DNA from: Plebeiibacterium marinum
Lineage (GTDB): Bacteria > Bacteroidota > Bacteroidia > Bacteroidales > Marinilabiliaceae
DNA: 64,000 nucleotides
Assembly: GCF_026013615.1 (NCBI RefSeq)
Contig: NZ_JAPDPI010000021.1
Coordinates: 1-64,000 of the forward strand
Direction of reading: 5' to 3'
Shown: piece by piece, positions 1 to 64,000 of the stretch
Numbering within the stretch: position 1 is the first letter of the stretch
How the letters are laid out: each line of letters starts with the position of its first letter
Made by a program: the position numbers and the translations under genes
The notes under the pieces: generated by a model
Databases searched by the model: none
Told to the model about the DNA's origin: nothing
Seen by the model: the letters and a program-made list of their open reading frames with translations, nothing else

Positions 1-28
1 CCCCCATCCCCATGCCTGTTGCATGGTA

Positions 29-58
29 CTTCCCCCTTGCCTCAGGGCAAAGAGGAAG
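29..58. other. Hairpin at left edge, next to dispersed repeat
   Basis: Arms CTTCC (29-33) and TTGCC (37-41) pair with GGCAA (46-50) and GGAAG (54-58) around a TCAG tetraloop, with a symmetric 3x3 internal loop. The right arm is the start of repeat copy 1. No gene is visible in 1-316, which otherwise holds the repeat and a heptamer array. The pairing is seen directly; any RNA function is inference. Confidence 0.45.
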
Positions 59-220
59 ATTGGTTTTCGTAGGAGAAGGCTGCTCTCCGCTCTCAACCCT
101 CTGCTCTTTACTCTCCGCACTTGCCATCTCAATACTTAAATAGCCATTAGCCAATAGGACGGCTGCGCCTTTAGCACGCTGCGCTTTAGCTTGATCGCTT
201 GCTACTATAACTTCTTTTGC
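46..220. repeat. Dispersed repeat, copy 1 (about 175 bp)
   Basis: Closely similar to 10133-10303. The core 80-205 aligns without a gap to 10162-10287 (126 bp). It has a 5' pyrimidine-rich part made of NNNCTCT-like heptamers, a central AT-rich heptamer array (128-155), and a GC-rich module starting GGACGGCTGCGCC at about 157 that contains two near-copies of a 15-16 bp unit. The 5' edge (GGGCAAAGA ... TTTTCGTAG) matches the last codons and stop of the 84-aa gene at 9900-10154. No transposase or clear target duplication is seen. Family unknown to me. Confidence 0.8.
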
Positions 221-256
221 CCTTATAGAATTAAGAATATTACAAGATGGGAATTA

Positions 257-299
257 TCTTGATACTTGTGTCTTGATACTTGTGTCTCAATACTTAGTA
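257..299. repeat. Heptamer tandem array
   Basis: Six consecutive 7-bp units from 258: CTTGATA and CTTGTGT alternate twice, then two degenerate units (CTCAATA, CTTAGTA). It lies downstream of the stop of the T9SS nuclease gene. The last two units resemble the array inside repeat copy 1 at 128-141. Confidence 0.75.
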
Positions 300-316
300 T
301 CAGCAAAAACTAAGGC

Positions 317-1981
317 CTATCTGTTTACCTGAATCTTTTTCGTTACCCTAAAATTGTCTTTAACTATCTGAATAAAATAGATACCATTACACAATTGACT
401 AACATCAACATTAGCCTCATCATAAGCCTGCAAACTCTTTATTTTAGCCCCAGAAATGTTATAAAGCTCGATCAATTTGGGTGTACTATCCGGCAATTTC
501 AGATAAACATTGCTCGTTGCAGGATTTGGGAACAGCTTTACTTTTGCTGCATATTCATCTTCAATACCATCCTTATCTTCTACCATAAATGCCTGGGTAG
601 CTTCCGCAGCTTCATAATTATGATCACCTACCTGTACCGCTTTAATTATTACCTGTCCCTTATCTTCAATAGTTACCAAATCACCTTCAATTGTTACATT
701 TCCCTCTACTAACTCATATACAACCGGCAAACCCGAACTTGCTGTGGCTACAAGGACAAATGGATCATCTACAACGGTCTTGTTCTCTATTGGTTCAAAA
801 TCTATTGTCTGCGATTTTTTCCCCACTTGAAACGATATTACTCTTGAAAATGCAGGAGCATATGCTCCATCTCCCCGCTGAACAGCCTGAACCACTACCT
901 CTCCTGCTGTATTCAACAGAGCCTGATTGCCATTTAACTCTATTTCACCTTTTAACACGCTGTATTCAACCGCCAAACCTGAAGTAGCTAAGGCCGAAAA
1001 ACTTATACTGGCACCCGGATCCTGATCTTCTACCTGCTCTATAGATATGGTTTGCGGCTGACGTGCATCGTTTAACAACAACCGGATCATTACAGGATCA
1101 TGATCTGAAATTTCAACAGTTTTCACAACCTCATTATTGGTTAACGGATCATATTCATCGTATAACTCATTCGACAGACTAATATGGTCAATCCCCTCCC
1201 CGGCTACATCTTTAAAAAACTCATTATCATTTGCATACCACAAACCATAAGGATTTATATATTCCATATCGTCATTATAATCCCCCAACAAAATCACATT
1301 GTCATCAGCATAATCATTAACCATAGCACCATACAAATAATCAGCATCATACCCCCTTCGTGTTTCTCCGTTATCACAACATTTGGCATGGATATTCACA
1401 AAATCAATCAACTGGCTCTTTCCATCTACAGATACAATAGCTTGCAACATATATGGCAACCTTCCACTTACCCAAAACGAAGTTGAAGTACCTTCATAAC
1501 CTTCAATAGCCATTGTGTTATAGCCATTATATATCCCGGAAAACATGGCATCTTCTTCCACAAGTCCTACCGTACCTGTATTTATTATATAACACAAGGT
1601 TTGAGAAGGAAAATCTGTTGTAGGTGTATTAAAGTAAAAACTATATTTATCAGAATAAAAGCCGGCATATTTATTGGGTGCAGCGTTTTTATTCAATTCC
1701 TCTACTAATTTCTCTAAAAAATAACCATTAATCCTATCATTTACCACTTCCTGTAAGGCGTATACATCAGCATCCAATTCTATAATTTTTGAACTGACTT
1801 CTGAAAGCTGTTGAGAAAATGACGTTGCATTATTTGACTTAGCCGGACAACCAAACCATTCCAAATTCCAGGTAACCACATCCAAGGTTTCACCTTTAGA
1901 TAAGGTGTTAGCATCCTGAGCTGAGGATACCTGATAAAACAAACATATACAAACGAAAATAAGGACTTTATTTAACCTCAT
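317..1981 (-). CDS. Secreted endonuclease/exonuclease/phosphatase-family protein with T9SS sorting domain
   Basis: Predicted exported metal-dependent phosphoesterase of the EEP fold (DNase I-like nucleases, sphingomyelinases, inositol phosphatases). A signal peptide covers residues 1-21 (ends VSSAQ). The EEP domain spans about 33-303, with Asn39 in TWNLEW, QEV near 78, GDYND at 233-237 and the catalytic SDHDP at 292-296, so the active site looks intact. Two Ig-like repeats follow, each opening with QTI-x-(I/F) (about 309-385 and 393-470). A type IX secretion type-A sorting domain with FPNPA and GIYFIQI-like motifs covers about 480-554. It is probably released at the cell surface and may scavenge phosphate or nucleotides from extracellular DNA. 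Substrate cannot be told from sequence. It stands alone, divergent from the blaI-like gene. Confidence 0.85.
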   Translation of the reverse strand: MRLNKVLIFVCICLFYQVSSAQDANTLSKGETLDVVTWNLEWFGCPAKSNNATSFSQQLSEVSSKIIELDADVYALQEVVNDRINGYFLEKLVEELNKNAAPNKYAGFYSDKYSFYFNTPTTDFPSQTLCYIINTGTVGLVEEDAMFSGIYNGYNTMAIEGYEGTSTSFWVSGRLPYMLQAIVSVDGKSQLIDFVNIHAKCCDNGETRRGYDADYLYGAMVNDYADDNVILLGDYNDDMEYINPYGLWYANDNEFFKDVAGEGIDHISLSNELYDEYDPLTNNEVVKTVEISDHDPVMIRLLLNDARQPQTISIEQVEDQDPGASISFSALATSGLAVEYSVLKGEIELNGNQALLNTAGEVVVQAVQRGDGAYAPAFSRVISFQVGKKSQTIDFEPIENKTVVDDPFVLVATASSGLPVVYELVEGNVTIEGDLVTIEDKGQVIIKAVQVGDHNYEAAEATQAFMVEDKDGIEDEYAAKVKLFPNPATSNVYLKLPDSTPKLIELYNISGAKIKSLQAYDEANVDVSQLCNGIYFIQIVKDNFRVTKKIQVNR

Positions 1982-2173
1982 ATTACTTCATTAAAATGAT
2001 ATTTCAACAACAATATTTCACCAGCAAATGTACAAACTTTAAAACATAATACATTACCTCATGATTAATAAAAACATCTATAATTCATTATTTAAGTGCT
2101 ATTTAAATCACACTAACCGTCCAATTGGTCGAATCATACTATTAATTTTTTTGAAAAAAAGCAGGTTCACCTA

Positions 2174-2220
2174 TTGCAATTACGACAAGAGTCGTATAAC
2201 TTTGTACGACAAGAGTCGTA
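2174..2220 (+). promoter_or_regulatory. Promoter with two identical BlaI-type operators
   Basis: A Bacteroidota -33/-7 promoter is visible: TTG at 2174-2176, 20 bp, then TAACTTTG at 2197-2204. The -7 box is flanked on both sides by the same perfect 16-bp palindrome, TACGACAAGAGTCGTA, at 2181-2196 and 2205-2220 (24-bp spacing). Transcription would start near 2211, inside the second operator, 25 bp before the ATG. This fits tight self-repression by the BlaI-like protein. Confidence 0.9.
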
Positions 2221-2235
2221 TTAAATACTATTATC

Positions 2236-2619
2236 ATGGAAAAAGTAGCTCCAACAGCCGCAGAACTGGAAATTTTGAATATTCTCTGGAAAAAAGAACC
2301 TTTAACAGTAAAGGATATTCATGATTTGATCAGTGTAAATAAAAGTGTAGGTTACACAACAACCCTGAAAATAATGCAGAAGATGACCACCAAAGGGCTA
2401 CTCCACCGAAAAGCCAATGGCAAAAGCCATCTCTATTATTCGAGCTACAAAAAAGAAGAAACCAGGGGAAGGCTCCTGGATCGGTTTGTAGATTCTACCT
2501 TTGGAGGATCAGCTTCTTCTTTAGTCATGCAATTACTTGGCAACAAAACCACCTCAAAAGAAGAGATCTCCGAAATAAAGAAAATTATTGAGCAAATGGA
2601 AAACGAATCTAATTCATAA
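2236..2619 (+). CDS. BlaI/MecI/CopY-family transcriptional repressor
   Basis: A 127-aa winged-helix repressor. The N-terminal half has the family pattern (TAAELEILNILWKKEPLTVKDI, then a recognition helix near GYTTTLKIMQKM and a wing HRKANGKSHLY). The C-terminal half is the helical dimerisation region that BlaR1/MecR1-type proteases cut in related systems. It is followed after 3 bp by the M56 protease gene, the classical repressor/sensor pair. The two palindromes overlapping its promoter make autoregulation very likely. No beta-lactamase gene is nearby, so the regulon lies elsewhere or the signal is not a beta-lactam. An upstream extension of the frame (to 2061) would overlap the operators and is rejected. 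Confidence 0.93.
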   Translation: MEKVAPTAAELEILNILWKKEPLTVKDIHDLISVNKSVGYTTTLKIMQKMTTKGLLHRKANGKSHLYYSSYKKEETRGRLLDRFVDSTFGGSASSLVMQLLGNKTTSKEEISEIKKIIEQMENESNS

Positions 2620-2622
2620 ATT

Positions 2623-4440
2623 ATGCAACCAATTAAGAGTATTTTTTCACCGGAAATTACAGAAGCCCTTGGGTGGACCATCATTCATTCTTTGTGGCAG
2701 GGAATAATCTTACTTATTGGCTTACTTTTTTTACTTAGCCTTTTAAAGAAGTACTCGGCACAAGTCAGATACTTTATATCTTTTACAGCATTAATTATCA
2801 TGCTGGGATGGTCGTGTTCTACTTTTATAAAAGCCTATGAGTATGCTTCCGAAAAACAAGACATGCGCCAGGAACTGATTAGCAATCCTGATTATTTTAA
2901 AAACCTGGTTGCTTCATCTGAAAATAATAAAACACAACCAGCAGAGGAATCTTTTAACCTGCAAACAGTAAAATTACGTGCATGGTTCCAAAGGAATTTC
3001 CCCTTATTTTTAACAGTCTGGCTTATTGGTATTGGACTATTTACCGTAAGGTTACTGGGTGGACTTGCATACAACCGGCGCCTGAGGACTTTACAATTAT
3101 TACCCTTTGAAGAAAAGTGGATGGAAAAACTAATTGAGTTTTCCAATTCATTAAACATCAGCAAAGTGATAAAAGCATACAAATCACCACATACATTTTC
3201 GCCTTTAACCCTGGGATTTATGAAACCCATTATTCTTTTCCCGGTAAAGGCATTTACTGGTTTATCAGAAAAAGAAATAGAGGCTATAATTGCACACGAA
3301 CTGGCACATATTGTAAGAAATGACTATTTATTCAACATTATCCAGTCAGTAATTGAAATTGTATTTTTTTACCATCCTGCCATATGGACCATATCCAGAT
3401 GCATCAGAGATGAACGAGAACACAGCTGCGACGATATTGCCATAGAGCTTACCGGGGATAAAGTTACCTATGCCAAAGCCCTTACCAATGCCCAGATTTT
3501 TACTTATGAACAAGAAAACCTGACCATGGCATTCGGAACCAAAAAGAGCAGCTTATTAGAAAGAATTAAACGAATTCAAAAAAACAGAACCATGAAAACA
3601 AATGTAACGGAAAAGATAATTGCCTCTTTTATTATTATCAGCAGTATATTCCTGGTTTCATTTTCAGTTGGCAACCAAAACATCTACCAAGATGCTACAT
3701 TAACTGATACTATCGAAACTAAAAAAGACAACGATAAAACAAACAACCGCAAACGGACCATTATTATACAAACCAAACACGAAAGAGACAGTATAATTTC
3801 TGCGGTAGAAGAAAAAGTGAAAGATGCCAAAGAAAAGCATAACATAAGCGAAGAAGTTGAACAGGCCATAGAAATTGCCCTATCTGAAAAAGATAAAGCA
3901 ATCTCTCAGGAAATGATTGCAGAAATACATCTTGCCTTAAAAGACATTAATTTTGATGAGATTATGCAGGAAGCACAAATTGAGATTGAAGCTGCCATGG
4001 AAGAAATCAATCTGGATTCCATCAATCTGGAAATCAAAATGGAATTAAAAGATGCCAGAGAAGAAATCAGGGAAGCCATGAAAGAAATCCATATTGAACT
4101 AGACAGCATGGATGGATGCATGGAGGCGCAAAAGTTAGGATTAAAGGCTGCCGAATCCGGATTAGAGATTGCTGCCGGCGTACTGGAAAACATGAACATT
4201 GAAGAGATAGTGAAAACATCACTGGAGGCCGCAAATATTGCCATTGAAATGGCCGGTTCCGAAATTGAAAAACTGAACGTGGACTCCATTATCCAAGCCG
4301 AAATGGCTGATATAGATTTTGAAGCCATAAAAAAAGAGGCAGATATTGACAAAGAAGAACTTGAAGCTGAGATGAAAGCTTTAAAAGAAGAACTAAAACA
4401 ACTTAAAAAAGAATTACGCGAAAAGAAAAAAGAGGACTAA
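2623..4440 (+). CDS. BlaR1/MecR1-like M56 membrane metallopeptidase with acidic helical sensor region
   Basis: A 605-aa integral membrane protease that should cut the adjacent BlaI-like repressor on signal. Membrane segments lie at about 13-39, 46-68, 125-148 and 331-350. Between the last two sit the zinc motif HELAH (225-229) and a downstream EREHSCD (264-270) that supplies the third ligand region. The C-terminal 250 residues (351-605) should be outside the membrane. They are not a penicillin-binding domain: no SxxK/SxN/KTG motifs are visible. Instead they are highly charged and repetitive (many Glu-Ile/Ala-Glu blocks, Lys-rich at the end) and look like long amphipathic helices or coiled coil. 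The ligand is therefore unknown. Translation is probably coupled to the repressor gene. Confidence 0.88.
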   Translation: MQPIKSIFSPEITEALGWTIIHSLWQGIILLIGLLFLLSLLKKYSAQVRYFISFTALIIMLGWSCSTFIKAYEYASEKQDMRQELISNPDYFKNLVASSENNKTQPAEESFNLQTVKLRAWFQRNFPLFLTVWLIGIGLFTVRLLGGLAYNRRLRTLQLLPFEEKWMEKLIEFSNSLNISKVIKAYKSPHTFSPLTLGFMKPIILFPVKAFTGLSEKEIEAIIAHELAHIVRNDYLFNIIQSVIEIVFFYHPAIWTISRCIRDEREHSCDDIAIELTGDKVTYAKALTNAQIFTYEQENLTMAFGTKKSSLLERIKRIQKNRTMKTNVTEKIIASFIIISSIFLVSFSVGNQNIYQDATLTDTIETKKDNDKTNNRKRTIIIQTKHERDSIISAVEEKVKDAKEKHNISEEVEQAIEIALSEKDKAISQEMIAEIHLALKDINFDEIMQEAQIEIEAAMEEINLDSINLEIKMELKDAREEIREAMKEIHIELDSMDGCMEAQKLGLKAAESGLEIAAGVLENMNIEEIVKTSLEAANIAIEMAGSEIEKLNVDSIIQAEMADIDFEAIKKEADIDKEELEAEMKALKEELKQLKKELREKKKED

Positions 4441-4617
4441 TAAGGAGCGGGGAGGTAATTTTATGCCTCTGTTATTTTAATTTAAAAAATTGGAAATTTA
4501 AGTTTTAAAAACCACCTCCCGGTTCGTGCCTCACATATCGCCCAAATTCATAAATACCTATTTTCCCAATCAATACAACTCTCCCTCTAACATTAGTCAG
4601 TCAGTAATGAAACTTTA

Positions 4618-4645
4618 TGAACTTCATACTTAATGAACTTCATAC
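4618..4645. repeat. Short direct repeat upstream of pseudouridine synthase
   Basis: TGAACTTCATAC occurs at 4618-4629 and 4634-4645 (16-bp period), in a spacer otherwise empty of genes (4441-4701). It resembles the other short-word arrays in this window, although its period is 9+7 rather than strictly 7. Confidence 0.65.
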
Positions 4646-4694
4646 ATGTTTACAATTTAAGCATATCTGGTTAGTAAGGTTTACAAAAGGTTTA

Positions 4695-4702
4695 TATTTT
4701 TG
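4695..4702 (+). promoter_or_regulatory. -7 box TATTTTTG
   Basis: Matches TAnnTTTG. No TTG is found 19-21 bp upstream, so the match is partial. Its last base is the first base of a possible GTG start at 4702. A transcript beginning near 4709 would make the ATG at 4726 the first usable start. Confidence 0.5.
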
Positions 4703-4725
4703 TGGCCTATTTACACAAAAGGGAT

Positions 4726-6423
4726 ATGGATCACACATCTGATAACGCAAATAATTATTTCACATATTTTCAGGAAGATATTAGTAAAATAAATCTTCCT
4801 GAAAAATTTACTTACCCCTTTTATTACGAACCTCACCCATTGTGCATTATTGCCGCCAAAGAACTTCAGCAACATTTGCTTACGCAACAAGTATGGAAAC
4901 ATGACTTTGGCATTGATCATTTTGTTGAAGGAACAAATATTGGAAAAATGTTTGGGGTTATGATTGTTGAAACCCCTGATGGGCAGATTGGATACCTTAA
5001 AGCTTTCAGTGGTAAACTGGCTGGCACCAATACATTACCTGGTTTTGTACCTCCTGTTTATGATTTACTCGACAAGAATGGATTTTTTAAGCCTGAAGAG
5101 GATCTCATCAGCCAAATCAATCTTCAAATACAACACCTTGAAGAATCTTCACAATACAAAAATCTTAAAGATTCTTACCAGAGATCATTAAGTTCTTCCA
5201 CCCGTGAATTGAGCGATTTTAAATCGTTTATGAAGCTTGAAAAGAAAAAAAGAGACAACAAACGAAAAGAACAGGAAGCCGTATTATCCCCGGTTCTGTT
5301 TGAAGAGCTAAAAGAAGAGCTAAAGCAAGAAAGCCTTAAACACCAATACGATTATAAACAACTCAGGAAACACTGGGAGGCAGAAGTATTAAAAAACAAA
5401 ACAGAACTTGATCTATTCTTAGCAAAGATTGACACCCTAAAAGATGAACGCAAAAACAGGTCTGCCCTGCTACAACAGAAGCTGTTTGAACAGTACCGGT
5501 TCCTTAATTTTATGGGTGAGAAGGTTGACTTGTGCGACATTTTCAAACATACTTCGCAAAAGATTCCTCCGGCAGGCGCAGGCGATTGCGCTGCTCCAAA
5601 GCTTTTGCAATACGCCTATCTAAACAACTTTAAACCTATTGCCATGGCTGAGTTTTGGTGGGGACAAAGTCCCAAGTCCGAAATCAGGAAGCATGGCAAT
5701 TTTTACCCGTCATGTAACAGCAAATGCAAACCCATCCTGGGGCACATGCTTAAAGGTTTACAGGTTGATGAAAACCCCATTCAAAACCCCACCATCAGCA
5801 CCCATGAACTGGAAACTGTTTATGAGGATGATGATATTGTAGTTGTAAACAAACCGGCCGAATTTTTATCCGTTCCCGGAAAAGAAACTGAAGATTCGGT
5901 ATGGTTCCGGATGCAACAAAAATACCCTGATGCCACCGGGCCTTTATTGGTTCACAGGCTGGACATGTCGACTTCCGGTTTGATTTTAATTGCAAAAAAC
6001 AAAGAAGCCCACAAAATATTGCAAAAGCAATTCTTAAACAGAACCGTACAAAAAAGGTATGTAGCCCTTTTAGATGGCATTATCAAAGAAGACCAAGGGC
6101 TGGTTGACCTTCCGCTTCGTGTTGACCTTGATGACAGGCCACGCCAGCTGGTTTGTTATGAATATGGCAAACCGGCCCGCACAAAATATAAGGTTCTTGA
6201 AAGAACGAATGGAAAAACAAGAGTACACTTCTTCCCTATTACCGGACGCACCCACCAATTGAGGGTTCATGCCGCCCATCCGCAAGGCCTGAATACCCCT
6301 ATTGTTGGCGATGACTTGTATGGAACAAAAAGCAACAGGCTTTATTTACATGCCGAATACCTTGAATTTATTCACCCTACAAGTGGCAAAAATATCAAAA
6401 TAAAAAAGCAGCCAGAGTTTTAA
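4726..6423 (+). CDS. RluA-family RNA pseudouridine synthase with long N-terminal extension
   Basis: A 565-aa protein expected to convert uridine to pseudouridine in rRNA or tRNA. The C-terminal third is a typical RluA catalytic domain: HRLDMSTSGL holds the catalytic Asp (residue 413), followed by an RYVALLDG-like strand and GRTHQLRVH. The N-terminal ~350 residues are an extension found in a long RluA subfamily. They include a lysine/glutamate-rich coiled coil (about 140-250) and a Cys-containing stretch (GDCAAPKLLQYAY; FYPSCNSKCKPILGHML). Start: a GTG at 4702 is possible, but it lies inside an apparent -7 box, so the ATG at 4726 is preferred. Target site is unknown. It is a single gene in its own unit. 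Confidence 0.85.
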   Translation: MDHTSDNANNYFTYFQEDISKINLPEKFTYPFYYEPHPLCIIAAKELQQHLLTQQVWKHDFGIDHFVEGTNIGKMFGVMIVETPDGQIGYLKAFSGKLAGTNTLPGFVPPVYDLLDKNGFFKPEEDLISQINLQIQHLEESSQYKNLKDSYQRSLSSSTRELSDFKSFMKLEKKKRDNKRKEQEAVLSPVLFEELKEELKQESLKHQYDYKQLRKHWEAEVLKNKTELDLFLAKIDTLKDERKNRSALLQQKLFEQYRFLNFMGEKVDLCDIFKHTSQKIPPAGAGDCAAPKLLQYAYLNNFKPIAMAEFWWGQSPKSEIRKHGNFYPSCNSKCKPILGHMLKGLQVDENPIQNPTISTHELETVYEDDDIVVVNKPAEFLSVPGKETEDSVWFRMQQKYPDATGPLLVHRLDMSTSGLILIAKNKEAHKILQKQFLNRTVQKRYVALLDGIIKEDQGLVDLPLRVDLDDRPRQLVCYEYGKPARTKYKVLERTNGKTRVHFFPITGRTHQLRVHAAHPQGLNTPIVGDDLYGTKSNRLYLHAEYLEFIHPTSGKNIKIKKQPEF

Positions 6424-6534
6424 ACTCTAAACACTTTACCAAAAAACCTTATTGATTTAGCTTATCAAAGTTTGTATCTTGTTTAGATGGCCGTTGTTGG
6501 GTAAAACATCGGTAATCAAAAAAAATGCAATATA

Positions 6535-7995
6535 ATGAAGCACCTGTTTCCAAAATCAATTAAATGGTCTGCATTAAAATTTCCACACGTGTTTATCCTT
6601 TTGGCAGGGGTCATTCTATTTTGCAGCATTTTAACCTACCTCATCCCCTCCGGATCATACCAGCGAATACAAGAGCAATATGGATCCTCAGAAAAAACAA
6701 TAGTTATTCCCGACTCGTACAAGCAAATACCCAAACACTACTCCATTTCAGGCATACTTCTGGGAAAAGAATCTGACACGCTTGCCACACCTGTAAGCAT
6801 ACTGCAGTTATTATCTGCCATTCCCAGAGGGATGACCAACGCATCATCCATTATCTTCTTTTTGTTTATCATAGGTGGCACATTTGGAATTCTCCAAAAA
6901 TCAGGAACTATTGTAGCTACAATCCAGGCCCTGGTGCATCGCTTTTCTGATTCAGGACCATTGCTCACTACCATATTAATGATTTGTATTGGGATAGGCG
7001 GTTCAACCATTGGCATGGGTGAAGAATTAATACCGCTAATACCCATTTTTATCATTACAGCCACCAAACTGGGATACGACCGCATATATGGATTCTCCAT
7101 TGTTACCCTCGCTGCAGGAATTGGCTTTGCAGCCTCAACCACCAATCCATTCACAGTACAAATTGCCCAGGGCATAGCCGAAGTTCCTATAGGAAGTGGA
7201 ATGCTACCCCGGATCATATTTTTTGTTTTATGTATGGCCACTACGCTATGGTATGTACTTAGATATGGAAAAAAAATAAAAAACAATCCCCAAAGGTCGG
7301 TTGTGGCAGACATTTATATTGCTCCTGACGATTCTGAACTTCAAAAGATAAAGCTCTCCTGGAAACATATATGGATTTCGATTTTTTGCACTGTAATCTT
7401 TCTTTTGATGCTTTATTTTATCCAGGAAAAAGGGTGGTGGATAAATGAAATGTCGGCAGCATTTTTATTAATGGGCATTGGTGTCGCCATTATTTCCGGC
7501 TTGTCCTTATCAGAAGCAAACAGGCACTTTATAAAAGGCATGGAAGAGATGCTTGTTCCAGCCATGGTAGTTGGATTTGCCAAGGGTATCCAGGTAGTTT
7601 TAGAAGACGGGCAGATCATGGATACCATAATATATTATGCAGCAACATACTTACAACAATTTCCTAAAATTGTTGCAGCCGAAGGGATGCTAGTTTTCCA
7701 GAGCCTTCTCAATTTCTTTATTCCATCCGGATCCGGTCAGGCAGCCGTTACCATGCCTTTAATGGCTCCTTTGGCAGATATTTTAGGAATCACCCGACAA
7801 ACTGCGGTTTTGGCTTTTACCCTGGGAGATGGGTTTACCAATGAAATCATTCCTACCTCAGGTTTGTTAATGGCTATGCTAAGCCTGGCAAACATACCCT
7901 ACGTAAAATGGATCAGGTTTGTATATCCCCTGTTTTTGCTGTTAATGCTTTATTGTTTTTTATTTATGGCTATCGCTGTATTGGTGGGTTATTGA
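6535..7995 (+). CDS. YfcC-family (DcuC-like) inner-membrane transporter
   Basis: A 486-aa polytopic protein with about 12 hydrophobic segments of the YfcC/DcuC (C4-dicarboxylate/basic amino acid exchanger) superfamily. Family landmarks are FPHVFILLAGVILFCSILTYLIPSG at the start, FFLFIIGGTFGILQKSGTI, GIGGSTIGMGEELIPLIPIF in the first half and NFFIPSGSGQAAVTMPLMAPLAD in the second half. The two glycine-rich re-entrant motifs support an ion-coupled secondary transporter. The usual annotation is a putative basic amino acid antiporter, but substrate prediction in this family is unreliable. The 3' end overlaps the convergent plsC-like gene by 7 bp. Confidence 0.85.
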   Translation: MKHLFPKSIKWSALKFPHVFILLAGVILFCSILTYLIPSGSYQRIQEQYGSSEKTIVIPDSYKQIPKHYSISGILLGKESDTLATPVSILQLLSAIPRGMTNASSIIFFLFIIGGTFGILQKSGTIVATIQALVHRFSDSGPLLTTILMICIGIGGSTIGMGEELIPLIPIFIITATKLGYDRIYGFSIVTLAAGIGFAASTTNPFTVQIAQGIAEVPIGSGMLPRIIFFVLCMATTLWYVLRYGKKIKNNPQRSVVADIYIAPDDSELQKIKLSWKHIWISIFCTVIFLLMLYFIQEKGWWINEMSAAFLLMGIGVAIISGLSLSEANRHFIKGMEEMLVPAMVVGFAKGIQVVLEDGQIMDTIIYYAATYLQQFPKIVAAEGMLVFQSLLNFFIPSGSGQAAVTMPLMAPLADILGITRQTAVLAFTLGDGFTNEIIPTSGLLMAMLSLANIPYVKWIRFVYPLFLLLMLYCFLFMAIAVLVGY

Positions 7996-8723
7996 TTATA
8001 CTCTTTAATAGGCTGGATCAATGCCTCCCGGGTTACTTCCATCAGTGTTTTTATATCCCCCTTGTAACCAACTGTATTGATGCAGGGATTTATCGTAATA
8101 CTCACCCTCCCCGGCTTTACATCAACACCCTTCCCCCTGTAAATTTTGTGCGTATCCTTTATTGTTACCGGTAATATTGGCAATTCCAGATCTTCTGCAA
8201 TCTTAAATGCTCCACTTTTAAAACGCCTTACCGTGTTGCTATCACTCCTTGTACCTTCCGGAAAAACAACCACTGAGGTTCCCTTTACCAACTTATTTTT
8301 GGCTTCTTTAATTGAATCATACGCAGCCTTTGGCGAGGAGCGATCAATAAAAATATGACCTACCCTGGCACTTGCCGGTCCAATTCCAAAGGCATGACGC
8401 AACTCCTTTTTCATGATCCACCTGAAATCGATACCTAAAAACCCATACAGGGCAAAAATATCGTAAGCACTTTGATGGTTTGCCACAATTACATACGACT
8501 GCCCTTTTGTAATATGCTCCCTACCTGTTACAGCAACACGCATTGGAGTAAAAAAAGCAACCGTTTTGGCCCACATAACGCCACTTAAACTCCCCACCCT
8601 AGGTGAAATCAACATGGCCAACAAGGCTGCCCCTAACGAAAACACAACACTTGCAATGGCAAAAACCGGAATAAAAACAATCCACTTATATACCTGGTAA
8701 AAGAAATTCCCAACCGTTTTCAT
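7989..8723 (-). CDS. plsC: 1-acyl-sn-glycerol-3-phosphate acyltransferase (PlsC family)
   Basis: Transfers an acyl chain to lysophosphatidic acid, giving phosphatidic acid for membrane phospholipids. A membrane segment is visible at about residues 10-35 (numbered from the ATG). The acyltransferase block NHQSAYD contains the HX4D catalytic dyad, and FPEGTRS binds the glycerophosphate. The length of 244 aa is normal. The frame can be extended to a TTG at 8744, but the ATG at 8723 gives the normal N-terminus (MKTVGNFFYQ). It is downstream of and co-directional with the small Cys-cluster gene, so it is probably in one transcript. It overlaps the convergent transporter gene by 7 bp. Confidence 0.9.
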   Translation of the reverse strand: MKTVGNFFYQVYKWIVFIPVFAIASVVFSLGAALLAMLISPRVGSLSGVMWAKTVAFFTPMRVAVTGREHITKGQSYVIVANHQSAYDIFALYGFLGIDFRWIMKKELRHAFGIGPASARVGHIFIDRSSPKAAYDSIKEAKNKLVKGTSVVVFPEGTRSDSNTVRRFKSGAFKIAEDLELPILPVTIKDTHKIYRGKGVDVKPGRVSITINPCINTVGYKGDIKTLMEVTREALIQPIKEYNQ

Positions 8724-8797
8724 ACTTTCAGTCAATAAAAACAAAAAACACTATAACACCAAGGTGCTTTGTTTTCTGATTAAACAATGCTTAATTA

Positions 8798-9040
8798 TTA
8801 TCCTTCCAGATCAGATAATATTTTTATGGCCTCTTCCCTGCTATTGCCGCAAAACTCAGGCTCCGGTGTAAATCCGCCACAAACCCGAGGTCTCTCCTTC
8901 TTTCCAAATAGTTCGCACCTAAAATCATCGGTTAAGTGGGCACATGGCACTCCCGCTGGTTTACCTTCAGGCATTTTTGGCATCGGCGACGATATGGAGG
9001 GAGCTATACAACAAGCAGCACATCCTACTCTACATTCCAT
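8798..9040 (-). CDS. YkgJ-family cysteine-cluster protein
   Basis: An 80-aa protein with a CxxxCxxCC-type start (MECRVGCAACC) and further cysteines in VPCAHL, FRCELFG, RVCGGF and EFCGN. This is the pattern of the YkgJ/UPF0153 putative zinc- or iron-chelating family, here in a short form. The biochemical role of the family is not established. It is first of a probable two-gene unit with plsC (about 75 bp to the chosen plsC start). A CAAAAATA (TATTTTTG on this strand) at 9051-9058 may be the -7 box, implying a very short leader. Confidence 0.85.
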   Translation of the reverse strand: MECRVGCAACCIAPSISSPMPKMPEGKPAGVPCAHLTDDFRCELFGKKERPRVCGGFTPEPEFCGNSREEAIKILSDLEG

Positions 9041-9264
9041 TTTTTTTCTGCAAAAATAACTAATTAGCTAAATAACTAAAAAAGCGGTAACAAATAAATG
9101 CTACCACTAATTCTGATATTTTTTTATTCCACTAGTAACTTAACAAAGTTAGATCTGGTAATTAAATAATTTTCAATGCATATTCTAGCAACCTTCCCCT
9201 ACCCTTCTCCTATTCAACTATGATACACATTCGCAATTCCACACATTTTTATGGCAGGTTCAAT

Positions 9265-9299
9265 GCAGGTTCTTCGCACCCTTATGGCAAAGAACCTGC
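9265..9299. repeat. Perfect 10-bp inverted repeat
   Basis: GCAGGTTCTT at 9265-9274 pairs with AAGAACCTGC at 9290-9299 across a 15-nt loop. The left arm core GCAGGTTC also occurs as a direct repeat just upstream (9254-9261). There is no T-run after it on either strand, so it is not a simple terminator. Confidence 0.75.
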
Positions 9300-9402
9300 G
9301 ATGAGTCTGTGTTATACCCGTGTACAAAGGGGAATGTGGTTCATAAATGGTTCATTGCAAACCCATAGCTGATGCATTGAAAGTGCATACCATATGCATA
9401 GG

Positions 9403-9436
9403 TTTTGCGAAGACGGTGCGAAGAAAATTCGCAAAA
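9403..9436. repeat. Perfect 9-bp inverted repeat
   Basis: TTTTGCGAA (9403-9411) pairs with TTCGCAAAA (9428-9436) around a 16-nt loop. It is the second strong stem in the same spacer, 100 bp after the first. Confidence 0.7.
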
Positions 9437-9453
9437 AGTGCAAAAAACACCCA

Positions 9454-9545
9454 AATCGGAATCGAAAACAGCCATTTTTACCCCAAAGTGGAATCGAAAA
9501 CAGGCATTTTGGGCAAAAATCGGAATCCCGGGCCATTTTAAGGGA
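9454..9545. repeat. Degenerate tandem repeat, about 31-33 bp x 3
   Basis: Three units starting near 9454, 9487 and 9517 share GGAATCGAAAACAG(C/G)CATTTT; the third is more degenerate (GGAATCCCGGGCCATTTT). The units sit in a spacer with no clear gene. Confidence 0.65.
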
Positions 9546-9681
9546 AAAAACCAAGCACAACCCAAACAACGCAATTTTATACACTACTAAATATCAACAC
9601 ATTACAACAACAAAAAGTAACAGTAAAATTACTGTTATTTTTTCGCCCCCCTTTTGGATATACTTTAGCATTATACAAATT

Positions 9682-9716
9682 AGTTGAAAGTTAAAAGTTG
9701 AAAGTTAAAAGTGATT
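9682..9716. repeat. Heptamer tandem array
   Basis: AGTTGAA and AGTTAAA alternate twice (28 bp, exact), followed by a degenerate AGTGATT. Strict 7-bp phase. Confidence 0.85.
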
Positions 9717-9785
9717 TACAGCTTGTAAAGAAGTATTATTAATGGTTATCGTGCGGTAGGATTCAGCTTTATAGTTGAATGACTT

Positions 9786-9813
9786 TTGACAAATAACCAT
9801 TGACAAATAACTA
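9786..9813. repeat. Heptamer tandem array
   Basis: TTGACAA, ATAACCA, TTGACAA, ATAACTA: four units in strict 7-bp phase, 70 bp after the previous array but with different words. Confidence 0.75.
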
Positions 9814-9848
9814 GTTAACTAAAAATTCGGCCGATATATGTTTAACCC

Positions 9849-9885
9849 AACCTCTTTTAAAACCTGATCAATTTTAAGGGAGGTT
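9849..9885 (+). other. 14-bp hairpin in leader of the 84-aa gene
   Basis: The arm at 9849-9862 pairs with the arm at 9872-9885 (14 pairs, two of them G-U) around a 9-nt loop. The right arm contains GGGAGG and ends 14 nt before the ATG. It could block or set translation of the small gene. It is not followed by a T-run. Confidence 0.55.
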
Positions 9886-9899
9886 ACAAAAACAGAAAG

Positions 9900-10154
9900 A
9901 TGCATGAACTTAAAAATTTCGCCATCGGTTCACTGGGTACTTTAGGAGTTATGGAAACAACAGATGCTCAAATCTTCTCGACCCAGGATGCAGATCCTCA
10001 AACAATGATTATCCGGTCTGCGATCACCCTGCTAGCAGGAGTTCTCACAACAGTAATTTCAAAATGGATGCAACGCAATAAGGTTAAAAAAACATCTACC
10101 AAAAACACAGAAGTTACTGCGCCCAAAGAAAAGGGCAAAGATTGGTTTTGGTAG
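9900..10154 (+). CDS. Orphan 84-aa single-span membrane protein
   Basis: I do not recognise this protein. It starts MHELKNFAIGSLGTLGVME, has one hydrophobic segment at about 39-58 (IIRSAITLLAGVLTTVISKW), then a basic/polar tail (RNKVKKTSTKN...) ending GKDWFW. The tail should be cytoplasmic by the positive-inside rule. Codon use looks ordinary. The stop codon and last five or so codons lie inside dispersed repeat copy 2. A related 3' end (G-K-E-E-D-W-F-S-stop if read in frame) sits at the start of repeat copy 1 (46-72). A hairpin precedes the start. It could be a small phage-like or toxin-like membrane peptide, or a gene carried by the repeat element. Coding status is moderately supported. Confidence 0.5.
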   Translation: MHELKNFAIGSLGTLGVMETTDAQIFSTQDADPQTMIIRSAITLLAGVLTTVISKWMQRNKVKKTSTKNTEVTAPKEKGKDWFW

Positions 10155-10303
10155 GAGAAGGCTGCTCTACGCTCTCAACCCTCTGCTCTTTGCACTCCGC
10201 ACTTGCCACCTTGATATTTTGATAGCTATTAGCTGATAGCACGGCTGCGCCTTTAGGACGCTACGCTTTAGCTTGATTTCCTGCTACTAATACAACTTTT
10301 GCT
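10133..10303. repeat. Dispersed repeat, copy 2 (about 171 bp)
   Basis: Same element as 46-220. It runs from the last codons of the 84-aa gene through pyrimidine-rich heptamers, a heptamer array (10210-10237) and the GC-rich module starting near 10239. Differences from copy 1 are substitutions only over 10162-10287; a 3-bp indel lies near the 5' edge. Confidence 0.85.
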
Positions 10304-10326
10304 CAGGAATAATTTCTCCCGGATCC

Positions 10327-10370
10327 CGGATCCGATCTTTATAAGCGCCCTGTAAATAAGATCGAATCCG
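10327..10370. repeat. 13-bp inverted repeat between two repeat copies
   Basis: CGGATCCGATCTT (10327-10339) pairs with AAGATCGAATCCG (10358-10370) with one mismatch; the loop is 18 nt. It is preceded by a doubled CCCGGAT. No T-run follows. It may be part of the repeat locus. Confidence 0.7.
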
Positions 10371-10378
10371 TATAGAAT

Positions 10379-10457
10379 AGCTGATAGCTGATAGCTGATA
10401 GCTGATAGGACGGCTGCGCCTTTAGAACGCTGCGCTTTAGCTTAATTTCCTGCTACT
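10379..10457. repeat. Heptamer array plus partial dispersed repeat (copy 3)
   Basis: Four exact copies of AGCTGAT (10379-10406) run in phase into AGGACGG and then the GC-rich module (about 10409-10457), matching the 3' part of copies 1 and 2. The 5' pyrimidine-rich part is missing. This shows that the heptamer array and the GC module are linked units and that the array length varies between copies. Confidence 0.8.
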
Positions 10458-10577
10458 GACAATTGAGTGAACCCTTCTCCAAAGCTTTCCTTAAAATGAG
10501 AAACTCCATAAGGGAAACTTAGGTTTAGAGTAGACAGAAACCGGGGATCTAACTCAACAAATATTTATCCACTCCCA

Positions 10578-11507
10578 CTAAAACCACTGTCTTTTTCGGA
10601 ATATCATCACTCCCAAAAATGACAAAGCCAGAGATCCGGATATTATGGATGGCATGGCCCACATGGAGTTTTCCATAAAATTGGGCACATTCATTCCAAA
10701 CATACTCGCAATCAATGTAGGTATCATCAGTATAATAGAAATAAGTGTCAATTGCTTCATCACCACATTCAGGTTATTTGAAATAACTGAAGCAAAGGCA
10801 TCCATCATTCCACTTTGTATGTCGGAATAAATTTGTGCCATATCCAGCGCCTGTTTGTTTTCAATAAAAGCATCTTCGAGCAACTCTTCATTTATTTCTG
10901 TAGTTATCTTTTTTGAATTGCGAAGTTTTGCCAAAACAATTTCATTTGCTTTTATGGATGTAATAAAGTAAACCAGGCACTTTTCCATCTTCAACAACTT
11001 GTTTAATTCCTTGTTTTTAATTGACTTCTCAAGGTCTTGTTCTATTAAGGCTGTCATCTGGTTTATTTGCTTTAAATACCGCAAATACAGGTTGCCGGAT
11101 CGAAGAAACAACCTAAGAATAAAATTAATACTATCTGTAATTTCCCTGTATTGGTCTCTAAAAGGAGATGGTTGACCAATAGGCAAAACCTGGTTATCCT
11201 GCAAACAAAGTGTCAGAGTAAAGTTTTCAGCCATAAAAATACCCAAGGGTATAGTCGAAAACGGCACACCGTTATTTTCTGTTTCAACCGGAATACGAAG
11301 GATGATCAATGTCCAATAATCATCAAATTCTATCCGGGGTCTTTCATCCTGGTCTAAAATATCGTTTACCAAATCATTAGGCAAACCAAATTCGCTATTA
11401 AGTTTATTGATTTCTTTTTCGGTAGGGTTGGTAATATTTATCCAGCAGTCTTTTTGTGGTTCATTGATTTCAACGTATCCACCAAATGTTTTAAAGATCT
11501 TAATCAT
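10578..11507 (-). CDS. corA: CorA-family divalent metal (Mg2+/Co2+) channel
   Basis: A 309-aa inner-membrane channel protein. The long N-terminal cytoplasmic part ends in two C-terminal membrane helices. The first carries the signature GMN in SMFGMNVPNF (the selectivity filter of CorA); the second ends in a basic tail (RKRQWF) that should be cytoplasmic. The family works as a pentamer gated by bound cytoplasmic Mg2+. It stands alone; the nearest genes in the same direction (ffh, folD) are closed by a terminator. The leader may be about 117 nt if the -7 box at 11631-11638 is used. Confidence 0.92.
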   Translation of the reverse strand: MIKIFKTFGGYVEINEPQKDCWINITNPTEKEINKLNSEFGLPNDLVNDILDQDERPRIEFDDYWTLIILRIPVETENNGVPFSTIPLGIFMAENFTLTLCLQDNQVLPIGQPSPFRDQYREITDSINFILRLFLRSGNLYLRYLKQINQMTALIEQDLEKSIKNKELNKLLKMEKCLVYFITSIKANEIVLAKLRNSKKITTEINEELLEDAFIENKQALDMAQIYSDIQSGMMDAFASVISNNLNVVMKQLTLISIILMIPTLIASMFGMNVPNFMENSMWAMPSIISGSLALSFLGVMIFRKRQWF

Positions 11508-11630
11508 GATGATGCCTCCTTACAAATTTTTATCTGCAAGGAAACACAAAGCCCTTACAGAACTGTTAATACTCTATTTTCCTATGACAAGGGCCTTCGT
11601 CCATTTCATCAAATTTTAAATTTTCGGCTG

Positions 11631-11638
11631 CAAAAGTA
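11631..11638 (-). promoter_or_regulatory. Possible corA -7 box and leader with inverted repeat
   Basis: CAAAAGTA reads TACTTTTG on the minus strand (TAnnTTTG). No correctly spaced TTG was found. The implied leader contains GCCCTT (11551-11556) pairing with AAGGGC (11589-11594). A metal-responsive leader is possible but not shown. Confidence 0.35.
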
Positions 11639-11719
11639 ATATTATTTTTATCACAAGAGCTCTTTATCTTCAGTTTTTCCAGATTTAGGTTTACAAAAAG
11701 GAACTCTGGAATATTTACA

Positions 11720-11769
11720 AAAAAAAACCTGTCAGGCTTATTAGCATTATCTGCTATAACCTGACAGGT
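11720..11769 (-). terminator. Rho-independent terminator of the ffh-folD unit
   Basis: ACCTGTCAGG (11727-11736) and CCTGACAGGT (11760-11769) form a perfect 10-bp stem with a 23-nt loop. On the minus strand it is followed by a run of T (11721-11727 read as T). Confidence 0.8.
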
Positions 11770-11802
11770 ATAATATTTTAATCAGCATGTAAATAGCCAT
11801 TT

Positions 11803-11858
11803 GCTATAAGCAATCGGCTATAAGCTATAAGCTATCAACTATAAGCTACACGCTTCTA
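11803..11858. repeat. Heptamer tandem array abutting folD stop
   Basis: Eight units in strict 7-bp phase from 11803: GCTATAA occurs three times exactly, with GCAATCG, GCTATCA, ACTATAA, GCTACAC and GCTTCTA as variants. The last unit includes the folD stop codon (11856-11858). Related words occur in the dispersed repeat. Confidence 0.85.
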
Positions 11859-12734
11859 ATAAATCTCTTTCTTTGCGGCTTTTAAGGTATTCAATAATAA
11901 CGAAGCAATAGTCATTGGCCCTACACCTCCGGGAACCGGAGTAATATATGAACACTTCGGAGCAACTTCATCATAAGCCACATCTCCTTTTAACTTCCAG
12001 CCCGATTTGGTTACATCGCTTTTAACCCGTGTAGTACCTACATCAATTACCACAGCACCCTCTTTAACCATATCTGCTTTTACAAACTCGGGAGCACCAA
12101 TAGCAGCAATAATAATATCTGCCGATAAACACATCTCTTTTAAATTAGCGGTACGGCTATGACAAACTGTTACAGTTGCGTCTCCCGGGTATCCTTTTTG
12201 CGATAAAAGAATACTCATTGGGCGACCAACAATATTACTCCTTCCGATAACCACCACATACTTTCCTGAAGTTTCTATCTCATAACGCTCTATAAGCTCC
12301 ATAATACCTTGTGGAGTAGCAGAAACAAAAGCAGGAGATCCAATACTCATCCGCCCAACATTTTGAGGGTGGAATCCATCCACATCTTTTCTATAATCTA
12401 CGGCATCAGTAACTTTCTCTTCCGAAATATGCTTTGGTAATGGCAACTGTACAATGAAACCATCAACATCTGCATCATTATTCAACTCTTCAACCTTAGC
12501 CAGCAACTCCTCTTCTGTTACATCATCCTCAAAACGAATCAGAGAAGATTTAAAACCAACGTATTCACATGCTTTAATCTTAGCTGCTACATAAGTTTCA
12601 CTACCTCCATCGTGCCCTACCAATATGGCTGCCAAATGAGGTACCTTCCCTCCTTTTTCTTTAATTTGAGCTACTTCAACTGCTATCTCGTCCTTCACTT
12701 TTTGTGAAGTGGTTTTTCCATCAATAATTTGCAT
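11856..12734 (-). CDS. folD: Bifunctional methylenetetrahydrofolate dehydrogenase / methenyl-THF cyclohydrolase
   Basis: Interconverts 5,10-methylene-THF, 5,10-methenyl-THF and 10-formyl-THF (NADP-linked) in one-carbon metabolism. The 292-aa length is normal. The catalytic region [17 protein letters not shown] holds the conserved Tyr and Lys. [13 protein letters not shown] is a family signature, and the Rossmann motif [14 protein letters not shown] and the C-terminal [15 protein letters not shown] are intact. It lies 58 bp downstream of ffh in the same direction and is closed by a terminator, so the two are probably co-transcribed. Confidence 0.97.
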
Positions 12735-12762
12735 TTATAAAGAGTTTATTTTGATTACTGCT

Positions 12763-12790
12763 AATTGATCACTATTAATCGTTAACTGAT
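12763..12790. repeat. Weak heptamer-phased spacer between ffh and folD
   Basis: AATTGAT, CACTATT, AATCGTT and AACTGAT follow each other in 7-bp phase. Weaker than the other arrays, but of the same kind and in the same type of place. Confidence 0.4.
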
Positions 12791-12792
12791 AT

Positions 12793-14133
12793 TTATCTTC
12801 TTCCGAAAGGCATATTTTGCATCATGCGTCCCATGTTTTTTCCACCACCTTTGGTCATCATGCGCATCACCTTACGAGTATCTTCAAATTGCTTGATCAA
12901 GCGGTTCACCTCCTGAATATTAGTCCCACTACCTGTAGCAATCCTTTTTCTACGGCTTCCATTCAAGATTGCAGGATTTTCTCTTTCATCGGGAGTCATG
13001 GAATAAATAATAGCTTCAATTCCTTTGAAAGCATCATCATCAAAATCCATATTTTTTATGGCTTTACCCATTCCCGGGATCATACCAGCCAAATCTTTAA
13101 GATTACCCATCTTTTTGATTTGCTGAATCTGACTTAAGAAATCGTTAAAGCTAAACTGGTTCTTTGCAATTTTCTTTTGAAGTTTACGGGCTTCTTCCGC
13201 ATCAAATTGTTCCTGGGCACGTTCCACAAGCGAAACGATATCACCCATACCCAAAATACGGTCGGCCATACGGCTTGGATGGAATACATCTAAAGCATCC
13301 ATCTTCTCACCCATACCTACAAACTTAATTGGCTTATCAACCACACTTCTGATTGATAACGCAGCACCACCACGGGTATCACCATCAAGTTTGGTAAGAA
13401 TAACCCCATCAAAGTTTAATCTGTCGTTAAATTCTTTAGCTGTATTAACCGCATCCTGACCAGTCATGGAGTCCACCACAAAAAGGATTTCATCGGGGGT
13501 GATGGCTTTTTTAATGGCAGCAATCTCGTTCATCATCTGCTCATCAATAGCCAAACGACCAGCGGTATCCACAATAACCAGGTCGTGACCATTTGCTTTG
13601 GCATGCTTGATACCATCCTTGGCTAGTTTAACCGGATCGTTGTTTCCTTCTTCAGTATATACAGGTACACCGATTTGCTCACCCAACACCTGCAACTGGT
13701 TAATTGCAGCAGGACGGTAAACGTCACCGGCCACCAACAAAGGCTTTTTACCTCTTTTGTTTTTCAACAGGCTGGCTAATTTACCCGTATGGGTTGTTTT
13801 ACCAGAACCCTGAAGTCCGGCCATCAATATAACAGCAGGATTTCCTTTTATATTAACATCAACAGATTCTCCACCCATTAATTGCGCCAGCTCATCGTGC
13901 ACAATCTTAACCATCATCTGACCTGGCTGAACAGCATTCAACACGTTAGAACCTAACGCCTTTTGCTTTACAGTTTCAGTAAATATTTTGGCAGTTTTAT
14001 AGTTAACATCCGCATTTAAAAGCGCTCTTCTAACTTCTTTTAAAGTTTCAGCAATATTAATCTCGGTAATTTTACCCTGACCTTTTAAAAGTTTAAAGGA
14101 GCGTTCCAGCTTTTCCGACAGATTCTCGAACAT
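12793..14133 (-). CDS. ffh: Signal recognition particle protein Ffh (SRP54)
   Basis: A GTPase that binds 4.5S RNA and delivers nascent membrane proteins to FtsY and SecYEG. The 446-aa protein has the N domain (about 1-90), G domain with [14 protein letters not shown] (P-loop), DTAGR and TKLDGD, and a C-terminal M domain rich in Met ([23 protein letters not shown]). All motifs look intact. A CAAAAATA at 14169-14176 (TATTTTTG on this strand) 36 bp upstream is a likely -7 box, although its -33 element is not at the usual distance. Probably the first gene of the ffh-folD unit. Confidence 0.97.
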
Positions 14134-14168
14134 CTTATATTACGTTTTATTAATTTTTTTTGAGATTG

Positions 14169-14176
14169 CAAAAATA
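14169..14176 (-). promoter_or_regulatory. Probable ffh -7 box
   Basis: Reads TATTTTTG on the minus strand. A TTG lies 15 bp upstream rather than 19-21, so only the -7 element is well supported. Confidence 0.45.
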
Positions 14177-14368
14177 TAAAATATTTGCATACAAGCTAAT
14201 GAAAAAATCCACTATAACAGAGGTAAATATTTGTTCTGCCCACATTAACACTTTACCACGCGGTTATATTTCAGATTTATTGCCAAATTCCTTGCATTTA
14301 TTATATGCTCTACACTATTTTTACCCTCTTAAAAATTTTTGAAGCACGGAATAAGAGTTTATTTTTGA

Positions 14369-17293
14369 ATGGAAAATTTTATAATCGTTATTACAGAAAA
14401 CAGACATTTAGGATTATTGGCCTTACCATACCTTGTTGAAAACAATGAAAATTCCCCATCGTTGAGCCTCAATGAGAAAGTGGATACCCAAAAGCCTGAA
14501 AAATATGATTATCAGTTTTCAGATTTTGAGTTAGAGTTACTTAAAATCCTGCATAAGCTAAGCGACAAACATTTATTCAGCATCTATTCAAAGGATAAAA
14601 CCATTAAACTCTTTTACGACAATCTGGATAAAAAAAAACTTACTGATATTATCAGGCCACATATCGAAAAATATATGTCGCAGTGCTTTCGTTTTCTCTC
14701 ATCTCACCAACAAATCCCAGTATATTTTAAAGATGCCAAATACAGCAACTTATACAAATCAGATATTATTGAAGTCTCTGATATTTTGGCCGAACCGGTA
14801 TTTTACTTTAATTTAAATGATGAGGGTATCAGTTACTCATTAAAAGTAAAACTGGGAGATGATGATATTTCGCTGACCCACAAGAATCCCATGGTTATTT
14901 GCCACAACCCGTGTGTTTTACTGATAAAAAATAAATTATATCAGTTTGACCATACCGACAGTAAAAAGTTTATTCCGTTTTTTAGCAAATCCGAAATTAA
15001 GATACAAGCGCGCAGTGTCCCTTCTTATATGGAAACCTTCGTGACTAATGCTATTAAAAGCCACAAAGTTGTAAATAAGGGATTTGATATTGTTGAGGAC
15101 AAAACAAAACCCGTGGCGGTGCTGTCCATTGAGCAAAATATCAGTCAGCAACCCGTATTGGCTTTAAAATTCAGGTATGCATCAAAAGAATATCTGGCTA
15201 ACAGCAAATCCAACATTGCCGTTCAGTTAAACCAAAATGAAAATGAATTTTCCTTTACCAAATATAAAAGAGATATTGAGTGGGAAAATAGTATAATCAA
15301 GCTAATAAAAGAACTGGGTTTAGCTGAAGAAAGTGGCGCAAACTTTCATCCCAAAACAAACAATGGCCAAAGAGCCAATACCCAACAGGTTATAGAATGG
15401 ACCAATCAAAACAATATCATATTATCAGAAAACAAAATAGAGATTAAGCAAGGCACCCTTGAAAACAATTATTTTGTTGGAGAGTTTTCATGTAAATTAA
15501 AAACAACAAAGAAGAATGATTGGTTTGATTTACAAATGGTAATTAAGATTGGTGAATTTGAAATCCCATTTATTAAATTCAGGAAATATATTATCTCAGG
15601 AAAAAATGAATTCAAACTTCCTAATGATGAAATATTTTTAATTCCGGAAGAATGGTTCACACAATACGCCGATTTGCTGATGTTTGCTGAAGAAAAGGGA
15701 GATAAAGTCCGCCTGAACAGCATGTATTACAACCTATTGGATAACAACCAAAATTTCAACCATAAAGAATTCACCTCAATTGCTGAGGGTAAGGATAACA
15801 ATGTACCTGAAGGATTAAATGCAGAACTCCGGCCATACCAATTACAAGGTTTTAAATGGATGAATTACCTGCACAATAATAATTTCGGAGGCATCCTGGC
15901 CGATGATATGGGATTAGGTAAAACACTACAAACCATCACCTTGCTATTAAAAATTTACCAGGAGAACAAACTTAAAACAGAGGAGGCCCGGGAGATACAA
16001 CAACTAAACCTTTTTGAAGCTTCGAACCTAGAAGGATTCAACGACAGTGGCATCCCAACTTCCCTGATCGTTATGCCCACTTCATTAATCCATAACTGGC
16101 TCAACGAATTTCAAAAATTTGCACCAAAACTTAAAATATACATCTATTCAGGAGCAAAACGCTTAAAATCGAAAGAAATAGGCAAAATACTACGACATTA
16201 CCATGTTGTACTTTCATCTTATGGTATAGTTCGGAATGATATTGAGTTTTTAAGACATTATCACTTTCATTACACCATCCTTGATGAAAGCCAATATATT
16301 AAAAACCCAAACTCGAAAATTTATGAGGCCATCATGCAGATTAACTGCAGCAAAAAAATTGTGCTGACCGGTACACCTATCGAAAATTCACTTTCGGATT
16401 TGTGGGCACAAATGAACTTTGTAAACCAAGGATTGCTTGGCAACCTGAATTTTTTCAAACGCCATTATCTGGCCCCCATAGAAAAAAGCAACAGCGAAGA
16501 ACACGAAGAAAAACTGCAAAAACTTATTGAACCATTTGTACTGCGCAGAACCAAGGAAAAGGTAGCCAAAGAACTCCCTCCGCTTACCGAACAAGTTTTG
16601 TATTGCGACATGACACCGGAGCAAAAAAAGTTTTACGATGCCGAAAAGTCAGGAATAAGAAATGAACTTCTAAAAACATTTGAAAATGCAGGAATTGAAA
16701 AATCAACATTCCTTGCATTGCAGGGATTAACCAAATTAAGGCAAATTGCCAACCATCCCATATTTGTTGATCCTGAATACGAAGGAAAATCAGGGAAATT
16801 TAACATGATTATCAATAATCTTGAGAGTATTGTAAACGAAAAACATAAAGTTTTAATATTTTCGTCTTTTGTTAAGGATTTGGATTTGATTGAGAAAAGT
16901 CTCGTCAAAAGAAAAATAAAGTACAGCAAGCTTACCGGAAGCACTTCAAACAGGCAGGATGTGGTAGATGCTTTTGAAAAACAGGATGATTGCAGTGTTT
17001 TCCTAATTTCCTTAAAAGCAGGTGGTGTTGGACTCAACCTGATTAGTGCTGATTATGTATTTTTGTTGAACCCCTGGTGGAACCCTGCTGCTGAAGCCCA
17101 GGCCATCAACCGGGCACACAGAATTGGACAAACCCAAAATGTTTTTGTATATCGATTTATTTCAACAGAAACCATCGAAGAAAAAATAATGAGGTTACAG
17201 GAACACAAGTCGAAGTTGGCAGACACCTTTATCAATTCTAACAATCCGTTTAAAAACATGGATGAAGCGCAGATAAAAGAACTGTTTTCATAA
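14369..17293 (+). CDS. SNF2-family ATP-dependent helicase/translocase
   Basis: A 974-aa DEAD/DEAH-superfamily protein of the bacterial SNF2 type. The N-terminal ~450 residues are an unrecognised extension. The ATPase core starts near LRPYQLQGFKWM, with ADDMGLGKT (Walker A Lys518), LIVMPTSLIHNW, Walker B/motif II written DESQ (639-642, where most relatives have DEAQ/DEAH), LTGTPIEN, then the second RecA lobe with VLIFSSF, SLKAGGVGLNL and INRAHRIGQ. These remodel protein-DNA or protein-RNA contacts rather than unwind duplexes. There is no adjacent restriction, DISARM- or phage-defence-type partner, so this looks like a housekeeping orphan. A TATTTTTG at 14360-14367 ends one base before the ATG; if it is a real promoter, the message would be leaderless or start later. 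Confidence 0.9.
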   Translation: MENFIIVITENRHLGLLALPYLVENNENSPSLSLNEKVDTQKPEKYDYQFSDFELELLKILHKLSDKHLFSIYSKDKTIKLFYDNLDKKKLTDIIRPHIEKYMSQCFRFLSSHQQIPVYFKDAKYSNLYKSDIIEVSDILAEPVFYFNLNDEGISYSLKVKLGDDDISLTHKNPMVICHNPCVLLIKNKLYQFDHTDSKKFIPFFSKSEIKIQARSVPSYMETFVTNAIKSHKVVNKGFDIVEDKTKPVAVLSIEQNISQQPVLALKFRYASKEYLANSKSNIAVQLNQNENEFSFTKYKRDIEWENSIIKLIKELGLAEESGANFHPKTNNGQRANTQQVIEWTNQNNIILSENKIEIKQGTLENNYFVGEFSCKLKTTKKNDWFDLQMVIKIGEFEIPFIKFRKYIISGKNEFKLPNDEIFLIPEEWFTQYADLLMFAEEKGDKVRLNSMYYNLLDNNQNFNHKEFTSIAEGKDNNVPEGLNAELRPYQLQGFKWMNYLHNNNFGGILADDMGLGKTLQTITLLLKIYQENKLKTEEAREIQQLNLFEASNLEGFNDSGIPTSLIVMPTSLIHNWLNEFQKFAPKLKIYIYSGAKRLKSKEIGKILRHYHVVLSSYGIVRNDIEFLRHYHFHYTILDESQYIKNPNSKIYEAIMQINCSKKIVLTGTPIENSLSDLWAQMNFVNQGLLGNLNFFKRHYLAPIEKSNSEEHEEKLQKLIEPFVLRRTKEKVAKELPPLTEQVLYCDMTPEQKKFYDAEKSGIRNELLKTFENAGIEKSTFLALQGLTKLRQIANHPIFVDPEYEGKSGKFNMIINNLESIVNEKHKVLIFSSFVKDLDLIEKSLVKRKIKYSKLTGSTSNRQDVVDAFEKQDDCSVFLISLKAGGVGLNLISADYVFLLNPWWNPAAEAQAINRAHRIGQTQNVFVYRFISTETIEEKIMRLQEHKSKLADTFINSNNPFKNMDEAQIKELFS

Positions 17294-17343
17294 TGGTATA
17301 AAAATTGTAAAACAACACACATTCAAAATAAAAGATTGAAAAC

Positions 17344-18018
17344 ATGAAAAAATTCACATTATTAATCATAGTCCTTGCTTGTATAATGAACCTGGGAGCT
17401 CAGGAAAGAAAAACCCAAAACAGAAACGTAGGTTCTTTTAATGAGATTTATGCAGGAAAAGGAATAAATGTTACCTTGATTGAAGGCGACAAGGAAAAAA
17501 TAAGGATTGAAATTGAAAATGCAGATGTAACTGATGTAATTACTAATATCAAAGGAAGACGCCTGGATATTAAAATGAAAACAAAAATATACAAAGACAT
17601 GTCTGTAATGGTTTATGTAACCTACAGATCCTTAAAAGCCATCAGCACAGGTACCGGAGCATTTATAACCTCCGACAATACAATTTACGCTGAAAACCTT
17701 GATTTAAAATCGGGAACCGGCTCAAACATCGTATTGGATGTGGATGTTAAAAATCTGGCCTCTTCATTGTCCTCTTCAAAAATTGAATTGGTAGGAAAAG
17801 CCGATTTCCAGGAGGTATCGAGCTATGCAGGAGGTAGGTATATCGCCGACCAGCTTATGAGCAAAGAGGCCTTAGTCAGAACCTACACCGGAGGCGTTGC
17901 ATGGGTTAATGCCACGGATAAACTAGATGCCAAAACAAATACCGGTGGTAAAATAAATTATAAAGGCAACCCCAAACAACTTATTTCAAAAGGTAACATT
18001 GAACGGGACGAAGAGTAA
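17344..18018 (+). CDS. DUF2807 (putative auto-transporter adhesin, head GIN domain) protein
   Basis: A 224-aa exported protein: signal peptide at residues 1-19 (ends NLGAQ), then a repetitive beta-helix-type DUF2807 domain with SFNEIYAGKGINVTLIEGDKEKI near the start and SGTGSNI/GGK-type turns. The family is common and often multicopy in Bacteroidota envelopes. It is named as a putative adhesin, but its function is not established. It follows the SNF2 gene by 50 bp and ends at a strong terminator, so the two may be co-transcribed. Polar, Asx-rich and without a sorting domain, so probably periplasmic or outer-membrane associated. Confidence 0.85.
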   Translation: MKKFTLLIIVLACIMNLGAQERKTQNRNVGSFNEIYAGKGINVTLIEGDKEKIRIEIENADVTDVITNIKGRRLDIKMKTKIYKDMSVMVYVTYRSLKAISTGTGAFITSDNTIYAENLDLKSGTGSNIVLDVDVKNLASSLSSSKIELVGKADFQEVSSYAGGRYIADQLMSKEALVRTYTGGVAWVNATDKLDAKTNTGGKINYKGNPKQLISKGNIERDEE

Positions 18019-18040
18019 TTTTACAATAAAAATTCTAATT

Positions 18041-18076
18041 AATAGGCTATCTTTATCGGGGTAGCCTATTTTTATT
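18041..18076 (+). terminator. Rho-independent terminator after DUF2807 gene
   Basis: AATAGGCTA (18041-18049) pairs with TAGCCTATT (18062-18070), followed by TTTATTTT. Confidence 0.85.
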
Positions 18077-18404
18077 TTACTCAAGTCCCCAGTACTTTAC
18101 CAGCACTTGTGTACTACCCCTGTTTGATATAAGATTATTGGTTCAGGTTTTAATCGGATTCAGTTTATTACATTGCCAATAAACGCGCTATTGGCTCCAT
18201 CCTTTTGTCGTAAATTTATTCAGTCGCCCCCGCCATGTAAATTGCACTTATGCTTTCACCTGTATTATGACGATTTATTATGCATATTATCATGCATTTT
18301 TAGTGCTAAAAATCATCCTGCCTATTTGATAAATATCACGTTTATGATCAATCCCTATTAATATATTGCATATCTTAATAAACAAAATCTAAAACACAAA
18401 AGAT
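18077..18404. other. 328-bp spacer before DUF1015 gene
   Basis: No gene and no clear TAnnTTTG promoter found. Slightly GC-richer first half, AT-rich near the start codon. A promoter for the DUF1015 gene is presumed here but not identified. Confidence 0.5.
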
Positions 18405-19655
18405 ATGGCAATTGTAAAACCATTTAAAGGACTACGCCCACCAGCTTCAATTGTTGAGGATCTAAGCTGTCTGCCTTACGATGTAATGAACCGCGAAGAG
18501 GCCGCACAAATGGCCAATGGCAAAGAGGTTTCGTTACTCCATGTTACAAGAAGTGAAATTGATTGTTCGGATGATACCGATATTCATTCTCAAAAAGTTT
18601 ATGATAAGTCTGTAGCCAACTTTAAAATGTTTCAGGAAAAAGGTTGGTTAGTCCAGGATGAAGAAGCAAAATTTTACATATATGCACAGACTATGGATGG
18701 CAGGACACAATATGGTATTGTTGGCGCTGCCTCTGTTGATGATTATTTAAATGGGGTAATAAAAAAACACGAACTAACCAGAAAAGAAAAAGAAGAGGAC
18801 CGCATGATTCATGTTAGAATCAACAATGCAAATGTGGAACCAGTATTTTTCACTTACCCTGCAGTTAAAGAAATTGATGATATAGTATCTGACATTGTAA
18901 ATAATGAACCTGCCGAATATGACTTTACAGCCGAAGATGGATTCGGCCATCATTTCTGGGTAGTAAAAGATGCAGAAACCAATAGGCGTATTGAACAGTT
19001 GTTCACAGATAAAGTCCCTTATACTTATGTAGCTGACGGCCATCACAGAACCGCAGCAGCAGCCTTGGTAGGAAAAGAAAAACAAGACAATAATCCCAAT
19101 CACAAGGGCAATGAAGAATACAATTTTTTCCTTGCGGTTCATTTCCCCGATTCACAACTAAAAATAATTGACTACAACAGGGTTGTTAAAGATTTAAATG
19201 GCTTATCCGAAGATGAATTCCTTAGTAAAATTGCTGATAATTTTACATTGAGCGAACCATCAAACGATATTATAAAGCCTGACAAGCTTCACGAATTCTC
19301 CATGTACATAAATGGCAAATGGTACAAACTTAATGCTAAACCAGGTACATATGACAATCAGGATCCAATTGGGGTTTTAGATGTAACCATCTTATCCAAT
19401 CTGGTTTTAGATGAGATTTTGGGAATTAAAGACCTACGTACCGACAAGAGAATTGACTTTGTTGGTGGTATCAGAGGATTAGCAGAACTTGCAAAACGAG
19501 TTGATAGTGGAGACATGGAAGTTGCCTTTGCCATGTACCCGGTTTCTATGCAACAACTTATAGACATAGCTGACACCGGTAATATAATGCCTCCCAAAAC
19601 CACCTGGTTTGAACCCAAATTAAGATCAGGAATGGTTATCCACAAATTGGATTAA
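18405..19655 (+). CDS. DUF1015 family protein
   Basis: A 416-aa cytoplasmic protein with the DUF1015 landmarks: IVKPFKGLRPP at the start, LPYDVMN, IKKHELTRKEKEEDR, and the highly conserved ADGHHRTAAA motif in the middle, then a YPVSMQQLIDIADTGNIMPPKTTWFEPKL end. The HHR and Lys/Arg residues resemble a phosphate-handling active site. The family's reaction is not firmly known to me; some members lie beside serine biosynthesis genes, which is not the case here. It is a single gene bounded by spacers and a strong terminator. Confidence 0.9.
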   Translation: MAIVKPFKGLRPPASIVEDLSCLPYDVMNREEAAQMANGKEVSLLHVTRSEIDCSDDTDIHSQKVYDKSVANFKMFQEKGWLVQDEEAKFYIYAQTMDGRTQYGIVGAASVDDYLNGVIKKHELTRKEKEEDRMIHVRINNANVEPVFFTYPAVKEIDDIVSDIVNNEPAEYDFTAEDGFGHHFWVVKDAETNRRIEQLFTDKVPYTYVADGHHRTAAAALVGKEKQDNNPNHKGNEEYNFFLAVHFPDSQLKIIDYNRVVKDLNGLSEDEFLSKIADNFTLSEPSNDIIKPDKLHEFSMYINGKWYKLNAKPGTYDNQDPIGVLDVTILSNLVLDEILGIKDLRTDKRIDFVGGIRGLAELAKRVDSGDMEVAFAMYPVSMQQLIDIADTGNIMPPKTTWFEPKLRSGMVIHKLD

Positions 19656-19681
19656 CGATTAATACATATGATAAATTAATT

Positions 19682-19723
19682 AACGGCTCCCTTTATTGTC
19701 GATAATAGGGAGCCGTTTTTTTT
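19682..19723 (+). terminator. Rho-independent terminator after DUF1015 gene
   Basis: Perfect 11-bp stem AACGGCTCCCT (19682-19692) / AGGGAGCCGTT (19707-19717), 14-nt loop, followed by a run of T. Confidence 0.95.
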
Positions 19724-19870
19724 AGAATTACTGAATTAAGCTTTTATAATTGAATTGACAATGACTGCGCATAGAGAAAAAACAAACAGGCAACTTGTTG
19801 ATTCAATATAACTTGCCAAACAGGCTTACATCTTTACCAAAAATCTAACAATGTATTATTATGAAAATCT

Positions 19871-19878
19871 TAATTTTG
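19871..19878 (+). promoter_or_regulatory. -7 box TAATTTTG for YggS gene
   Basis: TAnnTTTG match 23 bp before the ATG at 19902. No good TTG 19-21 bp upstream. It lies downstream of the alternative ATG at 19851, which argues against that longer start. Confidence 0.5.
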
Positions 19879-19901
19879 CAGGAAATCAAAGTTTATTAAA
19901 A

Positions 19902-20573
19902 ATGTCAATTTCTGATAACATAAAAAAAATCACCTCTTCACTTCCCTTAAATGTTACCCTGGTTGCTGTTTCCAAAACAAAACCCAATGAGGATATTTTA
20001 GAAGCATACCATGCCGGGCAAAGGGTTTTTGGTGAAAATAAGGTACAGGATTTAACAAAAAAATGGGAAGAACTACCTAAGGACATTCAATGGCATTTTA
20101 TTGGACATCTGCAAACAAACAAAATTAAGTACCTCGCACCTTTTGTTTCATTATTGCACGGTGTTGATTCATATAAATTACTCAAAGCCATTAACAAAGA
20201 GGCAAAAAAGAACAACAGGATAATCAAATGCTTATTACAATTCCACATAGCGGAAGAATCCTCAAAATTTGGATTATCGTTAAAGGAAGCAGAAGAATTT
20301 CTATGTTCTGATGATTTTGCGGCCCTTAAAAACGTTGAAATATGTGGAGTTATGGGCATGGCTACTTATACTGATGATGAGATACAAATTGCCAATGAAT
20401 TCAAAACCCTGAAGGATATCTTTATCAAACTTAAAGAAAAGCATTTTAATAATGCCGACAGTTTTAGTGAAATATCCATGGGTATGAGTGGCGATTATCC
20501 TATTGCTATTGAACAAGGTAGCACCATGATCAGGGTAGGCAGTTCAATTTTCGGGGTAAGAAATTATGGTTAA
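19902..20573 (+). CDS. YggS-family pyridoxal phosphate-binding protein (PLP homeostasis)
   Basis: A 223-aa single-domain PLP-binding TIM-barrel protein (YggS/PLPBP/PROSC family) involved in vitamin B6 homeostasis. PLP would bind Lys25 in LVAVSKTKP. FGENKVQDL, WHFIGHLQTNKIK, MGMATYTDD and the C-terminal MGMSGDYPIAIEQGSTMIRVGSSIFG are family hallmarks. Start: an ATG at 19851 would add 17 atypical residues and precede the -7 box at 19871-19878, so the ATG at 19902 (MSISDN) is preferred. The DHOD-like gene follows after 59 bp. Confidence 0.93.
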   Translation: MSISDNIKKITSSLPLNVTLVAVSKTKPNEDILEAYHAGQRVFGENKVQDLTKKWEELPKDIQWHFIGHLQTNKIKYLAPFVSLLHGVDSYKLLKAINKEAKKNNRIIKCLLQFHIAEESSKFGLSLKEAEEFLCSDDFAALKNVEICGVMGMATYTDDEIQIANEFKTLKDIFIKLKEKHFNNADSFSEISMGMSGDYPIAIEQGSTMIRVGSSIFGVRNYG

Positions 20574-20632
20574 TATGATCCATAATATCTAAAATAAATT
20601 ATATTTGTTTTGTTGATAAAACCAAAAAAGAT

Positions 20633-21619
20633 ATGACTAAATTAAATACTTCTTACCTGGGGCTTACGCTTAAAAATCCGATTATAGTAAGTAGCTCAGG
20701 GTTAACAAATAGTGTTGAAAAAATTGCAAAAGTTGTTGAAGCTGGTGCGGGTGCGGTTATTTTAAAATCGTTGTTTGAAGAGCAAATAAACCATGAAATC
20801 AATAAACAGATCCAACAAGGTGAAGGATATGACTATCCGGAAGCAATGGATTATATCACCGGTTACACAAAAGATAACTCAGTTGGTGAATATCTTAAAT
20901 TAATCGCTGATGCAAAAGCAAAATTTGATGTACCTGTAATAGCAAGCATCAACTGTTTTTCATCGGATGAGTGGATTGATTTTGCAAAGAAAATTGAAGA
21001 AGCCGGTGCCGATGCAATAGAATTAAACGTACATGTTGTTAATACAGATAAAAACATTGAAGCCTCTGCAATTGAAGGCTTGTATTACAATATAGCTGAA
21101 AACATATCAAAAGCAATAAAAATACCTTTTGCCATTAAACTTGGCGATAACTTTGCAAATCTTGTTGCTGTTGTAAACAAATTATATGCACTTGGTTCAA
21201 AAGGAGTTGTTTTGTTTAACCGCTTTTACCAACCGGATATTGACATAAACAACCTTACACTAAATTCAGCTTCTGTATTTAGTACACCTTCTGATATCCG
21301 TAAATCATTACGATGGGTAGCGATAGTATCTGACAAGGTAGAACAGATTGATGTTTCAGCCTCTACAGGCAACCATGACGGAGAATCGGTTATTAAGCAA
21401 CTTTTAGCCGGAGCTTCAACCGTACAAGTATGTTCAACAGTATACAAAAACGGAGCAAAAGTAATCACAGAAATGTTAAATGAGCTTTCTTACTGGATGG
21501 AAGAAAAAGGCTTTGACTCTATTGATGATTTTCGTGGAAAGATGAGTTATAAAAACATTCCTGATCCAGCCATGTATGAAAGAGCGCAGTTTATGAAGTA
21601 TTTTTCATCTCTGGAATAA
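20633..21619 (+). CDS. Dihydroorotate dehydrogenase-like protein
   Basis: A 328-aa FMN-binding TIM-barrel protein of the class of 'dihydroorotate dehydrogenase-like' proteins common in Bacteroidota. LNTSYLGLTLKNPIIVSSSGLTN is the FMN-site start, VIASINCFSSDEW and ADAIELNVHVVN form the central strands, and the C-terminal GASTVQVCSTVYKNG binds the FMN phosphate. The usual pyrimidine-pathway partners (pyrK or other pyr genes) are absent here. It is clearly an FMN oxidoreductase, but whether it acts on dihydroorotate or another substrate is open. Ends at a strong terminator. Confidence 0.85.
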   Translation: MTKLNTSYLGLTLKNPIIVSSSGLTNSVEKIAKVVEAGAGAVILKSLFEEQINHEINKQIQQGEGYDYPEAMDYITGYTKDNSVGEYLKLIADAKAKFDVPVIASINCFSSDEWIDFAKKIEEAGADAIELNVHVVNTDKNIEASAIEGLYYNIAENISKAIKIPFAIKLGDNFANLVAVVNKLYALGSKGVVLFNRFYQPDIDINNLTLNSASVFSTPSDIRKSLRWVAIVSDKVEQIDVSASTGNHDGESVIKQLLAGASTVQVCSTVYKNGAKVITEMLNELSYWMEEKGFDSIDDFRGKMSYKNIPDPAMYERAQFMKYFSSLE

Positions 21620-21644
21620 ACATTTTCTCAGTGTAAGATATTTT

Positions 21645-21678
21645 AAAAGCTTTTGGATGTATTTCAAAAGCTTTTTTT
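21645..21678 (+). terminator. Rho-independent terminator after DHOD-like gene
   Basis: AAAAGCTTTTG (21645-21655) pairs with CAAAAGCTTTT (21665-21675), 9-nt loop, then more T. Confidence 0.85.
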
Positions 21679-21869
21679 ATTAAAATAATATACAAAACAT
21701 GGTATAAACTCGTTGCTTTTGAATTATATTTAATATTTTTATGAGCAAAATCAAATATTTTTTTGTTCAACTGTTTGTATAGTAGAGCAAATAACAATAA
21801 AATTAAATTAAGTCCTAACAAATAATTCTGGATTTAGATTCTTTTAAACCAGGAATAAAATTTATAAAA

Positions 21870-22802
21870 ATGAGAAAAACTCTTAATCAGGTTTCTAATT
21901 TATTAATCTCAATTACCATTGCATTGTTATTGGTTGTTTCTTGTGTTTCTGATGGAAAAAAATCACAAAAGACTGAGGAGGAAAAAATAGTTGAATCAGT
22001 TCAACAGGTGGATTCTAAAATGGTAGAAGACTTTAACAAGTCGAAATTAATTTTTTATTCGTTGCCCTCCCCTCTTGAAACCGCAATGCTAATAAAAAGG
22101 TCCGGAGCAAGGTATGACGAAGAAATTTTAAATCCGGTTGATAACGTAACCAATTATAATACCAATTTAAAGATGGCCTTAAATCTAGGTATTTATAGTG
22201 CCGATTTAAGTTACACCAGCCTTTTTGACCAAACACAGAGTGCCATTAAATATATGGGATGTGCTAAAAAAATGGCTGAAGGATTGAGTATTCTTGAAGC
22301 TATTGATGAAAACACCATCAAAAAACTTGAGGACAATATGAATAATAGAGATGCCGTTATGGATATTATCTCTGAATCATTCATGAACTCTAATGCATAT
22401 TTAAAAGAAAACGACAGGGCTGCCCTATCGGTGATGGTATTAGTCGGGGGATGGGTTGAAGGTCTTTATCTTGCCACAACACTTACAAACGGCTCCCTGG
22501 AGAACAACCGACGCTTGATTGACAGGATTATATATCAAAAGTTATCTTTGATTACAGTACTAAACCTATTGGAAACGCATTCGGAAAATGAAGATATTAT
22601 TTACCTTCAAAATAAAATAGGCGAATTAAAATCGATATTTGAAGATATTAAAATTGTAAATACTTCAAAGGTTAATGCGGAAACTGATGCCGAAAACAGA
22701 ATAACAACTATTAAAGCAGAATCTGAAACTCAGATTACAAAAGAAGTGTTTAACCGCTTATTAAATAAAGTAGCTGAAATAAGAGGAGAATTTATTTCAT
22801 AA
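21870..22802 (+). CDS. Conserved-looking lipoprotein of unknown function
   Basis: Not recognised. The 310-aa protein starts with a lipoprotein signal whose lipobox Cys is residue 25 (LLVVSC), then a Lys/Glu-rich linker and a mostly helical domain (about 60-300). Features include SLPSPLETAMLIKRSGARYDEEILN, NLGIYSADLSYTSLF and GGWVEGLYLAT. Regular charged helices suggest an all-alpha fold. No TPR signature or enzyme motif is visible. It should be anchored in the envelope facing the periplasm. A second exported protein follows after 36 bp and the pair ends at a terminator, so they probably work together. Confidence 0.75.
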   Translation: MRKTLNQVSNLLISITIALLLVVSCVSDGKKSQKTEEEKIVESVQQVDSKMVEDFNKSKLIFYSLPSPLETAMLIKRSGARYDEEILNPVDNVTNYNTNLKMALNLGIYSADLSYTSLFDQTQSAIKYMGCAKKMAEGLSILEAIDENTIKKLEDNMNNRDAVMDIISESFMNSNAYLKENDRAALSVMVLVGGWVEGLYLATTLTNGSLENNRRLIDRIIYQKLSLITVLNLLETHSENEDIIYLQNKIGELKSIFEDIKIVNTSKVNAETDAENRITTIKAESETQITKEVFNRLLNKVAEIRGEFIS

Positions 22803-22838
22803 TAACAGTAAATAGTATCAGCAAGAAAACATAGCGAG

Positions 22839-23294
22839 ATGAAAGTACTATTTCCTTCTACTTCCAAATGCATATTTATCCTGTTTTTTTGTTTAACGTT
22901 TTCAGCAAACACTTTTGGACAGTGCAAAAGCTTTGCAAAAAATGTTGGCAAACCAAAGCTGGGCGAATTTATTCACGATGGTAATTATAATGCAACAGAA
23001 TTAGGAGCCGGGGAAACTGCTGAGCTATATAAAACATTTTTTAAAGGACAACGGTACCGTATTGCAATCAGCAAAATAGAAAGCTTGCCCGATATACATT
23101 TCAGACTGATTAATGACAATAATGATATAATATTTGATAACAAAGACCACAACTATACTGATGTATGGGATTTTGAAGTGGAATCAACACAAATGATTAT
23201 TATAAAAATAAAAGTTTTAGATGACTATAGCAGTCTGACGCCCAACACTTCAAAGGGATGTGTATCGGTTCTGTTTGGAATGAAGAAAGAGTAA
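22839..23294 (+). CDS. Exported 151-aa protein of unknown function
   Basis: Not recognised. It has a signal peptide (residues about 1-27, ends NTFGQ) followed by a small beta-rich domain with CKSFAKNVGKPKLGEFIHDGNYNA, then GAGETAELYKTFFKGQRYRI and LPDIHFRLIND. One Cys pair (in CKSF and GCVS) may form a disulfide. The pattern resembles a small beta-sandwich pre-peptidase-like domain, but that is a guess. It is the second gene of a probable unit with the lipoprotein upstream and is closed by a bidirectional terminator shared with uvrA. Confidence 0.7.
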   Translation: MKVLFPSTSKCIFILFFCLTFSANTFGQCKSFAKNVGKPKLGEFIHDGNYNATELGAGETAELYKTFFKGQRYRIAISKIESLPDIHFRLINDNNDIIFDNKDHNYTDVWDFEVESTQMIIIKIKVLDDYSSLTPNTSKGCVSVLFGMKKE

Positions 23295-23314
23295 CTTTAT
23301 TATTATAAAAAATA

Positions 23315-23345
23315 AAAGCCACTTGCATTTCAGGTGGCTTTTTTT
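23315..23345. terminator. Bidirectional terminator between the 151-aa gene and uvrA
   Basis: AAAGCCACTTG (23315-23325) pairs with CAGGTGGCTTT (23331-23341) with one G-T pair and a 5-nt loop. T-runs follow on both strands, serving the convergent genes. Confidence 0.9.
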
Positions 23346-23349
23346 ATTC

Positions 23350-26151
23350 CTATCCGTTCACAATATACGGCTTAAGATACTTACCAGTATAGGACTCTTG
23401 TTTATTTATCAATTCTTCAGGTTTACCTTCAAACACAACAAAGCCACCTTTATCTCCACCTTCCGGACCTAAATCAATTACCCAGTCAGCTGATTTTATA
23501 ACCTCCATATTGTGTTCAATAATAACAATAGAATGTCCTTTATCAATAAGTGCATCAAATGCTTTTAAAAGCTTTTTTATATCATTAAAATGAAGTCCGG
23601 TTGTAGGCTCATCAAAAATAAACAGGGTGGGATCACTCTTCTCTTTGGCTAAAAACGAAGCCAACTTAACCCTTTGGCTTTCGCCACCGGACAAAGTACT
23701 TGAGGCCTGCCCCATTTTAACATAACCCAAGCCAACATCAGCCAAAGGCTTTAGTTTATTAACAATCCTTTTCTCCGTTCCTTTACTTTCTTCACTAAAA
23801 AACTCAATTGCCTGCTCAATAGTCATCTCCAGGATGTCATGAATATTCTTTCCTTTGTATTTTACCTCCAGAATATCACTCTTAAACCTTTTTCCATGAC
23901 AGCTTTCACAGGTAAGTATGATATCTGCCATAAACTGCATTTCAACTTTTATCGTACCTTCACCCTGGCATTCCTCACATCGGCCTCCATCAATATTAAA
24001 AGAAAAATGAGAGGCCTTGTAACCATTTATTTTAGAAGCCTGCTGGTCTGACATAAGTTTTCTGATTTCGTCATATGCTTTAAGGTAAGTAGCAGGATTA
24101 GATCGTGATGATTTTCCAATGGGATTTTGATCCACAAATTCAACATCTGTAATTTGCTCAACATCACCTTTTAACAAATCAAACGAACCGGTTTTTTCGG
24201 CATACCCTCCCAATCGTTTTTTTATGGATGGATATAAAATTGACTTAACTAAAGTAGACTTACCCGACCCACTGACTCCTGTAATCACGGTCATCACATT
24301 TAAGGGCACTTTAACATCTATAGATTTCAGATTATTTTGCCTGGCACCTACAATCTCTATAAAATTATTCCAGCATCTCCTTGATGTTGGCAATTCTATT
24401 TTTTTATCACCATATAAATATTGGTAAGTCAGACTACCCGTGGCTTTGGCATTTTTTTCCAATTTCCCATGAAAAACAACCTCTCCACCTAAGCGTCCTG
24501 CTCCCGGACCAATATCCACAATCTCATCAGCCGCCCGCATAATATCCTCATCGTGCTCCACTACCACAACTGTATTACCCAACCTTTGAAGCTGGCGCAA
24601 TACTTTTATCAGCAAATCAGTATCTTTTGAATGTAAACCTATACTAGGTTCATCCAGAATATACAACGACCCAACCAAGGTACTACCTAACGAAGTGGCC
24701 AGGTTAATTCTTTGACTCTCCCCACCTGATAGTGTTGAAGACAACCGGTTTAATGTTAAATAACCAAGCCCTACTTCAAATAAGAATCTCAATCGGGTAG
24801 TAATTTCTCTTAAAATCCGTTTGGCCACTTGCTGGTCATGCTCATCCAATGTCAATTGTTCAAAGAAACTCATCAACTCAGTTATGGGCATCAAAACAAG
24901 ATCAGAAATGCTCTTATCCCCAACTTTAACCCATGATGCCTCCTTCTTTAATCGGGTACCCCGACAATCAGGACAAGTTGTTTTTCCCCGATAACGCGAA
25001 AGCATTACCCTGAATTGTATTTTATACTGCTGTTCCTCTACATGTTTAAAAAAAGTATCAATGCCGTAAAAATGCTCATTTCCTTTCCAAAGTAATTCCC
25101 TGTCCTCTTCAGAAAGTTCATAATATGGCCTGTGCACAGGAAAATTAAAACGGTGCGCATTAGAAATCAACTGACGCTTGTATTCTCCCATCTTATCCCC
25201 TTTCCAACAAGCTATTGCATCTTCAAATACCGACAGTGTTTTGTTTGGAATAACCAAATCTTCATCAATCCCTATTACACTTCCAAATCCTTCACATTTA
25301 GGACAGGCCCCAACAGGATTATTAAAGGTAAACATATGTTCGCTGGGTTCCTCAAACTGAATTCCGTCCTGCTCAAACTTATTAGAAAAGTAATGTGTAG
25401 ATACCTCCTGCTTTTCGAAAACTTTAACCAGGCATTCGCCTTTACCTTCAAAAAATGCCGTTTCAACAGAATCTGCCAATCGCGAAAGGTTATCTTCTTC
25501 TTTTGAAGCCGTAGCTCTGTCTATCACTAAGTTATAATCACACTCTATATTTGCTTCATTATCCTTAAGAACATCTTCAATCTTAAAGAATTCATTATCC
25601 TTCTCAATTCTGGCAAAACCTTGTTTTAATAAGATTTCAAGATGCTCTTTACAACTTCTATCTAACGGAACATGTATCTCAGAAAGGATTACAAGACGGG
25701 TCTTTTCTTCAAATTGCGTTATATGGTCTACTACATCAGATACATAATGCCTTTTAACCTCCTCTCCTGAAACAGGAGATATTGTTTTGCCTATTCTGGC
25801 AAACAGGAGTTTTAAATAATCATATACTTCTGTTGATGTACCCACCGTTGAGCGGGGATTACGTGTATTTACTTTCTGTTCTATAGCAATAGCAGGAGGA
25901 ATACCCTTAATAAAGTCTACTTCGGGTTTATCAATTCTTCCAAGAAATTGTCGGGCATAGGAGCTTAAGCTCTCAACATATCTTCTCTGGCCTTCTGCAT
26001 ATAAAGTATCAAATGCTAATGAGGATTTTCCAGATCCGGAAACTCCTGTAATTACAATAAACTTATTACGAGGTAGTTCAAGGTCAACACCTTTTAAATT
26101 ATGAACCCTTGCCCCTTTTATTTGGATACTTTTTAATGCCAAATTGTTCAT
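23350..26151 (-). CDS. uvrA: Excinuclease ABC subunit UvrA
   Basis: The damage-recognition ATPase of nucleotide excision repair; a dimer loads UvrB at lesions. The 933-aa length is normal. Two ABC modules are intact: Walker [16 protein letters not shown] near residue 35 and [13 protein letters not shown] in the second half, signatures [17 protein letters not shown] and [15 protein letters not shown], and [16 protein letters not shown]. Zinc-finger cysteines are present in [16 protein letters not shown] and [17 protein letters not shown]. It is a single gene; the upstream spacer holds heptamer repeats and no clear LexA box was seen. Confidence 0.98.
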
Positions 26152-26196
26152 GAATATGATACTTTTTGTAAGGTGACAAAGATAAAAAAAAGTGGC

Positions 26197-26259
26197 AAGT
26201 CAGAAGCTTGAAGCAGAAAGTTGTTTTTTATCTTAACACTTCCAACTTCCAACTCTATT
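26197..26259. repeat. Two heptamer arrays between acr3 and uvrA
   Basis: First array 26197-26224: AAGTCAG, AAGCTTG, AAGCAGA, AAGTTGT. Second array 26239-26259: CTTCCAA twice, then CTCTATT, which ends at the acr3 stop region. All are in strict 7-bp phase. Confidence 0.7.
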
Positions 26260-27280
26260 AGTATTTCCATTTATTGGCGATGGCTACCAGCGAAAGCATA
26301 ACCGGGACTTCAACCAATACACCTACAACAGTAACTAAAGCAGCAGGTGATTCCAAACCAAACAAAGCAATGGCAACTGCTACTGCCAATTCAAAAAAGT
26401 TGCTTGCTCCAATCATTGCTGCCGGAGAGCAAATAGCATGAGACAACTTTAGCCTACGTCCCCCAAACCACGCAATAAAAAAGATGAAATATGTTTGAAT
26501 TACCAAAGGAACTGCTGCCAACAAAATAACCAAAGGATTATCAGTAATGATGCTGCCCTGAAAAGCAAACAGCAATACCAAAGTTAACAACAAAGCTACT
26601 ATTGACACCGGCTTAAACTTTGGCAAGAAGGCTTGCCTGAACCATTCCTCTCCCTTTGCTTTAACCAAAGACTTATTGGTTATATATCCGGCTACCAGCG
26701 GTATAACAACAAATATTACAACACTGGTTACCAATGTATCGTAAGGAACCTCAACATTTGTTACACCTAATAAAAATCCAACAATAGGCACAAAGGCAAC
26801 CAGAATAATCAGGTCGTTAACGGATACTTGAACCAAGGTATAATTAGGATCTCCATCGGTTAGGTAACTCCAAACAAAAACCATGGCTGTACATGGTGCC
26901 GCTCCCAATAAAATAGCTCCGGCAATATACTCTCCTGCCATTTCAGGAGAAATAAATGCTGCATACAATTTGCTAAAGAATATCCAGGCAAAAAATGCCA
27001 TGGTAAATGGTTTTATCAACCAGTTTATTACCAAAGTAAGCACTAACCCTTTAGGACGTTTACCAACATTTTTGATGCTTGAAAAATCAATCTGAAGCAT
27101 CATTGGATAAATCATTAACCAAACCAATACCGCAACCGGAATATTTACATTAAATATTTCCAGACTACTCAGTACTTTTACGGTATCCCCCATAAAATTT
27201 CCAATCAAAATACCTGAAGCAATGCAGATTGCAACCCAAAGAGTCAGGTACTTTTCAAAGAAACCTATCTTTTTTTTCAT
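26258..27280 (-). CDS. ACR3-family arsenite efflux permease
   Basis: A 340-aa inner-membrane carrier that exports As(III), driven by the proton gradient. About ten hydrophobic segments. The family-diagnostic Cys lies in [13 protein letters not shown] (Cys130), followed by [13 protein letters not shown]. The N-terminal [16 protein letters not shown] and the C-terminal segments fit the BASS/ACR3 fold. Third gene of the arsR-arsC-acr3 unit, 34 bp after arsC. Together they give arsenate and arsenite resistance: ArsC reduces As(V) and ACR3 exports the As(III). Confidence 0.95.
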
Positions 27281-27314
27281 AAATAGTTATACTCTAGATC
27301 AGAAAATTTGCCTT

Positions 27315-27740
27315 TTATAAAAGAGGTTTTACTTCTTGGGTATAAAACTGAAAGAATCCTTCTTTAATTTCGTCTCTTACCCTTACAAACTCGCTCCAGA
27401 TAAACTCTTCAGTCCCTTGGGCATGTGAAGGATCATCAAAACCAATGTGTAAACGCTTATTTACTTTTCCTGAAAATGCCGGACACGATTCGTTGGCGCC
27501 ACCACATACTGTAATAACAAAATCCCATTCTTCATTTAGGTATTTTTCAACTGAATCTGACGTATGACCGCTGATGTCGATTCCTATTTCGGCCATTGCC
27601 TTAACTGCTCCGGGATTTAGACGGCCAGATGCTTCTGTTCCTGCTGAGCACACTGTAATATTCTTATCAAATGATTGTAAAAAACCATGAGCCATCTGAC
27701 TGCGACAGCTATTTCCTGTACATAAAACTAAAATTTTCAT
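27315..27740 (-). CDS. arsC: Arsenate reductase, LMW protein tyrosine phosphatase-like (thioredoxin-coupled type)
   Basis: A 141-aa cytoplasmic enzyme reducing As(V) to As(III). The phosphatase-like P-loop CTGNSCR (Cys7-Arg13) binds arsenate. The redox pair needed for thioredoxin regeneration is present in VCGGANESCP. The C-terminal end (DEIKEGFFQFYTQEV) is normal for the family. Second gene of the ars unit, 21 bp after arsR. This is the thioredoxin-type ArsC, not the glutaredoxin-type of E. coli R773. Confidence 0.95.
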   Translation of the reverse strand: MKILVLCTGNSCRSQMAHGFLQSFDKNITVCSAGTEASGRLNPGAVKAMAEIGIDISGHTSDSVEKYLNEEWDFVITVCGGANESCPAFSGKVNKRLHIGFDDPSHAQGTEEFIWSEFVRVRDEIKEGFFQFYTQEVKPLL

Positions 27741-27761
27741 TTTCTATTATTTTGTTTGTTA

Positions 27762-28100
27762 TTAATCGCATGAAATGGTTGAACAACTATTTTCCAAAGA
27801 ACCATAAAGTGCATCAAATACTTCTTTAAATTCTTCAATTTTACATGGGTTTAGACAATACTTTGTTTTCACCCCATCAATAGTCCCCTTAATCAGCCCT
27901 ATCTCTTTTAACTCTTTTATATGCTGGTTAACTGTGGTTCTTCCCAAAGGCAATACCTCTGAAATATCTCCGGTAATACAAGTTTTTTGAGATGCCAGAT
28001 ATTGTAATATTTGAATACGTGCCGGGTGTGCCAAAGCCTTAAACAAAGCTGCACTATTGGTTAGCTCTTCACTAAATAAATTTGATTTTGCTTTTACCAT
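27762..28100 (-). CDS. arsR: ArsR-family metalloregulatory repressor
   Basis: A 112-aa winged-helix repressor that releases its operator when it binds As(III)/Sb(III). ALFKALAHPARIQILQYL is the typical ArsR start and LPLGRTTVNQHIKELKEIGLI the recognition helix. Several cysteines are available for the metalloid: one in KTCITGDI, two in YCLNPC and two near the C-terminus (NSCSTISC). First gene of the ars unit. A perfect 13-bp inverted repeat just upstream brackets the -7 box, so it very probably represses its own operon. Confidence 0.95.
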   Translation of the reverse strand: MVKAKSNLFSEELTNSAALFKALAHPARIQILQYLASQKTCITGDISEVLPLGRTTVNQHIKELKEIGLIKGTIDGVKTKYCLNPCKIEEFKEVFDALYGSLENSCSTISCD

Positions 28101-28103
28101 TAC

Positions 28104-28137
28104 AATTTATTTGACGCAAAAATACGTCAAATAAATT
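28104..28137 (-). promoter_or_regulatory. ars operator overlapping the -7 box
   Basis: AATTTATTTGACG (28104-28116) and CGTCAAATAAATT (28125-28137) are perfect 13-bp inverted arms. The 8-nt loop CAAAAATA (28117-28124) reads TATTTTTG on the transcribed strand, a full TAnnTTTG box. ArsR bound to both arms would cover the promoter. A second small inverted repeat (ACGTAT/ATACGT, 28145-28158) lies just upstream. A TTG at -33 was not found. Confidence 0.85.
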
Positions 28138-28183
28138 TAATTAGACGTATACATACGTTAAGTATGTGTTAAATCTATTTATA

Positions 28184-28215
28184 TAAAAAAAGCCAGATTT
28201 TAATAAAACCTGACT
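28184..28215 (-). terminator. Rho-independent terminator after the T9SS BNR-like gene
   Basis: On the minus strand AGTCAGGTTTT pairs with AAAATCTGGCT (arms 28205-28215 and 28191-28201, with G-T pairs) around a 3-nt loop, followed by seven T (28184-28190). Confidence 0.85.
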
Positions 28216-28239
28216 CTCATATGCACCAACCTTTCAAAA

Positions 28240-29538
28240 CTATTTTGAGACAATCATTTTTCGAACCTGTACCAAATCCTGATCTATACATAAATCATAA
28301 AAATAAATTCCAGATGGATACATACTAAGGTCAACACTGATAGTAAATTTACCAACAGGCTTAAACTCATTTACCAGATATTTTAATTTATCCCCGGTAA
28401 CATCATATAAACAAATACTAACTTTTCCGGCCCTGACCAATTCATAGTCAATCTGACATATATCGTTAACAGGGTTTGGATAATTCTGTTTGATATTGCT
28501 TCCTTCTGTAGCATGAAGATCTTCAGTTCCTGTTGGCACACCACCTGTTGAAGTATGCAACACAAACCCCTCTGCTAATCCACCAACAATCCAACCTTCA
28601 TAATCGTTTATAAAATGCACATCCCATAATTCGGCGGATTGCCCACTCGCTTGCAATTCCCAGGAATATCCAAAATCAGAAGAATATCCCACATTACCAG
28701 AACTTCCTACGGCCCACACCTTCCCTGACGGCTTCATATCGCACGATTGCCAGCGCCACCCAGAATTTGTCCTGGATTCCCATGTTGTACCGCCATTTGC
28801 TGTATATAATATTGTAGCCGCCAAACCTACGGCAACTCCTTTATTTCCATCAATAAAGGAAACTCCATTTAGTTTTATTTGTTCGGGATTAATCTGCTCT
28901 GTAAAATCGACACCACCGTTAGTTGTTTGCATTATAGTATGCTTATATTGGGCATCCGGGGTACCTACAAACCAACCTGTATTTTCATCAATGATGCAAC
29001 ATGCGTTAAAATTTCCATTTTCACACCCACCACCAAGCCCGATCCAACTATCACCTGTATCAGTCGATTTCCACACATGCTCTAATCCGCCAGATGCATA
29101 TAAAGTATAGTTTTCACTCGCTTCTACATAATAAAAATCAATATCGGTTACATAAGTACTTGTTGTGGAAGCCAGGTTTATTTTTTCCCATTTTTCACCT
29201 TCATCAACTGTTTTTAAAATATATGGTTTACCATCATCAGCATCTCCTGAGATAAAACCTACATCCTGATTCAAAAAAGTAACCACATAAAAAGCATCAC
29301 TATAACCAGTATTTATATTGCCCCAATCAATTCCCCCATTCGTTGAATATAAAACTGTACCTTCATTTCCTACTGCCCAAATATGATCTGAATCAACCGC
29401 CCAAACACTAAGTAATGCAGGAAAAGTTGATGACGTTTGTTTGGTCCATCCGCTCTGCGACCAAACATTTAACGATACCATCATAAATAAAACTATTCCA
29501 AGGGAAAACGAAATTTTAATCTTATAAAAGTGTTCCAT
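28240..29538 (-). CDS. Secreted BNR/Ycf48-like beta-propeller protein with T9SS sorting domain
   Basis: A 432-aa secreted protein. Signal peptide at residues 1-27 (ends VWSQ), then repeats of about 40-50 residues with W-x-A-V-G-x-x-G and TTNGG-x-x-W motifs (BNR/photosystem II Ycf48-like blades) over about 30-335. The type IX type-A sorting domain has QNYPNPVND and SGIYFYDL near the end (about 355-432). Probable surface or extracellular protein that binds a partner; no enzyme motif is visible. Start: the ATG at 29538 (MEHFYK) puts the signal peptide at the N-terminus, whereas a start at 29565 adds nine atypical residues. Confidence 0.8.
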   Translation of the reverse strand: MEHFYKIKISFSLGIVLFMMVSLNVWSQSGWTKQTSSTFPALLSVWAVDSDHIWAVGNEGTVLYSTNGGIDWGNINTGYSDAFYVVTFLNQDVGFISGDADDGKPYILKTVDEGEKWEKINLASTTSTYVTDIDFYYVEASENYTLYASGGLEHVWKSTDTGDSWIGLGGGCENGNFNACCIIDENTGWFVGTPDAQYKHTIMQTTNGGVDFTEQINPEQIKLNGVSFIDGNKGVAVGLAATILYTANGGTTWESRTNSGWRWQSCDMKPSGKVWAVGSSGNVGYSSDFGYSWELQASGQSAELWDVHFINDYEGWIVGGLAEGFVLHTSTGGVPTGTEDLHATEGSNIKQNYPNPVNDICQIDYELVRAGKVSICLYDVTGDKLKYLVNEFKPVGKFTISVDLSMYPSGIYFYDLCIDQDLVQVRKMIVSK

Positions 29539-29731
29539 GTCGATTGATTTTAAAATTACCACCAAACAATATCTGCTACCGACCTTTTTTCAACACAACA
29601 ATAAATATAAAAGCTCCTAAAAAAACACTGCACAAAACTCAATATAAATAAAGTTACAACTTATTAAAGCGGCTGTCAATGTGTGATACAAAGTGAAATT
29701 ACTACCCAAAACAAAACATTTGCCTTTAGGC

Positions 29732-29767
29732 AAAAAAAGCCATCTCAACACTTATTGAGATGGCTTT
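29732..29767 (-). terminator. Rho-independent terminator after GT2 gene
   Basis: Perfect 13-bp stem, arms 29736-29748 and 29755-29767, 6-nt loop; on the minus strand it runs into TTTTTTT. A small hairpin TTTGCC/GGCAAA (29719-29734) overlaps its tail. Confidence 0.95.
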
Positions 29768-29786
29768 GCTTTATCAGTTTATTTAA

Positions 29787-30722
29787 TTATATCCTATCCG
29801 TTTTTCTAACATTATAAATGCGCTTTTTTTGAGATTCATGGTTAGTTCTCATTAACAAATCCAGCACAATACCTATAAGTAAAAACTGGAATCCGGCAGA
29901 CAGAAAAATCAATCCCGCAAATATCAAGGGACGTCCCCAGATATCCTCACCCATACATTTAAGCACTAAAAGATACAAAAGCAGCATAGAACCAATAGCG
30001 AAACTACCCAATCCCAAAGGCCCCAGTAAATACATTGGTTTTTGTCCGTATTTATCCCTAAAACGCATTAAAATCAAATCAGAAAGTACTTTAAAAGTTC
30101 TTCCCAAACCATATTTCGACTCACCGCTAAACCTGGCTCTGTGATTCACATCAATTTGTTCCACCTTGGCTCCTTCCTTAATGGCATAAATGGCAATAAA
30201 ACGGTGCATCTCACCATACAAAGGAATCTCTTTGGCAATATCACTCTTAAAAACCTTTATAGCACATCCATTATCAATAATATTTGTTCCGGAAACCTTA
30301 CGAACAATGGAATTGGCAATTTTAGAAGGAATCTTACGCAAAAAAACATCATCCTGACGCTTTGCCCTTATGCCCGTTACCACATCACAATCCTGATCTT
30401 TTATAATATCCATCATCCTGATAATATCAGCCGGATCATTTTGCAAGTCACCATCAAGGGTAGCAATATAATCACCCGTAGCGTAATCAATCCCTGCCTT
30501 TAATGCAGGACACTGACCATAATTCCGCCTTAGTTCAATTAATACCACATTTTTATCCTTGAGCTTTTTAATTTCTTTTACGGTATTGTCTTTTGACCCA
30601 TCATCTATTAAAATGGTTTCAAAATCATATCCCGATGGCTTTAATGCCTCATACACCTGCTGAACCAAAGGGGCTACATTCCCTTCTTCGTTATAAACAG
30701 GAATTACTACTGAAATTTTCAT
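29787..30722 (-). CDS. Family 2 glycosyltransferase, polyprenyl-phosphate sugar transferase type
   Basis: A 311-aa inner-membrane-bound enzyme resembling DPM1/ArnC-type proteins, which load a sugar from a nucleotide donor onto a polyprenyl phosphate. GT-A motifs: ISVVIPVYNEE, LIDDGSKDNT, and the metal-binding DGDLQNDP. ARFSGESKYGL is the acceptor-side motif common to this group. Two membrane segments lie at about 232-255 and 265-290. It is 71 bp downstream of a GT39-type gene, the partner that would use the lipid-linked sugar on the other face of the membrane. The sugar and final acceptor are not identifiable. Confidence 0.88.
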   Translation of the reverse strand: MKISVVIPVYNEEGNVAPLVQQVYEALKPSGYDFETILIDDGSKDNTVKEIKKLKDKNVVLIELRRNYGQCPALKAGIDYATGDYIATLDGDLQNDPADIIRMMDIIKDQDCDVVTGIRAKRQDDVFLRKIPSKIANSIVRKVSGTNIIDNGCAIKVFKSDIAKEIPLYGEMHRFIAIYAIKEGAKVEQIDVNHRARFSGESKYGLGRTFKVLSDLILMRFRDKYGQKPMYLLGPLGLGSFAIGSMLLLYLLVLKCMGEDIWGRPLIFAGLIFLSAGFQFLLIGIVLDLLMRTNHESQKKRIYNVRKTDRI

Positions 30723-30793
30723 TGGTTATATCTTTGATTTGGATCCGGGAAATAGGAATGCATTCAACCTATATCGTAATACCCATTACATTT

Positions 30794-32431
30794 TTATTCT
30801 ATTTTCAAAAGATAAATACTTTCTAACTCCTGCTCTCTGGTTAAGGGATTAAGGAAAGTGCCCGACATCCGGGAAATCAACCTATGTTTAAACACTTCTT
30901 CCTGAGCAATGCGCTCCCCGGCCATAGCCCTTACCTCTGCAATACCTTCCCTATCGGCCACTACCCAAAGGTTCCGGCTATCCCGCAATACTTGTTCAAG
31001 TTCTTCCTTTGCGTTTACCCAATGCGAAATTTTCTTCGGATAGAAATAGGTTTCAAATTGCCCAAATTTATAGGTAAACAATTCCTCATCATCCAAAGCT
31101 AATTTATCATATGCAGCACTTGCCCTGATTCCTCCGTGATATTGAAAGGCCGCAGGAATGAAATGTGCATTAATAACAAAGTTTAACGCTATAGATGATA
31201 TTACCAAAGGAAAAATCAGTTTGTTATAAACGTTTTCTGATTTTCGCATAAAATAGACTGCTACTGCAAGCAATCCCAAAACCGGAACCCAAATAAAAAG
31301 ACTAATGGTTTTAAATATAAAAGCTATAGCTAAAAACACAACTATCCATAAAGCTGAAAGCATGATATTTCGTGCACCAAAAAACCATTTAATTGAAATG
31401 GATTTTTGGGGTTTTGTAATGCTTTCATATAAAAACTGTGCTACAACAATTGACAGATAAGGTACAACCGGATAAAAGTAATGGGGAGCTTTTTGACGCG
31501 CAACTGATAATATGGCTGTATATACAATTATTACAGAATAGGTAAAATATTCCTTTCGTGTAAACTTATTGGAGCCATTATTTATCACTTTTTTAATATG
31601 AGTACCAATGGTAATCAAGGCATAAAATGACCATGGGAGGTAAATATAGAGCATGGTATGCAAATAAAAGGAAGGGTCTCCATCAACTGTTTTATTATAT
31701 GATCCTGTTACCCTTCCTGCATTGTTGGTCCAAAAAAAGAATTCTATTCCATCCCATCCAAAGTTTTTATAATTGGCATACAACACGGGTGATAAAATAA
31801 GTCCTAATATTGGAAGTCCCAATAGCCATACCGGATTAAATAACATCTTCCAATCCTTCTTCAACAACAAATGACCGCCCAATGCAAACAATGCAACCGC
31901 TAATCCTATAGGACCTTTTGTAATGATGGCCAGTCCGATAAAAACAAAGCCCAAAACGAAATTAACTACTTTTTTATTTTCAAGAAAATGAGCCAAAAAT
32001 GAAACCCCCATTACCGTATTGGCTGTTAAAAGAGCATCGGTATGTAAATCATTATGGTACAGGAATAACATTTCGGAGGTGGCATAAATCAGCGCTGCCA
32101 GTTTTCCGGTATCACTACCATAATATAATGATGCCAATTTATAAAGTGCATAAACACTTCCAATGGTAAACAACAATGTAGGTAGTTTAAAAGCAAACAA
32201 GGATACGCCAAACAAGTGAAAAGATATGGTACACAACCAAAACATTAAATGTGGTTTTTGCAGGTAGGCATGACCATGAATCTGAGGGTTAAGCCAATCG
32301 CCACTTTCAAACATTATCCGACTTACTGCAGCATACTTCCCTGAATCAATACCAACTTCAGGAAACAATCCTATAATATATACTACTAAAGCAGCCAACC
32401 ATAGGCCTGTTAAAAGTTTCTTATTTTCCAT
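30794..32431 (-). CDS. GT39/ArnT-like polyprenyl-phosphate-sugar glycosyltransferase
   Basis: A 545-aa polytopic protein of the GT-C fold (PMT/ArnT, GT39). The N-terminal loop after the first helix has the catalytic Asp context EVGIDSGKYAAVSRIMFESGDWLNPQIHGHAYLQKPHL, typical for ArnT-like enzymes. About 11-12 hydrophobic segments follow. It would transfer a sugar from a polyprenyl phosphate to lipid A, glycan or protein on the periplasmic face. With the adjacent GT2 it forms an ArnC/ArnT-like pair, although no arnA/B/D genes are present, so the sugar need not be aminoarabinose. First gene of the unit. Confidence 0.85.
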   Translation of the reverse strand: MENKKLLTGLWLAALVVYIIGLFPEVGIDSGKYAAVSRIMFESGDWLNPQIHGHAYLQKPHLMFWLCTISFHLFGVSLFAFKLPTLLFTIGSVYALYKLASLYYGSDTGKLAALIYATSEMLFLYHNDLHTDALLTANTVMGVSFLAHFLENKKVVNFVLGFVFIGLAIITKGPIGLAVALFALGGHLLLKKDWKMLFNPVWLLGLPILGLILSPVLYANYKNFGWDGIEFFFWTNNAGRVTGSYNKTVDGDPSFYLHTMLYIYLPWSFYALITIGTHIKKVINNGSNKFTRKEYFTYSVIIVYTAILSVARQKAPHYFYPVVPYLSIVVAQFLYESITKPQKSISIKWFFGARNIMLSALWIVVFLAIAFIFKTISLFIWVPVLGLLAVAVYFMRKSENVYNKLIFPLVISSIALNFVINAHFIPAAFQYHGGIRASAAYDKLALDDEELFTYKFGQFETYFYPKKISHWVNAKEELEQVLRDSRNLWVVADREGIAEVRAMAGERIAQEEVFKHRLISRMSGTFLNPLTREQELESIYLLKIE

Positions 32432-32579
32432 CCTGTGTGTAAAATTTGAAACAAAGATAAATCTATACCCAAATTAAAAAACCATATTCCCTAAATAGTA
32501 AATTAAAATTAACGTTAAAGTAAGGTTTAGGCAGCTATGGGAATATTTTAATAATCGCAATATTATCCAGGTCTTTCAT

Positions 32580-32587
32580 TATTTTTG
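32580..32587 (+). promoter_or_regulatory. -7 box TATTTTTG for YchJ-like gene
   Basis: TAnnTTTG match 24 bp before the ATG at 32612; -33 TTG not found. It overlaps a possible TTG start at 32585, which is therefore disfavoured. Confidence 0.5.
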
Positions 32588-32611
32588 CAAAACAAAAGAA
32601 AACACACTATC

Positions 32612-33004
32612 ATGCAAACATGTCCTTGCGGTTCTAATAAACCTTATGCTCTTTGTTGTGAGCCTATAATAGCTAACAAAGCAAATGCACAAACTGCAGA
32701 ACAGCTTATGCGCTCGAGGTATACAGCTTTTACATTTGCCAACATAAATTATTTAATGAACAGTCACCACCCTAAAACACGCCCCATTAAGGAGAAAAAA
32801 GACATTTTAAAATGGGCTAAATCAGTTACGTGGTTGGGGTTACAAATATTATACACCGATAAAGGAAAAGAATCTGACATGGAAGGTATTGTTAAGTTCA
32901 AAGCCCTGTTTTTAGAAAACGGAATACCCCGCGAACTTGTTGAAGAATCTGTTTTTGTAAAAGAAAACTGCAAATGGTATTATGTAAGCGGGAAGCATTC
33001 GTAA
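32612..33004 (+). CDS. YchJ-family protein with SEC-C zinc motif
   Basis: A 130-aa protein. The N-terminal CPCGSNKPYALCC is a SEC-C zinc-binding motif, followed by the YchJ domain (MRSRYTAFTFANINYLMNSHHPKTR; VKFKALFLENG). An NTF2-like fold is expected. Function of the family is unknown. The start at 32612 (MQTCPCGS) matches family N-termini and follows the apparent promoter. It is a single gene, divergent from the GT39 gene. Confidence 0.88.
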   Translation: MQTCPCGSNKPYALCCEPIIANKANAQTAEQLMRSRYTAFTFANINYLMNSHHPKTRPIKEKKDILKWAKSVTWLGLQILYTDKGKESDMEGIVKFKALFLENGIPRELVEESVFVKENCKWYYVSGKHS

Positions 33005-33024
33005 TTAGCTAAACTACATTCACC

Positions 33025-33579
33025 CTAATCTATTTTTATCCCATATTTTACCAACAAGCCGGAGATATTATTTTGTGAAAACTTCGCTTTTTTAAGTTGA
33101 TTTAACTCAGGATCCAAAACAACATTGACTGCAGTTCTAAAATCAACTTCCTGAAGATTGGTTCTTTCGAAAACAGCTCCTGCCAAATCACAATTTACAA
33201 ACGATGATTTGGTCAGGTTTGCTTCAACAAAATCTACCTGTGATAATCGGCAGTTTATAAAACTGGTTGCTTTTATTTTTAATCTGTAAAATGAAGCAAA
33301 ATCAAGTATACATTCTTTAAAACTCAGTGAAATATTAAAGGTATTACATTCCGAAAACTGAATTCCCAACAATTTACAATTTACAAAACTCACATCTCTG
33401 AATGCAACATCCGTAATCCTTACATTTGAAAGGTTACAATTTATAAATTCACATTCTTCAAATACAGAACCTATAAGAACAGATCCTGATAAGTCACAAT
33501 TTTTAAATACACAATCGTTGTATTCACCTGTTGTTAATTGGTTTATATTCTCGATTTGATCTGATGCAATGTAAGACAT
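33025..33579 (-). CDS. Pentapeptide-repeat protein
   Basis: A 184-aa protein made almost entirely of pentapeptide repeats A(D/N)LXX-like (for example CDLSG, CNLSN, ANLTK, CDLAG, TNLQE) that fold into a right-handed quadrilateral beta-helix. Many central positions carry Phe or Cys (FVNC, FKNC), giving a regular ladder. Some relatives shield DNA gyrase (Qnr/MfpA), but most have no known role, and nothing here assigns one. No signal peptide. It lies 140 bp downstream of the export cluster in the same direction; linkage to it is possible but unproven. Confidence 0.85.
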   Translation of the reverse strand: MSYIASDQIENINQLTTGEYNDCVFKNCDLSGSVLIGSVFEECEFINCNLSNVRITDVAFRDVSFVNCKLLGIQFSECNTFNISLSFKECILDFASFYRLKIKATSFINCRLSQVDFVEANLTKSSFVNCDLAGAVFERTNLQEVDFRTAVNVVLDPELNQLKKAKFSQNNISGLLVKYGIKID

Positions 33580-33719
33580 ATATATTATTGTAATATTTTA
33601 TACTATTTACAAGCTGGCAGCACACTTCCAGCAGGCCAACAAACAAAAAACTCTGTACAGGATATTGGGATATCAACCCATCATGTTTAGAATCTTTCCT
33701 TTCTGGCAAGGCATTCCTT

Positions 33720-34412
33720 TTACTTAATAAACTTCTCCCTTTTTTGAAGGTTTATCAATCCCCACAAAACAGCTACAACAGATACAGATAAAAGAATCAA
33801 CCTGTTTTGAAAGATAATCATTTGATACAGGCTGGCACTAACATTTCTTGGAATTCCAAAAGGATTTAGAAACGCATTCCATTTGGATTCGCCTAAGAAA
33901 CCATGCAGAAACCATAATGCCAAACCCACAACCACCATAAACACGGCCGACCCATTACCATTTTTTACCATGGTACTGAACAAAAAGCCTAAGGATCCAA
34001 ATAGGATTAAAACAACCACCAGGTGCCGGCTCATTTTAAACACAGGTAATTCAACCAGCAAAAAATTGTTTAAAAAAGCAAAGAACACTATCATAACGTA
34101 CACCATAATAAATATGATGGCCAAACGCACAAGCCAAACCTTGTACCTGTAATTAGGTATACCAAACAAAATCTCCAAAATACGGGCATCCTCATCATTT
34201 TGTATTCCAAAGGTTGTAGGAAAAAACACAAGTAAAATCCCCGGAAAAATCAATTGGTAATAAGCATCTTCAAGTGCTACATCATCACCCGAAAACAATG
34301 CTATACCAGTAATTATTAAGTAAAATATTAATGAGGCTCCTAAAAAATACACAAACCTATTTCCGAAAATGATTTTCAGGTTGTATTTGATTATCTTAAC
34401 TATGTCGGACAT
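33720..34412 (-). CDS. ABC-2 type transport permease subunit
   Basis: A 230-aa inner-membrane protein with six hydrophobic segments (about 20-40, 54-70, 92-115, 128-150, 153-172, 200-220). It has no ATPase domain. The layout (NLKIIFGNRFVYFLGASLIFYLI; NDEDARILEILFGIPNYRYKVWLVRL, a coupling-helix-like stretch) fits a CcmB/ABC-2 permease. It is the last gene of the seven-gene export cluster, 104 bp after the RND-ABC fusion. The fused ATPase domain is the obvious energy partner; the free ATPase 14 kb upstream is the alternative. Confidence 0.8.
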   Translation of the reverse strand: MSDIVKIIKYNLKIIFGNRFVYFLGASLIFYLIITGIALFSGDDVALEDAYYQLIFPGILLVFFPTTFGIQNDEDARILEILFGIPNYRYKVWLVRLAIIFIMVYVMIVFFAFLNNFLLVELPVFKMSRHLVVVLILFGSLGFLFSTMVKNGNGSAVFMVVVGLALWFLHGFLGESKWNAFLNPFGIPRNVSASLYQMIIFQNRLILLSVSVVAVLWGLINLQKREKFIK

Positions 34413-34516
34413 GATTTATTAATTTGCTTTTTGTTATTGGTTCTTATTTCCGTTTTAAGGTTGAAAACACTTTTTCCTACCCACTTTTTATCGCTTAAAA
34501 CACCCATACATCCTAC

Positions 34517-37500
34517 CTAATTATTTCTCAACAACCACAAATACGAATCTTCCAGACTTGACGAAACCAGTTCTGCTCCTTCAACGGGTTGTTGTGCTGA
34601 TAAAACACGTACTTTAATATTGGCGCCCATTCCAATATGGTGCACTACCTGAAATTCCTTGTTTATCCGTTCAAACTCATTTACAGGAACATCAAAGGTC
34701 CATACTTTGCCCTGAGTTATTTGCGAAAGTTCTTTGGGCTCTCCCCAATACTTTAGTTCCCCTTTTCGCATAACTGCCACCATGTTACATGAGCTGGAAA
34801 TATCTTCAATAATATGCGTTGAGAAGATAACCACCCTATCACGGCTCAGCTCAACCAAAAGGTTTCTGAAACGGATACGTTCTCTGGGATCCAACCCGGC
34901 AGTAGGTTCATCAACTACCAATATGCGGGGTAAGTGAAGCATAATTTGAGCAATACCAATGCGTTGTTTCATACCTCCTGAAAAAGAACCGATAGCATTA
35001 TCTTTCTTTTCCCACATATGAACAGCCTTTAAAACATACTCGATTCTGTTATGCCGCTCCTCTTTATTATTGAGTCCTTTAAGCAAGGCCATATAATCCA
35101 GAAACTCATACGAAGTCATGTTTTCATATGACCCAAATTCCTGAGGCAAATACCCTATTAAGCCCTGCAACTCTTCGCGGTACTTTGTCGTATCCAGTCC
35201 GTTAATAAATATCTTGCCATAACTTTGATCAAGTATCCCACAAATAATACGCATAATAGTTGTTTTACCAGCACCATTGGGGCCAAGCAAGCCTATCATA
35301 CCGCTTTCCATGGTTAAAGAAACCCCCTGAAGTGCTTTAAAGGGCTGTTTCTCTTTACCTATAACCGGTATGGAACGAACCATGATATACCAGCTTCTTC
35401 TGATACCGGCAAAACGCCCCTTAAGCCGTTCTACATTAATATTTTCCTGAAGCAACTTCTGACCTGTTTTATAAATAAATATACCCAAATACCATAATCC
35501 TCCAAGAATTATGGCTGTGGCCATACTATCATGCTTCAGTACAAAAAAGGTTAGAGTAACAGCAGGATACCCCCACATTTTTATCTTAAAAATCCGTGAC
35601 TTTGGAGAAAACAACGTTGACATACGACCTTTTTTGTCGGGCCACAGACTTAAATAATTTAAAAATGACAACAATATAAAATATCCTACAAACAGATATG
35701 TAAAGCACCAAAAACCAGATTCCAGATAAAACCAATTCATCCACACAAAAAAACCAAACAAAGGAATTTGCCATATCAGACTTTCAACGTAATGCTGTCT
35801 GCCCTTTTGCAACTGTTCTCTCTTTCCGTATAAACCTGCAGTTTTCCATTCTCGAACAAAACGGTTATCCCTATCGTATATCTTAACCACATTTTGCAGG
35901 GTAATGGTAATACTTTCATGGGGTTTTATCAGTGTTGTTTGCGCTTGTTTGAGGCTAGTTAAAATAAAATATAAAACTGCAGGTACTCCAACAACAAAAC
36001 AAAAATACTCTACCAATTTCCACACAAAAGTATGGTTAAAAACAAAATGGATTAGTACAACTCCCGTAATCCAGCCAGCAAAAATAATGAGTTTAAAAAC
36101 TAATTTCTGTTCACGAATCCAGGCCAATGCCGTTTCCAAACCAAAACTAAATGTTGGAATAAAAACCAGGGTCAGCAATGTACTCAACAACAACCCTCCA
36201 ACTACTGTAATTGCAAATGGGGCACCTAAACTCCCTACATATTCAGATTTACCCAAAGCCAATGGCAACATAGCAATTATGGTTGTGGATGCAGTAATTA
36301 AAATAGGGCGAACCCTTGAAATACCAGCCTGCAACAATGCCCTGGAATGCCTCATCCCCTGTTTTCGTAAGATATTTGAATAATCGATAAGAATAATTCC
36401 ATTGTTTACTACAATTCCCAGCAGTATTAAAAATCCAATTAAAGTATTAAGGCTTAATAAGGAGTTTCCTGTTGTAATTAAGCCAATCAATGAACCTATG
36501 GCTGCCAATGGAATGGAAAACAGCATTACAAAAGGACTTACAAAAGATTCAAAAACAGAAGCCAGGATCATTAATATCAGAATAAACGCTGTTCCTATCA
36601 AAAAGTAAAACTCTTCAAACTGATCTTCTTCATGAATAACCTCAACTGCTGTGCCCGATGGAAGATTGACTTCAGCAATTAAATCATCCACATCCATACG
36701 AGCCTGTTCCAATAAATCTTTTGAATCGTTTATTTCATCATTAAAACGATAATTAATAGTAATCTCCTTTTGCTGGTTTACACGCAATATTTCTTTTCTT
36801 CCACTTGCATAAACAATGTCTGAAAAATCATTTAATGACACCAAAGCACCACTGGTTGATTCAACATTCAGGCTTTTAAGATCATCATAAGTTTTAGCCG
36901 TTTCCTCTTCCTGAGAATACGTTTTATCACTTTTCATGATGATATCATATTCTTCATTTTCAACCTTTAGTTTCCCCCCTGAGGAAATTTCAGGACGAAA
37001 ATTGGTCAGTTCGGCCAATACATTTTGAGGGGTAACACCATACAGACTCATTAAACCGGGATCAAATTCCAGATGCACTTCAGGCCTCGCTGAGCTGGCA
37101 CTTACACGCACTGAACGAAGGTCTTCTAAGTTATCCTCCAAAATATATTTAATATCCTGTGCCAGCAGTAGCATCTTATCAAAATCCTCTCCCTTAATCA
37201 CTACTTTTTCTGTTTGTGCTCCAATGCCAAACATCCCCATTAGGTTCATACCAGGATTTTGGCCAAATCCTCCTCCCATTCCTCCTGACGAAACAGAACC
37301 TTGCTCCATTGATATTTCTGAGCCTTCATACCCATACAAACGTCCCTGGATATCAGCTTTAATCTCCCCCAAAGAGCGGTCGGACTCCTTTTTATATCCT
37401 TCCTTCAGGGTAACACGGATACTGGCTTCCTCTTCATATACCTGACTGATGATCTTATCGTATTCAGGAACCTTTTCCAATCTTTTTTCAAGCTCCCGCA

Positions 37501-39232
37501 CCATTTCATCGGTATTTTCAAGTGTAGAACCGGAGGGGCGCTCAATATCAATACTAAATTCAGGGGTCTCGACCTCTTTGTTAACATTGAAACTCACCAA
37601 TAAGGCAATCAACACAGTAGCAAAAAAAGCAGCCACTGCTGAATTAATGGTGCGTGCCGGCAAACGCATGGCATTTTTCAATAACACAAGATAGGACTGT
37701 ACCAACCTGTTATGCAATGGCAAGCGCCTTAGCCTTTTGTGTACATTGCCTTTTCCATACCACAATACTGCATGGGTCATCATAGGAACCAACAGCAAAG
37801 CCACAACCAATGAAATAATCAGCGTTCCTACAATACTCACGCTGATATTTTTAGCAACCAGCTTAAACATCACATTTGACGAAAATACAAAAGGGAGAAA
37901 TACAGTAATGGTAGTTAAAGTTGCTGCAAATATAGCCCGCCATACCTCCCTGGTACCGGTTATAACAGCTTTGTCCCTGTCTTTTTCGGTAGAAGCTACA
38001 CGATAAATATTTTCCATTACTACAATACTATTGTCGATGAGCATACCCACCGCCAACGCTATCCCAATCAGGGTAAGTGTATTTAGTGATATATCAAATG
38101 CATAAAAAATATTAAATGCCGAGAAAACCGATATTGGGATAGATAACATCACAAGCGAAACCAACGGAACATTTTTTAAGAATATCCACAGGATAAACAC
38201 TGCCAGCAGACTACCTATCAATGCCAGGTTGATTATTTGATCAATGTTTTCTTCAATAGTATCTGCTGAATTTGATGTAATTACAATTTCGGCACCATCG
38301 CCAGTCAGATCATTGTTTAATTTTTCAATTACACTCTTTATTCTGTGCGACAGATCAATCTGATTTACTGTTGACTCTCGGGTAATACGAATTGTTACCG
38401 ACTCCATGGCGTTTACACGGCTATATGAGTCATTTTCCTTTACTCCGAAAATTATCTGGGCCACATCTTTTAGTAAAACAGGTCCGTTGGGAGAAACCAC
38501 CACATTCTCCAAATCATTAATGGTATTATATTCGGCACCAACGTTTACAAACATATATTGACCTTGACCAACAACCCTGCCGGCAAACGTCTTATCACCT
38601 TCGTTTCCTGTAATCTTTCTCCTGATTGAACTAACTGTAAGGCCCATTGCCTCAAGTTTATCTTCATTAAATACAATTTCAACTGTTTTTTGCTGCCCTC
38701 CAAAAACCTCTGCCCCGGCTACACCATCTATATTTTCCAGCTTATCCACAATCTTTTGGTCGGTTAGAGCCCTTACCCTATCAACACCCCCTGTACCCAA
38801 TACCTGAAGCTGCATAAATTGGTTCATCATCTGGCTTAGATCCATCTTTACAACAACAGCCCTGAATCCGTCAGCCATCACACCTTGAGATGCTTCCACC
38901 TTTTCAGCCAATTTTAAATAGGCATATTTAAAATCAACGTCTTTTGATAGATAAACTGTAATATTAGCCCTTCCGGGATTAACCCGGGTTTCCATTTTCT
39001 CAATGCCCTCCAGGGTACCAACCACTCCTTCCATTGGGATGGCGGCTTCCTGCTCTACATATTTCGGATCCGATTCTGTACCATCCGTGTTTTGTATCTG
39101 CACAAAAAGCATTGGAAGCTCCGTATCTGGATAAAGTTCAACAGACAGGTTAGTATAGGACACGATTCCAAGCATGGATAGTGCCACAAACAACATGCTG
39201 ATGAGTACTTTTCTGTGTATTATAAAATTCAT
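34517..39232 (-). CDS. RND efflux permease fused to an ABC transporter ATPase domain (1571 aa)
   Basis: Residues 1-1040 are a full RND permease (AcrB/HAE type): TM1 at the N-terminus, periplasmic porter loops, GMLIDNSIVVMENIYR in TM4 (AcrB has Asp-Asp where this has Asp-Asn), and GIVVNNGIILIDY in the second half. Two more TM segments follow (about 1045-1090). Residues 1108-1119 (ITITLQNVVKIY) look like strand 1 of an ABC ATPase. About 175 residues with four hydrophobic helices come next, then the rest of the ATPase: KALQGVSL (1299-1306), Walker A GPNGAGKTT (Lys1323), signature SGGMKQR (1418-1424), Walker B ending Asp1441-Glu1442, switch His in STH, and a C-terminal domain. All catalytic motifs are intact. 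The even number of added helices keeps the ATPase in the cytoplasm. Its closest visible relative is the ATPase at 48376-49269. It is probably a pump that joins proton-driven and ATP-driven steps. Confidence 0.9.
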   Translation of the reverse strand: MNFIIHRKVLISMLFVALSMLGIVSYTNLSVELYPDTELPMLFVQIQNTDGTESDPKYVEQEAAIPMEGVVGTLEGIEKMETRVNPGRANITVYLSKDVDFKYAYLKLAEKVEASQGVMADGFRAVVVKMDLSQMMNQFMQLQVLGTGGVDRVRALTDQKIVDKLENIDGVAGAEVFGGQQKTVEIVFNEDKLEAMGLTVSSIRRKITGNEGDKTFAGRVVGQGQYMFVNVGAEYNTINDLENVVVSPNGPVLLKDVAQIIFGVKENDSYSRVNAMESVTIRITRESTVNQIDLSHRIKSVIEKLNNDLTGDGAEIVITSNSADTIEENIDQIINLALIGSLLAVFILWIFLKNVPLVSLVMLSIPISVFSAFNIFYAFDISLNTLTLIGIALAVGMLIDNSIVVMENIYRVASTEKDRDKAVITGTREVWRAIFAATLTTITVFLPFVFSSNVMFKLVAKNISVSIVGTLIISLVVALLLVPMMTHAVLWYGKGNVHKRLRRLPLHNRLVQSYLVLLKNAMRLPARTINSAVAAFFATVLIALLVSFNVNKEVETPEFSIDIERPSGSTLENTDEMVRELEKRLEKVPEYDKIISQVYEEEASIRVTLKEGYKKESDRSLGEIKADIQGRLYGYEGSEISMEQGSVSSGGMGGGFGQNPGMNLMGMFGIGAQTEKVVIKGEDFDKMLLLAQDIKYILEDNLEDLRSVRVSASSARPEVHLEFDPGLMSLYGVTPQNVLAELTNFRPEISSGGKLKVENEEYDIIMKSDKTYSQEEETAKTYDDLKSLNVESTSGALVSLNDFSDIVYASGRKEILRVNQQKEITINYRFNDEINDSKDLLEQARMDVDDLIAEVNLPSGTAVEVIHEEDQFEEFYFLIGTAFILILMILASVFESFVSPFVMLFSIPLAAIGSLIGLITTGNSLLSLNTLIGFLILLGIVVNNGIILIDYSNILRKQGMRHSRALLQAGISRVRPILITASTTIIAMLPLALGKSEYVGSLGAPFAITVVGGLLLSTLLTLVFIPTFSFGLETALAWIREQKLVFKLIIFAGWITGVVLIHFVFNHTFVWKLVEYFCFVVGVPAVLYFILTSLKQAQTTLIKPHESITITLQNVVKIYDRDNRFVREWKTAGLYGKREQLQKGRQHYVESLIWQIPLFGFFVWMNWFYLESGFWCFTYLFVGYFILLSFLNYLSLWPDKKGRMSTLFSPKSRIFKIKMWGYPAVTLTFFVLKHDSMATAIILGGLWYLGIFIYKTGQKLLQENINVERLKGRFAGIRRSWYIMVRSIPVIGKEKQPFKALQGVSLTMESGMIGLLGPNGAGKTTIMRIICGILDQSYGKIFINGLDTTKYREELQGLIGYLPQEFGSYENMTSYEFLDYMALLKGLNNKEERHNRIEYVLKAVHMWEKKDNAIGSFSGGMKQRIGIAQIMLHLPRILVVDEPTAGLDPRERIRFRNLLVELSRDRVVIFSTHIIEDISSSCNMVAVMRKGELKYWGEPKELSQITQGKVWTFDVPVNEFERINKEFQVVHHIGMGANIKVRVLSAQQPVEGAELVSSSLEDSYLWLLRNN

Positions 39233-39240
39233 ATTTGTAT

Positions 39241-39268
39241 GAGATTAGAGATACGAGATTAGAAATAA
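39241..39268. repeat. Heptamer array between the two RND genes
   Basis: GAGATTA, GAGATAC, GAGATTA, GAAATAA in strict 7-bp phase, in the 84-bp spacer inside the export cluster. Confidence 0.7.
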
Positions 39269-39316
39269 AAGAATAATCTAAACCATATAGTTTACATTTC
39301 TGTTATCTTTTATCTC

Positions 39317-42300
39317 CTATCTAATCGTCTTTTTTTTAAAATCAAAAACATAATAAACACAAGGGATAACAACAAGAGTAAGCAAAGTGGATGTTATTAA
39401 ACCTCCTATTACTGCGATAGCCATTGACGAGCGGATAGCGGCACTTTCGCCAAACCCGAATGTTAATGGAAGCAATCCAAGGATCGTGGTCAGACTCGTC
39501 ATAAATATGGGACGTAACCTGCTGTTTGCCGCAGCAATAATAGCATCTTTCAAACTCATACCGTCTTGTTTGTTTTGGTTGATTGCATCTACAAGGATAA
39601 TTGAATCATTTACTGCAATACCGGCCAACATTACTAAACCTATATATGCCATAATATTTAAAGATTTCCCTAAAATTAAAAAGGCAGCAATGGCTCCAAC
39701 TCCGGCCAAAGGAATGGTAAGCAGTATGGTAAATGGATGTATAAGTGACTCAAACTGCGATGCCATAACCATATATACCAATACTATAGATAGAATCAAG
39801 GCAAAGGACAAACTGGCAAAAGATTCTTTTCGCATAAACTCATCCCCCTTTATCTCATATCGATATCCGGCTGGGAAATCTATTTCGGACAAACTGGCAT
39901 TAATTTGCTGAGCTAATTTATCAACAGGTATATTCCCTTTGTTATGAGCAGTGATCCTTCCGATACGGTTTTGATTGTTACGGATAACCTCTTTAGGTGA
40001 ATTTCCTATTGAAATACTGGCTAACTCACTCAGACGATATTCACTGGTTCCATTTTCAATCTTAAAATTTTCCAGTTCTTTTAATGGATAGTCAGGCATT
40101 TTTAGGGTAATATCCGTTAGTTCACCATCACTTTCAATACTTCCGGCATCCTTTCCCATTAAAAACTCCTGTAACTGACTGATAATAGATGAAGCATCAA
40201 TATTAAAAATACCGGCCCTGTACCTGTCAATCATTATATTTACCTCTGGTACGCCATCTTCAAAAGAACTTTTCACATTATATAATTCCTCATCGGCCAT
40301 TAGCCTGGCATATACCTGATCGGATAACTTATCCAATTCCTCCAGGTCATCACCAATAATTTCAACCATAATTGGAGCCGCATCACTACCCAAAATTTCC
40401 TGCAATGCTGTTTCATCTTGTAAAAACTCAAGCTCCATATCATCAATACCTGAAAACAATTCGCTCAATACCGGAATAAAATCACTGGTTGAATATAGAG
40501 TAGAATCATTTAAAGTAACCTTGATAAAACCGGTATTTTCACCTTCAAAAACGCTCTGATCAGAACCCTGCGTATTGGTTTGAGGTCCGGCATGGGTATA
40601 GATATGGGCAAGATGGCCTTTTAATGTTTCAGAAATCATCTCCTCCATCATTTCCATTGTAGAGGCCGTACGCTCAATGCCAACTCCCGAAGGCAAAGTA
40701 ACTTCAATAGAAAACTCTTTGGTTTCAGCAGAAGGCATAAACTCGCTACCAACAAATGGCAAAGAAAAATAGCTTGCTGCCACCAACAGTATGGCTATAA
40801 ATATTACCAGATACCTTTTATTCAACACCTCATCTAAAAACCTTGAATATTTTGGGTATGCATATCCCTGAACCTTTACCACTTCTGATTTTGAAACTTT
40901 TTGTGTTTTGAGGAATATGGTACTCAAAATAGGAATGATCAAAAGTGCCACAAAAAGTGAAGACAACAATGAGAATGCAACTGTCCAGGCCTGGTCTTTA
41001 AACAACTCTCCAGATGCCCCATGCAGGTACACAATAGGCAAAAACACTACTATGGTAGTTAATGTTGAAGCTACCAAAGCACCACTTACCTTGGCAGTTC
41101 CTTCTACAGCAGCTTCTTTCAGGCTCTTTCCCCTTTCGAGCAGACTAAATATATTCTCAACTACAATAATGGCGTTATCCACAAGCATACCAGCTCCGAG
41201 TGCCAAACCTCCCAGAGTCATTATATTTAAAGTGAGCCCATTAAAATACATCAGGTTAAATGTGGCCACAATTGAAATTGGAATGGCCGCACTCACAACC
41301 AAGGTGGTTCCCAACCTTCGTAAAAACAAAAACAGTACAACAACGGCAAAAAAGATCCCTATCAATGCACTATCTTCTACTTCTGAAATAGCATCTTCAA
41401 TAAACTTACCCTGGTTTTTAATTACAGTAATATTATACCCCGGCAAACCCTTTCTCACTTTGTCAAAACCTTCATTCAGGGCCTCAATGGCTGATACCGT
41501 ATTAAACTTTGTTTCTTTATAAATAGATAAACCAATACAGCGTTTTCCGTTTAATCGAACAATATTATCCGGCTCCTGGTTTTTATAACTTACTTTGGCA
41601 ACATCTTTTAAAAGCAATGGAACCTCAAATTCATGTCCTTCTTCATCTCTTTGCAGGGTTGTACCAACTACCAGCTTACCAAGGTCTTCAGGCGATTTAT
41701 AAATACTTACACCTTTAATAATATACTTTTGACCTAGCTCTTCAATAGAACCTCCCGAAACATTTCGGTTGTAATTCTGAATCTTACTTACAATACTTGA
41801 AGAGGTGATACTATGCGATTCAAGCATATAAGGATCTGTTTCAATGGTAATTTCCTTTGTTTCATCCCCACTCAAACGAACATCAGCAATACCATCGATA
41901 CGAATTAAGGCATTACGAATATAATTTTGGGCTACTTTACGTAGCTCATCCATATCTGAAATATTTGGGTTTGAAACAGCTGCCAACATTATTGGCGAAG
42001 CATTGGGATCGTTCCTGTATATTGTCAGGTCTTCAATATCCTCATTCTGGCTATATTGCGTAAGCGCCTTTTGGAGGTCGAGGAAGGCTTCGTCCATATC
42101 CTGATCCCAAGCATATTCCACATTTATTTGAGCCGTTCCCACTTTACTCGTAGAACTTACATTCAACACACCACTCTGTCGGATTACGGTACCTTCAATA
42201 TTCTCAACAAATTGTTTTTCCATCTCCTCAGGAGGCCTTTCTCCCGATTCAATTTCAACTACAATGCGCGGATTGTTCAAATCAGGAAACAAATCGGTTC

Positions 42301-42400
42301 CCAGGCGGGAAAAAGAAATAAATCCCAAGAGAACTATTCCAAGTATAATCATGGCCACCGTTACCCGATAGCTCACTGAAAACTGTGCAAGTTTTTTCAT
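39317..42400 (-). CDS. RND efflux permease (HAE/AcrB family)
   Basis: A 1027-aa proton-driven inner-membrane pump of normal length. N-terminus FSVSYRVTVAMIILGIVLLGFISFSRLGTDLFPD, TM4 motif GAGMLVDNAIIVVENIFSL (with the proton-relay Asp), and the matching second-half GIAVNDSIILVDAINQ. Two large periplasmic porter loops lie between TM1/2 and TM7/8. It works with the membrane-fusion lipoprotein (4 bp upstream) and the TolC-like protein. It is 84 bp upstream of the second, fused RND gene; two different RND permeases sharing one adaptor suggests a mixed trimer as in MdtBC. Substrate unknown. Confidence 0.93.
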   Translation of the reverse strand: MKKLAQFSVSYRVTVAMIILGIVLLGFISFSRLGTDLFPDLNNPRIVVEIESGERPPEEMEKQFVENIEGTVIRQSGVLNVSSTSKVGTAQINVEYAWDQDMDEAFLDLQKALTQYSQNEDIEDLTIYRNDPNASPIMLAAVSNPNISDMDELRKVAQNYIRNALIRIDGIADVRLSGDETKEITIETDPYMLESHSITSSSIVSKIQNYNRNVSGGSIEELGQKYIIKGVSIYKSPEDLGKLVVGTTLQRDEEGHEFEVPLLLKDVAKVSYKNQEPDNIVRLNGKRCIGLSIYKETKFNTVSAIEALNEGFDKVRKGLPGYNITVIKNQGKFIEDAISEVEDSALIGIFFAVVVLFLFLRRLGTTLVVSAAIPISIVATFNLMYFNGLTLNIMTLGGLALGAGMLVDNAIIVVENIFSLLERGKSLKEAAVEGTAKVSGALVASTLTTIVVFLPIVYLHGASGELFKDQAWTVAFSLLSSLFVALLIIPILSTIFLKTQKVSKSEVVKVQGYAYPKYSRFLDEVLNKRYLVIFIAILLVAASYFSLPFVGSEFMPSAETKEFSIEVTLPSGVGIERTASTMEMMEEMISETLKGHLAHIYTHAGPQTNTQGSDQSVFEGENTGFIKVTLNDSTLYSTSDFIPVLSELFSGIDDMELEFLQDETALQEILGSDAAPIMVEIIGDDLEELDKLSDQVYARLMADEELYNVKSSFEDGVPEVNIMIDRYRAGIFNIDASSIISQLQEFLMGKDAGSIESDGELTDITLKMPDYPLKELENFKIENGTSEYRLSELASISIGNSPKEVIRNNQNRIGRITAHNKGNIPVDKLAQQINASLSEIDFPAGYRYEIKGDEFMRKESFASLSFALILSIVLVYMVMASQFESLIHPFTILLTIPLAGVGAIAAFLILGKSLNIMAYIGLVMLAGIAVNDSIILVDAINQNKQDGMSLKDAIIAAANSRLRPIFMTSLTTILGLLPLTFGFGESAAIRSSMAIAVIGGLITSTLLTLVVIPCVYYVFDFKKKTIR

Positions 42401-42404
42401 TTGG

Positions 42405-43460
42405 TTATTTATTAAGGACTTTTATTTTTGAGCGATTTTTAAGAGTCTCAAAACCCTTAATTATCAAACGTTCTTCCACTCTGAGGCCGTCTACAACTTC
42501 TATCCGGTCCTCATGCTCCATTCCGGTAGTTATTCTTCTTTCACGAGCTTCATCTCCTCTTGCTACAAAAACCACTTTACCATAATCGCGCACAAGGATA
42601 GCATCCTTTGAAATTACGATAACACTGTCCTTTTTATCAATAACAATATCCGCTTTTACAAACATACCGGGACGCAGTTTTACCTCAGGATTATTGATAT
42701 ACACCCTGCCTTTAAAAGTTCTGGAGTCGATATCAATGGCTGGGGATATCTCTTTTAATAAACCCGTGAGAGTATCCTCCGGTAAGGCATAATTTGTAAT
42801 TTGAGTTTCCTGATTTAACGATACCTTAGCAATTTGACTTTCCGGCAACATCAAATCCATTATCATTTTTCGATAACTCATTATTTGCAATACTTCCTGA
42901 CTTTGCGCAATTTTTACCCCTTGAGAAAAATAGGGCAAATCAGTAATTAATCCGTCAAAAGGAGCTGTAACCTCTATTTTTTCCAATTGAATCAATGCAT
43001 TTTCATAAGTTTTGCGTGCGGTAATCAACTGCTTTTCGCCTTCAACTTTTTCGCGCAAAGTAACCCCACCTTTTTCATACAACGCCACTTGTTTTTGGTA
43101 TTCCATTTCAGAAATATCCAAATCAAGTTTTGCACCTTCAATATTTATATTGTTTTCATTCTCTTTATCAACAATCTTAATAATCACCTCTCCCTTTTTC
43201 ACAACATCGCCCATTTTATATTTTTTCCCTGTACGGGGGTTTATTTGCAGATAATAATCTCCTGCAGCATTATTGGTAAGCAATGTTTCATATTCCGACA
43301 TTATTGTCCCGGTAGCTGTAAAAACGTCCTGGATACTACCCGTTGTTAACTCTTCAACAGTTACAGGGATGGCTATATCTGCCTTAAATTTATCTTGCCT
43401 GTTATCACACGAAAACAGGGAAAGGGCAAGTAATACTATTAATAGATTTTTTTGTATCAT
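42405..43460 (-). CDS. RND membrane-fusion (periplasmic adaptor) lipoprotein
   Basis: A 351-aa adaptor joining the RND pump to the outer-membrane channel. Lipoprotein signal with Cys18 (LSLFSC). Barrel-sandwich/lipoyl halves (about 40-110 and 165-190, APFDGLITDLPYFSQGVKI) flank a short helical hairpin (LDISEMEYQKQVALYEKGG...ALIQLEKIEV), followed by a beta-barrel (PGMFVKADIVI) and a membrane-proximal domain. The hairpin is short, as in many Bacteroidota adaptors. 5 bp after the tolC-like gene and 4 bp before the RND gene, so translation is tightly linked. Confidence 0.92.
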   Translation of the reverse strand: MIQKNLLIVLLALSLFSCDNRQDKFKADIAIPVTVEELTTGSIQDVFTATGTIMSEYETLLTNNAAGDYYLQINPRTGKKYKMGDVVKKGEVIIKIVDKENENNINIEGAKLDLDISEMEYQKQVALYEKGGVTLREKVEGEKQLITARKTYENALIQLEKIEVTAPFDGLITDLPYFSQGVKIAQSQEVLQIMSYRKMIMDLMLPESQIAKVSLNQETQITNYALPEDTLTGLLKEISPAIDIDSRTFKGRVYINNPEVKLRPGMFVKADIVIDKKDSVIVISKDAILVRDYGKVVFVARGDEARERRITTGMEHEDRIEVVDGLRVEERLIIKGFETLKNRSKIKVLNK

Positions 43461-43465
43461 GATGG

Positions 43466-44953
43466 TTATTTTTTGTTTTTTGGAGAGAAATTAGGAGCTA
43501 CTTCTTTATTGTTTTCAAAATCGTACATCGATTGAATCTTCATATTTAGTAGCTCAAGTTTGTAATTGATAATGGCATTTGTTAACGCATTTTTGTTTTG
43601 AGTTAACTGATTTTGAACCAAGTTTAAATCCATACTGGTTAAATCACCATTTTTATATTTTTCAAGGTTGATTTCATAAGTCAATTGGGCATTCTCTACA
43701 TTTTTCCTCGAAATCTCAATCTGAATCAATAAGTTTTGAAGACTTCGGTATACCTGACGGATATTTAGCTTTATATCAATTTCTTCATCGCGCAAGTCGT
43801 TTTGGTTCATTTCTAATGCAGCCCTTGATGCCTTCATCCTGGCTTTCTTCTCTCCCCAATCCCATAGCGGAATCGTTAATCCTAAAGAAATATTCTGACT
43901 ATTGGTTTGATCCTGAAAAACATCTGATAAGGCTTCATCTTGTCCAAACAAACCGAGTTCCAGACTCAAATCGCCTTTAAATTCGTTAGAAGCATTAGTC
44001 CGGATCAAGTCAAATTGTCCCTGCTCAATGGCAATCTCCCTCTGACGAATTTCCATCCGGTTGTCAACACCTGACTTTATGGCCTTACTCACATCAATAT
44101 CTACCGGGAGAACAGAAACGTCCGCCAGCACCATAATTTCCTCTTCAAGAGGAATACCTAACATTTGTTTGAAATTATCTTTATCATTTTCAAAGGTAAC
44201 CTGATCATTTTGCATACTGGATTTACTCGAAAGCAAATCCAGTTCTGACTGATAAAGCTCTTCTTTAGCAACCAAACCACCCTCAACTTTATTTTTAATG
44301 ATTTCGTGACTTTGGTTACGGCTCTGATAATCTTCGGTGGAGACATTCAGTTCCATTTGCGATTGGTACACTTTATAAAAAGCCTGGGTCACCATATTCT
44401 CAACGCTTAATTCTTGCAAAGCGTAATTAAGGCTGGCATTTTCATAGGCCAGCTCCAACTCCTTTAACTGAAGTTTGGTTTGATTATAGGTAAAAAGAGG
44501 CTGATCCAATCGTAAGCTCAGATTATTGGTAAAACCATCAAAACCAGAGCTACCCATATTACTTGTACTTGTATTTTCACGATAACTGAAGGTATTATTT
44601 AATGATATTACCCCGTCGGTAAACAATATAGGTTGTGTCACTCTGAAGTTCCCTAAACTGGTATAGTCTTCAACAGTATACCATTGCGAAAGCTGACTAT
44701 TAAACTCCCGGTTCTTAGAGTATTCCAGAGGAGTAATATTCAAACTAAAATTAGATTTTAGAGAAGCTCTTTGGGCCTTTAAGTTATGCTCACTCTGAAC
44801 CAATGAAAGCTTAACGTTCTGCATCCTGGGACTAAACTGATATGCTTGTTCCAGAGCCTGCTGCAGTGATAAAATCCTTTGGGCATCAGTACTAATTCCC
44901 ATTACAACAAATGCAATTAAGAATAAGTATTTCGCGTTTTTAAATCGCATCAT
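43466..44953 (-). CDS. TolC-family outer-membrane efflux protein
   Basis: A 495-aa outer-membrane channel. Signal peptide at residues 1-24 (ends STDAQ). Two OEP repeats follow (about 30-260 and 270-480), rich in long helices with Leu/Gln heptads (LSLQQALEQAYQFSPRMQN; LENMVTQAFYKVYQSQMELN; GDLTSMDLNLVQNQLTQNKNALTNAIINYKLELLNM). It forms the exit duct for the RND/adaptor complex encoded directly downstream, with 5-bp spacing. The 84-bp gap to the upstream ABC permease carries a hairpin, so this may be a second start point in the cluster. Confidence 0.92.
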   Translation of the reverse strand: MMRFKNAKYLFLIAFVVMGISTDAQRILSLQQALEQAYQFSPRMQNVKLSLVQSEHNLKAQRASLKSNFSLNITPLEYSKNREFNSQLSQWYTVEDYTSLGNFRVTQPILFTDGVISLNNTFSYRENTSTSNMGSSGFDGFTNNLSLRLDQPLFTYNQTKLQLKELELAYENASLNYALQELSVENMVTQAFYKVYQSQMELNVSTEDYQSRNQSHEIIKNKVEGGLVAKEELYQSELDLLSSKSSMQNDQVTFENDKDNFKQMLGIPLEEEIMVLADVSVLPVDIDVSKAIKSGVDNRMEIRQREIAIEQGQFDLIRTNASNEFKGDLSLELGLFGQDEALSDVFQDQTNSQNISLGLTIPLWDWGEKKARMKASRAALEMNQNDLRDEEIDIKLNIRQVYRSLQNLLIQIEISRKNVENAQLTYEINLEKYKNGDLTSMDLNLVQNQLTQNKNALTNAIINYKLELLNMKIQSMYDFENNKEVAPNFSPKNKK

Positions 44954-44993
44954 TTTATTTTTAAATTATGTTTGATTTTTCAATATTCAGAAC

Positions 44994-45022
44994 CCCAATA
45001 GCTATTGCATAATAGCTTTGGG
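44994..45022. other. Hairpin between the ABC permease and tolC-like genes
   Basis: Arms 44994-45006 and 45011-45022 pair over 12 positions with one bulge around GCAT. No T-run follows, so a processing or attenuation site is more likely than a terminator. The same bases are heptamer-phased (AATAGCT at 44997 and 45011). Confidence 0.5.
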
Positions 45023-45037
45023 AATTCAACCTCTTTA

Positions 45038-48000
45038 TTAAAGCTTCTCCCATTTTACAGCATCAGCAACCACAACCCTTCGTGCAGATTTATCCGAAAG
45101 CTCAACAACAGCCTCTCCATCAGAAAAATAGAATTCCCCCAATAATTCCCATGTTGAATTATCTTTTTCTACAGCAACGGATACTATTTCTTCACCATCA
45201 TCATGAAATACCGTATATTCATATGAGCCCTCTTGCCTTTCTCTTCTAAAAGAGCCTGTCCTCTGGGAAGGAACCCGGGCATAAACATTATAACGTCCAC
45301 TTTCTTGCAGATGGGCCTTAAATTGAGCCCTCGCATTCCCGTCTCCTGACTTTTTATAAGTATATGATTTTATATACTTTCCAAACGACTGAGATTCCAG
45401 AACCTTTGTCCACCTGCTTGCCGGATGCCATGGAAACAGCGTTTTATATTCAAATCCCTCTTCGGCTTTTTCTACATCCATTCTGGATAACAAAATCTCT
45501 TTTAAGGTCTTTCGACCTTTGTTATTCACCACTGAAAAACCAGGATCCTCATTATCAACAACAATTTCATTATCCCTGATATACTTTACATCTCCTTTCA
45601 GATCTTTTATACCGGTAAATGTTTTTAATCCTTTTGGAGCTTCCTCAAAATCTGCTAAAAAGAAACGATTATCTGAAGGAACATTCTCCGATAAGTAGGT
45701 ATGCACAGACATCATCCTTGGGGCTTGGCTAAGAATAATACCTATTTGAGCATGTTGTCCTTTTTTAACCAGGTAAATATCTTCGTATGAAGCATTCATT
45801 CCTCCTCCTCCCGGAGGTCCCCCACCTGGACGTGGAGGACCAGAACGACGTCCCCCGCCAAACAAAGATGCCTTGATCATTCCATCAACTTCACCCACAT
45901 TAGCAACTTCCAGACTAATAAAATAACTCTCCTTTTTGTTATCTTTAAACTTATATATTTTGCTTTCCCCAAAAATAAAAGCTGGTAATTTTATCACTGA
46001 ACTTTTATTTAATTCATTCTCACCTGAGTCATCACCAATATAGTCAGTCAACTCGGAAGCGTTTATTGCCTCCCCTTTAAATTTGCCCAACAAACTATCT
46101 ACAAAGTTTTCAAAATTTTCTATCCCAACTTTTTGTTGTGCTGAAGCAAATTTTCCATTACCAACAGTAAGGATAATATCTGCTATACTTATCTTCAAGT
46201 CCTCTTCATCAACCAGGTGAGCCAAACTTTCCGTATTGCTTTTTAAGAAAAGAATAGATTTATCATTCCCCGACAAACTCCCAAAACGGTTAAATGAAGA
46301 ATGAATACGGGATTGCATATATGATTCCATACACATATTTATAAACGGCAACTCCTTTTCTTTTATGGAATATGAATAGTTATAAAATAACGGAAATATA
46401 GAATAAGCACTCCAATTACTTACAGATCGCCCTGCATCTGCTTCATTTCGGAAGAAAAACCGTCGCTCCTTTGGAATAGCAAATGTATTCCCTATTAAAT
46501 TCATAAACAGATTGGCTTCCATTTCCTTAGGTAGCATCTCTGTTCCTTCCCTTTTATTATCTCTTTCTTGCCGATTTTTTGAATGAGCCAGATTAAACTC
46601 ATTTATACCCAAGCCCTTTTCCGGTATCAGTACCATTTCCGGACTGGTGTTTTCATTTATCAGAGCCCAGCTTCTATAATAGGAATAAAAATGAAGGGGA
46701 ACCTCCACAAAAGTGAGCCTTTTATACGGATACGGCACTCCTAACTTCCTTTCAAAATCACCTTTTATTTCTGAAATAAGATTAGGTAGTGTGTCACCCA
46801 GGTTTTCAAAATACTTAGTAAAAAAGTCATTATCCTGCTTAACCAGATATGAATATTTAACAGAATCCACTTCTATAGATTTACCTGTAAACTCAGAACC
46901 AATTAAAGACAACTTTGAATATTTGGCATCTCCTTTAAAAACTGTCCAATCACCATCATATGATTCTTCTCCCTGAGAAAGATACTTTATACCCGTAATC
47001 CCCTTAATCTTTATATCAGATGTAAAAAAACGGGTAATCCTATGTGCATTTCGATCTGCAACTACCGGATACCAAAAATTTTCACTTGTTAGCAAAAGAT
47101 ATTGGTTGCTGACAAACAGCGAACTTTTACCAGCCAACAATGGATCATAACGGTGTAATCCCTCCCTCTTTTCTTTATCAAGATCAAAATATGCAAGGTC
47201 GTCATTGGGCTTACCAGTATACTCAATATTTAGTTTAAGCGTATCCTTATTGTTATAATTATAAAATACAGTAAGAAAATTCAAGTTTTGATTATATTCA
47301 AGACTCTCGCCATTTGTTTTTACAGAGCTAACAATTAGTCCGTTATTAAAATAAAACTTCAGTTCCTTAATACTTTCTAAACTCTCATCTTTTACAACAC
47401 AAATCTCGGTGGCTCCGGCAATTGTCTTTTGCCTGTGTTGTAATTCAATATTATAATGAACTATTTTATAACCTGCATCAATAGGTAATTGCTTCTCAAG
47501 CTGAGCAAAACTCTCAATCTGTTTTTCCAACCTAAATTGATGCTGCAGGTAATTTCCTATTAAACTCAAGCCCAAAAACAGAAATAAGAACGAAGGTATC
47601 AGCGCTACGCTTTTCCCTCTTTTTGTTTGAGAAAGCCTTGACAATTTAAATACAGTAAAAAACATCAGGGAAATACCTAATATAAAATATCCTATACGCA
47701 CAGATGCTATTTGGAATAAATTTCCCAAACCTACATAATCAGAATATGCCATAGGACTAAAAAAACCTATAAAATCCCACGACCCATAATGATTACCTTT
47801 AAGATAGAACAAGTTAGTTGCTATATATCCAAGAACAAGGATAAAAGTAATGGCTTGATTCTTTACCAACTGCATTACAAAAAATGACAATCCAAGCACA
47901 AACATCAATGTTGGTAAGGATACTATTAATGGGTATATCAGATAAGTTATAGCACTGAATCCTGCATCCGTACTTATAATATTAATAATGAAAGTAAAAA

Positions 48001-48379
48001 GCAGTACCAATAAATTCAATCCCCCAAAAACATAAAATATACCCAGAGTTTTGCCAAATACATATTCAAAATTCGACATACTACGAACATATATTACTTC
48101 TGTAGTATCCAGTTTCTTGTCTCTACTCAGAAAATCGGATGATAAGAATACTGCTATTATGGATTGCACAATATTTAATATCCATAAATTCATGTATACC
48201 AATCCCCCGGGCATCATCCTGTCAGCAAAATTGAACCTGCCTATTTCTGTTGAAGCAACTATATTGAAAAAAAGAAGAAAGGCTATAACGATTGCTGAAA
48301 ATATTCTAAAAAACCAGCTGCGCAATAAGGTCTTTACCTCAAATTTTGCAACTATAAAAATGGGTTTATTACTACTCAT
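45038..48379 (-). CDS. ABC-2 permease with M1-peptidase-like ectodomain and golvesin-like C-terminal domain
   Basis: A 1113-aa protein. Residues 1-290 hold six or seven hydrophobic helices of an ABC-2 permease. Residues 300-760 resemble the M1 aminopeptidase fold seen in Bacteroidota 'ABC permease/M1 peptidase' proteins, but the zinc motif is lost: the place of HExxHxWWGN reads ANLFMNLIGN (622-631). A Gly/Pro/Arg-rich linker (GGGRRSGPPRPGGGPPGGGG, near 850) and beta-rich region follow. The last ~130 residues (RWTKVLESQSFGKYIKSYTY ... VVVADAVKW) match the golvesin/xanthan-lyase C-terminal domain, a probable carbohydrate-binding fold. It overlaps the ATPase gene by 4 bp (ATGA), so it is its transport partner. 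Energy-driven movement of a dead peptidase ectodomain suggests handling of a peptide or glycan at the envelope. Function is not known. Confidence 0.85.
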   Translation of the reverse strand: MSSNKPIFIVAKFEVKTLLRSWFFRIFSAIVIAFLLFFNIVASTEIGRFNFADRMMPGGLVYMNLWILNIVQSIIAVFLSSDFLSRDKKLDTTEVIYVRSMSNFEYVFGKTLGIFYVFGGLNLLVLLFTFIINIISTDAGFSAITYLIYPLIVSLPTLMFVLGLSFFVMQLVKNQAITFILVLGYIATNLFYLKGNHYGSWDFIGFFSPMAYSDYVGLGNLFQIASVRIGYFILGISLMFFTVFKLSRLSQTKRGKSVALIPSFLFLFLGLSLIGNYLQHQFRLEKQIESFAQLEKQLPIDAGYKIVHYNIELQHRQKTIAGATEICVVKDESLESIKELKFYFNNGLIVSSVKTNGESLEYNQNLNFLTVFYNYNNKDTLKLNIEYTGKPNDDLAYFDLDKEKREGLHRYDPLLAGKSSLFVSNQYLLLTSENFWYPVVADRNAHRITRFFTSDIKIKGITGIKYLSQGEESYDGDWTVFKGDAKYSKLSLIGSEFTGKSIEVDSVKYSYLVKQDNDFFTKYFENLGDTLPNLISEIKGDFERKLGVPYPYKRLTFVEVPLHFYSYYRSWALINENTSPEMVLIPEKGLGINEFNLAHSKNRQERDNKREGTEMLPKEMEANLFMNLIGNTFAIPKERRFFFRNEADAGRSVSNWSAYSIFPLFYNYSYSIKEKELPFINMCMESYMQSRIHSSFNRFGSLSGNDKSILFLKSNTESLAHLVDEEDLKISIADIILTVGNGKFASAQQKVGIENFENFVDSLLGKFKGEAINASELTDYIGDDSGENELNKSSVIKLPAFIFGESKIYKFKDNKKESYFISLEVANVGEVDGMIKASLFGGGRRSGPPRPGGGPPGGGGMNASYEDIYLVKKGQHAQIGIILSQAPRMMSVHTYLSENVPSDNRFFLADFEEAPKGLKTFTGIKDLKGDVKYIRDNEIVVDNEDPGFSVVNNKGRKTLKEILLSRMDVEKAEEGFEYKTLFPWHPASRWTKVLESQSFGKYIKSYTYKKSGDGNARAQFKAHLQESGRYNVYARVPSQRTGSFRRERQEGSYEYTVFHDDGEEIVSVAVEKDNSTWELLGEFYFSDGEAVVELSDKSARRVVVADAVKWEKL

Positions 48380-49269
48380 GGCCGGTTAAATTTATTTGAT
48401 TCGTACTCCATAAAATATACATAAGCATGTTCCAGATTTGGCATAATATTTTCCCCTTGAAAACCATTTGCACTAGGAGAAATCAATTCCACCTCATAAC
48501 CATTAGCCCCCGGTATGGTAGTAATTACCGGATACTTCTGCTTAATGTCTTCCATATCATCAAAAGCCACCTGTGTTTTCCATACTTTACCTTCTGAAAG
48601 CCTGATAAACTCATCCGGACTTCCAGTAAACTGAATTTGCCCTTCGTTTAATAAGGCCATTTGGTTACAAGTACTGGAAATATCGCCAACAATATGGGTT
48701 GAGAGAATAATTATCACATCTTTTTGACTTAAATCAGCCAGAATATTCCTAAAACGTATTCGTTCTTCGGGATCTAATCCTGTTGTTGGCTCATCCACAA
48801 TAACAATTTTTGGGTCACCTACAATTGCCTGTGCAATGCCAAGCCTTCTTTTCATCCCCCCTGACAACTTACCCGCAAAACGGTTTCTCACTTCAAATAG
48901 CCCTACATCTTCAAGTAGCCGCTCCACCTCATCCCTTCTTTCTTTACGACTATTTATACCTGCTAATGAGGCAGCATAATCAAGAAATTCATATGTTTTA
49001 AGCTTTGCAAAAAAACGAAAATCCTGGGGCAAATACCCCATCATGGCCCTTACTTGTTTACGGTTTTTTTCCAGGTCAGCACCATTAACTTTAATAGTTC
49101 CGCTTGAGGGTTCAAGTAAAGTAACCAATATTTTCATTAAGGTAGATTTACCTGCACCATTAGGGCCAAGCAAACCAAACATCCCTGAATTTATATCCAA
49201 TGATACATTTTTAAGCGCCTGATGTTTGTTTTTATAAATCTTATTAAGATTTTGAATAGATATATCCAA
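48376..49269 (-). CDS. ABC transporter ATP-binding protein (ABC-2 exporter type)
   Basis: A 297-aa ATPase. Strand 1 is ISIQNLNKIY (3-12), Walker A GPNGAGKST (Lys41), Q-loop LPQDF, signature LSGGMKRRLGIAQ, Walker B IVIVDEPTTGLD, switch His in STH, and a C-terminal domain (GKVWKTQVAF; NLEHAYVYFM). It energises the ABC-2 permease that overlaps it by 4 bp. It is clearly paralogous to the ATPase part of the RND fusion: ERIRFRN, GDISSTCN versus EDISSSCN, and GKVW are shared. The only start that keeps strand 1 is TTG at 49269, which may limit translation. It is the head of the export cluster. Confidence 0.93.
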   Translation of the reverse strand: MDISIQNLNKIYKNKHQALKNVSLDINSGMFGLLGPNGAGKSTLMKILVTLLEPSSGTIKVNGADLEKNRKQVRAMMGYLPQDFRFFAKLKTYEFLDYAASLAGINSRKERRDEVERLLEDVGLFEVRNRFAGKLSGGMKRRLGIAQAIVGDPKIVIVDEPTTGLDPEERIRFRNILADLSQKDVIIILSTHIVGDISSTCNQMALLNEGQIQFTGSPDEFIRLSEGKVWKTQVAFDDMEDIKQKYPVITTIPGANGYEVELISPSANGFQGENIMPNLEHAYVYFMEYESNKFNRP

Positions 49270-49324
49270 TGTTTTAGGTTTTATGGAATAGAAACAATCT
49301 GGTTTTGAAAATTCTGAATAAATA

Positions 49325-49340
49325 TAAACTAATTAGTTTA
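49325..49340. promoter_or_regulatory. 16-bp perfect palindrome upstream of the export cluster
   Basis: TAAACTAATTAGTTTA reads the same on both strands, 56 bp before the ATPase start. It is a possible regulator site, but it is AT-only apart from two C/G pairs and could be chance. No TAnnTTTG promoter was found nearby. Confidence 0.4.
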
Positions 49341-49370
49341 AACATTCATTTTTATTTTATACTTCAACTA

Positions 49371-49400
49371 AAAACCTGTCTGTTTATTGTAACAGACAGG
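49371..49400. terminator. Terminator between the Spy-like gene and the export cluster
   Basis: CCTGTCTGTT (49375-49384) pairs perfectly with AACAGACAGG (49391-49400), 6-nt loop, with T-runs on both strands. It separates the ECF sigma unit from the export cluster, which therefore needs its own promoter between 49270 and 49370 or read-through. Confidence 0.85.
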
Positions 49401-49465
49401 CTTTTTCATTCATCTACAATACAAAAACGTTAAAGAGTAACGGTTAGTATACTTCAATACATATT

Positions 49466-50023
49466 CTATCCAAATATTTCCGTTTTTTCTTTTAAGGGGC
49501 ATTCCTTTTTATTATACTGATCAGGAGCACTTTTCACTACCGTGCGTTTACCTTTGTGCATCCGGTGCTTCATCATTTGCCCATCTCCTCGTTTTGCTTT
49601 GTTTCCAAACATTTTACCTGCATGGGCATCAAACAACACCTTTTGCTCATCAGTTAAAATGCCTCGTAGTTTTTGCTTGTGAGCAAATTTCTTTTTAGCC
49701 ATTTTTGTTTTTAAACTACCAATCTCATCCAATAAACTATTCACCTTTTTTGTATCAACATTATCCCCGGTTGATATCATATTTAGTTCTGCCGTCTTTA
49801 CCTTTATTTCGTTTTTAATTGGAGTCATTTCCTTCATTAATTCAAGTCTGAAGGTTTTTATCTGCTCTTGTTGCTCATCTGACAGGTTTAATCCCCCCCT
49901 GTGCAAACCTCTATCATCTTGAAATCTTTCATGTCCCGTACATTGGCCAATTGCTGTACTTCCTATAATTACAAACAGCAGCGTAATTACCACATAACTT
50001 TTCAAAAATTCTAATGTTCTCAT
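49466..50023 (-). CDS. Spy/CpxP-like periplasmic protein
   Basis: A 185-aa exported protein: signal peptide at about 1-26 (ends STAIGQ), then a helical Spy/CpxP-type region with LSDEQQEQIKTFRLEL and ILTDEQKVLFDAH (LTxxQ repeats), and a basic His/Met-rich stretch (GQMMKHRMHKGKR) with a Cys near the C-terminus (KECPL). Relatives are periplasmic chaperones or metal-binding sensors. Last gene of a sigma/anti-sigma/Spy/Spy unit (25 bp after the previous gene), closed by a terminator. Likely an envelope-stress effector of the sigma factor. Confidence 0.8.
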   Translation of the reverse strand: MRTLEFLKSYVVITLLFVIIGSTAIGQCTGHERFQDDRGLHRGGLNLSDEQQEQIKTFRLELMKEMTPIKNEIKVKTAELNMISTGDNVDTKKVNSLLDEIGSLKTKMAKKKFAHKQKLRGILTDEQKVLFDAHAGKMFGNKAKRGDGQMMKHRMHKGKRTVVKSAPDQYNKKECPLKEKTEIFG

Positions 50024-50048
50024 AATTCAATATTTTTAGTCTAAACCT

Positions 50049-50540
50049 TTACTTAACTCCCCGTTTATCCCCCCTTCTTTTATCCCAACGGTGGAAACGT
50101 TTTACCATCATTGAAGTTATTGAATCAAAACCTTCCTTTTGATCGTCGTTGCATACCTCACGTAAAGATTTAAAATGATTAAATGTTGCTTTTTCTATTA
50201 ACATTTTATTTCTTCCCAACACTTCAAAAAGTGAATCTCCGGCAGAACCATTATTCTCATAGCTTTCTATCAACAAACGTCTGCTATTTTCAATTTCAGC
50301 ATTTAATTCCCCTATCTCCTTAAAATAGCTCTTCCTTTGTTTTTCAAATTCAGCCTGCTGATCTGGTGTCAATTGAAGTTCTTCAAAAAAAGCATTTTTA
50401 CCTTCATGCCTGTTGTCTTTTCTATGCTTTATCTGTTCAATTACCGATGGCACCTTTGGCTTTTCCCACCAAAAACGCCACGAAAAAACATTTAAAACAA
50501 TCAACAACCCAATAATTATATGATAATATCTATTTTTCAT
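50049..50540 (-). CDS. Membrane-anchored Spy/heavy-metal-sensor-like protein
   Basis: A 163-aa protein with an N-terminal anchor (YYHIIIGLLIVLNVFSWRFWW) and a periplasmic helical domain of the Metal_resist/Spy type: LTPDQQAEFEKQRKSYFKEI, long Lys/Glu helices, and a basic tail (KRFHRWDKRRGDKRG). This family often sits next to ECF sigma/anti-sigma pairs and may relay stress to the anti-sigma factor. 6 bp after the putative anti-sigma gene, 25 bp before the second Spy-like gene. Metal binding is not shown by any clear Cys/His cluster. Confidence 0.78.
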   Translation of the reverse strand: MKNRYYHIIIGLLIVLNVFSWRFWWEKPKVPSVIEQIKHRKDNRHEGKNAFFEELQLTPDQQAEFEKQRKSYFKEIGELNAEIENSRRLLIESYENNGSAGDSLFEVLGRNKMLIEKATFNHFKSLREVCNDDQKEGFDSITSMMVKRFHRWDKRRGDKRGVK

Positions 50541-50546
50541 TTACCG

Positions 50547-50891
50547 CTATTTAACTTCATAATTACCTGTCAACAAATCCTCGGAATACATAAAATCATT
50601 CGAAGCATATATATACTCCGAACCAGCATCTTCAATACTTTCATCCAACGACATATCTGAATCTGAATTATTAAAGAAGTAAAAATTTGCAACATTTATT
50701 AAAATAAACAGTGCAAATGCTGGTCTGATTATATATGACAAAATGGAAATGCCAGCCCGAACATCATCCAACTGCTCCACTTTACCCATAACCCTGGTTG
50801 TAAAAAACGGAGAAGCCTTAATCTCCCCATGTTTTTTATTACCTACCTTAAATACCTGATCTAATTCCCGATCCAATCTTTCATTTTTCAT
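50547..50891 (-). CDS. Putative anti-sigma factor (single-span membrane protein)
   Basis: A 114-aa protein. Cytoplasmic N-terminal ~55 residues (MKNERLDRELDQVFKVGNKKHGEIKASPFFTTRVMGKVE), one membrane helix (about 61-83), and a short acidic periplasmic tail (SDSDMSLDESIEDAGSEYIYASND). The position directly after the ECF sigma gene and the layout suggest an anti-sigma factor, although no zinc-type HxxxCxxC motif is present. Assignment rests on context. The spacer before it holds GACGATAACGTC, similar to a site before the sigma gene. Confidence 0.65.
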   Translation of the reverse strand: MKNERLDRELDQVFKVGNKKHGEIKASPFFTTRVMGKVEQLDDVRAGISILSYIIRPAFALFILINVANFYFFNNSDSDMSLDESIEDAGSEYIYASNDFMYSEDLLTGNYEVK

Positions 50892-50928
50892 AACTCAACC
50901 TCCCGGTTTCTTTATCTACATAACCTTA

Positions 50929-50945
50929 GACGATAACGTCATTAA
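50929..50945 (-). promoter_or_regulatory. GACG-CGTC element between sigma and anti-sigma genes
   Basis: GACGATAACGTC (50929-50940) is an inverted repeat followed by ATTAA. A related GACGTCATAA lies before the sigma gene at 51569-51578. The pair could be a shared regulator site. Confidence 0.3.
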
Positions 50946-50960
50946 ATTCCTTCGGATCAA

Positions 50961-51542
50961 TTACAAATATTCTTTAATCCTTTTCTCTAAAATCTGTTTC
51001 AGCTTCTTTTTCGACCGTACAACTAGCGACTCAACACTCTTAACTGATGTTTCCATTATCTCTGCCACTGTACTTTGATCAAAGCCTTCAATTTGTGTCA
51101 ATACATAAGCCTCCTTCTGACGCGATGGCAATTTATTCAAAGCGTCATACAACAAACTTTTTCGTTGTTGCTGTATCAATTCATCATCTGCCGATTTATT
51201 ATCTCCCACAATCCAATCATAATACTTCTGATCTTCGAGGTAACCAATCTGTCCACTCCCTCTTTTCTGTCGTTTTTTGCTTCTGATAAAATCAATGGCC
51301 TTATTAGAAGCAATTCTGTATATCCAGGTAGATAAGGTTGATTGATTTTTAAACTTATGCAAAGATCTATAGAGCTCAACAAAAACTTCCTGAGCAACAT
51401 CTTCTGCATCATGGTAATTATTTGTATATGAATAACAAATATTCACTACCCTATCCTTGAATAAATTGACCACAATCTCAAAGGATTTATAATCACCTTG
51501 CAGAAAACTTTCTATATCTATCTTTTCAACCGTTTGAATCAC
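50961..51542 (-). CDS. ECF-type RNA polymerase sigma factor
   Basis: A 193-aa sigma-70-family extracytoplasmic-function factor. Region 2 (VNLFKDRVVNICYSYTNNYHDAEDVAQEVFVELYRSL; STWIYRIASNKAIDFIR) and region 4 (LPSRQKEAYVLTQIEGFDQSTVAEIMETSVKSVESLVVRSKKKL) are complete. The start is GTG at 51542; no upstream ATG fits better. First gene of the unit sigma / putative anti-sigma / two Spy-like proteins, a typical envelope- or metal-stress response arrangement. The export cluster just downstream is a plausible target, but a terminator intervenes. Confidence 0.92.
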   Translation of the reverse strand: MIQTVEKIDIESFLQGDYKSFEIVVNLFKDRVVNICYSYTNNYHDAEDVAQEVFVELYRSLHKFKNQSTLSTWIYRIASNKAIDFIRSKKRQKRGSGQIGYLEDQKYYDWIVGDNKSADDELIQQQRKSLLYDALNKLPSRQKEAYVLTQIEGFDQSTVAEIMETSVKSVESLVVRSKKKLKQILEKRIKEYL

Positions 51543-51779
51543 TTCCTATATTCTTGTACTACGCATAAGACGTCATAAAAAAAATAAACCTTCGCTTCTG
51601 AATAAAAACTTTTAAAATAATTTTTTTTCATATCTTAAACATCATATATTTTGATATATTTATATTTTAAGAAAATATCTAAACCCTTTAATTCAGCCAA
51701 GTATAATAAAAGGTTTATCACTCAAATGAGTGGTTTTCTTTTGCATATTTCGCAACCACAAAAACAATGTACTAAACGC

Positions 51780-54008
51780 ATGAAATTATTTTATACCACA
51801 CTCTTGCTGTTTTGCTGCTTTCATTTTTCTTTTGGTAAAGAAGTTAAGGAAATTCTTCTTTTAAATTCATATCACACAGGTTTTAAATGGACCGATGACA
51901 TAACCCAAGGAGTACTTGATGCCATTGATGAAAAGGAAGACTACAGGCTATTTGTTGAATACATGGATTTCAAGCGTTTTCAAAACCAGGGATATTTTTA
52001 CGAATTAACCAATCTCTACAAATATAAATATGAAAACATCGACCTTGATGGAATAATCTGTTCTGATAATTATGCATTTCAATATGTGTTGGAAAAAGGA
52101 GATAGTATATGGAATAAAAGCATACCCATTACTGCATGTGGAGTGAACAATATTGACTTAATTCCTTTTGACACCACCCGAATCAATGTCATAAAAGAAG
52201 ATATTGATATTAAAACCACTCTTCAGCAAGCATTCATTTTGAATCCCAATACCGATACCATAATTGTCATATCTGACCAAACCTTATCCGGAAAAATTTT
52301 CCTTTCTCAATTTTTCGATGGCCTGAACGAATTCAATCCCAACATTCCCTTCCAAATTATCGATGGCACTGATTATGAAACAATAAAGACTAAATTAGAT
52401 GAATTGCCACATCACGAAAACAAGATGATCATACTACTAAGCCTATATTCCAACAATCATCAAGTACCCATTGAGATGAAACATCTGGGAACGCAACTGT
52501 TAAAAGATATTGATATTCCGATATATAGTTTTTGGGAATTTTTATTGGGCGATTTTATTGTTGGCGGACATCTTATATCATCATACGATCAAGGCTATGA
52601 AGCTGCCAAATCATTGCTTAACAGAATAAACAATCCGGAAAAGAAATCAAATCCCCTTACACCCACACAGTACAAACCCACATACGATTTTAACCTATTA
52701 AAAAAATATAACCTCAACTACAAACTCTTGCCCCCTAATACAGTCTTTACAAACAGGACTATCCCATTTTATGTAAAACACAAGAAAAAACTAATCTATT
52801 ACTTCTCTGCTCTTGCCCTTTTGATACTATTAAATTTCCATCTTATATCAAATATTATCAAAAGAAAAAAAATACAAAAAAGATTAACAGACAGCGAAAG
52901 AAGGCTGGAGATGGCACTTGAAAGTGCCAATGAGGGACTTTGGGATGTTTCATTAAACACAAACACAGTTGTTTTTAACCGTCGCTTTGCCAAACTATTA
53001 GGATACAAACACAAAAAAAACATCAGCGTTAACATTAAGGATTGGGAAAAATACGTATACGATAAAGATGTGGTTAAAATATATGCAAACTGGAAAAACT
53101 ACACAAAAGGAAGCACTCCATTATTTAAAACGGACATAAGGATTTATCAGAAAGACAATACCCTAAAGTGGTATTCTGTTCATGGAAAAATCACAGAAAC
53201 CGACACAAACAAGAAGCCTGTTCGCATCACCGGCGTATTAATGGATATTTCTGAACAAAAAGAATTTGAGAACCAATTAAAGAAAGCCAAAGAAAAAGCA
53301 GAAGAAAGCGATCGGTTGAAATCACGTTTTTTAGCAAATATGAGTCATGAAATACGAACTCCGATGAACGCCATTCTTGGTTTTTCCGATATCCTTCAAT
53401 CGCCGGAACTCAATATCCAGGAAAAAGATGAATACCTGGATCAGATTAAAACATCAGGAGAAAACCTGTTAAACATCATTAACGACATAGTTGATATATC
53501 AAAAATAGAATCAGACCAATTACAAATACGAAATGAAAAGTTCAATTTAAACTCTACCCTAAACCACGTAAAATATACAGCAGAAACAATTATCAAATCA
53601 AAAAACAAAAACATAAAATTTTGCCTTGACTACAACCTGCCTGAACTTTTGATATATTCTGATCCCTATAGACTGGAGCAAGTATTGTTAAACCTGATAT
53701 CCAACGCCATCAAGTTTACTCAAACCGGGGAAGTGAAACTAACTGTAGTACCCCTAAAAAACAACATTTTATTAATAACAGTAAAAGATACCGGAGAAGG
53801 AATTTCTCCGGAGGATATTAATATCATCTTTGAGAGGTTCAGACAAGCAGAAAAGACAACAAAACTCAATACCGGAACAGGACTAGGATTAGCAATAACA
53901 AAAAGTTTAGTGGAATTAATGGGTGGATTTATTACTGTAAAATCCAAACTTAACAAGGGTTCTGAATTTACCATATCACTTCCCGTTTTAAATAGCAACA
54001 ACAATTAG
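51780..54008 (+). CDS. Membrane sensor histidine kinase with ABC substrate-binding-like sensor domain
   Basis: A 742-aa sensor kinase. Signal peptide/first helix at 1-19 (ends FSFG), then a ~310-residue periplasmic domain like ABC-type substrate-binding proteins (EVKEILLLNSYHTGFKWTDDITQGVLDAI ... IVGGHLISSYDQGYEAA). A membrane helix lies at about 337-358, a PAS domain (about 375-495, WYSVHGKITETDTNKKPVRITGVLMDISEQKEF), and HisKA with phospho-acceptor His523 in MSHEIRTPMN. HATPase motifs are NLISNAIKFT, DTGEGI and GTGLGLAI. No receiver domain and no neighbouring response regulator, so the partner is elsewhere. Start: longer frames (from 51651) put 43 atypical residues before the signal peptide, so ATG 51780 is preferred. 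Ligand unknown. Confidence 0.9.
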   Translation: MKLFYTTLLLFCCFHFSFGKEVKEILLLNSYHTGFKWTDDITQGVLDAIDEKEDYRLFVEYMDFKRFQNQGYFYELTNLYKYKYENIDLDGIICSDNYAFQYVLEKGDSIWNKSIPITACGVNNIDLIPFDTTRINVIKEDIDIKTTLQQAFILNPNTDTIIVISDQTLSGKIFLSQFFDGLNEFNPNIPFQIIDGTDYETIKTKLDELPHHENKMIILLSLYSNNHQVPIEMKHLGTQLLKDIDIPIYSFWEFLLGDFIVGGHLISSYDQGYEAAKSLLNRINNPEKKSNPLTPTQYKPTYDFNLLKKYNLNYKLLPPNTVFTNRTIPFYVKHKKKLIYYFSALALLILLNFHLISNIIKRKKIQKRLTDSERRLEMALESANEGLWDVSLNTNTVVFNRRFAKLLGYKHKKNISVNIKDWEKYVYDKDVVKIYANWKNYTKGSTPLFKTDIRIYQKDNTLKWYSVHGKITETDTNKKPVRITGVLMDISEQKEFENQLKKAKEKAEESDRLKSRFLANMSHEIRTPMNAILGFSDILQSPELNIQEKDEYLDQIKTSGENLLNIINDIVDISKIESDQLQIRNEKFNLNSTLNHVKYTAETIIKSKNKNIKFCLDYNLPELLIYSDPYRLEQVLLNLISNAIKFTQTGEVKLTVVPLKNNILLITVKDTGEGISPEDINIIFERFRQAEKTTKLNTGTGLGLAITKSLVELMGGFITVKSKLNKGSEFTISLPVLNSNNN

Positions 54009-54045
54009 TATATTTGCTACCAGTTTAAAATTATAACATATACTT

Positions 54046-54756
54046 ATGCAATTATTTTTTGATACAGACTTTTCTGCTAAACAGCCCACTTTAAACCTTG
54101 AAGAATCAAAACATTGTATAAAAGTTTTAAGACATAGAAACGGTGATGAAATATCTGTATTAAATGGAAATGGTACCATATACACAGCCACTATAACCGA
54201 TGCTAACCCCAAAGCATGTAGATTGGAAATTACTGAAGAAAAAACAGAAGAAAAGAGACCGTTCAGAATTCACATGGCTGTAGCCCCTACTAAAAACATA
54301 GATAGGTTTGAATGGTTTTTAGAAAAAGCGACAGAAATTGGCATTGAAGAGATAACTCCTATAATTTGCGATCATTCTGAACGAAAAGTAATTAAACCTG
54401 AGCGGCTCAATAAAATCCTAGTGTCAGCAACAAAACAATCACTAAAACATTATCTACCACAGTTAAATGCTGTTACCTCATTTAAAGATTTTATTTCCAA
54501 CAACAAAAATACAAATTCAAACAAGTATATTGCACATTGCCAGAATCACCCTAAAACACTCCTCAAAAACAGCTACAAAAACAATGAGGATGTTCTTATC
54601 TTAATAGGCCCTGAAGGAGATTTCTCTATTGAAGAAATAAAAGAAGCCACAGAAAACAACTTTAACGAAATATCTTTAGGAAAGGCCCGGTTGCGCACAG
54701 AAACAGCTGCATTAATGGCTTGTGCAACAATCAATTTTATAAATCTAACCGATTAA
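54046..54756 (+). CDS. rsmE: 16S rRNA (uracil1498-N3)-methyltransferase
   Basis: A 236-aa SPOUT-fold methyltransferase that methylates U1498 of 16S rRNA using SAM. N-terminal PUA-like part (HCIKVLRHRNGDEISVLNGNGTIY), then MAVAPTKNIDRFEWFLEKATEIGIEEITPI, and the knot signature LIGPEGDFSIEEI ... ISLGKARLRTETAAL. Length and motifs normal. It follows the sensor kinase by 37 bp and ends directly against the convergent Rrf2 gene (no intervening base). Confidence 0.95.
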   Translation: MQLFFDTDFSAKQPTLNLEESKHCIKVLRHRNGDEISVLNGNGTIYTATITDANPKACRLEITEEKTEEKRPFRIHMAVAPTKNIDRFEWFLEKATEIGIEEITPIICDHSERKVIKPERLNKILVSATKQSLKHYLPQLNAVTSFKDFISNNKNTNSNKYIAHCQNHPKTLLKNSYKNNEDVLILIGPEGDFSIEEIKEATENNFNEISLGKARLRTETAALMACATINFINLTD

Positions 54757-55155
54757 TTACAAATAATCGGCTAAACTTCTGCCACGCAGATAATCACGAA
54801 ACTGACATGCCAACTCCTCTGCTATATCACCCATTATACATCTATCAAAAGGACATCTTTCTTTATCCCCCGGACAGCCCTGTACCTGAACAGGACCTTC
54901 GATAACCTCATATAAGTCAAGTAGTGAAATATCTTTAGGATCCATTTTTAATAAAAAACCTCCACTTGGTCCCCTATTTGATGATACAAAATTTTCCTTT
55001 GCCAAACGTTGAAATATCTTCGCTACATGATGTCTCGAACTTGAAATTTCCTCTGATATCTGGTTCACATTTAGCTTCACATCTGACTTCGCAATTAAGA
55101 TCATTCCATGTAACGCAATCGATGCAGCCTCTGAAAGTGTAATAATCTTTGACAT
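54757..55155 (-). CDS. Rrf2-family transcriptional regulator
   Basis: A 132-aa winged-helix regulator. KIITLSEAASIALHGMILIAKS and the HTH EEISSSRHHVAKIFQRLAKENFVSSNRGPSGGFLL are family-typical. Three cysteines in GCPGDKERCPFDRC match the spacing of Rrf2 proteins that bind an iron-sulfur cluster (IscR/NsrR type), so redox, NO or Fe-S status is the likely signal. Start: the frame could extend to 55233, but ATG 55155 gives the normal N-terminus (MSKIITLSEA). It is downstream of the PPi-phosphofructokinase gene, separated by a terminator. Confidence 0.88.
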   Translation of the reverse strand: MSKIITLSEAASIALHGMILIAKSDVKLNVNQISEEISSSRHHVAKIFQRLAKENFVSSNRGPSGGFLLKMDPKDISLLDLYEVIEGPVQVQGCPGDKERCPFDRCIMGDIAEELACQFRDYLRGRSLADYL

Positions 55156-55271
55156 TATGGTATATTGATAATTTAAATACTCTATAACCTGAATTGGTAC
55201 GAAAGTAATTATAAAATTCTGACAACAAAACAATAGAGCCTCATTTTTTTAAGCACCTTGTAACAATTCCA

Positions 55272-55308
55272 TAAAAAAAAGCCACAGCTAATCTTAACCG
55301 TGGCTTTT
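55272..55308 (-). terminator. Rho-independent terminator after PPi-phosphofructokinase
   Basis: AAAAGCCAC (55277-55285) pairs with GTGGCTTTT (55300-55308); on the minus strand a run of eight T follows. Confidence 0.88.
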
Positions 55309-55328
55309 ATATCTTAAACAGAAGTTTA

Positions 55329-56975
55329 CTATTTACTTTCCTCAACTAATGTTTTGGTTGGTAAATCACATACTTCGGTAGGACCAAAATACTGAATTGG
55401 ACCTGGATAAACATACTTTGTATTTAAAGCCCAATCATCACGTTTTGCACATAAAGCTTTAAATGGAGCCCCATCCAATTTTACAAGTGCTTTTTGAATC
55501 ACAGGCTTCATTTCTCCATGGCGACGTTCCATGTTCATCATCATAGTCACTGGCACTCCACCAGCAATCCACTTTTCTGCAGGGGCAGTTAAGTTTCTAA
55601 CAGACGACATATAACCTGTTTTCCCTTCAGCAATAAGAACTGATGCGGTATAACCCAAAGAATAACAGTAATCAGCATCAAAGTTAGAAGGAGCTGCACA
55701 TCGACCTTCATACCCAAAGAAATGACCTTGAGCTGCAAATTTACCTACATACTCACCAGCTTTTTTCATTTTCTTAAGCTTGGCTTTCACCATATCAATC
55801 AACAACTTTTCAGTTTCGATCATTGATACCTGAACATTACCATGTGGGTCACGATCAAGCATCAACTGATTAGCAATTGCATTTGGAAGGCTCTTAAATA
55901 CTTCAGCCATTTCTGCAGAAAGCTTCTCAACTAAATACTCTCTTTTTTCTTTGTTAGTTTCAAAGGCATTTACTTCTTCCTCATTATGAGCCAATAGGTC
56001 ATTTAATTCAGCAATTAATTTTTTCATTGCTGGAATAAATTCAACCAATCCCTCTGGAATCAATACTGTACCAAAATTTTCTCCATTTGCAGCACGAGCA
56101 GCAACTTTATTAGCTATATCACTTACCACTTCATCCAAAGTCATGCTTTTAGCTTCAACCTCTTCTGAAATAATTGTAATATTAGGTTGAGTTTGAAGAG
56201 CACATTCCAATGCAATATGAGAAGCAGAACGTCCCATCAACTTAATAAAGTGCCAATATTTTTTAGCAGAGTTGGCATCACGCTGAATATTACCAATCAA
56301 TTCACTGTAAACCTTACAAGCTGTATCAAAACCAAATGAAGTTTCAATCATTTCGTTTTTAAGGTCACCATCAATAGTTTTAGGACAACCAATAACCTGT
56401 ACTCCTGCATCTTTTTGCTTATAATATTCTGCTAATACACAAGCATTAGTATTAGAGTCATCTCCTCCAATTATAACTAGTGCATTTATTCCCAAAGCTT
56501 TACAATTCTCCAATCCCTTATCAAATTGCTCTACTTCTTCTAATTTTGTTCTACCAGAACCAATAATATCAAAACCACCGGTATTTCTGTAATGATCAAT
56601 GATATCATCAGTTAACTCCTGATAGTTATTATCAACCAATCCGCCAGGACCACCAAGGAATCCATATACCTTGTTAGCAGGATTTAACTTTTTTAATCCA
56701 TCGTAGATTCCGGAAATAACATTATGACCACCAGGGGCCTGACCACCAGAAAGAATTAAACCTACACTAATAGCTTTATCTGTAGCACCAGACTCTCCTT
56801 CTTCGAAAGTTAGTACAGGCATTCCATAAGTGTTAGGGAAAAGTTTTTCAATGTCAGCCTGATCTGCCACTGATTCTGTTTTCTTTCCTTCAACAATTTT
56901 TACAGAGCCTTTTAATGCTGCTGGTAACTTTGGAGAATAACTCTCCCTTGCGATTTGAAGTGGACTTTTAATCAT
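55329..56975 (-). CDS. pfp: Diphosphate-dependent phosphofructokinase (long PfpB type)
   Basis: A 548-aa enzyme interconverting fructose 6-phosphate and fructose 1,6-bisphosphate with PPi/Pi, usable in glycolysis and gluconeogenesis. [18 protein letters not shown] is the N-terminal phosphate site. GGDDS (Asp172-Asp173) and PKTIDGD (Lys199) carry the Asp/Lys pair that marks PPi instead of ATP use. [15 protein letters not shown] and [13 protein letters not shown] are typical of the plant-beta/long bacterial group. The ATG at 56975 is preferred over a TTG at 56984. Divergent from a second phosphofructokinase gene. Confidence 0.95.
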
Positions 56976-56984
56976 CTTATCCAA

Positions 56985-57377
56985 ATATTTATAAATAGTT
57001 TTTAGAAAAATTCAATTGAATAAAAGCATCTAACAATAAACCATCAAACCTATATTAATCAATTCCATCACTTTTGAATGATCCAAATTTAGTCTGCTTT
57101 AAAAGCTGCAAAATTGTTTATATTTTTTCAAATTCGAAAAAAAATGCTCTAATTATTTACAATTTAACACTTATTTAAACTCATTATCTGTTAACCCTAA
57201 TCCTTATTTATAACTTGACACACACCTCAATATTTGCAATAATCAATTTTACCATTCTATGTATCGAAATATTTAAACTAAATGTTTATATTTAATAAAC
57301 TCATTTACAAAGCTTTTAAATACACCATACGCATATTAGTAAATTAAAATACAAAACCCTTAAATTTTTTTACACTG
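56985..57377. other. 393-bp AT-rich divergent promoter region
   Basis: No gene. CAAATTTA at 57084-57091 reads TAAATTTG on the minus strand, a -7 box candidate for the long phosphofructokinase gene, with a TTG 17 bp upstream (shorter than usual). No clear box for the plus-strand gene was found. Very AT-rich; nothing else stands out. Confidence 0.55.
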
Positions 57378-58592
57378 ATGAACAATAAAAAATTAACCAT
57401 TGGTATTTTAACAGGAGGCGGAGATGTTCCTGGATTAAACCCGGCAATCAGGGCCATTACACTCAGAGCCATAAGAGAAGGTTATGAAGTTATCGGGATT
57501 AAAAACGGCTGGAAAGGTGTAATAAGCATTGACAGATCTAAACCACTTGAAGATCAGGAATATTGCATTCCCTTAAAAGAAATTACGGTCAACAGGATAG
57601 GTCGCACAGGAGGAACATTTTTGCATTCCAGCAGAACAAAAGCCACTAAAGTTGCTCAAAGACACCTGCCAGACCACCTCAAACACCTATACAAAGACGA
57701 ATATAATGATTTAACAGATGAAGCAGTTGCTAACTTAAAACACGTCGGGATAGACTATTTAATTCCTATTGGTGGAGATGATACATTAAGTTACGCAGTC
57801 CGGTTACATAAAGAGGGAATAAAGGTCATTGGTATCCCCAAAACCATGGACGGAGATGTTCCCGGAACTGAATATTGCATAGGATTTAGCACCTGCATTA
57901 CACGAACCATTGAACTAACTCATGCATTACGAACCTGTGCCGGTTCACACGAAAGATTTTTAGTACTCGAAGTCTTCGGCAGAAATGCAGGGTTCTCTGC
58001 CCTTCTACCCACTATAGGTGGAGCTGCAGACAGGTGTGTAATACCCGAATATTCAATAAACACAGAACACTTAACTGCATTAATGGTAGAAGACCGAATA
58101 AACAATCCCAGCAATTATTCTGTGGTTTTAGTTTCAGAAGGCGCTACATATGATGGACAAGATATTATTTATTCCGACGCAGAAACCGATGCCTTTGGTC
58201 ACAAAAAGTTAGGAGGTATTGGAGAACAAATAGGTAAAGAATTAAAAAAGCATTCGCCAAAATTCAACGGTGGCAGAGAAATAAATATCATTAACCAAAA
58301 ACTTGGATATCTGGTACGATCAGGCCAACCTGACGCACTTGATTCAATCATCCCTACAACCTATGGAAACATGGCTTTAGACTTAATAAAAAAAGGAGAG
58401 TCTGGTCATATGGTTTGCGTTAAAAACGGAAAATTTGATTATGTATCCATTGAAGCAGTAAAGAAAGATACAAAGGGAGAAAGCATAAAGAAGGTAAACG
58501 TAGCCAAATTTTACGACACCAACAGGTACCGTCCTATATTTCAAAACATCATCGGAGATCCAATGATGTTTCTAACCACTGATTTTACATGA
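57378..58592 (+). CDS. 6-phosphofructokinase of the GGDD/PKT (PPi-type) class
   Basis: A 404-aa phosphofructokinase. IGILTGGGDVPGLNPAIRAI is the phosphate-binding start. In the two positions that decide the phosphoryl donor it has Asp135 (in GGDDT; ATP enzymes have Gly) and Lys155 (in PKTMDGD; ATP enzymes have Gly). By those rules it should use PPi, although database labels for this group often say ATP-dependent. EVFGRNAGFSALLPTIGGAADRCVIPE and GYLVRSGQPDALD are intact. Divergent from pfp, followed by a strong terminator. Two PPi-type enzymes side by side may differ in direction, donor or regulation. Confidence 0.88.
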   Translation: MNNKKLTIGILTGGGDVPGLNPAIRAITLRAIREGYEVIGIKNGWKGVISIDRSKPLEDQEYCIPLKEITVNRIGRTGGTFLHSSRTKATKVAQRHLPDHLKHLYKDEYNDLTDEAVANLKHVGIDYLIPIGGDDTLSYAVRLHKEGIKVIGIPKTMDGDVPGTEYCIGFSTCITRTIELTHALRTCAGSHERFLVLEVFGRNAGFSALLPTIGGAADRCVIPEYSINTEHLTALMVEDRINNPSNYSVVLVSEGATYDGQDIIYSDAETDAFGHKKLGGIGEQIGKELKKHSPKFNGGREINIINQKLGYLVRSGQPDALDSIIPTTYGNMALDLIKKGESGHMVCVKNGKFDYVSIEAVKKDTKGESIKKVNVAKFYDTNRYRPIFQNIIGDPMMFLTTDFT

Positions 58593-58602
58593 TTATTTTC
58601 CT

Positions 58603-58637
58603 AAAAAAGCCTGAAGAAAACATTTCAGGCTTTTTTT
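58603..58637 (+). terminator. Rho-independent terminator after 404-aa phosphofructokinase
   Basis: AAAAAAGCCTGAA (58603-58615) pairs with TTCAGGCTTTTTT (58624-58636), 8-nt loop, then T. Confidence 0.95.
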
Positions 58638-58645
58638 AATATTTA

Positions 58646-58675
58646 TTGGTTTTAAACCTTATAATTTTATCTTTG
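58646..58675 (+). promoter_or_regulatory. Bacteroidota promoter for GT2 gene
   Basis: TTG (58646-58648), 19 bp, TATCTTTG (58668-58675): full match to the TTG-N19-21-TAnnTTTG consensus. Transcription would start near 58682, 15 nt before the ATG. Confidence 0.75.
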
Positions 58676-58696
58676 CCACAAAGATATTTAGTATAA

Positions 58697-59683
58697 ATGC
58701 CCAAGTTCTCAGTAATAATCCCGGTATACAATCGACCTCAGGAAGTTGATGAGTTACTTCATTCCTTATCTGAAGTAAACTACACGGACTTTGAAGTCAT
58801 TATTATAGAAGATGGCTCCCATTTACAATCTGAAGATATTTGTAATGGATACAAGAAAAATCTTGACATACATTACCATTACCAAAAAAACTCAGGCCCA
58901 GGTCCTGCCCGAAATGAAGGAGCAAAACATGCAACAGGAGATATACTTATATTTTTTGACTCCGATTGTTTAATTCCTGAAAATTATTTTACAGTAGTTG
59001 AAAAGAGTTTTGTTGATTCCGATTGTTACGGAGGCCCGGATAGAGCACATGAATCCTTTAACAATATCCAAAAAGCCATCAATTACTCCATGACATCCAT
59101 ATTAACCACAGGAGGGATTCGGGGGGGCAACAAAAAAATGGACAAATTTTATCCACGAAGCTTTAATCTTGGGATAAAGAAACAAGTTTTTATGGAACTA
59201 AAAGGTTTTAAAAAGTTAAGGTTTGGCGAAGACCTTGATTTTAGTATGAGATTGATAGAAAAGGGCCATACATCAATACTTATAGAAGATGCATGGGTAT
59301 TCCATAAACGACGCAACAATTTCAAATCATTTTTCAAACAAGTATACAACTCCGGAATTGCCCGGATCAATCTAAATTTCAGACATCCAGGAACAATCAA
59401 GATGGTACATTGGATACCGGCTATATTCACAATAGCATATCCTGTATGGATCATTATTTCATTGCTAGTCCCAAATACAGGCTGGCTTTTACTTATACCC
59501 CCAATAGCTTTTTTAACACATGCTTTATTTACTATTAAAGAAGTAATTCCATCTTTTTTAGCAACTATTACATCCTTTACTCAGATTTTCGGCTATGGAT
59601 CAGGCTTCTTAAGTGCATTTATAAAAAGAAACCTCTTAAAGCAAGGTGAATTTAATGCATTCGAAGAAAACTTTTATCAATAG
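58697..59683 (+). CDS. Family 2 glycosyltransferase with C-terminal membrane segments
   Basis: A 328-aa enzyme. GT-A motifs: FSVIIPVYNRPQEV, VIIEDGSHLQSED, GPARNEGAKHATGDILIFFDSDCLIPE (DSD metal site), and GEDLDFSMRLIEKG (the xED acid/base region) followed by WVFHKRRNNF. Two to three hydrophobic segments sit at about 240-300. It probably adds a sugar to a cell-surface polysaccharide or lipid from the cytoplasmic side. No other polysaccharide genes are adjacent; it stands alone behind its own promoter. Donor and acceptor unknown. Confidence 0.87.
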   Translation: MPKFSVIIPVYNRPQEVDELLHSLSEVNYTDFEVIIIEDGSHLQSEDICNGYKKNLDIHYHYQKNSGPGPARNEGAKHATGDILIFFDSDCLIPENYFTVVEKSFVDSDCYGGPDRAHESFNNIQKAINYSMTSILTTGGIRGGNKKMDKFYPRSFNLGIKKQVFMELKGFKKLRFGEDLDFSMRLIEKGHTSILIEDAWVFHKRRNNFKSFFKQVYNSGIARINLNFRHPGTIKMVHWIPAIFTIAYPVWIIISLLVPNTGWLLLIPPIAFLTHALFTIKEVIPSFLATITSFTQIFGYGSGFLSAFIKRNLLKQGEFNAFEENFYQ

Positions 59684-59893
59684 CTAATTAAAGTTGTAAC
59701 GCTGTAATCTGGAATCATCAGTTAACGATTGATCATTTCCTCTTAAATGTTTAATAATATTACCCATTACTTTTTTGGAAGGAGACAATCTTTCATCCTC
59801 AAAAACGGAATCCGGTAATTCATCAAATAAATCCAAAAGGGATAAGCTATATTCTTCAATCGTTTTAATGTTTTGAGTAAAATTTAAGTTCAT
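59684..59893 (-). CDS. Small protein downstream of ECF sigma factor (69 aa)
   Basis: Not a named family I recognise. From the ATG at 59893 it is MNLNFTQNIKTIEEYSLSLLDLFDELPDSVFEDERLS, then a basic helix (SPSKKVMGNIIKHLRG) and a polar end (RLQRYNFN). It is soluble, acidic in the first half and basic in the second. A longer frame to 59941 would add a hydrophobic N-terminus but uses less natural starts; ATG 59899 is also possible. It starts 63 bp after the sigma gene in the same direction, so it may be a small regulator of that sigma factor or a simple passenger. Confidence 0.6.
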   Translation of the reverse strand: MNLNFTQNIKTIEEYSLSLLDLFDELPDSVFEDERLSPSKKVMGNIIKHLRGNDQSLTDDSRLQRYNFN

Positions 59894-59956
59894 AGGCATT
59901 AAAATTATAATGTAATAACAAAATAAAAACGCCATAAACATTAAAATATTGTAAGA

Positions 59957-60547
59957 CTAAAGTGTTAATGACAGATTTTTTTCTTCCATCATATTACGCA
60001 TATTGATTAAAGCATACCGCATGCGTCCCAATGCCGTATTAATACTAACCCCTGTCTCCTCTGCTATTTCCTTAAAACTCAACCCCATAAAATGACGCAT
60101 CTGAACCACTTGCTTCTGATTATCAGGTAAATAATCAACCAAGTCACCCACTTCTTTTAATATTTGAGAAAAAACTAACTTATCTTCTATATTTGAATCT
60201 GAATATTTAGGGGAGTTAAGCAGATCATAATCATTGGAATCATTTGAAACCACCTGCATATTCTTTTGCTTACGATAATAATCGATGATTAAATTATGGG
60301 ATATACGCATTACCCATGAGGCAAACCTACCATTTTCAGTATATCTTCCCAACTTTAAATTTGTAATTACCTTAACAAAGGTATCCTGAAAAATATCTTC
60401 GGCAAGTTCCTGATTCTTAACCATCATTAATATATATGAGTATATTCTGTTCTTGTGTCTTTCTATAAGAAATTGCAAACTACCCTCATCTCCTGATATG
60501 AACATTTTAATTAGCTCATCTTCAGAAAGTAATGTTAATCTATTCAT
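59957..60547 (-). CDS. ECF-type RNA polymerase sigma factor
   Basis: A 196-aa sigma-70-family factor. Region 2: FLIERHKNRIYSYILMMVKNQELAEDIFQDTFVKVI and FASWVMRISHNLIIDYYRKQK. Region 4: LPDNQKQVVQMRHFMGLSFKEIAEETGVSINTALGRMRYALINMR. No membrane anti-sigma gene follows; only a small soluble protein does. This arrangement resembles a housekeeping ECF group found in Bacteroidota rather than a FecI/SusD-type factor. The upstream spacer is very AT-rich. Targets unknown. Confidence 0.9.
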   Translation of the reverse strand: MNRLTLLSEDELIKMFISGDEGSLQFLIERHKNRIYSYILMMVKNQELAEDIFQDTFVKVITNLKLGRYTENGRFASWVMRISHNLIIDYYRKQKNMQVVSNDSNDYDLLNSPKYSDSNIEDKLVFSQILKEVGDLVDYLPDNQKQVVQMRHFMGLSFKEIAEETGVSINTALGRMRYALINMRNMMEEKNLSLTL

Positions 60548-61077
60548 GTCTCCTTCTTTTATATACTAAAGAGTAAACATATTTCCTATAGGCACAATAT
60601 TTTAATGATGTTAAACGTAAGATTTTATTATTTTGCAAAAAACTAAAAAAAAGTATAATATCCAATCATTTTAAAGTTTTTATTTTTAAATACTCAACAA
60701 CTATTTACTTTATACCCCTTAGTTCAAATTAATTATTCTCTTTGTTAGCTGTATTAAAAAAAAGAACTATAATTTTCATTTAGCAACCAAATCTCACAAC
60801 CGCATCGTTTTTAAGCATTACCCCCACATTTACACACCCCTCTCCAATATTATAGATATAATAACGAACACAAACCCCATATTATCACATCCTCTTTATA
60901 ATATTTTATAATATTTTACACAAACACCCCAAAATACTTACATTTACAAATAATAAGTAAAATATTGTTTTTTGTAATAATTTGACATTTTACATTGCCA
61001 ATAAATATTAATTAATTACTTTTACACCTCAATTAATAATAAATCACAATAAAATATATCCAAAAGACAAAAAATTT
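60548..61077. other. 530-bp very AT-rich divergent spacer
   Basis: No gene, RNA or clean promoter recognised. Contains a 10-bp tandem TTTATAATAT x2 (60896-60915). It must hold the promoters of the sigma gene and of asnB, but no full TAnnTTTG match at a sensible distance was found. Confidence 0.5.
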
Positions 61078-62664
61078 ATGTGCGGATTTGCAGTTTACAC
61101 AGGAAGTGATATGATGGACAAACTACTGTTTGCCAGCGAGTTTAAAAACATTGAATACAGGGGACCTGATAATTCAATTGTAAAAGATTTTGGAAAAGAT
61201 GGTTGGATGGGATTCCACCGCTTAAGCATTATGGATGTTTCAAGCAATGGTAATCAGCCATTAACTTATAAGCATATCAATTTAGTTTGTAACGGAGAGG
61301 TATATAATTTTCAGCAATTAAGGAAACAATACGAACACAAATATGAATTTAAATCATCAAGTGATTGTGAAGCTATAATCCCTTTGTTTTTGGAAAAGGG
61401 GATTGAAGAAACAGCAAAATCATTAGATGCTGAGTTTGTATTTGTTATATATGATTCTGTTGCAAAAAAATATTTTGCGGCCCGAGATCCTATCGGTATC
61501 CGTCCATTATTTTATGGATACTCTGCAAATGGAGAAATCATGTTTGCCAGCGAAATGAAGACTTTACATTCTTTGTGTGAAGAAATCAAACAATTCCCTC
61601 CAGGACACTATTATGATGGAGAAGGTTTTCACTGTTACAAAGATATTTCTAAGGTTGAGAAATTTGTAGATCATGATCTTGAAGAAATATTTAAAAACAT
61701 AAATAAAAAACTTACAACAGGAATTGAGAAAAGGCTTCAGGCAGATGTACCTGTTGGTTTTTTATGTAGTGGTGGATTAGATTCCAGCCTTGTATGTGCT
61801 GTTGCTGCAAAAATGCTGGGTAAACCTATCAGAACCTTTGCTGTTGGTATTGAAGATGACCCAATTGACACAAAATATGCAAAGAAAGTTGCAGATTACC
61901 TGGGAGCAGAGCACACTGAAGTTTTATTTACAAAACAAGATATCTTCAATACACTTAGTACATTAATTTACAACATCGAAACCTGGGATATTACAACCAT
62001 CAGGGCTTCAATGGGAATGTACATGATTTGTAAATACATTAGTGAAAACACTGATGTAAAGGTTTTAATGACTGGTGAAATTGCCGATGAGATCCTTGGA
62101 TATAAATACACGGACTTTGCTCCTACACCAGAGGCTTTCCAGCAAGAAGCTGAAAAAAGGATTCGTGAAATCCACATGTATGATGTATTAAGAGCTGACA
62201 GATGTATTTCTTCTTGTGGACTAGAAGCTCGTGTTCCATTTGGCGATCTTGATTTTGTTGACTACATCATGAGTATTGACCCTGCCAAAAAAATGAACAC
62301 ATATGGTGAAGGAAAATACTTGTTACGTGCTGCTTTCGAAGGAGACTACCTGCCTCAGGAAATACTACATCGTGATAAAGCTGCTTTCTCTGATGCAGTA
62401 GGACACAGTTCGGTTGATTACCTTAAAGGCTATGCTGAAGAAATGTACTCTGATGAAGATTTGGCAAATGCTAAAGAAAAATACCCTACAAACACGCCGT
62501 TCACGAAAGAATCGTTAATGTATCGGGATATATTTGAAAAGCATTTCCCGGGAAGAGATGGCGTTATTAAAGATTTTTGGATGCCTAATAAAGAATGGGA
62601 AAATTGTAATGTTGATGATCCTAGTGCTCGTGTTTTACCCAACTATGGAGCTAGTGGGATATAA
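61078..62664 (+). CDS. asnB: Asparagine synthase (glutamine-hydrolysing), AsnB type
   Basis: A 528-aa enzyme making asparagine from aspartate, ATP and glutamine. Catalytic Cys2 starts the glutaminase domain (MCGFAVYTG; YRGPDN; CNGEVYNFQQLRKQY). The synthetase PP-loop is CSGGLDSSL (Ser231-Ser237), with GEIADEILGY and GLEARVPFGDLDFVDYIM further on. It has the usual domain order. A strong terminator follows. It is monocistronic behind a long spacer. Confidence 0.95.
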   Translation: MCGFAVYTGSDMMDKLLFASEFKNIEYRGPDNSIVKDFGKDGWMGFHRLSIMDVSSNGNQPLTYKHINLVCNGEVYNFQQLRKQYEHKYEFKSSSDCEAIIPLFLEKGIEETAKSLDAEFVFVIYDSVAKKYFAARDPIGIRPLFYGYSANGEIMFASEMKTLHSLCEEIKQFPPGHYYDGEGFHCYKDISKVEKFVDHDLEEIFKNINKKLTTGIEKRLQADVPVGFLCSGGLDSSLVCAVAAKMLGKPIRTFAVGIEDDPIDTKYAKKVADYLGAEHTEVLFTKQDIFNTLSTLIYNIETWDITTIRASMGMYMICKYISENTDVKVLMTGEIADEILGYKYTDFAPTPEAFQQEAEKRIREIHMYDVLRADRCISSCGLEARVPFGDLDFVDYIMSIDPAKKMNTYGEGKYLLRAAFEGDYLPQEILHRDKAAFSDAVGHSSVDYLKGYAEEMYSDEDLANAKEKYPTNTPFTKESLMYRDIFEKHFPGRDGVIKDFWMPNKEWENCNVDDPSARVLPNYGASGI

Positions 62665-62685
62665 AAAATAACATCTCTCAAATAC

Positions 62686-62724
62686 GAAAAGGGGCTTCCA
62701 ATTAATGGAGCCCCTTTTCTTTAT
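62686..62724. terminator. Bidirectional terminator between asnB and clpB
   Basis: GAAAAGGGGCT (62686-62696) pairs with AGCCCCTTTTC (62709-62719); inner pairs TCCA/TGGA extend the stem. T-rich tail on the plus strand and T-run in the stem on the minus strand. Confidence 0.88.
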
Positions 62725-62748
62725 TCCTCATTTCTATTGATATGTAAA

Positions 62749-64000
62749 CTAATTAGAAATAACCAATCTCTCGCCATCTGTGTCAATCATAATTTTATCA
62801 TCCTTATTTACATCATCTGCCAATATTCTTTTTGACATTTCATTTAATATGTTTTTTTGAACAACACGCTTAATTGGCCTAGCTCCAAATAGAGGGTCAA
62901 AACCAACATTTGCAATATATTCAACTGCCGAATCGGTTATATCAACGCTCACACCTTTTTTTTGCAAAGACCTTGTTAATACACCTATTTGAAGTAACAC
63001 AATTTCTTTTATTTCAGAATGACTTAAAGGGGTAAACATGATAACATCATCAATTCTATTTAAAAACTCTGGCCTGATAGTTTGCCTTAATAACTGAAAC
63101 ACCTCCGATTTCGACCTTTCAGATACATCAAACAAATCCTCTTCTTTAACACCTTCAAAGTTTTGCTGAATGATATGAGAACCCATATTTGATGTCATTA
63201 TTATAATGGTATTCTTAAAATCAACAACCCTCCCTTTATTATCCGTCAACCGTCCATCATCCAACACCTGAAGCAAAACATTGAACACATCAGGATGGGC
63301 TTTTTCTATCTCATCCAGCAATACAACCGAATATGGTTTTCGCCTCACCGCTTCCGTTAATTGGCCACCTTCATCATACCCAACATATCCAGGAGGCGCT
63401 CCTATCAACCTTGATACCGAATGCCTTTCCTGAAACTCTGACATATCTATTCGCGTCATCTTGTTTTCATCATCAAACAAAAAGGAAGCCAATGCTTTAG
63501 CTAACTCAGTTTTCCCCACTCCCGACATTCCAAGAAAAATAAATGAACCCACCGGTTTTTTCTCATCCTGCAGTCCAGCCCTACTCCTTCTGATGGCATT
63601 TGAAACCGCTTCAATTGCCTCGTTTTGTCCAACTACTCTTTTATGTAATTCTTCCTCAAGAGAAAGTAATTTTTCCTTTTCACTCTTCATCATTTTAGTA
63701 ATTGGAATCCCAGTCCAACGACTTATTACACCAGCGACATCTTCTGAATCCACTTCCTCTTTTAACATAGCATTTTCCGCCTGCTTTTTAGATAGCTCAT
63801 CTTTCAGACGCAAGATTTCTTCTTCTGCGGCCTTAATTTTGCCATAACGCAATTCTGCTACTTTATCAAACAGCCCTTCACGCTCTGCTTTTTCTGCTTC
63901 AAACTTAAACTGCTCAATATTTGATTTATGATTCTGGATCAAATCAACCACATTTTTTTCCTCCTGCCATTTTGCTCTCAAAGTGGATCTTTCATCTTTT
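62749..64000 (-). CDS. clpB: ATP-dependent chaperone ClpB, C-terminal part (5' end beyond window)
   Basis: Hexameric AAA+ disaggregase that works with DnaK. The visible ~417 residues hold the end of the coiled-coil middle domain (RAKWQEEKNVVDLIQNHKSNIEQFKFEAEKAE), the linker to the second AAA+ domain (GVISRWTGIPITKMMKSEKEKLL), Walker A GMSGVGKTELAKALA, Walker B LLDEIEKAHPDV, pore loop GYVGYDEGG, sensor-1 TSNMGSH, Arg finger region RPEFLNRID and sensor-2 GARPIKRVVQ. The reading frame is open to the edge, so the gene is cut by the window and not truncated in nature. No start codon is visible. Confidence 0.95.
   Translation of the reverse strand, partial: KDERSTLRAKWQEEKNVVDLIQNHKSNIEQFKFEAEKAEREGLFDKVAELRYGKIKAAEEEILRLKDELSKKQAENAMLKEEVDSEDVAGVISRWTGIPITKMMKSEKEKLLSLEEELHKRVVGQNEAIEAVSNAIRRSRAGLQDEKKPVGSFIFLGMSGVGKTELAKALASFLFDDENKMTRIDMSEFQERHSVSRLIGAPPGYVGYDEGGQLTEAVRRKPYSVVLLDEIEKAHPDVFNVLLQVLDDGRLTDNKGRVVDFKNTIIIMTSNMGSHIIQQNFEGVKEEDLFDVSERSKSEVFQLLRQTIRPEFLNRIDDVIMFTPLSHSEIKEIVLLQIGVLTRSLQKKGVSVDITDSAVEYIANVGFDPLFGARPIKRVVQKNILNEMSKRILADDVNKDDKIMIDTDGERLVISN

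Follow-up and report, generated by a model that had tools for sequence, protein, structure and literature searches.

An RND permease fused to a membrane-split ABC ATPase in Plebeiibacterium marinum, part of a putative composite trans-envelope exporter

Introduction

Can an RND permease and an ABC ATPase work as parts of a single polypeptide, and if so, what does the ATPase drive? Primary exporters, which run on ATP, and secondary exporters, which run on protons, are regarded as distinct classes, with cooperation in the cell as the most that links them. Within a 64,000-nucleotide stretch of Plebeiibacterium marinum DNA (referred to below as the window), a first-pass annotation had described a protein joining both types, and had offered two readings: either a dual-energy export machine, or an arrangement in which the ATPase is tethered to the RND complex but powers the neighbouring ABC-2 permease. 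A conserved weld of this kind would make the coupling of inner- and outer-membrane efflux testable within one complex.

We found no RND-ABC fusion, and no gene set of this type, among the titles and abstract openings listed in searches of the open-licence literature. The available excerpts of PMC5595328, PMC10197588, PMC8277102, PMC11078008 and PMC4338810 do not mention such a fusion. The titles and abstract openings listed for inserts in ABC ATPases likewise described no such protein.

Results

The fusion gene of the window begins with ATG and has zero internal stops. ACR_tran scored 524.3 bits on its product (curated cut-off 28) and covered profile positions 3-1016 of 1021, and ABC_tran matched residues 1301-1445 (E 9.3e-28). 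The single frame and the two Pfam domains bear out the description of one 1571-aa polypeptide composed of an RND permease and an ABC ATPase. The best 25 of 197 NCBIfam models all scored below their cut-offs on the fusion; drrA and GldA were the top ATPase models, and RND_permease_2 reached 468.1 bits against a cut-off of 1250. The best solved-structure match by sequence was MdtB. A search of the host genome (5.6 Mb, 187 contigs) with ACR_tran gave 19 stretches, which include the fusion and several pieces of single frames.

Walker A (Lys1323), SGGMKQR (1418-1424) and DEPTAGLD (1441-1448) lie where the first-pass annotation had placed them and were invariant in 15/15 aligned full-length sequences, that of the window included. 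The same 15 sequences all carry K1323, Q1364, S1418, E1442 and H1473. The features of the locus are listed in Table 1.

Table 1. Coordinates of the fusion gene, its parts and the neighbouring genes in the window
Feature	Position	Strand	Details and basis
Small ABC-2 type permease (likely)	33720..34412	-	230 aa; next gene after fusion; weak family Pfam matches
RND-ABC fusion gene	34517..39232	-	1571 aa; single open frame; Pfam ACR_tran and ABC_tran
Rest of ABC ATPase	34520..35341	-	Residues 1298-1571; Walker A, Q-loop, signature, Walker B, H-loop; Pfam ABC_tran
Predicted membrane insert inside ATPase	35342..35866	-	Residues 1123-1297; AlphaFold2 model
Predicted ATPase first strand and presumed A-loop	35867..35911	-	Residues 1108-1122, Y1119; model strand 1110-1119
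Two predicted extra membrane helices after RND part	35939..36103	-	Residues 1044-1063, 1069-1098; AlphaFold2 model and hydropathy
RND permease part	36149..39229	-	Residues 2-1028; Pfam ACR_tran E 7.3e-157
Second RND permease, RND1	39317..42400	-	1027 aa; Pfam ACR_tran E 8.1e-218
Periplasmic adaptor (membrane fusion protein)	42405..43460	-	NCBIfam RND_mfp 157 bits, cut-off 94.9
TolC-type outer membrane factor	43466..44953	-	Pfam OEP E 1.4e-44
Large ABC-2 type permease (likely), with M1-peptidase-like and Golvesin_C parts	45038..48379	-	Family Pfam matches
Second ABC ATPase, NBD1	48376..49269	-	Pfam ABC_tran E 1e-34
LTXXQ / Metal_resist protein	49466..50023	-	Above both Pfam cut-offs
Second LTXXQ-like protein, apparent N-terminal membrane anchor	50049..50540	-	Pfam Metal_resist E 0.0016, below cut-off
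Small ORF, possible anti-sigma factor	50547..50891	-	114 aa; position and stretch shared with ORFs of L154, L156 and L158
ECF sigma factor	50961..51542	-	Pfam Sigma70_r2 and r4_2

Conservation of the fusion was followed with residues 1030-1320 (the linker) as query. Matches were obtained in 17 of 41 genomes, including that of P. marinum itself. The match in G036 was weak; among the other 16, the open frame was 1569-1587 aa long in 15 and 1252 aa, ended by its contig, in the last. One of the eight same-genus genomes gave no linker match. A spread over the phylum, with the best few candidates per genome scored, gave the linker in 6/395 genomes (P. marinum again included), and the distribution is patchy. 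In the genome collection at least 592 stretches matched the search patterns; 46 of the best 80 had the linker and 34 lacked it. Linker carriers among the matches listed belong to Marinilabiliaceae, Prolixibacter, Draconibacterium, Parabacteroides, Bacteroides faecis, Tannerella and Marivirga, and also include metagenome-assembled genomes (MAGs) labelled Zixiibacteriota, Krumholzibacteriia, Calditrichaeota, KSB1 and Latescibacterota (labels and binning as deposited). The linker query had no match in 72,556 plasmid records, and plasmid-borne spread was rejected on that search.

The 62 loci examined were reduced to 58 distinct in their last 300 residues, leaving out three that have no frame with linker and ATPase, namely L036 (weak hit) and L053 and L073 (contig ends), as well as L037 (repeats L027). 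RND part, linker and ATPase stood in one frame at 57 of the 58, mostly from Bacteroidota, several of which lose the RND end to a contig end. Because this frame is shared so widely, the fusion is neither a chance event nor an assembly error, and the relatives rule out a sequencing error that merged two genes at the junction. Nothing in the window itself points to an artefact or a decayed, non-functional gene; a broken RND part was seen in one relative (L077), upstream of the junction. Given the shared frame and the invariant catalytic residues, we regard this explanation as having next to no chance of being right.

A two-gene arrangement in relatives, which would have counted against a true fusion, was found in L079 only. 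In this locus, carried on one contig of a MAG, the first gene stops after the two extra helices and the second (483 aa) opens shortly ahead of the ATPase's first strand, the halves being 215 bases apart. The L079 RND part groups with those of the fused L050 and L066 (support 1.0), and the split is therefore secondary. The gap (L079:5508-5722) contains, by eye, an inverted-repeat-like stretch.

L079 bears on the view that the fusion does no more than set the expression ratio and co-localisation of an ordinary ABC-2 exporter and an ordinary tripartite pump, uncoupled from each other. The natural split falls at the domain border and both halves, together with the small permease, have been retained, as such a passive tether would allow. 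However, a passive link should have been split more often in relatives this divergent, and the one split observed is secondary, comes from a single MAG contig and may represent a damaged copy. We consider the passive tether improbable, and rank it behind the other functional readings discussed below.

The first-pass annotation had described the ATPase as complete, overlooking an insert that splits it. An AlphaFold2 model of residues 1030-1571 based on 63 rows (mean pLDDT 85.8, pTM 0.70) replaced an earlier model on 15 sequences (mean pLDDT 72.4). The rows leave out the repeats L037, L117 and L122 and the cut-short L053 and L073, and take L079 as its second gene and L077 as its second piece. 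The order in the model is two long helices, strand 1110-1119, four long helices (1145-1169, 1173-1195, 1213-1234 and 1237-1263), a second strand and the remaining ATPase. As read from the strand assignment, the first strand appears to pair with the second strand of the ATPase. The Foldseek matches of the model were ordinary ABC ATPases such as 1vpl, with an rmsd of 1.6 over 210 columns.

I1110, K1117 and Y1119, the last at the site that we take to be the A-loop, were invariant in 63/63 rows; the insert that follows had a mean column identity of 0.44. The first strands of ABC ATPases run contiguously up to Walker A, but in the fusion Y1119 precedes Walker A by 198 residues in the window protein and by 131-230 over the 63 rows. 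Among ordinary ATPase loci of the genome (20 readable of 29 others), an aromatic residue lies 23-28 positions ahead of Walker A in 17 and is missing there in three. The split poses a folding problem, in that the first strand can join its domain only once further helices have been inserted into the membrane.

The insert gave no Pfam match up to E 1 and was not recognised as a known fold by Foldseek, whose matches shown were all ATPases or ATPase-containing proteins. A crude count of hydrophobic peaks gave between 2 and 6 per row, with 4 or 5 in most rows, so that the number of four insert helices is the reading of the model. On this prediction the fusion would gain six membrane helices, two before the first strand of the ATPase and four inside it; because both numbers are even, the ATPase would stay on the cytoplasmic side. 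In the fusion L080:7388-11986 the insert is shorter, apparently with two helices instead of four (by eye). A defence system was considered and rejected: PADLOC matches fell on the ATPase, plus one weak match on the RND part.

Members of the RND permease family are expected to have 12 membrane helices. The TM4 aspartate D400, presumably equivalent to AcrB D407, and N943, N944, R973 and R975 were invariant in 15/15 aligned sequences. D400 and N943-N944 were retained in 57/57 distinct RND parts of fusion loci, including the first gene of L079 and leaving out the partial duplicates L010 and L012, in which D400 is not covered; R973 and R975 were present in 59/59 rows, two of them partial duplicates. 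The position after D400 is N, S or T in the fusion RND parts, and N (36), D (7) or S (5) in the 48 other RND permeases of the set. N943, found in all 57 RND parts, stands at the site that we take to correspond to the TM10 lysine of AcrB, which the fusion lacks. Since NN also occupies positions 943-944 in 40/48 of the other RND permeases, N943 is a subfamily trait. A degenerate RND half was rejected, the TM4 and TM10 residues being those common among unfused relatives. Because its transmembrane residues are kept as in those relatives, the RND half is probably still proton driven.

The fusion is one of seven genes that form a conserved unit: ABC ATPase, large ABC-2 permease, TolC factor, adaptor, RND permease, fusion and small ABC-2 permease. 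The TolC factor, adaptor and second RND permease that the first-pass annotation had placed beside the fusion were all matched (Table 1); it had overlooked the related second ATPase that heads the operon. Neighbours were counted at loci whose contig leaves room. RND1 lay at most 700 bases upstream of the fusion in 46/49 loci, the exceptions being L025 (928-base gap), L077 (broken gene) and L079 (split gene). Adaptor and TolC factor were found upstream in 43/44 loci, L077 failing by the distance limit, and the large ABC-2 permease in 44/44. In a midpoint-rooted tree of the RND columns, computed without L010 and L012, the fusion RND parts (57) and RND1 (53) formed separate clades, each with support 1.0; no unfused ancestor emerged from the midpoint-rooted trees. 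The operon thus contains two different RND permeases, an MdtBC-like trait.

NBD1 was present in all 15 upstream stretches fetched. When 30 ATPase loci were compared, with 22 lower-scoring stretches left out, the fused ATPase and NBD1 were reciprocal best matches at 249 bits; the runners-up reached 150 and 160. Their relatedness and synteny suggest that the two pair with each other.

The two ABC-2 permeases of the first-pass annotation are likely, with weaker evidence than the other components: family members match Pfam ABC-2 models, but neither protein of the window does. The large permease ends in a Golvesin_C domain; among eight members of its family, Golvesin_C was found in 8/8, ABC2_membrane_2 in 3/8 (best E 1.7e-6) and Peptidase_M1 in 1/8; HExxH was found in none of the eight. 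Among 25 members of the small permease family, ABC2_membrane_3 matched four, ABC2_membrane_4 two and ABC2_membrane_2 one (best E 0.00026), and the family profile retrieved no ABC-2 structure from the solved structures.

The small permease closely tracks the fusion. Of the 54 loci with room for it, 52 have it downstream at a distance of at most 900 bases. A 214-aa ORF separates it from the fusion in L025, and in L030 it lies one ORF further off; L081, a KSB1 MAG, had no recognised small ABC-2 permease in the 9.2 kb available downstream. In 435 distinct genomes, strong linker matches occurred in 21, and 20 of these had a strong small-permease match; the exception was G002, whose contig ends 144 bases past the fusion. 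Among the 414 genomes without a strong linker, none had the small permease except for one weak match (G103, E 6.5e-4). Weak linker matches outside the 21 were found in G036 and in G026 (with stops), and G004 had an additional partial small-permease match. Absence of the small permease is less certain in the phylum sample, because at most 6 or 7 best candidates per genome were scored there. After the small permease of the window lies a gene for a pentapeptide-repeat protein (33025-33579, minus strand), with relatives only in the same-genus L026 and L027 among 16 loci compared.

This co-occurrence favours the reading in which the ATPase drives the adjacent ABC-2 permease; of the dual-energy alternative, we saw no sign of direct ATP use by the RND part. 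According to that alternative, ATP hydrolysis by the fused domain would drive or gate the RND trimer, and the ABC-2 permeases would act separately. It gains from the retention of the covalent fusion across deep divergence, from the membrane insert in 63/63 rows (shortened in L080) and from L081 with its fusion and no small permease nearby. On the other hand, the RND intramembrane residues resemble those of unfused relatives with no visible loss of proton drive, the small permease follows the fusion closely, and in L079 RND part and ATPase are on separate chains, if that copy is functional. We consider the dual-energy pump unlikely.

Upstream of the operon, within the genus, are an ECF sigma factor and metal-resistance-like proteins that had also escaped the first-pass annotation. 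Relatives of the ECF sigma factor were present in 8 of the 15 upstream stretches, as were those of the second LTXXQ-like protein (50049..50540); relatives of the first (49466..50023) were present in seven, all from the same genus. An ECF sigma factor together with an LTXXQ-like protein preceded the operon in 8/15, namely all seven fusion-bearing same-genus genomes and G023. The small ORF may encode an anti-sigma factor.

Discussion

The architecture of the fusion, its conservation, its co-occurrence with the small permease and its intact motifs are observed directly; from these we infer the pairing of subunits, the stoichiometry, the direction of transport and the hand-over between exporters. 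With a probability of roughly 60%, the fused ATPase energises an ABC-2 exporter to which a heteromeric RND tripartite pump is firmly joined, and a single polypeptide thereby couples an ATP-driven inner step to a proton-driven outer step.

The 1571-aa protein would then belong, as one of the subunits, to a composite exporter that spans the envelope. Its RND half and RND1 would form an MdtBC-like heterotrimer which, with the adaptor and the TolC factor, would use the proton gradient to expel periplasmic substrate from the cell. The six extra membrane helices would hold the ABC ATPase at the cytoplasmic face of the RND trimer, where it could power an ABC-2 exporter built of the small permease. 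ATP would bring substrate, taken from the cytoplasm or the inner leaflet, across to the periplasmic side, and the RND pump would take over there, the ABC-2 exporter feeding its periplasmic intake.

The most economical composition would be one heteromeric unit of the fused ATPase and NBD1 with the small and large ABC-2 permeases. We prefer this heteromer because one set of two ATPases and two ABC-2 permeases would make one ordinary ABC-2 exporter; the two-plus-two count is a reason, not proof, and two homomeric ABC-2 exporters would fit equally well. A bolder scheme would combine a proton-driven RND protomer and an ATP motor, threaded through the membrane, in one polypeptide: ATP hydrolysis, transmitted via the six helices, would pace the RND trimer through its cycle, and the ABC-2 permease would meanwhile load cytoplasmic substrate. 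We hold this scheme to be as doubtful as the dual-energy pump.

Metal efflux systems of the Cnr type have an ECF sigma factor and an LTXXQ-like protein before the RND operon. The fusion system resembles them in this respect; however, its regulators were seen in seven same-genus genomes and one other of 15 stretches. They suggest a substrate class linked to metal or envelope stress.

Like MdtABC and MuxABC, which are HAE1-type RND tripartite pumps, the fusion operon has two RND permeases, one adaptor and a TolC-type channel. Unlike them, its fusion permease adds six predicted membrane helices and an ABC ATPase, and the operon also encodes an ABC-2 permease and a second ATPase/permease pair. MdtBC forms a B2C complex from one operon, and pumps that move drugs across the inner membrane potentiate trans-envelope efflux, according to an excerpt of PMC4338810. 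By analogy, this link between inner-membrane and trans-envelope transport would be hard-wired in the fusion system.

The fold of the fused ATPase is close to those of 4yer, 1vpl, LptB, NosF and ABCA ATPases. In contrast to the ATPases of ABC-2 exporters such as DrrA, GldA, NosF and ABCA, it shares a covalent chain with an RND permease, and predicted membrane helices interrupt it between its first strand and Walker A. MacAB and VarABCDEF (the latter in an excerpt of PMC5595328) share with the fusion system an ABC transporter working with an adaptor and outer channel; however, they have no RND permease, and their permeases are MacB-like, with four helices and a large periplasmic domain, instead of ABC-2.

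Named strains of Bacteroides, Parabacteroides, Draconibacterium and Prolixibacter are among the carriers, which should bring the system within reach of genetics. The B. thetaiotaomicron BT0297-0300 cluster was considered as a fusion operon and was not confirmed as one; BT0297 is annotated as SilC in an excerpt of PMC4380924. At four other loci (L090, L091, L095 and L116), unfused RND permeases occur in tandem pairs behind an adaptor, with no adjacent ABC gene recognised; the tree places the first RND of every such pair as sister to RND1 (support 0.82).
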